This document shows positions 1 through 30,226 of a stretch of 30,226 nucleotides of DNA, piece after piece. Both the position numbers and the translations under genes were made by a program. Origin of the DNA: a virus; the IMG/VR virus record IMGVR_UViG_3300045999_003838, positions 1 to 30,226 of that record; one strand, 5' to 3'. The notes beneath the pieces were generated by a model that saw only the letters and a list, made by a program, of their open reading frames with translations, was not told where the DNA came from and did no database searches. Within the stretch, counting starts at the first letter, position 1; each line of letters starts with the position of its first letter.

Positions 1-622
1 AGCCACGAAGTTCATAACCACCTTCTGAAATTACACTAGAACAAACTTGTTTCAGTGTGCTTGAACTTGTTGTAATTCCAGTATTTGCAATCTCATATCT
101 CAAAGGTAATGATGCCGTTGTAATATAAGTTGAAGTGATTAAGTTTGCGTGATGGAATGAATGGCAGTGAATAAACTTCCCATCAACTACAAAACCCAAT
201 CTAACTGTTCCAAGTCCCAACCATTCAATATCCATCCACAAAATTTGTGCTTTGGAAATATCTAATGTAACACCAGATGGATTGAGATGCCCTGCACCAA
301 GCATCGTATCAATATTCCAGTTATGTTGCGAAATTTGTGTTGTTATTCCAGTAGATAAACTTCTTTCTACAAAATATAAAGTACTTCCATCAAGTTCTAG
401 ATACATTCCATTATCTGCACCAAAGTATCCTACTCTTTGACGAAGATTTGCTTTTGCTGGGTTCATTACAAAGGTATTCATTACTTGTAATGATTTTCCT
501 GGTTGATATGAAAATACTTTTGTAGTTTCTCTGATGATTGATGCGGTGCTTCCAACACCAACAGTCATATTAATCAAACCTTGTGCAGTTACAAATCCAA
601 CTGTTGAACCAGCACAACTAAA
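1..622 (-). pseudogene. Continuation of the frameshifted structural protein, running off the left edge
   Basis: Reading the minus strand from 622 in the -1 frame gives 207 uninterrupted codons to the window edge. The text is coherent: FSCAGSTVGFVTAQGLINMT, VFSYQPGKSLQVMNTFVMNP, NLRQRVGYFGADNGMYLELD, SKAQILWMDIEWLGLGTVRL, GFVVDGKFIHCHSFHHANLI and a final ISEGGYELRG. This is the body of the virion structural protein begun at 891. The gene is partial at the window edge. Function is unassigned; the beta-rich sequence and late-operon position support a structural role. Whether the break is real or a one-base sequence error cannot be told here. Confidence 0.75.
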
Positions 623-891
623 CCACTCCAAAGATTATTATCTCTATATCTGTGAGAACTGTCAAAAAGTGTTAATGGACTTGAAGTTCTTTGTCTACCA
701 AATGCATCAGTAGATGTTGATGGCAAAGTTACTGATACTGTCGATAAAGTTGAAATTCCAACAGTTCCTGTAACTGGAAATGGATTATCAACAGTAACTA
801 CTTCGCCATTCTTATTGGCGACCATATTAACTTCAAAAAGAGTTCTCTCTTGATTTAAAAAATCTTGAGTATTTTTATTAAATTGTGCCAT
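589..891 (-). CDS. N-terminal part of a frameshifted virion structural protein (100 aa as read)
   Basis: Begins MAQFNKNTQDFLNQERTLFE and contains DAFGRQRTSSPLTLFDSSHR followed by YRDNNLWSG. After residue 83 or so the frame reads a short unconserved-looking tail (LVVLVQQLDL) and stops at TAA. Sequence of the form GR.R.S.P.TLFDSSHRYRDNNLWS is, as I recall, typical of a longer T4-like cyanophage structural protein. The -1 frame continues with matching sequence from 622 to the window edge, so this is one gene broken by a missing base, probably a T in the TTT at 620-622. A GGAG sequence precedes the ATG, which lies three bases after the stop of the 104-aa gene. Confidence 0.75.
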   Translation of the reverse strand: MAQFNKNTQDFLNQERTLFEVNMVANKNGEVVTVDNPFPVTGTVGISTLSTVSVTLPSTSTDAFGRQRTSSPLTLFDSSHRYRDNNLWSGLVVLVQQLDL

Positions 892-894
892 TAA

Positions 895-1209
895 TCACTC
901 ACTCCAAGACAATCTTTCTGGTTGATATCTTTGCGTATTTTTAATTCTTAAAGAACTTTGTGATTGTGATGGGTAAATGTTATGAACAATTGCTCCAGGA
1001 TATTCACCCTGAAGTTGTTCTGTGAGAGCGTTTTTGTTCATCATCTTACCTTCAACTTCAATGCGATATAGTTTTCCTTCCCAAACTACATCAGCAAGAA
1101 AAGATTCGGTTGCTTGCTCTGGTTGAGATTCACCATTCATATAAAGATTTCCATTGAAATCTCCAGCGATATTGATGCTTTCTGATAAGAATTGTTGAAA
1201 AGATTTCAT
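895..1209 (-). CDS. Small protein with T4 capsid-targeting-like leader (104 aa)
   Basis: The N-terminus is MKSFQQFLSES. This closely resembles MKTYQEFIAEA, the capsid-targeting leader of T4 internal head proteins (recalled from memory), and it contains L-S-E at residues 8-10, fitting the [LI]-x-E cleavage rule of the prohead protease gp21. The remainder has VVWEGKLYRIEVEGKM and ALTEQLQGEYPGAIVHNIYP, a compact alpha/beta look, and a polar C-terminus (RYQPERLSWSE). It starts one base after the stop of the 535-aa gene and ends three bases before the next ATG, in one operon. A head-packaged internal protein is the inferred role; no enzymatic motif is seen. Confidence 0.72.
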   Translation of the reverse strand: MKSFQQFLSESINIAGDFNGNLYMNGESQPEQATESFLADVVWEGKLYRIEVEGKMMNKNALTEQLQGEYPGAIVHNIYPSQSQSSLRIKNTQRYQPERLSWSE

Positions 1210-1210
1210 T

Positions 1211-2818
1211 TTAGTTACAGTTCCAACGACGGAGGGCTTTGTTGATTCTTGAATCTGGGTCTCTAGCAGTCTTAGCGGAAGTCAATTTTGCTTTCATTCC
1301 TGACATACGACTACAAAAGTTTTTACGACGCTTTGCTCTTTTACCCTTTGGTTTTTTCTCAGTTACAGCAGTCTGAAGTTTTGAACCTGGATTCTCACGA
1401 CGATAAGCATTTACAGCTTTCTGACTAAGACCATCAGTTTTATCTTTGCGATTTACTGATTGCCAATCTTCAGAAAGTTCTTCTCTCCAGTTTGAAAATT
1501 GCTCTTTTTTTACGCAACGATTATAAGTTTTTCCAAATAGTTTTTGTGTTCCTTTTTTCTCATATCCTGGCCAACATTTTTTTGCTTCTTCAACATTATG
1601 CTCACCACTTTCAACATAATCTGCTGCGGTATCAATATAATCTGCCGCTTTAGTAATTTTTGATTGTACCCATGCCTCAATGCTTCCCTCACCCTTCATT
1701 TTTTTCTTTAAACGCTTCGCTGCAGAAATAATTGTTGAGAGTTCAGAGCGAGCCATTGAATACTCATGATCTTTTTCCTCATTTGCTGGGTGAGGACTAT
1801 TCGCATGATAATGAGGATTTGACATTGCCACTGATGACAAATTAATTGGTAAAGAATATGTATCCCAATATTTTGGACCATACTTACATTCATCTCTTAG
1901 TTCATTCTTTTTACATCTAGGGCAATATCTTTCCATATTAACTTGCTCCGATTTGGTTCCCCAATTATCAGCACCTACTTTACGACACTTGACAAGTGCT
2001 CCTGAAGCATAAGCACTTGGCCAAACGCTGTATCTTGATTTTACTTTATTATAGCAAGCGTCTTTTTTGCCGCTGCCTTTTCCTGGTTTATCTTTTACTT
2101 CTTGGAGATTCATTTCTTCTGTTCTGACATTTGTTGGACTTACTCCACCAGTTTTCTCTGGTTGGTTTGGATCTAATCTATTCTTTCTTCTTCTTGCTGA
2201 CTCTTCTTCATCTTTTGAGAGATCTCTTTTCATTTTTGAACTTCCACACTTTGGAGTGGAAGTCTGACCAGGTTGACGAGCACAAGGTTTTCCTGCCCAT
2301 TTACCACCTAGTTGAACCCATCCAGATTTTCCATCGGAAGACTTTGACTTACCAAACCAATCACGAAGTCCCTCATCCCCAGATTTAGTTTCTTCATAAG
2401 CCATACCAACTCTAGTATGCTTCAATTCTCCTTTTTGTTTAGCAATAAGTTTTTTTGAAGCAACTTTTGCACCCTCCGGAGCACTCATTACATTTTCATC
2501 TGGAGTTTTTCTACTTGGATTGTCATAAACATCCACATCACCATCAGCATCTCTATCAACATATTGCTTAACCGCATGATGAACCAATTGCTTTAGATCA
2601 AGATTTGGATCAAGTTGATGTTGAGATTTTGGTAAATGCTTTGTTTTATGAGTAAACTTTGTAAAAGTTTGTGGTTCCTTTGCTTCAGAAAAGGGAGACT
2701 TTGATTTAGTCACTTCGCCTCTTTGTCTTTTTTTACGAGCAGCACAATGAGATTTTTGAGAAAATCCTTTTGGACTATCACAATCAATTGATCTTTTATA
2801 TTTTTTAGACCAACTCAT
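1211..2818 (-). CDS. Basic, cysteine-bearing mosaic protein (535 aa), possible head-interior protein
   Basis: No known activity. It strings together short modules: DCDSPKGFSQKSHCAARKKR (12-31); a perfect EF-hand-like loop DRDADGDVDVYD (88-99); a DUF5872-like part with GLRDWFGKSKSSDGKSGWVQ and two Cys (150-192); KKDACYNKVKSRYSVWPSAY (251-270); a Cys cluster CPRC...DEC (C299, C302, C311); a long helix MARSELSTIISAAKRLKKKM (355-374); CWPGYEKKGTQ..C (415-435); and a C-terminal SQKAVNAYRRENPGS plus CSRMSGMKAKLTSAKTARDP block resembling DUF6321. Several modules are familiar to me from separate cyanophage proteins. It contains LQE (238-240) and LSE (448-450), which fit the T4 prohead-protease site. 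It sits where gene 17 is expected. The reading frame is unbroken and no rival frame is convincing. Confidence 0.8.
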   Translation of the reverse strand: MSWSKKYKRSIDCDSPKGFSQKSHCAARKKRQRGEVTKSKSPFSEAKEPQTFTKFTHKTKHLPKSQHQLDPNLDLKQLVHHAVKQYVDRDADGDVDVYDNPSRKTPDENVMSAPEGAKVASKKLIAKQKGELKHTRVGMAYEETKSGDEGLRDWFGKSKSSDGKSGWVQLGGKWAGKPCARQPGQTSTPKCGSSKMKRDLSKDEEESARRRKNRLDPNQPEKTGGVSPTNVRTEEMNLQEVKDKPGKGSGKKDACYNKVKSRYSVWPSAYASGALVKCRKVGADNWGTKSEQVNMERYCPRCKKNELRDECKYGPKYWDTYSLPINLSSVAMSNPHYHANSPHPANEEKDHEYSMARSELSTIISAAKRLKKKMKGEGSIEAWVQSKITKAADYIDTAADYVESGEHNVEEAKKCWPGYEKKGTQKLFGKTYNRCVKKEQFSNWREELSEDWQSVNRKDKTDGLSQKAVNAYRRENPGSKLQTAVTEKKPKGKRAKRRKNFCSRMSGMKAKLTSAKTARDPDSRINKALRRWNCN

Positions 2819-2830
2819 TGAACTACAAGA

Positions 2831-3256
2831 TTATTCTTTATTATTTAGAAAACCTTGCTTGAGTAATTTTGATAGCTCCGATGTTGATCCAACAAATAAA
2901 GCATTGTTTGTGACATTGTTTGTTGTTTTTACTGTATCTTCTTCAACATCCTTTAATTTCTTTTGTAAATCTATAAGTTTATCAGTTACATCACCAACTG
3001 ATTTGATTAATTGTCCAGCAACTTCATATGCTCTGGGAGAACCACCCTCTCCTGCCAGTTCCATAATGCCATTAATTGCTTCTTGTCCCTTTTCAATCAA
3101 CGAATATAAGTTTGCACGAGTATATTCATAATCTTTTTTAATGTCATTACTCAGTTCCTTAACGGTATCTAAAGTAGGTTTGTAGTTACTATCTACTTCT
3201 ACAATGCTACTTTCAACATTCAGTGCTTCATCAATTTTTTCAAACTTATTTGCCAT
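2831..3256 (-). CDS. gp16: Small terminase subunit gp16 (141 aa)
   Basis: DNA-recognition and regulatory subunit of the packaging motor. Helical protein with residues 41-60 KDYEYTRANLYSLIEKGQEA, SPRAYEVAGQLIKSVGDVTD at 73-92, LIDLQKKLKDVEED at 94-107 and NVTNNALFVGSTSELSKLL at 114-132. T4 gp16 (164 aa), from memory, shows the same order: [48 protein letters not shown]. It directly follows gp15 as in T4. The next gene is not the large terminase gp17, which is unusual for T4 order. No strong ribosome-binding sequence is seen before the ATG. Confidence 0.83.
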   Translation of the reverse strand: MANKFEKIDEALNVESSIVEVDSNYKPTLDTVKELSNDIKKDYEYTRANLYSLIEKGQEAINGIMELAGEGGSPRAYEVAGQLIKSVGDVTDKLIDLQKKLKDVEEDTVKTTNNVTNNALFVGSTSELSKLLKQGFLNNKE

Positions 3257-3271
3257 GATTTTACCAATCTA

Positions 3272-4318
3272 TTAGATATCTATACTTCTAGATGGGCTAA
3301 AGTCTCTAGAATCTGTAAATGAGAATAGATTTTCGTTGAATCCAAAGTCATCATCAATATCAACTAGAGCATCATCAGCGGCAGTTAGTTTGTCAATTGA
3401 TGTACTTTCTAAATGAGTTGTAATGGAACTTCCATCATATCCTCTCTTCACCGCAATGGTTGTTCCGTCAATAACTTCTACAATCTTCATAATTTCACTA
3501 TTAATAATGATTCTATCTCCTGCTGACATTCCTGTAGATGTAGTAATTGTTAATCTTGTTTCTGTCTTGGTTAGAGCTTCTTTTAAAACAGATACATCAT
3601 CGTTATTATAATCTTTGAGTGCTTTTGGTGACGCAGTATACCTTAATTCACGCTTTGCAGTTTCTCTATTTGTATCAGCATAATAATCAACCTGAACCTT
3701 ACGAATGAGTCCATCTGTAGTATCTGCGATTGGACCAAACATATAGGTCTTAGCAGTAAATTGTAAAGTATAAATCAATGCTCTTCTGGTTGAAAAATCT
3801 CCTTCATAATCATCTTGAAAAGAAATACTATCCAAAACAACACTTATATCTCTCTTTTCTCCAATTGAATCTACAAGATCAATAGTTAAATTAAAAGATG
3901 GTTGAAAATAAGGAAGTATTTGTTCTACGATTTGAAGAGAGTCATCATTCAATTTTGTTAAAATATTAACTTCAAATCCAATATTATATGGGACTGGCAT
4001 ATAAACTTTTTTTAGGTTTGTGCCATCCGATGCTTTAAAGGTTTGAGTAACGCCTGCCTTTCTAGTTGGATCATACTGAATGGAGTTCATTTCAAACGAC
4101 ATTCTTGGCAAAGATATTTGAGTTGCCTTATTTAAGTTTGGTTGCTGCTCAATTCTTGCTAAAAACTTTTGAACTGGACCATATGCCAGAGGAACTCTCA
4201 TATCACTAATTTCACCATCATTGGAATTTCTGTGGCGAATGTGGATATCATTAAAGATTGTGCCAAAAGAAATGACAGTCCTCCTAATGATTTCGTGATA
4301 AAAATAGGTTCCTAGCAT
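3272..4318 (-). CDS. gp15: Tail sheath stabilizer / tail completion protein gp15 (348 aa)
   Basis: Hexameric cap at the head-proximal end of the tail that stabilises the sheath and joins the neck. T4-like features: N-terminal FYHEIIRRTVISFGTIFNDI; MRVPLAYGPVQKFLARI near 40-56; the diagnostic QIVEQILPYFQP at 129-140; KRDISVVLDS at 155-164; and a TRRALIYTLQFTAKTYMFGP strand ending GLIRKVQVDYYA. T4 gp15 (272 aa), from memory, has QIVEQILPYFQPHFN and GLIRTTYTDF. Residues 250-303 form an added module, GDRIIINSEIMKIVEVIDGT followed by KRGYDGSSITTH, also found in gp7 and the DUF4815-type protein. Start overlaps the gp14 stop by one base. Confidence 0.92.
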   Translation of the reverse strand: MLGTYFYHEIIRRTVISFGTIFNDIHIRHRNSNDGEISDMRVPLAYGPVQKFLARIEQQPNLNKATQISLPRMSFEMNSIQYDPTRKAGVTQTFKASDGTNLKKVYMPVPYNIGFEVNILTKLNDDSLQIVEQILPYFQPSFNLTIDLVDSIGEKRDISVVLDSISFQDDYEGDFSTRRALIYTLQFTAKTYMFGPIADTTDGLIRKVQVDYYADTNRETAKRELRYTASPKALKDYNNDDVSVLKEALTKTETRLTITTSTGMSAGDRIIINSEIMKIVEVIDGTTIAVKRGYDGSSITTHLESTSIDKLTAADDALVDIDDDFGFNENLFSFTDSRDFSPSRSIDI

Positions 4319-5745
4319 TAGTAACTTCCAAATGGATTTGTCTGTGAGAAATCTATGAAGGTGTCTGCTTCTTCTTCAATTTCGTCGTTTTGTTCATATT
4401 TATCATATATGTCCCTATGATCATAAGATTTAATAGTATAAAGAGCATATCCATCAGAAGTAGATGCCGCTGAAACTGTAGATGCTGTTCCAATAACAAT
4501 TTCTCCTGGAATAAATCCACTGACAGTTGTACCGATACCAACAAGAGAAACCTTAAGAACTTTTGTATCCGAATCCCAAGACTTGACTCTTCCTTCTGTT
4601 CCCGAAGTTAATCCTCTTACAACCTCATTAAATCTGTAAGTACCTAAACCAGTAATTAATGGTGGTGATGCGATAGTGACTGTTGGTGTGACTGTATAAC
4701 CAACTCCTGTATTTGTTACTCTGAGTGATGAAACTTGAGTATCTGGATTGATAATTGCCACCGCTGTTGCTGTTGTTCCAATTCCAGGAGAAGAAATTGA
4801 AACTGATGGTGCGGTTGAATATCCTACGCCAGTGTCAGTTAATGTGAAACTGATAACTCCACGAACTTCACTTTCTATTGAACATGTGGCTGCTGCACCA
4901 ATTCCATTTCCTCCAGTGATTGTTATAGTTGGTGGGGCAATGTATCCTGATCCAGCATTTGTTAATATTATTTGTTCTATGGAATAAATGCCAGCTTTAT
5001 TTGTGGTAATAGCAACTGCTGTGGCATTGATTCCTCCAGATGGTGCTGTTGAAATCGCAACAGTTGGTGATCCGGTATATCCACTACCATCATTATTGAG
5101 AAAAATTTGTCTGATATATCCTGTAGTTGCACTTAAATTGGCATTGGCAGTAGCAGTTCTTCCAAGTCCAATCAAGTTTAGAGTAGTTATGAATCCAGTA
5201 TCTTGAATTGTTGTATCTATTTCGTCAATAGAAGTATCAAGAACTTCATCTTCATATTCAAACAATTCACATTTCAGTTCATAAACATAATTTCTACCTA
5301 ACTGATAGAAAGGTTGTTCATGCTCTACAAATTTAACCTCAAAAAGTCTTTGACCCAATGGAAAATAAATAAGATCTCCCTCACGAGGTCTAGTTGATAA
5401 TTCAATTTCATCATCTGGCATTGCTGCTAAAAACGCAGCAATAAAATCTTCAAATCTTTCTTTGGATATTGTTATGACAAGTTCGTCCCTCAAACTCATT
5501 CCAAATTTTGTTAAAATGTCTCCGGCACCAGAATACCCCTCATAAGTATTCACATATGCCTCAATTAAAAAGTTATCATCAAATCTTGATGATTGTATCT
5601 CCTCAATGATGGTTTGTTTTCTTACAAATTTTCTTGGTATATAAGTGACTTCTACACCATAGATCGTCAACTGTTCATTGATAAGATCTTGTACCAGTCT
5701 TTGTTCGCTAGGTGATCCTTGTAAGAAAAAGGGATTAAGTGCCAT
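4318..5745 (-). CDS. gp14: Neck protein gp14 with a repeat-rich insertion (475 aa)
   Basis: Second neck protein, working with gp13. Residues 1-190 match T4 gp14 in order: LTIYGVEVTYIPRKFVRKQT, YVNTYEGYSGAGDILTKFGM, REGDLIYFPLGQRLFEVKFV and EQPFYQLGRNYVYELKCELF. T4 gp14 (256 aa), from memory, has GVECYYVPREYV, NSFEGYEGAKSFFSNFGM, EGDLIYFPMDNSLFEI and DPFYQLGQN. The last 20 residues (IDFSQTNPFGSY) also resemble T4's short acidic tail. Between them lies about 250 extra residues with four GxGY...P.[VI].I repeats and a TSGTEGRVKSWDSDTKVL module, absent in T4 gp14. Overlaps gp13 and gp15 through TAATG junctions. Confidence 0.88.
   Translation of the reverse strand: MALNPFFLQGSPSEQRLVQDLINEQLTIYGVEVTYIPRKFVRKQTIIEEIQSSRFDDNFLIEAYVNTYEGYSGAGDILTKFGMSLRDELVITISKERFEDFIAAFLAAMPDDEIELSTRPREGDLIYFPLGQRLFEVKFVEHEQPFYQLGRNYVYELKCELFEYEDEVLDTSIDEIDTTIQDTGFITTLNLIGLGRTATANANLSATTGYIRQIFLNNDGSGYTGSPTVAISTAPSGGINATAVAITTNKAGIYSIEQIILTNAGSGYIAPPTITITGGNGIGAAATCSIESEVRGVISFTLTDTGVGYSTAPSVSISSPGIGTTATAVAIINPDTQVSSLRVTNTGVGYTVTPTVTIASPPLITGLGTYRFNEVVRGLTSGTEGRVKSWDSDTKVLKVSLVGIGTTVSGFIPGEIVIGTASTVSAASTSDGYALYTIKSYDHRDIYDKYEQNDEIEEEADTFIDFSQTNPFGSY
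4670..5110 (-). repeat. Four tandem GxGY beta repeats inside gp14
   Basis: Four units of about 40-50 residues: GSGYTGSPTVAI, GSGYIAPPTITI, GVGYSTAPSVSI and GVGYTVTPTVTI, each preceded by a hydrophobic strand (Q-I-x-L-x-N, S-L-R-V-T-N and similar) and followed by a small-residue stretch such as G-I-G-T-T-A-T-A-V-A-I. The same unit occurs in gp7, gp8 and the DUF4815-type protein. The nucleotide sequence is diverged, so the repeat is a protein-level one. Confidence 0.85.
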
Positions 5746-6590
5746 TATCCAATAAAGTCGTAAGGTGGGAGTTCATATTCAAGGGCCATAACTTGCTTAA
5801 TACTTTCTAGTTCTCTTTCAGCATCCTCATATATTTCTCTACCATTCAGTTCAATTCCACCTGGAAGTCTAACACCTCTAAATTTAATTAGATTTTGACC
5901 CCACTGACGTTTAATTAATGCTGTTAGATATTTTTTTATAAAACTATCATTATAAACATTAGTATAAGTATCTGGATCTAAAATCCTATAGCAGTCTAAA
6001 ACAAGATAAGTTCCGAGAGATTGTGCTCCCCAATCAATATCAAGATATAATCTGTCCTGTCTTTTATTATATCTTACTTGCTTATCGGTAGTCAGTAAAA
6101 AGTCAATATCCTCTAGATAGGTTTTTACCATTGAATATTGTAAAAGTTCAACGGAGTTGAAATAGTATAGATCATTTAAAAACAATTGATACTTAATACT
6201 AAACATTCCACCAGAAATTGAACTAGTATCAAACTTAAATATTTTTTCTACGCCAATAACAGAATCGGGAACTTGAATAAAATTAGAAGTTTCATAAAAT
6301 CTTGATGTGGTTGTTCCATAACCACTTATATTTGTAGATGTAGCGGTAGTGGTTACTATACCAACACCATTAGTACCTTTTGCACTACCACGATCTAAGT
6401 CTGCCTGTGTTAATTGGTACTTTAGGTACATTCTCTCAACACCGTCAAAATGACGCTCCTGGAAGTACTGTAGGGCGTCATCCACTAAATCATCTATTTG
6501 GTCATCATCAACGTTAATTTCCAATACAGGGGCACCCAACCGTCTTAAACAGTAATCAATGAGTTGTTGTCTACTTGCTGGTTTCGCCAT
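5745..6590 (-). CDS. gp13: Neck protein gp13 (281 aa)
   Basis: Head-completion (neck) protein; in T4, gp13 and gp14 close the filled head at the portal and form the docking site for the tail. T4-like signatures seen: LIDYCLRRLGAPVLEINVDD at residues 10-29, then DDALQYFQERHFDGVER, and near the C-terminus VRLPGGIELNGREIYEDAER with a closing ELPPYDFIG. T4 gp13, recalled from memory, has ILRRLGAPIINVELTPDQI, YGEYHFDG, MLPGGVTIDGQRLIEEAR and PPFGILVG. The length is close to T4 (309 aa). Start is supported by AGAGGAAAAG five bases upstream. The stop overlaps the gp14 ATG (TAATG), the usual 13-14 pairing. Confidence 0.92.
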   Translation of the reverse strand: MAKPASRQQLIDYCLRRLGAPVLEINVDDDQIDDLVDDALQYFQERHFDGVERMYLKYQLTQADLDRGSAKGTNGVGIVTTTATSTNISGYGTTTSRFYETSNFIQVPDSVIGVEKIFKFDTSSISGGMFSIKYQLFLNDLYYFNSVELLQYSMVKTYLEDIDFLLTTDKQVRYNKRQDRLYLDIDWGAQSLGTYLVLDCYRILDPDTYTNVYNDSFIKKYLTALIKRQWGQNLIKFRGVRLPGGIELNGREIYEDAERELESIKQVMALEYELPPYDFIG

Positions 6591-6591
6591 T

Positions 6592-6777
6592 TTACTTTTC
6601 CTCTGTCTGACTGGAAATTAACAGTTCATTATATCGTTCTTCTAATTCAGAATAATCTTTAGATAATGTTTGTACCTTTGCCTCTAATAAAATATTTTGA
6701 TTTGTTAGAGTTGATAGTCTTTGATTATACAATTTAATCAATACATTCACATCAACTTCATTATTTTGATTTGTCAT
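6592..6777 (-). CDS. Small coiled-coil protein upstream of gp13 (61 aa)
   Basis: Acidic, helical protein. Residues 8-56 show heptad-like spacing of Leu/Val/Ile (VNVLIKLYNQRLSTLTNQNI, then LLEAKVQTLSKDYSELEERY), ending SSQTEEK. A strong GGAGGA sequence precedes the ATG, and the stop sits two bases from the gp13 start. Its own 3' end contains AGAGGAAAAG, the ribosome-binding site for gp13. Similar short helical proteins are, as I recall, common next to gp13 in marine T4-like phages with no known role. A neck or fibre assembly helper is possible but unproven. Confidence 0.72.
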   Translation of the reverse strand: MTNQNNEVDVNVLIKLYNQRLSTLTNQNILLEAKVQTLSKDYSELEERYNELLISSQTEEK

Positions 6778-6782
6778 AAATT

Positions 6783-8465
6783 TTAGAATGTTCCTCCATC
6801 CAGAGTTGAAGTCCAGGTTGGTTTATTTGTATATATGGGTGTTATTACAGTTGGTATTATTGCTAATGATGTTCCATTTTTTAACAAGTTATTAGTAGTA
6901 TCAAATGTCCCTTCAACACCAACTAGAGTGATTGTAGATCCACTCACGGTTGTCTTGACTACACCATAAGCTCCACTTGTTTCTTGTAGAATTAAATCAC
7001 CTACTGTAACTGATACCGAACTGCTAAGTGTTAAATTAATTTCAGTAATTGCAGTCAAGATTTGTTTTGATGTAATAGTTGGTGATGCTGGATTATTCGT
7101 TGAAGTTTGGAGTCCATTAGCATCAAAATATACAACACCATGGGTGTTAAAATCTCCAGTTTGGTAATAGATACCTTTAACATCAAGATATCCTCTAGTT
7201 CCAGTTACAATGCCTGGTGATGTAATTACAGCATCAGGAATATAAGTCCAAGATCTTGCTGTAGCGGCACTGCCAACATTATTACCATCAATATAACCAA
7301 AGAATCCAGTCTTGCTATTGGCAGTTCCTACACCAGTATTGTAATCAAAGGCAACACCACGATCAGTATTAGTATCAAATGCGTGGGTAATTGTTAATTG
7401 TGTCGTTGTGGTAATACCAGCAGTGGTAGTACCTTGAATTGTAACAATTTTAGTGGTATTATTAAAAGCAGTAATAGTAGTCAGACCACTATTAGGTAAT
7501 GAAGCACTTCCTTGGATAAGGTCTCCAGTATTGATTCCTGCTACAGAATCAAGAGTAATTGTTGAAACACCAGTCAAAACTGGTGCCATTACTGTTCTCT
7601 TGCTGGTTACATCACCGAGAACAATAATTGGATCATTGATTGATACAACCGTAGAATTTACAGATGTGGTTGTACCATCAACTTGTAGGTCACCCTTAAT
7701 AACAACAGTACCTTCATTACTTAGACCATCGGGATATGGATCAATATAAAGAATTCCACTTGATCCAGGAACGGTTGAGATTATATTTTGCTCAACCTTT
7801 ATATCACCAATAGTTACACTTCCGGTGAAAGTTGAAACTCCAGCAACAGTGGCGTTTCCACCAACATTGAGATTTTTTTCAATACCAACGCCACCTTCAA
7901 CAACTAGAGCACCATTGTCTTTACTTGTTGAATCAGTTACATCACCAATATTAATCGCAACACCGTTGGCAAATGCCCAATCTGCACCTTCAATTTCAAA
8001 TCTATTATCTGTAGCTTCGTCGTATCTTAACTTTACATCTTTGTCATTACCAAAACTTAGATAAGTATCATCAACAATATTAATTTCACCAGTTCCATTT
8101 GGATCTAATACAATATCTCCATCGGTATTTTGGGAGGAGAATGTATTTCCATCTAATCTTAAATTATCAACATTCCACTGATCAACTTTTCTGCTACTGT
8201 CAAGAACAGCGACAATGCCACCATCACTATTTCTTGTGTTAGATACTCCAGCAACAGTTCCTGGAACGTGGTCCATCATGGACGTATAATAACGTCCACC
8301 AACAGATATTACGTTAGTTCCGTCGTCTCCAACATAAACTCTATCTCTATATTGACTAGTGCCTGTGGCACTACCAATACCAGTTACGTAAGCTAATTCA
8401 CCCCATTGTAGACTTCCAGGTAAACTAGTACCAGAGGATCTTTTAATCCTGATAATGCTTGCCAT
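6783..8465 (-). CDS. Fibre-like virion structural protein (560 aa), Mtd-like N-terminus
   Basis: The N-terminus, IIRIKRSSGTSLPGSLQWGE followed by LAYV, matches the IKR....P..L..GElay pattern that opens phage receptor-binding proteins of the major tropism determinant type. Residues about 60-260 contain repeated short beta elements (VDNLRLDGNTF, GDIVLDPNGTGEINI, NLNVGGNATVAGVSTFTGSV) typical of fibre shafts. A further part has ITLDSVAGINTGDLI and SGAYGVVKTTVSGSTITLVG modules shared with neighbouring proteins. The C-terminus ends TSTLDGGTF. It lies where T4 has gene 12 and wac (fibritin), just before gene 13, so a whisker, short fibre or other fibre is plausible. No catalytic motif seen. Confidence 0.72.
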   Translation of the reverse strand: MASIIRIKRSSGTSLPGSLQWGELAYVTGIGSATGTSQYRDRVYVGDDGTNVISVGGRYYTSMMDHVPGTVAGVSNTRNSDGGIVAVLDSSRKVDQWNVDNLRLDGNTFSSQNTDGDIVLDPNGTGEINIVDDTYLSFGNDKDVKLRYDEATDNRFEIEGADWAFANGVAINIGDVTDSTSKDNGALVVEGGVGIEKNLNVGGNATVAGVSTFTGSVTIGDIKVEQNIISTVPGSSGILYIDPYPDGLSNEGTVVIKGDLQVDGTTTSVNSTVVSINDPIIVLGDVTSKRTVMAPVLTGVSTITLDSVAGINTGDLIQGSASLPNSGLTTITAFNNTTKIVTIQGTTTAGITTTTQLTITHAFDTNTDRGVAFDYNTGVGTANSKTGFFGYIDGNNVGSAATARSWTYIPDAVITSPGIVTGTRGYLDVKGIYYQTGDFNTHGVVYFDANGLQTSTNNPASPTITSKQILTAITEINLTLSSSVSVTVGDLILQETSGAYGVVKTTVSGSTITLVGVEGTFDTTNNLLKNGTSLAIIPTVITPIYTNKPTWTSTLDGGTF

Positions 8466-8695
8466 TAAAAGCTACCTCCGTTGATGTCTAAATTCTGGGA
8501 TACGCCTGGGGTTAATTCTAATGTTGCGTCCCACTTTGATGTTGTTGAGTTATACACGAGAACCATTCCGTTTAAAAGGGCTGGTGGTAAATTAACGTCC
8601 GTTAAATCGCCTAAAGAAATTTCTTTAGTTCCTGCTAATGACGAAACTACTTTGATTGCGTTTTGAGCTCCAACTCTAACTCTAATGTCTGCCAT
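8465..8695 (-). CDS. Small fibre-motif virion protein (76 aa)
   Basis: Residues about 28-56 carry LGDLTDVNLPPALLNGMVLV followed by YNSTTSKWDA, the L.DV......NG.vLvYns.t.kW motif found in many phage tail-fibre stalks. The C-terminus, QNLDINGGSF, resembles that of the next protein (DGGTF). It starts in a TAATG overlap with an AAGGAG site and is followed by another TAATG overlap with GGAGG for the 560-aa gene, so expression is probably coupled. Likely a small fibre-associated or attachment protein; the motif is well seen, the role is inferred. Confidence 0.7.
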   Translation of the reverse strand: MADIRVRVGAQNAIKVVSSLAGTKEISLGDLTDVNLPPALLNGMVLVYNSTTSKWDATLELTPGVSQNLDINGGSF

Positions 8696-9036
8696 TAGCG
8701 AGTCACTCCTTCTCTAACGAGAACAGATCCTTCAACAACTCTGGTTATTACTCCCGCATTATCAGTGATCAAAACATCATAAACATAACGACCTGGTTTT
8801 AAGGAGGCAGTCGTCGTAGTTCCTAGTCCAACTCTAACTGTACCAGCAGTAGCGTTAACTACAGAAGCACTAAATGATGTATATGATGAACTACCAGCAT
8901 GTTTTCTCATCTGAGCGGAAACCGAGTATCCGCCCAAATTTAAAATAGAACTAGAATCACTATTTTCTAGTGAAAAAGTTTGAGTAAATGTAGTACCAGT
9001 ATTTACAACTAGATTACTTACATAAACAGCTGCCAT
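8695..9036 (-). CDS. Conserved beta-rich virion-associated protein (113 aa)
   Basis: No firm function. The sequence is Ser/Thr/Val-rich and looks all-beta: N-terminal VYVSNLVVNTGTTFTQTFSL, a middle with YSVSAQMRKHAGSSSYTSF, then PGRYVYDVLITDNAGVITRV and a terminal EGSVLVREGVTR. The layout (strand, A-x-[MI]-R-K, G-x-Y-x-Y-D-V) resembles the Ig-like N-terminal domain of phage baseplate or fibre proteins such as BppU. It is the first gene after a late promoter and overlaps the next ATG by one base (TAATG), with AAGGAG inside its own last codons serving the next gene. Position between baseplate and neck genes suggests a small baseplate or fibre component. Confidence 0.7.
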   Translation of the reverse strand: MAAVYVSNLVVNTGTTFTQTFSLENSDSSSILNLGGYSVSAQMRKHAGSSSYTSFSASVVNATAGTVRVGLGTTTTASLKPGRYVYDVLITDNAGVITRVVEGSVLVREGVTR

Positions 9037-9063
9037 TTATAAAAAACTTCAGGATCTAAAATA

Positions 9064-9071
9064 TATTTATA
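9064..9071 (-). promoter_or_regulatory. T4-type late promoter box TATAAATA in front of the fibre/neck block
   Basis: An exact TATAAATA on the minus strand overlaps the TAA stop of the 59-aa gene and lies 27 bases before the ATG of the 113-aa gene. By T4 rules this is a late (gp55-dependent) -10 element with a start site a few bases downstream, giving a short leader. It would drive the 113-aa, 76-aa, 560-aa, 61-aa and gp13-gp16 genes, since no other exact box is seen downstream. Confidence 0.7.
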
Positions 9072-9246
9072 CTTCACCAAATCCAAGTTCTTTAATAACC
9101 TCTTGTTGCTTCATGTACAACTTTATGGATATTTTGAGCATGGTTCTAAGTTTTTCAATATCATTACATTCATCAATTTCTCTAGACTGCATCTCATATT
9201 CAAATAACTTATTAATATCTTTAAGTTGTATACTATTTGGATCCAT
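9067..9246 (-). CDS. Small conserved phage protein (59 aa)
   Basis: Short reading frame, MDPNSIQLKDINKLFEYEMQ through to a C-terminus of VIKELGFGEV, stop TAA at 9067-9069. It starts 14 bases inside the end of the 66-aa gene, with a strong AAGGGAG ribosome-binding sequence eight bases before the ATG. Without it there would be a 196-base gap in an otherwise fully packed operon. The sequence looks all-helical and acidic-amphipathic, with LRTMLKISIKLYMKQQEVIK in the middle. I recall similar short proteins in T4-like cyanophages but no function. Its stop codon lies inside the second late promoter box. Confidence 0.75.
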   Translation of the reverse strand: MDPNSIQLKDINKLFEYEMQSREIDECNDIEKLRTMLKISIKLYMKQQEVIKELGFGEV

Positions 9247-9433
9247 GAATAATCTCCCTTAATAAAAATTTTATTTCCTCAATATCAATTTTAATCTGAT
9301 CAAGCTCCTCTTTTTGTTTTTGCTTTTCAGATTTCATTTTAACGTATTGAGAATATCCAATAGTATCGCAATTTACAATTGCACCAGAGTTTTCATCTCT
9401 GTAAAGATGTTTATGTCCTTCAACAGGAATCAT
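9233..9433 (-). CDS. Small conserved phage protein (66 aa), charged C-terminal helix
   Basis: Unknown function. The N-terminus reads MIPVEGHKHLYRDENSGAIV, followed by a predicted charged helix rich in Lys, Glu and Gln (KMKSEKQKQKEELDQIKIDI) that looks like a coiled coil. Small proteins starting MIPVEGH.GLYRD are, as I recall, common in marine T4-like phages and lack an assigned role. The ATG overlaps the TGA of the shifted DUF4815 tail (ATGA). The 3' end overlaps the next gene by 14 bases, so it is translationally embedded in the late structural unit. A structural or chaperone role is only a guess from position. Confidence 0.75.
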   Translation of the reverse strand: MIPVEGHKHLYRDENSGAIVNCDTIGYSQYVKMKSEKQKQKEELDQIKIDIEEIKFLLREIIHGSK

Positions 9434-9570
9434 GCGAGAGCAATAACGCTTAGATCTTTAAATCTTGGAGCATATGCTTCATTACTTCCAGAGCACACAA
9501 TCTTAATGGCAAATCCTGTAAATTTATCAAGATTATCAGCACTAAACTGATATTCTAAGAATTGGTTGTC
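9430..9570 (-). pseudogene. Frameshifted C-terminal tail of the DUF4815-type protein
   Basis: In the -1 frame relative to the main gene, the minus strand reads D-N-Q-F-L-E-Y-Q-F-S-A-D-N-L-D from 9570, then FTGFAIKIVCSGSNEAYAPR and FKDLSVIALA, ending TGA at 9430-9432. An ending of the form IKIV...N.A..PRFKDLR.IALA is, as I recall, usual for the C-terminus of large cyanophage structural proteins of this type. The TGA overlaps the next ATG as ATGA, as expected for coupled genes. Inserting one G beside 9570 (GAG-AC to GAG-GAC) restores one continuous protein about 40 residues longer. It is either a true one-base deletion or a sequence error. Confidence 0.75.
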
Positions 9571-12500
9571 TCTAGATCTCTACTAGAAGGAACAAAAGCA
9601 TCTGATCTGCCGCTGTTTAGAGTAGCGTCAATGATCGTCTCTCCAAATCCATCACCATTCAAATCTCTCAAGTTATCATACCCTGGGAATAGTTCATAGG
9701 ATTGTTGAACTTCACTAGAATCTGGTCTAAAGAGTCTATAGAGAACTCTAAAGTCAGCGGAAGAATGTCTATAAGCAGAAACAAGAACTTTAAGTGAAGT
9801 TGCTGGTTGTTTCAGATCAACTCTATTTGAAATGTAAATGGCGGAGTGAGGATCTCCAGATATCAGTTTAACCCTGGAATCAGTAGAATAATTTACAATT
9901 GGGGCATTAACTCTATTTCTTTGTAGAATTAGAACGCCATTCTGACTATCAATTACGGGAGAAAGATTAGGATCTTGTGAGTTAAATTGGATTGCCAGTG
10001 TTGTTGATCTATTCTTAGGAAGATCAGTTAGTCTGTTTGTCTCATTAATTTCGGAACAAACAAGTCTTGTGGAAGAAACTCTATTAACTTGATTTAATTC
10101 AACAGGTTCATAACCTTGATCAATAAATGAGATTTCGGATCCACCAGCACTTGTTCCAGAAACAGATCTTAATTCTGCTGAAACAGATGTTGTTTCTCCT
10201 GGAGTAATAACATTAAATTGTGGAACAATAGCGTTGTATTGGAAGTTTTGTGAAGCAAATACCTCCATTCCTCCAAGTGATCTTTCATCTGTGAAACTCA
10301 GTTGAGTATCACCAGATGGTCTGTTTGATCTACTAATTTGTAAGTAATACTTATCAATGTTTTTAGATGCTTTTAGAGCAGAATCAGTTGGCATATCATG
10401 AGTTGTGTTGATCTTAGTGAGAGAAACTCCATTTAATTCATACTTATAGCAAAGATCATTAACATTATGAGTTCTGGTTAAGGAACCGTCTATACCTCTT
10501 GTGCCAATACCAAGTGTTCCAGAACCAATGCTGTTATAGTAAATAATTTCATTATTAATCTTGACATATCCAGTTGAAGTTGAAATACCTTCAAAAGTAG
10601 CAAATGTTGAAGTGCTGGCAACAGAGATAGTTGTTGCATCAACCGCAAGATTGGCAGTTAAAAGAACTGGAGCAGTATTTGGTTCAATATCGGCAAGAGT
10701 AACCTTGTTATTATCTGCCATCATACCATGATTATAATGCTCAACTTCAACAACTCTACCATCATATAGATTGCTGATGAGAGAAGAAGATCCTCTAATA
10801 TCAGTATTCGCCACAGCAACAGCAGTTGATCCTTCAAAGTAAACTAAATCTTGACCATTAGTAAACTCTTCACCTTGAACATTTGTTAGGTACAATGTAT
10901 CAATTCCATTAATGTTAGAAACAGTGATTGTAGCACTAGATCCCTTAACAACATTACTGGTTGTAATTCCCAGAACATCACCTATCGCATAACCATTTCC
11001 TGGAGTTGTAATGGAAACTGCAGAAACAATATTTGAAGATATTGTTACAACACCGACCGCTCCAGAACCATTTCCAGTTACTGAATAGAATGACACTCCA
11101 GCAAATGTTCCGTTTGAATATCCAACGCCAGTATTGGTAAGTGAAAGAGCAGAAACTCTACTTCCAATATTTTCAATATATCCGTAAGGACCTGATGAGT
11201 TAGTTTCGCTTACCTTTCTACCTGGAATCAAAATACTACCCATTGTTGTTGTAGTTGTAATTCCAACTTTTAACTTTCTAGGTAATGTTTTAATTGGATT
11301 TGGAAGTAGTCTTGGGGTTTGACTATTTCTAGTCCCTAGTTTAGGATTATAGAAATAAACTGTGCCAAGATTTTGGGTAAACTGTGCTTTATAGAGAGTA
11401 AATTTGAGATCTTCAAATTGGCTTGGAGTCCAAATAGTTCCATTCTGTGATTTAAATAGACTCCCTCCTAAGTATTGCTTAGTTACAACTACACTTTCAG
11501 CATCTGGTAAATTCTGAGTATTTACAGTTCTTTCACCCATTCTTGCGATCCAAGTTTCATAATTATTTGAAGATGGTGAAAGAATTACAATCGCATATTC
11601 CTCACCTGGTTGTAGATAGACAGGTGATGGGAATGTAACTCTTGTGGCAACAGATCCATCAGAAGACGTATTGACCTGAGATGGTTCAAGAGTGACTCTT
11701 GCGAAGTCTTGAACCAATTGATCTGTTGGTGTTCCAAGCTCTACAGTTCTAAGTTCAACTGTAACTTTTTCATTTTCATCTTTGCTAGCAAAGAATAGAT
11801 CAACAGAAGTCAAGAATGCTCCAGTTTCATCAACAGTAAATGTTTGAGCTAGAGGATCTTTTCCACCGCCACGATTATTCTGTGCTGGTGGTGGTGGTGG
11901 TGGTGGTGGGGGTGGTCTTCTTACAATAACGTCAGTTTGTCTAAATGTATCTACAATACCACTTGTGGAATAACTAGTTTCAGCACTACTAATTAATAGA
12001 CTTCCAGGTAGTGGAGAGGCATTTGTAGAACTAGATGTGAGTTTAAATGTCTTAGTGCCAGTTCTGAATCTCAGAGTTGGTGGAGGTGATGTTAGTGGGT
12101 CTCTGAAGAAGAATGAACCACCTAGATCTCCAAAAGTATCGGTAACCAGTCTTATATTGGCAACAGATGCCTGAGCACCGCTAGTTCTACCAATTAAGAC
12201 AGTACCAATAGTCACGTAACCAGTAAATCTTCCTTGTGCCTCTTCAGATAGAGAAGCAACGTCTATATTCAATACTGTTGAAGATGCTGAATATGTTGAA
12301 GGAAGACTGATTGAGGTATTGTATGGATTGGCATTAAATGTTGTTGCTGGATTGTTGATATCACCAGTTTTGTGGTTTGGTTGACAAGATCTAAATGATA
12401 TAACTCTGGTTCCACCTATAAATCCATCTACAGTTTCTCCATTTTGGAAAATACCAGATGTCATTGAGATTTCCAAAAGTTTTGGAACTATGTCAATGCC

Positions 12501-15500
12501 ACTAGTGCTATCAAAGAATGGATAGTATCTTGTTACTGGCTTTAATCCACCCGCACCAAAAGCAACGTTTCTTGAACGAATATGGGTATCTGGTTCGCTA
12601 CTGATTTTAATAGTCTCTACATATGAACCATCAAAATCTCCAGTGATTGTTCTTTCACCACCACTTACAAATATATTTCTAACCCAATTGTCGGATGCTG
12701 GTTCCAATTGAACTCTACCAACAAATTCAATCATATTAAATGGATTTACATTTTCCACTCTAGAAGCTAGAGGTTGCCCGATCCAACTTACTTCATCATA
12801 ATCTAATGTGATTAGATCTCCAGTTTTTCTGACATTAGAATCTAAAAGTTCAAGATTTGCTGAAAAATCGGCAGTCTCAGTATTGGTTGATGGTAATAAA
12901 GCTAATTCTGGTTTTAATGAATAGAAATCAAGAGGGGTGTTTAATTCTTGATTTTCTACATCAACATCACACTTACAATCAGGATTAAGTAGATCTAAAA
13001 GATCGTTGTTCTTAAAATCATCTACAAAGAATCCAGACTTAAATCTAGAAAGACCATCAGAATCTTGAATTTGGAGAGTTTTGGTATCAAGTTCAAGCAA
13101 ACTTAGAGAAGTAACTACCTCTAGAGTTGAAATCCTATCATCAAGTTTTCCAATATCTCTCATCGTATATCTTCTATTATCAACGAGAGTTATAACAGCA
13201 TCGTCTGGATCATAAAGATATGCCGGAAGTTTGATCGTTCCGATATCCATCGCACTTTCAACATTTGTTGGTTCTTTAGGGTCTAGGGCAGATACACCTT
13301 TGGCAATTGAGAAGTTTCCGAGACTATCAAGAATCAATTTATCAATTCTTGGCAGATAGTAACTATATCCAATTAAAGAACTTTCATTTGGTGCTATCAC
13401 TAAAGTGGGATTATTTCCAGATGAACCAAAATTTCTACTTGAAAAGGCAAATGGTGATGAAGTTGTAGATGTAAAGGAAGAAACTCTTGGTCTAAAGTCA
13501 AGAGTATCTGACGATCTCAAATTATTTCTTAAGAGAGGAATATCTTTTGTAAATCTCTCTTCACTATATGATTCTACACTATACAAGTCTCCAAGATCAT
13601 TAGATGGTACAGAGTAGTAGTTATATACTACCAATAACTTCCTGGTAGGTTCTGGGAAGTTGATTTTTCTAACAATTTTAGAATAATCATAATATTGTTC
13701 TTTCTGACCCTTGTCTAGATCAAATCTATTACTAATATTTAAATAATTTCCTACAGTTATACTTTGAATATTTGTTATGATGCTTGATTCTTCAAATGTA
13801 ACAGTTTCACCTACTGTGAAAGTTTGTGGAGTTAGATAACAGATCTCAACCTCGGTAGATGAAGACCTTGTAGCAAGTTGAGCAATAGCACCACTAGTAG
13901 AACCAACGATTCTTTCACCCAAGATTGAATTTGTGTCTAATGAAAGACCAGAAACAAAAGTTAATTTATCTAAAGTTGGGTTAGATGTGTCTAAAGATTC
14001 AAAAACACCAACAACATTAACAACATCGGGAACATTCAGTGAAATTTCTTTATCTTGAACTCTTAATCCGTAGAATTGACTTGTACTTAATCCACTCAGA
14101 GCAGTAGAGATACCAGAAAAAGTTTTGTCAATAATGACTTTTTGACTTCTAATAAAATCTTTTTGTTTATTTTTAATAAGATTTTTTCTTACGGTCGCAT
14201 TCAATGTCACATTGGAAGTTTGACTTACCCTTAATCCAGAGAAAACAATTTGTGATCCATTTGAATTAAGAGTAAACTGATCACCAGTTAAATCTTCTAC
14301 ATCACCATTTGAATAGTGAATTGAATATCTTTCCGCATCAAATGTCTCAAAGAATGCGCTAGAAATACCAGTGGAAGTTATGTCAACACTTAAAGATCCA
14401 ACAGAATTGGATGTAAGTTCTCTAAGTTGAGTTGTGACAAGAAGATTTGAGTTTGAAAGACTTACATCTGAAACATTGGAGGCATCCAATGGAGCGTAAA
14501 GTCCAGCATTTTCATCATTAGTGATATTTGGAGTACCAATAGAAAATGTTACCGACTGATCTGAAGATGGAAGACCACCATTACAGACACCAAATACACT
14601 AGAAACACCAGCAAGAGTCATTGATGAACCATTGCTAGAGACAGATACGACTCTGTTATATGTTTCAGTCGTTAATCCAGAAATTTGATATCTAATAATA
14701 GTATCACTTCTAATTCCTAAGAAGTTTTTACCTGGGCAAGTTACTGTTCCTGCACTTGTACCCCCAGTGATTGTTACCCTATCGGTAATATTAAATCCAG
14801 ATGGAACAAATCTTTGAAGAACAGTATCAGCAACAAATGAAGTTTTGATTCCGGAAGATATTGAGTTTGAAGACTGGAAAACTGATTTAATATCTTGAGT
14901 ATTGAATGCTTTAACACTAACAATACTTCTGGAATATTCTGTCGTTTCATTTATTAAAATTTGCTCACCAGCAATAAAGGTTCCAGAAGTTTGAGTTAAT
15001 GTTATATCTACTCCAGATACTGCCGAAACAACATAACCAGAAGCTCCGCTGCTGACGCCTCTAATGTAAGATGTTGCTGGGCACTGATTTGAATTTAGAC
15101 TTTGATTTAAAGTTAGTTTGGTAAATGTCTGTACGTCAAAAAGATATAAATCCCACTCTGTTCCATCGTTTGAATAAGCAGCATCGCTTAACCCAAATGA
15201 ATATACTCTAGCTTGTCCAATCTCAGTTCCAGTTCCAGATCCTTCAGATGCCTTTCTTTGATTATATAATGACAGGGTATTATTCCCAGTATTAATGCCT
15301 ACAAATGGCGTTCCAGTAACATTATTAACTTTGAGTAGGTTACCCATCTCAAATGGCACTAGAGAAGTTCCTACGGTTGCCTTATCTCTTGGTTTATCTA
15401 CATCTAGTATTGTCGTTGCTTGCTTTTCAATATCAAATCCCCTTACATAAGCTTTTCCTGGGGAAATCTTAATACACATTAAATCATCAGACGGAATATT

Positions 15501-16526
15501 TCCAGAATCAGTTACCTGAGTAGATAGATATATTCCCTCGTTTGAAATTCCATCATTTAGTGAATTTGCTACTTGAACATTAAATTTATCTACTGCATAA
15601 TCACCAGACTCTTCATATGTTCTCTTCGCAAAATAGTCTTTTATAATTGAATATTCAGACTTGTTTTGTAATTTCTTAACTTCTCCATTATCAAGTCTAA
15701 TCAGTTCAACAAAACTTTTGTCGTTAAAATCTGTTAATGGTTTTTTAGATAAAACTGTAGAAATTTTTAATCTATCTGCTCCAGGTGCGGCATAGTTTGA
15801 AAATCCTCTAGCATTGTCATAAAGACTAGAATCATCTTTAGCAGTAACAATTTCTTCTAAAATGTTTAATCCAACTCTATATGAAGGAGTGTTGGAATAT
15901 GGATCCAGAACAATTTTATCAGTTGCTACATCTACAAAAGTACCTCTAATGAAGTAAACACCAGAAGAAATTCCAACGGCACATCCAATTGCCGAAGCAT
16001 TTAGGGAAACTAATGTGGCAACAGTATCTCCAGCATTAATGGAGGTGTTTCCATAAACAAATGATTCTTCGGTAATTAAAAATTCACCATCATTTAATGT
16101 TTTAACAATATTATCAGATCCAGATCCAAGATATTTGACAAATAAAGTTAAGTCTGTAATTTCTGTTGAATCTGCTGGGAGCAGATACTTATCAACTACT
16201 ACAGTAATCCCAGAATCTTGACCGGTTAATCTTTTTCCTACTAATTGATCTACGTATAGTGAAACTGGAATTCCTAAATGATCTTGATTTAATCGTATTG
16301 AGTAATATTCAGAATCGTAATTAATATTACCTGGGATCACCATGGATCCCTCTTTAAAGATATGACTTCCGAAGGACTCTATCTGGTTTTGTAATATTGA
16401 TTGAAGCGTCGTTAATTCTCTAGCCTGTACTGGGTATCCTGGCTTGAATAAAACTTTATAAAAATTATTATCCTTATTAAAGTCATCATAATAAGGATTG
16501 ATATTTAAATTTGTTTTCTGTGGCAT
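9555..16526 (-). CDS. DUF4815-type virion structural protein (2323 aa as read; C-terminus lost to a frameshift)
   Basis: Large structural protein, probably at the baseplate periphery, in the slot T4 fills with genes 9 and 10. The N-terminus has NINPYYDDFNKDNNFYKVLF, then PGYPVQARELTTLQSILQNQ and HIFKEGSMVIPGNI, the pattern I associate with DUF4815 proteins of T4-like cyanophages (about residues 1-600). Ten consecutive prolines at residues 1538-1547 are followed by a Gly-rich linker. After this comes a beta-sandwich-like part starting LAQTFTVDETGAFLTSVDLF with YLQPGEEYAIVIL, then two GxGY repeats and a R-G-x-x-G-x(4)-H module near 10440-10660. The frame ends RDLETTNS-stop, but the -1 frame continues into a conserved-looking tail described separately, so the true gene likely runs to 9430. 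Equating it with T4 gp9 or gp10 is not supported by sequence. Confidence 0.8.
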   Translation of the reverse strand: MPQKTNLNINPYYDDFNKDNNFYKVLFKPGYPVQARELTTLQSILQNQIESFGSHIFKEGSMVIPGNINYDSEYYSIRLNQDHLGIPVSLYVDQLVGKRLTGQDSGITVVVDKYLLPADSTEITDLTLFVKYLGSGSDNIVKTLNDGEFLITEESFVYGNTSINAGDTVATLVSLNASAIGCAVGISSGVYFIRGTFVDVATDKIVLDPYSNTPSYRVGLNILEEIVTAKDDSSLYDNARGFSNYAAPGADRLKISTVLSKKPLTDFNDKSFVELIRLDNGEVKKLQNKSEYSIIKDYFAKRTYEESGDYAVDKFNVQVANSLNDGISNEGIYLSTQVTDSGNIPSDDLMCIKISPGKAYVRGFDIEKQATTILDVDKPRDKATVGTSLVPFEMGNLLKVNNVTGTPFVGINTGNNTLSLYNQRKASEGSGTGTEIGQARVYSFGLSDAAYSNDGTEWDLYLFDVQTFTKLTLNQSLNSNQCPATSYIRGVSSGASGYVVSAVSGVDITLTQTSGTFIAGEQILINETTEYSRSIVSVKAFNTQDIKSVFQSSNSISSGIKTSFVADTVLQRFVPSGFNITDRVTITGGTSAGTVTCPGKNFLGIRSDTIIRYQISGLTTETYNRVVSVSSNGSSMTLAGVSSVFGVCNGGLPSSDQSVTFSIGTPNITNDENAGLYAPLDASNVSDVSLSNSNLLVTTQLRELTSNSVGSLSVDITSTGISSAFFETFDAERYSIHYSNGDVEDLTGDQFTLNSNGSQIVFSGLRVSQTSNVTLNATVRKNLIKNKQKDFIRSQKVIIDKTFSGISTALSGLSTSQFYGLRVQDKEISLNVPDVVNVVGVFESLDTSNPTLDKLTFVSGLSLDTNSILGERIVGSTSGAIAQLATRSSSTEVEICYLTPQTFTVGETVTFEESSIITNIQSITVGNYLNISNRFDLDKGQKEQYYDYSKIVRKINFPEPTRKLLVVYNYYSVPSNDLGDLYSVESYSEERFTKDIPLLRNNLRSSDTLDFRPRVSSFTSTTSSPFAFSSRNFGSSGNNPTLVIAPNESSLIGYSYYLPRIDKLILDSLGNFSIAKGVSALDPKEPTNVESAMDIGTIKLPAYLYDPDDAVITLVDNRRYTMRDIGKLDDRISTLEVVTSLSLLELDTKTLQIQDSDGLSRFKSGFFVDDFKNNDLLDLLNPDCKCDVDVENQELNTPLDFYSLKPELALLPSTNTETADFSANLELLDSNVRKTGDLITLDYDEVSWIGQPLASRVENVNPFNMIEFVGRVQLEPASDNWVRNIFVSGGERTITGDFDGSYVETIKISSEPDTHIRSRNVAFGAGGLKPVTRYYPFFDSTSGIDIVPKLLEISMTSGIFQNGETVDGFIGGTRVISFRSCQPNHKTGDINNPATTFNANPYNTSISLPSTYSASSTVLNIDVASLSEEAQGRFTGYVTIGTVLIGRTSGAQASVANIRLVTDTFGDLGGSFFFRDPLTSPPPTLRFRTGTKTFKLTSSSTNASPLPGSLLISSAETSYSTSGIVDTFRQTDVIVRRPPPPPPPPPPAQNNRGGGKDPLAQTFTVDETGAFLTSVDLFFASKDENEKVTVELRTVELGTPTDQLVQDFARVTLEPSQVNTSSDGSVATRVTFPSPVYLQPGEEYAIVILSPSSNNYETWIARMGERTVNTQNLPDAESVVVTKQYLGGSLFKSQNGTIWTPSQFEDLKFTLYKAQFTQNLGTVYFYNPKLGTRNSQTPRLLPNPIKTLPRKLKVGITTTTTMGSILIPGRKVSETNSSGPYGYIENIGSRVSALSLTNTGVGYSNGTFAGVSFYSVTGNGSGAVGVVTISSNIVSAVSITTPGNGYAIGDVLGITTSNVVKGSSATITVSNINGIDTLYLTNVQGEEFTNGQDLVYFEGSTAVAVANTDIRGSSSLISNLYDGRVVEVEHYNHGMMADNNKVTLADIEPNTAPVLLTANLAVDATTISVASTSTFATFEGISTSTGYVKINNEIIYYNSIGSGTLGIGTRGIDGSLTRTHNVNDLCYKYELNGVSLTKINTTHDMPTDSALKASKNIDKYYLQISRSNRPSGDTQLSFTDERSLGGMEVFASQNFQYNAIVPQFNVITPGETTSVSAELRSVSGTSAGGSEISFIDQGYEPVELNQVNRVSSTRLVCSEINETNRLTDLPKNRSTTLAIQFNSQDPNLSPVIDSQNGVLILQRNRVNAPIVNYSTDSRVKLISGDPHSAIYISNRVDLKQPATSLKVLVSAYRHSSADFRVLYRLFRPDSSEVQQSYELFPGYDNLRDLNGDGFGETIIDATLNSGRSDAFVPSSRDLETTNS
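11886..11915 (-). repeat. Near-perfect CCA (TGG on plus) triplet run encoding ten prolines
   Basis: On the plus strand, TGG triplets with one GGG interruption run for 30 bases and encode ten consecutive prolines (nine CCA, one CCC) in the DUF4815-type protein. The run is flanked by Arg-Arg on one side and a short Ala-Gln-Asn/Gly-rich stretch on the other. It probably forms a stiff linker between the N-terminal part and the C-terminal beta-sandwich part. Triplet runs like this vary in length by slippage. Confidence 0.9.
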
Positions 16527-16529
16527 TTT

Positions 16530-18080
16530 TTAGAATTCCAGGATAATTTTAACGTCTTCTTTTTGTCTAGAATTTCTTGTAATCAATGGTCTATTATCTA
16601 AGTAGATAATTTCACCCGACCCTTTATTTATCTCAGGATTTGAGAGACCATTTGTAAATTGACTACCAAGACTAATAATTTTGTTTCCTGTTGGATTTGT
16701 AGTAATACCAGTAAAATTAATATCTACAGATCCAGAGAATCCACCAGAAGTTGTAACTGGATTTGCTGATGATTCAAAATTCAATACTTTAGAACTTGTA
16801 GAAACACCAACATAATCAGTTTGATCTAAAGTTGTTTGATTGAAATATAAGGATCTATCTCTATAGTATTTAAGAACCTTTGTTTCAGAGTCATATGAAG
16901 CAACATATCCGTGTGCTGATCCACCAGTTACAGATTGACTAATTTTATCCCCAACACTAATCGTACCAGAAACCGTTGAGAACTTTAAAGAATACAATGA
17001 AGAAAATTGATTTTCTGTAAATACTGAAGTTGATCCGATTGAAGTTGGATTTTTTACAATACCAATTTGTGAAAACTTAGTATCAGTTGGGAAGTCTTTG
17101 GTGGAATCATCAAATCTAGCATAGATTAAAATTTTATCTGTTCCCAACTCTTTATATAAATCATATCCATGTCCCTTTGATGGTGGAATAATTGGAATTA
17201 GTTTGGCAAAATTGCCAGTAGAATTAGCATTGATTGATCCCAAATCAACCATACCATAAGTATAATTTTTACCACCAGATGAAACAATAGCGTTTGTTAC
17301 TTTTCCACTTATAACATCTACAACAACCTTTGCCCCACTTCCATCACCAAGAATGCTAACCTCTTGTCCAAGACCACCAGAATATCCAGATCCCTGATTT
17401 TGAATATAAACTTTTTTGATTTGATTATTATTAGTAGTTGAATCTCCGTTCTCTCTAACCGCCTGTATTTGGGAATCCGTAGATGTTGACCAGTTATTCG
17501 GTACAGAAATATATTCAGTAGAATCAAATTTTATAATATCACTAGGAGAAACGGTGAAAAGGTATTTCCAGATATACCCATCACCACTTTCACCTGCTCT
17601 GGAAGGTTCTAAATCAGTAAATAATGGTTCATCTTGCGAAGCATTTCCTGTGGTGCTAATTCCAGAAGAACCGTTATCAATACAAATATACACATTATAA
17701 TTACTATTCATTACATAGTAATTTGCGTCATATAATCTAGAAGATTGTGTTATAGGTGAAGGAGAAGTAATACTGTAATCTTGGCGATACATTTCATATC
17801 TGGTTCCCTGCGTCCAATCAATCCTTCTAATTAATCTTCTTACATTCAGAGACGTAATCTTTTTACCAAAGATCATTGTATCCGAAACATGACTAATATT
17901 GTCAAAGTTATCAATTGGATTTGGAGTATTTGTATTCCAATCAGAAGTTCTTCCAAATCCAACTTGAGTGGGGTTGGACAATCCTAAAAATACATAATAA
18001 GAATTTGATGAGCTATCAATACTCTCTACAAAGTTATTCGCATTTAAAATTCTAAATTGATCTGTTACAATAGCAGACAT
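16530..18080 (-). CDS. gp8: Baseplate wedge protein gp8 (516 aa)
   Basis: Baseplate wedge subunit that binds gp7 in T4-like phages. T4-like features seen: N-terminal AIVTDQFR; RRIDW..GTRY near residues 86-96; GDGYIWKYLFTVSP near 165-178 followed by EYISVPNNW; and a C-terminus with SGEIIYLDNRPLI and a closing short beta strand. T4 gp8, recalled from memory, has AIVTSKFR, RRDWGDTRY, GDGYVWEYLFEIPP and SGEMIYMENRPPI at the same places. The protein is about 180 aa longer than T4 gp8 (334 aa). The extra length lies in the middle and C-terminal half and holds two GxGY-type repeats and a GGSAHGYVASYDSETKVL module seen in neighbouring proteins. It follows a late promoter and ends four bases before the next ATG. 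Confidence 0.92.
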   Translation of the reverse strand: MSAIVTDQFRILNANNFVESIDSSSNSYYVFLGLSNPTQVGFGRTSDWNTNTPNPIDNFDNISHVSDTMIFGKKITSLNVRRLIRRIDWTQGTRYEMYRQDYSITSPSPITQSSRLYDANYYVMNSNYNVYICIDNGSSGISTTGNASQDEPLFTDLEPSRAGESGDGYIWKYLFTVSPSDIIKFDSTEYISVPNNWSTSTDSQIQAVRENGDSTTNNNQIKKVYIQNQGSGYSGGLGQEVSILGDGSGAKVVVDVISGKVTNAIVSSGGKNYTYGMVDLGSINANSTGNFAKLIPIIPPSKGHGYDLYKELGTDKILIYARFDDSTKDFPTDTKFSQIGIVKNPTSIGSTSVFTENQFSSLYSLKFSTVSGTISVGDKISQSVTGGSAHGYVASYDSETKVLKYYRDRSLYFNQTTLDQTDYVGVSTSSKVLNFESSANPVTTSGGFSGSVDINFTGITTNPTGNKIISLGSQFTNGLSNPEINKGSGEIIYLDNRPLITRNSRQKEDVKIILEF

Positions 18081-18098
18081 ATTATTAGCTTTTTCCTA

Positions 18099-18106
18099 TA
18101 TTTATA
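18099..18106 (-). promoter_or_regulatory. T4-type late promoter box TATAAATA in front of gp8
   Basis: The minus strand reads TATAAATA exactly, immediately after the TAG stop of the gp7-type gene and 18 bases before the gp8 ATG. TATAAATA is the -10 element of T4 late promoters, recognised by the phage late sigma factor gp55. Transcription would start a few bases downstream, giving a leader of roughly a dozen bases that includes AGGAAAAAG as a likely ribosome-binding region. It is one of only two intergenic copies in the window. Confidence 0.75.
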
Positions 18107-21100
18107 CTACCCAAGATCCTTTCTCAAGGCACCACTATCTCTTAGTCCATAATCTCTTCTCTGAATTGATGGGAATGTAGAAAGTCCAGCATCAATTGTG
18201 AATCCAGTTACACCAAGAGATATTGGATTACTTGATCTATTAAATCCAGACAGTCTTCCCCAAGAGAATCTACCTATTGGTTGACTTGTTGATCCAGATG
18301 TGTTAATTCCAATGATATTAGATGAGGAATGAACATTTGCCACTATTTCAGAATTTGATCCACTAGAAGTAATAGAGTGAATGTAGTAAATATTATCCAA
18401 GAATGTTGTTCCAATTCCTACAACAGCAGAATTACTTCCATCTATAGAAGTTACTCCAGATCCAACTGAGGTATTGAAAATGTAAAGTGGATATCCAGTT
18501 ACAAGTCCAACAAAAGATGTGGCATTAAGATTAAACTTAAGTGCTAATGGATTTCCAGAGGTTCCTGAAGTAGTGCTGATTCCTGTAATAATTCCAGCAA
18601 ATCCCTCCACTGTAGTGATGTTGTTAACATCTTCTTTTGAGAATGTGGGTAGAGGAGAAAGAACTTGAGGAGGATTGTTTTGTGAATAACCAAACCCTTG
18701 GTTCACTATAGTCGTAGAAGTTACTTGCCCATTTGTTATCGTAGCAGTCGCAGTTGCAGTTGTTCCAACACCAACACCAACTGTAGGAGGCGCAGATATT
18801 GAAACAGTAATTGCTGAACCAACATAACCACTTCCAGAACTTACGATACTTAAAGATTGGATTGTTCCTCCTGCCGAAACTACAGCAGTAAGTCCAGCAG
18901 CAACTGGAGAATCTCCCGTAACAATTAATCCACCGACACTAGAAATAACCAGAACAGAGTTATTTTCCTCATAGTTAAAGAATTGTGCGTCATCAACAAA
19001 TAATTCCGTGGCACTAGATGAAAGGTTCTTGATTATTCTAGCAGTTGGGTAAACTAGAGATTCAATTGAGTCTCTAGACTTATAAACATAATCGCCATTA
19101 ATATATCTATCAACCTTTTGCTTAGTCCAACTCAGAGGTTTAAAGTTAATTTGATCTATACCCTGATCAACATAAAGATTTGTCTCAATTTTATCAGATG
19201 ATGCTATATTGTAAATTGTCCTTAGATTTTGATCAATTGTTTGTGGATAGTTGTTATTCTTGAATACTTGTACAGCATCTCCAACCTTAATAGTTTCATT
19301 GATAGAAACAGATATACTATCAGTTCCAGTGGTTCCTTTATAGAAGAAAATTGAGATATTATCCTCTGGTTCTGGGGGAACCATGAATGTGAATGAAGTC
19401 CCCCCTTCAAACGTATAGGATTCTCCAGGAGTCTGTAATATACCATTTACAAATATTAGTAGTAAAGAATTTAAATCTATTAGAGAAGAATCTGGGTCAT
19501 TACTATTAACTTCAAAACTTATAAGTTGTCCGTTATAATTTAATGGGAATCTTAAACGATTTCCATCTTGTAGACTTAAAATTGAATCAATATAGTCAAA
19601 TTCACCAAATTCCCATGATGATAATCTATCAGTATATACATCCAATACGGTCAATTGGAAATCATTAATTGGTGATGCGAGTCTTCTATCTGTAACCAGA
19701 CCAACAGGAGTAAACACATCTCCCACTTTAAATCCATATCCAGTTCTAGCAATCTTAAACGAAGTGACCTCAAACAATGTTGATCCTATACCCGTTGTGG
19801 AACTAGCACCAACATCAACTGTTACGAGCAGTCCAGATCCACTATCTGTTGTTGCCCCAGCCCCAAGTCTTGAAACTCCTCTAATTTCAAGGTTTTCATA
19901 TGAAGGTTGAGGTATTTGAATAGTTGGATTTGTATAACCAGTTCCAGAGTTTACAATTGTAAATGCTAAAGTTCCACCCAGACCAACTATTGCTGTGATA
20001 GAAGCAGCAGTTCCAACATGTCCAGTCTGAGTGATTCCAATAGAAATAGTTCCACGATATCCAGATCCAGAAATATCAGTTGTTCCCAAACCAACCGATA
20101 CAATCGTACCACCAGCACCAACAACAGCAGTTACAGATGCTCCTACGAGAGGAGCAATGCCAAGTCCACCACTTGAACCAAGAGAAACAATTACACCACC
20201 ACGAGGTAGTTGATTTTGATTTACATCAAATTGACTCTTTACAATAGATCCATTTGAAGAAGTAATACCAGTAAAGACTACACTAGAAACTCCAACATTT
20301 TCAATAAAGGAATAGTTATTACCGGTATTGTTTATTGTTGATGGTTTTTGGAAAATTCCATTCAATAACAAAATTCCACTTCCTGTTTGTATTCCTGTTG
20401 TGTTAATACCTTGAACAGTTACTGTGTAAGTTTGTCCAATTCCAGTGAATCTATCGGAAATATCATCAAAGATTCTATTATTGGTATAATCGTTTCTTAA
20501 ATAGACTCTACCATCAAATGAAGATCTTGTATACTCTAAATTAGAAGAATCTCTTAAAATTGTATTTTTACCTTTTGGAGCATCTGTAAAGTAAATTTTA
20601 TTTCCTACAATATTAAAAGATCCAGAGTACAATCTGACTTCAGTGCTATCAGCATGAGATGTTGCTGATGTGCCGACAAATGCCCTACTAACTTCCAGTA
20701 GATTTACGCTACCAGATCCACTAATTGGACCAGTTGATGTTGTTCCAAAACCAACTGAAACAACTTTCATATATTCATCATCTATTCTTACAATATTATT
20801 TGGTCTTATTGAGGTTATTCCTGTAACACCAAAAACTGTAGAAGAATTAGATATTTGACCACCATTGTTATACAAGTTAGTCTTAATTGGTGTAAATGCT
20901 AACGGAGATTGAATGATTCCATCTATATCAATTAAAGTCTTTTCATTCTTTTTATACATCTCAAGTTCATGAGCATTTCCAGAACCTAGAGAAGTAAATG
21001 TTACATAAATTCCACTAGATGCAAAATTTGATCTTGTTGAAATTCTAAATCTATCTTTATTAATTCTTATTGCGTATACGTCTGATGGTAAAATATTTGT

Positions 21101-24100
21101 TACAACTCCAACAGAATTTAATGTGGATCCAATTCCAACTGAAGAAGCAGCAACTCCAACAAATGTTGAATTTGGAGTATAGATTAATTTTTCTCCAGTA
21201 TTAAAGAAGTGATCTTGAATTGTAAATATACCTGTTACTGGATCTAAAGTCGCAGAATCTGATGGATTAAATTTCTTCTCAAAGATAGGAACACCTTCAT
21301 AATTAAGTGAAAAACTAGTTTTATTTGCTCTTGTTCCATTAATCGCATCATATTGAAGTAGAGATAATGATTCTGTAACTGGTCCATACAATAAGTCTGG
21401 AGCAGTATTCGCAGAATCACTTTCAGTATAAATTACTTCACTGAAAGTTTGAATTTGAATATTACCAGAAACTGAAGGATCTGGATGGAAAAGAAGATTA
21501 AAGTTAGATCCATTATATTGTGTTGAAAATGTTCCAATTCCAGAAGTACTTCCAATGGATATGAATGGATATTGAACATTATATGTGTTTTGACCATTAT
21601 GCGCCATCAGCACTTGATGAATAGCACTTGTAGATCCATAAGAAACTCTTATCAAGTTCTTAGAAGTGGTTACTTCGGAAGTACTAAATCCAACAATAGT
21701 TGATGCTGATGATACATTAGAATAATTGGACTCTAACTTTAGGGATCTTTCTGTTCCATCTATTTGTTGAGTCTGTTTGAATCTATAAGTACCAATTCCA
21801 GCAGCAGTCGTCCCAAATCCAACAATCTTGGATCTAACTAAAATTTCATTAGAAGTATTGTTTTCATATTTTAAGTATAAAATCCCAGAATCTATATTTG
21901 ATGTGAAAGTGCCAATAAAGTTAGATGAGAAAAGTGGGGAAGATCCACTATCAACATAGTATTCTGAGAAATACGAATTAGTTCCGTCATGAGTTACATA
22001 TAATTCTACAAAATTCTTTTCACTTGTAGAATTATTGGTAACCTCTACCGTAGCATAATATGAATTAGTATTTAAAATATTGTCAGAAATAATTTCAGAT
22101 GTTTGTCCAGCACTTACGATTCTGTTTACACCTGTTAAATCCACAAATCCAATTGATTGTGTAGAAATTCCCGCTAGATCACTATTGAATGTATTTTTGA
22201 AAACTTTGATATCATAATCACTATCATAGGCATCTGCTGGAGTAAATCTTAAACTGGAGCTTCCAAATTCATCAGTATTAGCAGATATTTCAACTAATTC
22301 TTGAGAACTATTAAACAGATTTGATTTTTCAAAAGTAAATGTATCACTTGAATCATTATAGAATGCCAATTCAGTGACCTGAATGTCATCATTATTTGGA
22401 TTTACAATTTGAACTAAAAATCTTGAGTATTCTTCGCCAATAAACAAATCAACATATTGATCCAATGGAGATAGAGAATTTGAGAATTGTGAACTTATAT
22501 CATCTATTTTTAATACTCTATTTGTTCTACACTCAATATAATCTGCTAATTTTTTATTTTTTAATTTTAAAAATTTTGATTTATTATCAACAACATCAAC
22601 ATCTAAAGTCAAATCATAATTATTAATTGTATCTACTCTCTTTTCTTCTAAAATATCAAAAATACTTATGCTATCAACTGTTGATGATCCGACAGAAACA
22701 TTAGATGTAGATAGTACCTCGGTGTCGGCAAAATTCTTAAGACCGCTGGTGTGTAACAGACGATTTACTGGATTGATTAGATTTTCAAATTCAATCGGAC
22801 TCTTTACAGTATAAGATAAAGACTGGTAGTAGTCATTATCTGGAAGAACCTGATAATCTTCGTCTAATTTTCCAATATTATCTGACCAACCGTAATCTTG
22901 TCTCAGTGAATAATTAACGTTGAATCTTCCATAGTTGTCAACTATATCATTGATTGTGGCAATAGATCCGCTTACAGAACCCTTAATAGTCTCATTAAAC
23001 CGTAACTTGTAAGTACCATAAACTTTAATGTAATCGCTACTACTTTCAGTTACTAAAAGATCGATAATTACAAACTGACCATTTGATAATACAAGTAGGT
23101 TTTCTCCTACTTGGAAAATAGAAGATTCTTGTGTAACTCTAAATCTTGGATAATCATCATATTTAACTATGGACGCATATGAATTTTGTGACGTTTTAGC
23201 AATTCCAGGATTTGTGCTAAGTCCAGATAGATTAAACTCAACTTCAGCTGGGTTTGTATTTCTATAATCAGTTACAGTAAAGAATTGGTAGTCATAATTT
23301 GTGGAATTAAATCCATCGCCAGTGGTGTCATACTGTTGAATCCCTTCAACAAAAATTTTCTCACCAACATTAAATGTTGAGGTGCTGAATCCAGAAATAG
23401 GTGTGACTAAAACGCAAGTTACAATTCCACTTGATGATGAATATACAGTTCTTACAGTAACTCCATTACTATTATTGATGGCAACAATAGACTGCTCGGT
23501 TGCACCAAGTCCTTTTGGAGACTCAATAATATTAACATCTACAATTGATGTTCCATTCAGAGATGCTTGTAATATTCCTGTGGTAACTTGATCCCCAGTT
23601 TCTGGATTGACAATAATAAGATCTGGAGCAGATGTATAATTTCTACCACCATACGAAACTTCAATATTAGTAATCGTATCTGAATTAATTAAAGATACTA
23701 CTGGAGATACAAATGCTTCTGGTCTCAAAGTTTTATCAGATGAGTATTCAAATCCAGGATCTATAATCCTAACACTATCAATTCTGTTAATATTTCTGGA
23801 TTGTGGTAAAATCTTAGCATTAAGTCCTTGAGTAGAAGCAATACTTACAAAAGTTGGAAGTTTTTTATATCCAAATCCACCAAACGTAATTTGGAACTTA
23901 TCAACACCACCTCTAGCGGTGGTTGAATTTGTAGAATACTCCAATACATCTGTATTTGAAACACTATATGTTAAAGATTCTGGTATCTCTCTTAGTGAAA
24001 GATTAAATGAGGTAGTTCCAACACCAAATACCTTATAGGTTCCATTATACTTACTATCAACATAAGTTATTTTGGAATAATTTGATACATCAGTATCGGA

Positions 24101-27100
24101 TGTACTAATGAATCCAGATCTTTCAATATTGTAGAACAAATTAGATGGATTATTAGAAGAGTAATTTAATGTTAGAGAAGCATTTGTAGAAACGCCTATT
24201 GTTCCAACACCACTAATAATAAATGAATCCGTGCTTCCTGTAGAAACAAATTCATTTTTAAACTCTAAATCATAGAATAACTTAAACTTACTACCTACCA
24301 ATGAAGAATCGGTAAGATCAAAAACTAGATTATTATTTTTTGTTACAAATAATTCTGGATTAATTGGAGATAGTTGATGGTTTGACCCACCTGTTGAACC
24401 CAAACTTACAATAGTTGGTGGATAGTTGATAGCATCATAATAAGTTTGAGTTAATTGGATATTGTTATCATCTATTCGGTAAACAAAATATTCACCTGTC
24501 CCAAGACCACTTGAAACTAAATTAGAGTCATAAAATACTTTATCACCTGTTTTTAATCTGTGAGAACTAATTGTAATTTTATTGTTAGTTAAATCAACGG
24601 CCGATGAAGAAAATCCAACAGGATTGATTAGAATTTTATTTCTAGAAGAACTATATTTAACAATCACTGCAGATGATGTTCCTACACCAACAGATTCATT
24701 TGCGTTTACAGTTAATGTAATTGAATCGCCATTTGTTAAAGAATGTGCTGTTGAGACGGAAACTCTAGCATTAATTTTTTGGAGCGTTCCAGTTACTTGA
24801 GTATCGTTTGATTCAAGTAAATAGTCAAACTCATTAGATCCATTATTTACAAAGAATAAACCATTAGTACTTGTAGTAAGTCCAACTTGAGTTACAATTC
24901 CAATATAGTCTCTTGACTTATTGATTATGTAAACTGTCTGACTATTTCCACTACTTGGCAGATTAAAGGTTGTTCCACCAGAAGAATTTGATACGGTCAG
25001 CGCAAGTCCAACTGATGGTTTGGTAAGAGTGACCGCCTGATTTGTTCTAAATGGATGATTTGGTAAATAAATGCTTTGCGATGGAATTGAAACTACTTCA
25101 AGTAATTCACCTTTGGTGTAGTTTACAGAAGTACCAATTCCTACAATTGTACCAACACCAACTGTTTCTCTTGGATTGAAGTAATATCTATCATCAACTT
25201 TAGACTCAAAATAGTCAGATTTTACTGGTAACGTTAGATAACTTGGAATTAAATCTACATATGTTGACGCAGTATGAGCAGATCCAGATACCCCCCTCTT
25301 AACTCTTATGATATTCTTGTCTGCAAACTTATTAAGAACAAAAAGTCTTTCAGTTCCTATTCCAATGCTACTGCCGATTGAAATAGAATTTGGAATATTG
25401 GATAAGTAAACATCAGTTACAACACCAGCAGTAGCATTGGAAGATATTTCTTTGTAAACTACTGTTCTAACAGTGTTGACTCCAATAATATGAGAACCAG
25501 TTAAAGATTTTATTGATGTTGAAAGACCCGATACTACAACTCCATCACCACTAAGTAAAGAGTGTGATGTTGAGATGTAAGCAGAAACTTGATTTGGATT
25601 ATCCCAAATAAAGATTACATTACTGTATCCCTCAACAGTTGTTTGAATACTAGTGATATCCTTACCAGTTATGCTGCTAACATAGGCACTTAGACCACCA
25701 CCATTCGTTCCATCATTATCAAATTCAACAGAATCTCCTATTTTATATTCGCTACCAGACTCAATAATTTGGAATGATTCAACAGATCCTTTAGTTACGG
25801 AATCAACAATTGCTGTTTGATCAACATATTCATTTGATTCAACAATAAAATCATTATCCGCATATGTATCAGATACTTTATATGGGAAGGTATTTCTAAT
25901 TAAATTTGAACTATTAAAGTCAAATGTGCTCTGATCAATAATAAAGTTTTCATTTACTGGATTTGATCTATAAGAATTTCCTATAAAATAAGGATATTTT
26001 GGATCTAAAGTTCCAGTAGATGTATTTGTGCTTATACCAACAAAGTAAGCATAAACTCCATCTGGATAATCTGGAGTTTTACAATATCTACCATTATTTT
26101 CATCTAGATCACCAGAATCTGTAAATGAATAGTCTTCAACAAAAAATCCTACAGCAAATGCAGAGGGTCTATCAATTACATTAGAAGAACTGGAAGAATA
26201 TCCAGTTTGTAAAAGTCGTATACCAGAATTCTCATCAGATGGGTTGCTATATCCATAAGGACCATAAATTGGATTTCCATCATATGCCCACCCAATAATT
26301 GGTGAGTGATCTAATCCACTATCATCAAAATAATTTTTACCAATGTTTGTAGAGTATCCTACAAAAGAATATTTCAATTGATCGTTAGACTGGACTAGTT
26401 TTTCAAATCCATATCTAGCAAAATTATTAATTGATAATCCTCTAATTTTTGGTTCAATAATCGCCCCAGATCCAGGAGCAGTCACCTTAATTGTAGTTTT
26501 GTCTAATGTATAGTTTACACCAGAATTAAGAACAATAATTTCTGAAATATATCCATTTTGAACAATTGCTCTCAACTTCGCCCCAATACCATCACCTTGT
26601 ACCTCAAGATCTGGAGCAGCATTATACTCAGATCCTCTACTTTGAATTTCAGCAGAAACAATTCTGCCATTATTAATGATTGGTTTTAATTGACCATTCT
26701 TACCATTTTTGATGGTTACAGATGGTTTCTTTTGAAGATTTAAAATATCAGATCCATATCCAGATCCACCCTCATAAACATAAGCATCAACGATTGATCC
26801 ACGTACAACTGGTGTTGCTGTTATAACACCAGAAGTTCCAGAATACTCAACATTAATATTGACTTGAATTTGAGGGTACTCAAAATTATGATAACCAGAT
26901 CCAGTAGATGCTAATTTGATATAATTTTTACGAGTATAATTAGATGTTACAGTTCCACCAATCCCAGCATCTGATAATCTAAATGCGTTATCATTTAATT
27001 TAATAACATAGTATTGATTTATTGTAGAGAGACCAGATATTGTAGTTCCTGTGCTAGAATAAACAACTTTTTCACCGTCACCAAATCCATGATTAGCAAA

Positions 27101-29980
27101 ATTAACAGATGAGTCTATTGTAGATATTCCTACAGGTTTTACAATTAGTTTTCTGTTTTGATATCCACTTCCTGGATTAATTACTTTGACAGACTGTAAA
27201 GTATTTTTATCATCATAAATTCTAAATTTATGAACTCCAATATTACTTGCCGTCGTAAATCCTACCGTATTAATTCCAACATAATAGTCGGAAAAAGTTT
27301 GATGTAATTTTATAGATGTTGGGTTAACAATTGATGCGTAATATACAGATCCACTCTGTAGAGTCTTATTCTGATCAGTGTTTAAACCACCAAAAGTACC
27401 AATGCTTACTGGATTGTTTCCATTTTTATTATAAACAATCGCTTGACCATTTGATAGATTGTGATTATTAATAAAGGTTATAGTTTCGTTAGTAACATCT
27501 ATTCCACCAGATTCTGTGTTCAGTCTGGCATCAAAAGATAGTTCCCTATATCTTTTTCCAATAATAGGTTGTAGTACAACTCCGCTGCCATTTCCACCAG
27601 TTACAGTTATTGATACCACATTATCAATATCAAAGTCTTGTGGATCAACATAAACTGCTGTTACGATACCACTAATAACAGGACGAACTAAACATGTAGT
27701 ACCAGACCCTGGATTTGAAATTTGAATGGTGGGTGGATTAATTACATCATAATTTAATCCACTGTTTAATATTTCTACATTTTCTATTGGACCATAATAA
27801 ATTTGATCATCGGATTTGTAGTTTGTAATTTCAACACCGTTGATTAGCATCCCAACTGGTCCAGGAACAGTTTCTACACCATATCCCGATTCAATGTTTG
27901 GATTTATTGGAAACTTTTTAAGTAATTTTTGTGGTCCTATTTTTTTACCACTATTTTCCAATAATGTAAACGTATGACTACCAGTTCCAGACGAGAGTGG
28001 TTCAAATTCAATATAATCATCAATAGGTATAAAAGATCTTGATGAATAAAGTCTAATTTGGTTCTTATTAGTTAATACCTTTACATAATAAATTCCTTCA
28101 GAGAGACCCGTAATATCAGTTGTTTGTGGAGAATAATAAACGGCATCACCGGTGATGAAAGGTACATCACTATCAAACGATAGAATGGAGTACTTTAAAG
28201 TTGAAGCATCATATCCCTGGATTCTTGATCCAGTTGCTTCAACTAAAGTTGCTTTAGAAATATTCTTAGTTATTTCATAAGATGGTAAAGAGTTTGAGGC
28301 AATGTAAAAATATTGATCAGAATCATTGTAAACATTTTGAACATCTGAAGTAATTACATTATTACCATAAACAATTTCTGCACCAGAACTAATAGACTTG
28401 TTTAGATTTCTTCTGATATCATAGGAAAGTCCAACTACTGGGGCAAATCCCGCCAAATTATCAAGTAAAATTTCTTTTGTTAATGGGTTAATGTTTTTTA
28501 CAATAGCACCACTAACAACTACATTTTGTGTTCCTCTTACTAAAACATCTATGTTATCATTTTCCTTTAAACTTGATTTATCAATTTCAGAATACAGAGT
28601 GTAAGAAGATCCAGAGATCTCTTTAATTTGATATCTAGATGATGTATTATAAATCCAAGAATTTGAAAAAATTTGTTTTTTGGTTTTATCTTCTTCTGGA
28701 TTTAGAATTTTTTCACCAAGATTTTTTACAAAAATTCTTTCACCTTCTGAAGTTAATTTAATATCAGAAGTTGGGACAAATTCAGATAAAACTCCAGTAA
28801 TTCTGAGCTCTACTTTTTTAGTTAAATCTCCATTTTCATAACCATAAATTGTTTCGTCCGACCTTAAATCGGAAGACGAACTAATAGCAGAAGATATTCC
28901 ACTACAATTTAAAAATTGGTTGATTGTTTTATCAGTATATGTGATACTATTACCACTGGAGATAACGTTTCCTGATGTACTAAAACCAATTGTTGAATCA
29001 ACTGTGATTACAGAGGAACCAACTGAAACAGTTCCTATTACCTTGGTTTTTCCTGGGATAATAAATGTACCTTCAATTAAGTCCTTTTCATCAAATCCGA
29101 CAAATAATCCTAATTTGTAATATGTCCTTCCTTTTCTACTAATAATTTCAACTTCAGACACTGAAGCTTGAGTATTTACGTCAGTTGATTTTCTAATTGT
29201 TTGTCCAACTAGATTATTTGGATCTCCAGAAATTCTTTCTGCAAGTACGATTTCTCTTCTAATAAACTGAGCAGAAGATGGTTTTAAAAGATATTGCTCA
29301 AGATCAATTACCTTTGGTGTAACTCCATACAAAACATTAAAAAGAATTCTAAAAGATTCTTCTGTTCCTTTTGATTGGTAAAATGCCTTAGATTCCTTAA
29401 TAAAATTACTTACATCTAAATTAGATACAAAATCAACGTTTTCTAATCCAGGAGTAAGAGTGTACTTAATTTTTTTATAAAATTCTTTTAAAAATAAAGA
29501 ACTTAGATTGGAAACAATTTTACCAGAAGTATGTGATGTTGCTGAAGAAGTTGAAAAAACTAATTCACCTGGAGCATTATCAGCATGATAAGATGTAATT
29601 CCACTAAATCCGCGAACACATCCGATAAAAGTATTAGTTGTTACTCCAGTGTAGGTAATGATCTCATCATCAATCTTAAAGAGTCCATATTGATTTGGAA
29701 ACCCTTTAGTGCTATCTACTTGAATTGATGAACTTGTGCTAGTAATACCAACAGATAGAAACGTCTGACCAGTAATTACTTCAGGTGTTAAATTATCTAA
29801 TCTTAAATATTGATCTAAATTATCTACAATATCAACCGTTCCACCAGAAAATTCCTGTGAAATATAATATTGCTTTAAAAATTCTGATGCCTTTGGACTC
29901 TCTGATAAAATATATTCTGGAAGTTGATTTTCAACAATCTGTTGTATTTGTACTCTTGTTTCAAACCCTGTTGCTATCAT
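18107..29980 (-). CDS. gp7: Giant baseplate wedge initiator, gp7-type (3957 aa), with internal YHYH domain and GxGY repeats
   Basis: Structural protein of the contractile-tail baseplate; in T4, gp7 is the core to which gp8, gp10 and gp6 attach in each wedge. Residues about 1-300 are helical and contain AFYQSKGTEESFRILFNVLY followed by NLVGQTIRKST. This closely echoes a block in the C-terminal part of T4 gp7 (FYSTKGIEASYKFLFKVLY, then DLVGQTI), recalled from memory. The rest is beta-rich, with about 14 hydrophobic GxGY-type repeats. A YHYH-like domain (about residues 1220-1400) has GWAYDGNPIYGPYG and then PDGVYAYF. The C-terminus ends RRDYGLRDSGALRKDLG. At 3957 aa it is nearly four times T4 gp7. 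The ATG has a good AGAGG site and sits one base after the upstream stop. A late promoter for gp8 starts right at its end. No signal peptide or membrane segment is evident. Confidence 0.8.
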   Translation of the reverse strand: MIATGFETRVQIQQIVENQLPEYILSESPKASEFLKQYYISQEFSGGTVDIVDNLDQYLRLDNLTPEVITGQTFLSVGITSTSSSIQVDSTKGFPNQYGLFKIDDEIITYTGVTTNTFIGCVRGFSGITSYHADNAPGELVFSTSSATSHTSGKIVSNLSSLFLKEFYKKIKYTLTPGLENVDFVSNLDVSNFIKESKAFYQSKGTEESFRILFNVLYGVTPKVIDLEQYLLKPSSAQFIRREIVLAERISGDPNNLVGQTIRKSTDVNTQASVSEVEIISRKGRTYYKLGLFVGFDEKDLIEGTFIIPGKTKVIGTVSVGSSVITVDSTIGFSTSGNVISSGNSITYTDKTINQFLNCSGISSAISSSSDLRSDETIYGYENGDLTKKVELRITGVLSEFVPTSDIKLTSEGERIFVKNLGEKILNPEEDKTKKQIFSNSWIYNTSSRYQIKEISGSSYTLYSEIDKSSLKENDNIDVLVRGTQNVVVSGAIVKNINPLTKEILLDNLAGFAPVVGLSYDIRRNLNKSISSGAEIVYGNNVITSDVQNVYNDSDQYFYIASNSLPSYEITKNISKATLVEATGSRIQGYDASTLKYSILSFDSDVPFITGDAVYYSPQTTDITGLSEGIYYVKVLTNKNQIRLYSSRSFIPIDDYIEFEPLSSGTGSHTFTLLENSGKKIGPQKLLKKFPINPNIESGYGVETVPGPVGMLINGVEITNYKSDDQIYYGPIENVEILNSGLNYDVINPPTIQISNPGSGTTCLVRPVISGIVTAVYVDPQDFDIDNVVSITVTGGNGSGVVLQPIIGKRYRELSFDARLNTESGGIDVTNETITFINNHNLSNGQAIVYNKNGNNPVSIGTFGGLNTDQNKTLQSGSVYYASIVNPTSIKLHQTFSDYYVGINTVGFTTASNIGVHKFRIYDDKNTLQSVKVINPGSGYQNRKLIVKPVGISTIDSSVNFANHGFGDGEKVVYSSTGTTISGLSTINQYYVIKLNDNAFRLSDAGIGGTVTSNYTRKNYIKLASTGSGYHNFEYPQIQVNINVEYSGTSGVITATPVVRGSIVDAYVYEGGSGYGSDILNLQKKPSVTIKNGKNGQLKPIINNGRIVSAEIQSRGSEYNAAPDLEVQGDGIGAKLRAIVQNGYISEIIVLNSGVNYTLDKTTIKVTAPGSGAIIEPKIRGLSINNFARYGFEKLVQSNDQLKYSFVGYSTNIGKNYFDDSGLDHSPIIGWAYDGNPIYGPYGYSNPSDENSGIRLLQTGYSSSSSNVIDRPSAFAVGFFVEDYSFTDSGDLDENNGRYCKTPDYPDGVYAYFVGISTNTSTGTLDPKYPYFIGNSYRSNPVNENFIIDQSTFDFNSSNLIRNTFPYKVSDTYADNDFIVESNEYVDQTAIVDSVTKGSVESFQIIESGSEYKIGDSVEFDNDGTNGGGLSAYVSSITGKDITSIQTTVEGYSNVIFIWDNPNQVSAYISTSHSLLSGDGVVVSGLSTSIKSLTGSHIIGVNTVRTVVYKEISSNATAGVVTDVYLSNIPNSISIGSSIGIGTERLFVLNKFADKNIIRVKRGVSGSAHTASTYVDLIPSYLTLPVKSDYFESKVDDRYYFNPRETVGVGTIVGIGTSVNYTKGELLEVVSIPSQSIYLPNHPFRTNQAVTLTKPSVGLALTVSNSSGGTTFNLPSSGNSQTVYIINKSRDYIGIVTQVGLTTSTNGLFFVNNGSNEFDYLLESNDTQVTGTLQKINARVSVSTAHSLTNGDSITLTVNANESVGVGTSSAVIVKYSSSRNKILINPVGFSSSAVDLTNNKITISSHRLKTGDKVFYDSNLVSSGLGTGEYFVYRIDDNNIQLTQTYYDAINYPPTIVSLGSTGGSNHQLSPINPELFVTKNNNLVFDLTDSSLVGSKFKLFYDLEFKNEFVSTGSTDSFIISGVGTIGVSTNASLTLNYSSNNPSNLFYNIERSGFISTSDTDVSNYSKITYVDSKYNGTYKVFGVGTTSFNLSLREIPESLTYSVSNTDVLEYSTNSTTARGGVDKFQITFGGFGYKKLPTFVSIASTQGLNAKILPQSRNINRIDSVRIIDPGFEYSSDKTLRPEAFVSPVVSLINSDTITNIEVSYGGRNYTSAPDLIIVNPETGDQVTTGILQASLNGTSIVDVNIIESPKGLGATEQSIVAINNSNGVTVRTVYSSSSGIVTCVLVTPISGFSTSTFNVGEKIFVEGIQQYDTTGDGFNSTNYDYQFFTVTDYRNTNPAEVEFNLSGLSTNPGIAKTSQNSYASIVKYDDYPRFRVTQESSIFQVGENLLVLSNGQFVIIDLLVTESSSDYIKVYGTYKLRFNETIKGSVSGSIATINDIVDNYGRFNVNYSLRQDYGWSDNIGKLDEDYQVLPDNDYYQSLSYTVKSPIEFENLINPVNRLLHTSGLKNFADTEVLSTSNVSVGSSTVDSISIFDILEEKRVDTINNYDLTLDVDVVDNKSKFLKLKNKKLADYIECRTNRVLKIDDISSQFSNSLSPLDQYVDLFIGEEYSRFLVQIVNPNNDDIQVTELAFYNDSSDTFTFEKSNLFNSSQELVEISANTDEFGSSSLRFTPADAYDSDYDIKVFKNTFNSDLAGISTQSIGFVDLTGVNRIVSAGQTSEIISDNILNTNSYYATVEVTNNSTSEKNFVELYVTHDGTNSYFSEYYVDSGSSPLFSSNFIGTFTSNIDSGILYLKYENNTSNEILVRSKIVGFGTTAAGIGTYRFKQTQQIDGTERSLKLESNYSNVSSASTIVGFSTSEVTTSKNLIRVSYGSTSAIHQVLMAHNGQNTYNVQYPFISIGSTSGIGTFSTQYNGSNFNLLFHPDPSVSGNIQIQTFSEVIYTESDSANTAPDLLYGPVTESLSLLQYDAINGTRANKTSFSLNYEGVPIFEKKFNPSDSATLDPVTGIFTIQDHFFNTGEKLIYTPNSTFVGVAASSVGIGSTLNSVGVVTNILPSDVYAIRINKDRFRISTRSNFASSGIYVTFTSLGSGNAHELEMYKKNEKTLIDIDGIIQSPLAFTPIKTNLYNNGGQISNSSTVFGVTGITSIRPNNIVRIDDEYMKVVSVGFGTTSTGPISGSGSVNLLEVSRAFVGTSATSHADSTEVRLYSGSFNIVGNKIYFTDAPKGKNTILRDSSNLEYTRSSFDGRVYLRNDYTNNRIFDDISDRFTGIGQTYTVTVQGINTTGIQTGSGILLLNGIFQKPSTINNTGNNYSFIENVGVSSVVFTGITSSNGSIVKSQFDVNQNQLPRGGVIVSLGSSGGLGIAPLVGASVTAVVGAGGTIVSVGLGTTDISGSGYRGTISIGITQTGHVGTAASITAIVGLGGTLAFTIVNSGTGYTNPTIQIPQPSYENLEIRGVSRLGAGATTDSGSGLLVTVDVGASSTTGIGSTLFEVTSFKIARTGYGFKVGDVFTPVGLVTDRRLASPINDFQLTVLDVYTDRLSSWEFGEFDYIDSILSLQDGNRLRFPLNYNGQLISFEVNSNDPDSSLIDLNSLLLIFVNGILQTPGESYTFEGGTSFTFMVPPEPEDNISIFFYKGTTGTDSISVSINETIKVGDAVQVFKNNNYPQTIDQNLRTIYNIASSDKIETNLYVDQGIDQINFKPLSWTKQKVDRYINGDYVYKSRDSIESLVYPTARIIKNLSSSATELFVDDAQFFNYEENNSVLVISSVGGLIVTGDSPVAAGLTAVVSAGGTIQSLSIVSSGSGYVGSAITVSISAPPTVGVGVGTTATATATITNGQVTSTTIVNQGFGYSQNNPPQVLSPLPTFSKEDVNNITTVEGFAGIITGISTTSGTSGNPLALKFNLNATSFVGLVTGYPLYIFNTSVGSGVTSIDGSNSAVVGIGTTFLDNIYYIHSITSSGSNSEIVANVHSSSNIIGINTSGSTSQPIGRFSWGRLSGFNRSSNPISLGVTGFTIDAGLSTFPSIQRRDYGLRDSGALRKDLG

Positions 29981-29981
29981 C

Positions 29982-30226
29982 TTATATCCTCTTTAGTTCC
30001 CCGTTTAGATAGTTTGAAGTTACCTTAAACCCAATGCCAGATATTTGTTCCCCAGAAGAAATTGTATCTTTAATCATATTTATGGTACTATCCGCAACAC
30101 TAAAACTTAGATATAGATCTTTAAGTCCAATAACATCGTTGGATTCTGGGTATGCTTGAACTTGAATTATATTATTAGTTAAGTCTGTAGCAGTTATGTT
30201 GATGGTAGTTAAAAGTATTTCTCCAT
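29982..30226 (-). CDS. 3' end of upstream structural gene, probably baseplate wedge gp6 (partial)
   Basis: An open frame enters from the right edge and reads 81 codons, including a TAA at 29982-29984. It starts G-E-I-L-L-T-T-I-N-I and ends Y-L-N-G-E-L-K-R-I. The stop lies one base before the ATG of the giant gp7-type gene, and the gene's last codons supply the AGAGG ribosome-binding sequence for it. The visible residues carry no motif I recognise. The gp6 call rests on T4 gene order (6-7-8), because gp7-like and gp8-like genes follow directly. It was missed as a long frame only because its start is outside the window. The coding frame is clear; the identity is inference. Confidence 0.6.
   Translation of the reverse strand, partial: GEILLTTINITATDLTNNIIQVQAYPESNDVIGLKDLYLSFSVADSTINMIKDTISSGEQISGIGFKVTSNYLNGELKRI

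Follow-up and report, generated by a model that had tools for sequence, protein, structure and literature searches.

The window (the whole stretch of 30,226 nucleotides analysed here, IMG/VR record IMGVR_UViG_3300045999_003838, positions 1 to 30,226) carries a gene for a 104-aa protein that starts with MKSFQQFLSES. Does this start act as a capsid-targeting leader of the kind known from the internal proteins of phage T4, and if so, what does the protein behind it do? The locus comprises the following features:

2..891, minus strand: virion structural gene (phrog_1645), downstream of the 104-aa gene; cut by the window end, frame broken near 610-613.
895..1209, minus strand: gene of the 104-aa protein, phrog_1742 family, conserved in cyanophages between gp16 and gp17.
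1177..1209, minus strand: capsid-targeting-like leader MKSFQQFLSE (residues 1-10) plus Ser-11; predicted gp21-type cut after E10.
895..1179, minus strand: predicted mature part, residues 11-104, acidic, pI 4.9.
1211..2818, minus strand: 535-aa upstream neighbour, phrog_727 family with DUF6321.
2831..3256, minus strand: terminase small subunit gp16, a late head gene, given for context.

The ORF at 895-1209 begins with an ATG at 1209, which is the first start after a stop codon. Residues 1-102 of its product cover positions 1-105 of the 108 positions in the phrog_1742 profile (E 5.4e-40), and the closest named relative is found in S-SRM01 (79% identity). Matches to the protein occurred in 135 of 50,697 phage records, all 135 of them from cyanophages. 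The minus strand of the window presents T4-like late genes in the order baseplate wedge, gp14, gp15, gp16, the 535-aa protein, the 104-aa gene and the structural gene. Comparison of 12 phages showed gp16 and gp17 as the flanks in most of them, where the 104-aa gene immediately precedes a virion structural gene and, for the most part, immediately follows a gene of phrog_727 type or another one without assignment. By tblastn, the corresponding S-SRM01 structural protein matches the downstream gene in two frames that meet near 610-613, so that the 100-aa ORF at 589-891 is only the start of this gene; either an error in the assembly or a genuine frameshift may lie behind the break. The leader is absent from the 535-aa neighbour and present on a phrog_727 relative, L359, and on the S-SZBM1 neighbour _192. 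A W-R-E-E-L-S-E stretch occurs in the 535-aa protein (FSNWREELSE) and in gp155 of S-CREM2 (YSWREELSE) and is a possible second shared motif.

The preliminary description had aligned MKSFQQFLSES residue by residue with the T4 leader MKTYQEFIAEA. We confirmed this alignment, as well as the position of codons 1-11 at 1177-1209. T4 reads MKTYQEFIAEA at 66415 and 65718, both on the minus strand, in two internal proteins. We also observed that a 54-aa T4 ORF at NC_000866 19130 (minus strand) begins with MKTFKEFIKED and fits the leader rule like IPII and IPIII. In the T4 IPIII leader, residues 4 and 7 act in targeting and residues 8 and 10 in processing, according to the accessible part of a T4 review (PMC9026906). 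These are also the conserved positions in the 104-aa family. Among 71 distinct homologues, from scans that had leader peptides among their patterns and so favour leader-bearing matches, M1, K2, F7 and E10 are found without exception. Position 4 has F in 67 and Y in four, position 8 has L, I or M in all 71, position 11 has S in 67 and A in four, and the most variable leader position is 5. Nine divergent named phages were found by tblastn, free of this bias. Since residues 12-25 are conserved to the same degree as the leader in the 71 homologues, leader conservation alone is no proof of a separate leader in this family.

The preliminary description had placed a prohead-protease cut at L-S-E, with the mature protein starting at Ser-11, and had looked to a gp21-type protease elsewhere in the phage. 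The gp21 family (PF03420) was detected in 18 of 18 related records vs 0 of 14 control genomes, which bears out the protease for the phage group; the window itself is only a 30-kb fragment. T4 gp23 reads FLTE65-A66 at its cleavage site, and when the major capsid proteins of 12 cyanophages were aligned with it, phi-[LI]-x-E-[AVT] was retained there in all 12, with FLSEA in S-SRM01. The leader of the 104-aa protein ends in the same form, F-L-S-E before S. Given the leader motif and a major-capsid site of the same phi-[LI]-x-E form, the leader is probably cut after Glu-10 to give a mature start at Ser-11, as judged from sequence. A further conserved L-x-E lies at residues 62-64 of the family, within a predicted helix (59-69).

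We next consider whether the leader occurs on other proteins. The pattern M-K-x-F-x-Q-F-phi-x-E-A was found in at least 120 stretches of IMG/VR, with 80 loci among the matches listed. Two leader proteins no longer than 40 aa were set aside before clustering, and the mature sequences of the other 78 fell into 24 BLAST clusters among the matches listed. The biggest of them (43 proteins, among the matches listed) is a cytidylyltransferase, named so by its likeness to an S-SRM01 protein that matches CTP_transf_like. Other clusters match phrog_727, DPBB_1 lytic transglycosylase, GNAT acetyltransferase, glucosaminidase, DUF6267 and phrog_2563, and one is a phrog_1742 relative as judged by eye; in a Pfam/PHROG scan of 10 cluster representatives, four gave no match. 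The leader of the cytidylyltransferases fits the position pattern of the 104-aa family in 70 of 72 distinct sequences. Its entropy is 0.2-0.4 bits at positions 2 and 4, 0.1 at 7 and 0 at 10, and exceeds 2.3 at positions 3, 5 and 9; variability is higher in the linker 61-115, at 2.43 bits. The two misfits are S-SZBM1, where the leader is shifted by one residue, and one locus that has no leader when read from the match start. A short module AKRLGLVGDGHGGWYD...GKLKYFN was seen after the leader in cytidylyltransferases (L097:5428-6750 and relatives L218-L297), and in a looser form in the S-CREM2 kinase gp14; besides the leader, this could be another element that packaged enzymes have in common.

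To relate the leader to packaging, we turned to published virion proteomes of three cyanophages, using the accessible parts of the reports. Enzymes recur in them (NMNAT, kinase, SAM hydrolase), and in these parts the choice between cargo and contamination is left open (PMC9602691, PMC10665884). For S-CREM2, 52 virion proteins are given as detected (Table 3, PMC10665884). We used a rule A (M, F/Y/L at 4, F/Y/W at 7, a hydrophobic residue at 8 and E at 10, at annotated starts), which fits 6 of 219 S-CREM2 CDS when the annotation is used for 1-45,000 and 125,001-174,876 and our own scan plus Table 3 for the middle. According to the same table, five of the six were detected by mass spectrometry, namely the SAM hydrolase gp6, gp13, the kinase gp14, gp136 and the cytidylyltransferase gp154, and gp175 was not; compared with 52 of 219 overall this gives p 0.003, for a rule that had been widened after the S-CREM2 N-termini were inspected. 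Between gp15 and the tail sheath of this phage lie the leader-bearing gp136 and then the DUF6321-type gp137, both listed as detected; a homologue of the 104-aa protein was looked for in S-CREM2 and not found. The Cas9-like gp12 (OR473000 7704-10313, minus strand), also listed in the virion, contains the leader-like stretch LRFASFMAEA at residues 17-26, with a CTG codon at residue 17, and was left uncounted since the stretch is not at the start.

In S-SCSM1, the leader-bearing NMNAT gp281 is reported in virions, and gp030, the homologue of the 104-aa protein, is not among the 45 proteins given as detected in the accessible part of that report. Similarly, neither the homologue _191 of S-SZBM1 nor its neighbour _192 is among the 30 of 218 proteins given as detected; the cytidylyltransferase _140 is detected, and was left out of the count as its leader is shifted by one residue. 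Over the three proteomes, as far as they were accessible, rule A proteins were detected in 6 of 10 cases vs 2.0 expected (p 0.006), with 0 of 2 for the homologues of the 104-aa protein. The strict T4-derived rule in place of rule A gave 4 of 6 (p 0.014), and rule A without the phrog_1742 homologues gave p 0.0016 on the same data. The suggestion in the preliminary description that the leader marks other cargo genes is supported: it is reused on unrelated mature parts, and several proteins that carry it were detected in virions.

Taken together, we consider it likely that the 104-aa protein opens with a T4-type capsid-targeting sequence of 10 residues, and that this leader belongs to a wide cyanophage set. 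During head assembly the leader would bind the prohead scaffold core through F4 and F7 and carry the protein inside, where a gp21-type prohead protease would cut after L-x-E at residues 8-10 and free a 94-aa protein that begins at Ser-11. In T4-like cyanophages the same leader would serve as an address tag that can be moved between proteins; it is found on many unrelated ones, including the virion-detected enzymes. We regard entry of the 104-aa protein into the prohead as probable.

What it does there can be read in two ways. It is possible, though we put it forward only tentatively, that the leader works and that the protein is a prohead-core or assembly component, which gp21 trims or degrades and which leaves the head or stays at very low copy. 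This would agree with the two accessible proteomes in which its homologues went undetected, with the acidic mature part, with the extra L-x-E at residues 62-64, and with a gene that is conserved and syntenic between gp16 and gp17, unlike the variable T4 internal proteins. However, with 30 or 45 proteins reported, one of about 100 aa can easily escape detection, and the L-x-E in the predicted helix may be buried.

The other reading, proposed in the preliminary description, is that the protein is packaged, injected with the DNA and acts early on the host. Of that description the T4-type leader stood; the presence of the 104-aa protein in mature heads and its injection are predictions, and its homologues went undetected in S-SCSM1 and S-SZBM1. 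The leader resembles that of the T4 internal proteins, and leader-bearing enzymes are reported in S-CREM2 and S-SCSM1 virions, both of which speak for injection. The mature part differs from what T4 would suggest: its pI is 4.9 vs 9.3-9.5 for T4 IPII and IPIII, so that the small and basic trait of T4 internal proteins is absent, and the fast-changing mature part typical of them was not seen in the family. For comparison, 20 of the 24 cluster representatives (among the matches listed) have a pI of 8.0 or above.

The AlphaFold model of the 104-aa protein (mean pLDDT 65) is confident only in a beta-beta-alpha-beta core at residues 36-80, and residues 1-32 are mostly below pLDDT 50. A low-confidence start followed by a folded core is what the model would be expected to show for a leader before a folded domain. 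A Pfam search with the protein gave nothing at E 0.1, and with 25 family members at E 5 only scattered weak matches; with the model, no Foldseek match had an E below 0.12 and no VIA-align match reached Z 5. The core weakly matches small RNA-polymerase-binding proteins such as T7 Gp2 (E 0.12, Z 4.3), which would suit an early action on the host, but these matches are within noise. We set aside the likeness to T7 Gp2, YkzG and phycobilisome linker domains, as the matches are not significant and the small fold is a common one. Injection is a reading we put forward with reserve, and a head-core role fits equally well. Three points speak against a cargo role of the 104-aa protein: it is undetected in two of two proteomes, acidic, and conserved in place between gp16 and gp17.

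Could the N-terminal match be chance, or a resemblance inherited without a targeting function? The strict rule ([KR]x[FY]xxF[ILMV]xE after M), counted in 14 sequences (the window and 13 phage records), fits 26 of the 5004 Met that lie among the first 30 codons vs 0 of the 10635 internal Met (p 1e-13, with homologues counted repeatedly). A degenerate DNA pattern for the leader had matches in 17 of 20 records and its reversed form in 0 of 20. In IMG/VR, two scrambles of the leader pattern with the same residues gave 0 and 0 matches. Among the matches listed there, 80 of 81 are gene starts with 29 or fewer open codons upstream, and the remaining one lies near a contig end in a reading of only 16 residues. 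A search of 84,980 bacterial and archaeal genomes (257 Gb) with the unscrambled leader pattern gave 23 matches, six of them at gene starts. Two of these six, L426 and L433, have the DGHGGW module that the phage cytidylyltransferases contain, and both are apparently phage DNA within MAGs. On an Acidimicrobiaceae MAG contig (L422, 3741-3772, minus strand) a leader-bearing gene start precedes HAD-like sequence; this locus is possibly phage DNA. The leader match of the 104-aa protein is not due to chance, and start-site enrichment, the scramble and cellular controls, position-specific conservation and reuse on unrelated proteins together make a resemblance without targeting function very unlikely. 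That these gene starts share a signal in the DNA or for translation, and not one in the peptide, as the location at the start codon could suggest, is barely credible, since synonymous positions vary (TTT/TTC, CAA/CAG, several L and I codons) while residues 4, 7 and 10 stay, and the free positions 3, 5 and 9 vary.

Beyond this locus, we find it reasonably probable that T4-like cyanophages use M-K-x-F-x-x-F-[LI]-x-E, followed by A or S, as one tag by which a broad and exchangeable repertoire of proteins enters the head and is delivered at infection. The proposed cargo comprises NMNAT/cytidylyltransferase, SAM hydrolase, kinase, GNAT acetyltransferase, DPBB lytic transglycosylase, glucosaminidase and many unknowns. 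If true, the tag would explain the recurring enzymes in cyanophage virion proteomes, and in any such genome or metagenome the sequence would be enough to predict injected cargo. With a shared tag and a defined cut site, the choice between cargo and contamination becomes an N-terminal peptide test.

Our search of one open-access collection found no paper that ties a capsid-targeting sequence to cyanophages. The papers on S-SCSM1, S-SZBM1 and S-CREM2 report virion detection and, in the parts accessible to us, mention no targeting leader. The virion-associated NMNAT/cytidylyltransferase, kinase and SAM hydrolase of these phages carry the same leader or its one-residue-shifted form and differ from the 104-aa protein in their mature enzymes. 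The F-L-x-E form before A in T4 gp23 is the same as well, but there it belongs to an internal propeptide of a shell protein and not to an N-terminal tag. With the capsid-targeting sequences of T4 IPI-IPIII the 104-aa protein has in common a 10-residue N-terminal leader with K2, an aromatic residue at 4, F7, L or I at 8 and E10, a gp21 protease in the phage group, and a leader placed on unrelated mature parts. Unlike the T4 internal proteins, it belongs to phages of a cyanobacterial host group, with an acidic and conserved mature part and a gene that is syntenic with head genes; other cyanophage leader cargo includes metabolic and nuclease-like enzymes, and packaging and cleavage of the 104-aa protein are predicted. 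Finally, the protein is a whole-length member of phrog_1742, a cyanophage family without an assigned function, to which the leader reading is added here.

Follow-up and report, generated by a model that had tools for sequence, protein, structure and literature searches.

The 535-aa protein encoded on the minus strand at positions 1211..2818 of the window, which is the whole 30,226-nucleotide stretch of virus DNA analysed (IMG/VR record IMGVR_UViG_3300045999_003838), is a mosaic of small modules. Each module forms a separately conserved block, and the majority recur on their own or in a different order elsewhere. The protein has a pI of 9.7, a net charge of about +46 and 13 cysteines, in agreement with the original prediction of at least seven differently styled modules, rich in Lys and Arg with Cys spaced through. 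We give about an even chance to the reading that its small basic modules, DNA-binding-like in character, form a string of head cargo that the prohead protease may cut.

Modules, module order and folds

All coordinates in the window refer to the minus strand. M1 (SPKGFSQKSHC, Cys13/Cys25; residues 1–35, 2714..2818) also exists as a gene of its own, 51 aa long, immediately ahead of mosaics lacking M1 in the loci L051, L052, L053 and L075. An EF-hand-type loop, DRDADGDVDVYD, predicted from its letters, is present by sequence at residues 88–99 (2522..2557) and is missing from many orthologues, although no Pfam family, EF-hand ones included, scored over residues 1–110. M2 (WF..GW..KPC..C; residues 148–224, 2147..2377) also exists as a single gene of approximately 80–95 aa, represented by 62 distinct sequences, and M3 (DACY...WPSAYASG..VKCRK; residues 248–290, 1949..2077) as a single 47-aa gene in Roseobacter phage CRP-7 and related loci. 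The suggested likeness of one segment to DUF5872 (PF19197) came down to a sub-threshold match of 15.3 bits on the M3 residues, under the gathering cut-off of 27.5. M4 (CPRC...C, ribbon-like; residues 294–327, 1838..1939) is defined by module profiles, and the helical module H (residues 349–404, 1607..1774) recurs in proteins of S-H35, HTVC008M and Flavobacterium phage immuto. M5 (CWPGY...NRCVKK; residues 413–439, 1502..1582) changes its place in the order between phages. M6 (residues 451–535, 1214..1468) is the predicted DUF6321 segment, matching PF19846 at residues 458–532 with 51.3 bits (1.8e-13; gathering cut-off 28.5 bits). The cysteines are mostly paired, one pair per module (13/25, 179/191, 255/278, 415/435 and 502/534), with an extra site outside the pairs (C299-x2-C302...C311), and profile searches recognised no enzymatic domain in the 535-aa protein.

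Searching with each segment separately showed that the modules do recombine among phage proteins, as had been anticipated. According to per-module profiles, the commonest order is M1-M2-M3-M4-H-M5-M6; the window version reads M1-EF-M2-M3-M4-H-M5-M6, without the FW domain (that of the 104-aa neighbour), and other orders include M2-M3-M5-M4-H-M6, M4-M2-M3-M5-M6 and H-CKPG-M5-M2-M3-FW, among more. The modules of phage S-CREM2 are split over two loci, with ORF137 (FW and M6) between the genes for the small (TerS) and large (TerL) terminase subunits and ORF160 (M2-M5-M3) elsewhere.

AlphaFold models residues 451–535 as a compact five-helix fold (pLDDT 95.1, pTM 0.79; 71 diverse sequences). This M6 model had no credible counterpart in the PDB (Foldseek E-values of 4.5 or higher; VIA Z scores not exceeding 2.7), while a viral structure library returned DUF6321 proteins, the S-SCSM1 ‘Virion protein’ among them; at sequence level, too, neither the whole protein nor the M6 and M2 profiles found anything credible in the PDB. 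The full-length model has a mean pLDDT of 47 and a pTM of 0.19, from an alignment of only 29 sequences, with M1, M2 and M4 locally better and very low values in the linkers, and no credible PDB match. A single unified fold is thus disfavoured, and beads on flexible linkers fit better.

Family, gene order and stand-alone counterparts

The phrog_727 profile matches the mosaic at 3.4e-107, spread over three stretches. The family, named T4-GC119 by Sullivan et al. (2010), includes Syn9 gp114 and lies within Kyanoviridae, so that the cassette, originally thought undescribed, holds a gene family already known under three names. tblastn with the mosaic found matches in 468 phage records, a viral_contigs search found 527 relatives, and S-SRM01, a reservoir Synechococcus phage, was the closest named relative found. 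Among 41 genome_contigs matches, nearly all are metagenome bins or single-cell assemblies and several adjoin phage terminase or tail genes; the one in an isolate assembly (Nonlabens) lies on a contig that bears phage genes too, and a cellular origin was rejected. PADLOC gave no match to defence or anti-defence families.

The T4-like cyanophage record that makes up the window is incomplete; in it, gp13-, gp14-, gp15- and gp16-type genes are followed by the mosaic, the 104-aa gene (895..1209; phrog_1742) and a phrog_1645 virion structural protein gene lying in two frames (2..891). The terminase small subunit gp16 (2831..3256; phrog_445, 1.6e-54) is directly upstream of the mosaic. The phrog_1645 gene is 4 nt shorter near 616 than in the near-identical L003 and L006, and is one continuous gene in L003; its split therefore probably reflects either an artefact of sequencing or assembly or a mutation that arose recently. 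Elsewhere in the window, the gp14-type neck protein (4318–5745) has an additional C-terminal part like virion fibre or baseplate protein repeats (phrog_701, phrog_5342), and two huge ORFs of 2,323 and 3,957 aa (9555–16526 and 18107–29980) lie upstream of the neck genes.

Gene order was counted in 80 fetched relative loci, with TerS checkable in 75 and TerL in 24. TerS was directly upstream of the mosaic in 75/75, and TerL lay 16–2,294 bp downstream in 23/24, usually beyond the 104-aa gene and a single gene for a virion protein; in L007 (7608–7782), which has neither the 104-aa nor the phrog_1645 gene, TerL follows the mosaic almost directly. The mosaic is therefore a gene of the gp16–gp17 interval, and TerL is not displaced. 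No terminase family scored on the mosaic ORF in Pfam and PHROG profile searches, and PF03237 was not found in the whole record. The original prediction had placed the mosaic where the large terminase is expected; replacement of that subunit is ruled out by its presence, intact, downstream in the relatives, and the window merely ends before its position. The predicted location after gene 16 was correct; the gp16–gp17 interval is a known hot spot of extra genes (PMC3037559).

As predicted, modules also occur alone in other marine phages. In CRP-7, homologues of M6 (84 aa), M3 (47 aa) and M2 (80 aa) are the adjacent genes gp65-gp64-gp63 a short way upstream of TerL, near the terminase gene like the mosaic, but as three genes instead of the one fused protein of T4-like cyanophages. 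In 23 other phage loci, the same three modules are again neighbouring one-module genes, often directly before TerL, and a single M6 and a single M2 lie within 2.5 kb of each other in 57 of 58 loci. Stand-alone M6 proteins have a median length of 85.5 aa, a pI of 11.4 and a charge of +22, and 122/130 have exactly two cysteines; stand-alone M2 proteins are alike. DUF6321 is thus the last bead of the chain in the mosaic and often the entire protein elsewhere. It stands alone in T7-like marine podoviruses, among genes labelled portal, scaffold, capsid and tail-tube by matches to one reference genome, and a tiny Lys-rich basic gene (GLYANIHAKRKRIKAGSGEKMR, phrog_16028; for example, L089 5201–5377) lies within 800 bp of stand-alone DUF6321 in 36/37 cases. 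Among the papers searched, none names DUF6321. The cryo-EM paper on P-SCSP1u describes a capsid without a decoration protein, and a term search of it gave nothing on the DUF6321 gene product.

The modules are also fused to other domains. DUF6321 and M5 precede NUDIX, DUF2213-like and acidic-tail regions in L103 (1604–4210), L121 (4668–7094) and L140 (4626–7160, with a TerL gene upstream), a fusion that could be a combined protease–scaffold protein with modules. A 1,218-aa protein (L136, 1557–5213) joins a PolyVal-type ADP-ribosyltransferase (ART) to a C-terminal DUF6321, and the S-SM2 mosaic (L084, 5096–7222) has a DUF192 domain (3.6e-24) inserted into it. The modules thus act like tags attachable to other proteins.

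Candidate cleavage sites, leaders and virion proteomes

T4 gp21 cleaves after the E of L/I-x-E (PMC9026906), and the T4 gp23 site LTE|A is retained as LTE|A in S-CREM2 gp23. The two L-x-E sites noticed originally are exactly placed, lie at conserved module junctions and match this specificity: L-Q-E (residues 238–240, 2099..2107) in the M2–M3 linker and L-S-E (residues 448–450, 1469..1477) before DUF6321. In 39 representative mosaics, L/I-x-E was present in 35/37 M2–M3 linkers (7.6 expected) and 20/24 M5–M6 linkers (5.8 expected), and M4–H linkers showed no enrichment (1/28 vs 2.2 expected); many mosaics have no such site before M5 or M2. Directly before the DWQ that opens M6, P1 is E in 28/28 and P3 is L in 23/28, while P2 takes 11 different residues; a fixed E, a mostly fixed L and a free P2 are as expected of a protease site. 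Over whole linkers, the motif occurs 115 times vs 74.7 expected (1.5x), which was dropped as proof of cleavage since Lys/Glu-rich control proteins (1.4x) and TerL (1.36x) give similar ratios; likely head substrates (scaffold, protease and capsid, two sequences each) range from 2.2 to 2.95. Two features alone stand out, placement at the junctions and freedom at the central residue, and they are seen in orthologues that share ancestry and are not independent. The predicted cut at 450/451 coincides with where the folded M6 domain begins, and the predicted 85-residue piece starts with DWQ; this aligns with an AWQ close to the N-terminus of DUF6321 proteins that stand alone. Judged from these motifs, cleavage of the mosaic at its L-x-E sites is evenly balanced in probability.

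The 535-aa protein starts MSWSKKYKRS, with no capsid-targeting leader found at its N-terminus. MKTYQEFIAE opens both T4 IPII and T4 IPIII, and in IPIII the initial 10 residues are enough for capsid targeting (PMC9026906); members of the 104-aa family open with MKSFQQF(L/I)SE, MKSFQQFLSE in the window, so that the leader protein predicted downstream does have a T4-type leader. The leader pattern matched 53 of the 3,784 ORFs in the loci compared that are 60 aa or longer: 51 members of the 104-aa family, S-CREM2 ORF136 and a 137-aa protein joining leader, CKPG and DUF6321 (L128). With S-SZBM1_192, a further leader–DUF6321 protein, this indicates that some proteins have a T4-type leader attached to DUF6321 itself. 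FW, the domain of the 104-aa protein, is a separate gene in 44 loci and fused into the mosaic in 12, and none of these has both; S-SCSM1 is an exception, with FW both separate and fused. The separate-or-fused pattern suggests a functional link between the mosaic and the 104-aa gene. The Lys-rich, 707-aa S-SZBM1_194 (L303, 3253–5376) contains an internal YREFIAE|G near-identical to the T4 capsid-targeting leader.

The S-SCSM1 orthologue was named ‘virion protein’ by its depositors, who ran mass spectrometry (MS) (PMC9602691). The S-CREM2 MS table lists ORF136 with 8 peptides, ORF137 with 4 peptides (4.1% coverage) and ORF160 with 7 peptides, and the S-P4 and S-B68 records carry the label ‘structural protein’, with no data shown. 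The 30-protein proteome of S-SZBM1 includes a phrog_1645-type protein (190), and the leader–DUF6321 protein 192, the 104-aa homologue 191 and 194 are absent from it. Because Lys-rich proteins yield few usable tryptic peptides, this absence is weak evidence. CsCl-purified virions may include contaminants. Absence from virions had been named as what would refute the prediction; relatives occur in two virion proteomes (S-CREM2 and S-SCSM1) but not in the third (S-SZBM1), and the mosaic family is probably virion-associated.

Possible roles of the mosaic

We propose that small, Lys/Arg-rich modules, most of them with two Cys, are strung on flexible linkers in the gene product, that this product is made with the head-building genes, and that it would most likely be head cargo entering with or on the DNA. 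The prohead protease of T4-like phages would probably cleave after L-Q-E 240 and L-S-E 450, and the last piece (451–535) would then have the size and start of the podovirus stand-alone DUF6321 protein. The freed pieces would probably bind or tether the packaged DNA and then go in with it, ejection being a step that we infer. A place inside the head is somewhat favoured; judged by charge, DNA-binding or DNA-condensing modules are a tentative suggestion. Module recombination, the separate-gene counterparts, the gene order, the podovirus head clusters with DUF6321, the charge, the junction L-x-E sites, the leader on the neighbouring protein and two proteomes speak for head cargo; the third proteome lists neither its DUF6321 protein nor its 104-aa homologue. 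The mosaic resembles T4 IPI, IPII, IPIII and Alt in its basic head-cargo style and in the L/I-x-E sites at its junctions, and the IP-type leader is found on the 104-aa neighbour and on some leader–DUF6321 relatives. It differs from the T4 proteins in having no leader, no recognised similarity and many modules per chain. With the inner-body or ejection proteins of phiKZ and SPN3US, it shares the concept of head proteins, present in abundance, being cleaved at x-x-E (PMC9026906), but they differ from it in size and domains.

The protein may instead be a component of the prohead core or scaffold, like T4 gp67, gp68 and gp22, whose modules help to build the core and which is cleaved and largely lost before DNA entry. 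Basic modules might attach to an acidic core, M6 and M5 are fused to the NUDIX, DUF2213 and acidic-tail protein in three loci, podovirus DUF6321 adjoins portal and scaffold genes, and MS signals are weak or absent. Against this, the S-SCSM1 and S-CREM2 relatives are still detectable in purified virions and stand-alone module genes lie beside TerL in phages with different head genes, and we regard such a role as unlikely.

Polyvalent proteins (PMC5512222) join enzymatic or effector domains, and the mosaic could be an injected host-takeover protein of this style, its small modules serving mainly as packaging or DNA tags for effectors. The C-terminal DUF6321 on the ART-PolyVal protein, the DUF192-bearing S-SM2 mosaic and other large proteins fit this idea, and some relatives thus carry such domains. 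However, the window protein has no recognised enzymatic domain and most copies consist of modules only, which makes it improbable. Also quite improbable is a DNA-packaging accessory, acting with terminase at the portal and not meant to remain in the head. This would suit the mosaic between TerS and TerL in T4-like cyanophages and the position of the M6-M3-M2 genes of CRP-7-type phages right in front of TerL, but podovirus DUF6321 is in the head cluster, away from terminase, no nuclease, ATPase or terminase family scores on the mosaic, and relatives are detected in virions. Finally, the published hot spot (PMC3037559) and deletions such as that in L007 would allow small basic genes to drift and fuse there with no common function, which is highly improbable given TerS adjacency in 75/75 relatives, the invariant cysteines and long invariant blocks across 29 diverse orthologues, and the same trio adjacent in unrelated phages.

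Extending the head-cargo reading, aquatic phages might share a kit of small two-Cys basic proteins that associate with packaged DNA, as single genes in podoviruses and CRP-7-type phages and as a polyprotein cut in-head by the prohead protease in T4-like cyanophages, a generalisation that we find possible if rather doubtful. A natural head-packaged polyprotein of interchangeable small basic modules would, to our knowledge, be new for phages. Single-gene counterparts, the leader and the junction L-x-E sites unite DUF6321, phrog_727, phrog_1742 and others in one hypothesis. The family is present in hundreds of sequenced cyanophages, beside packaging genes, and the hypothesis bears on what cyanophage heads contain and on what reaches the host first.
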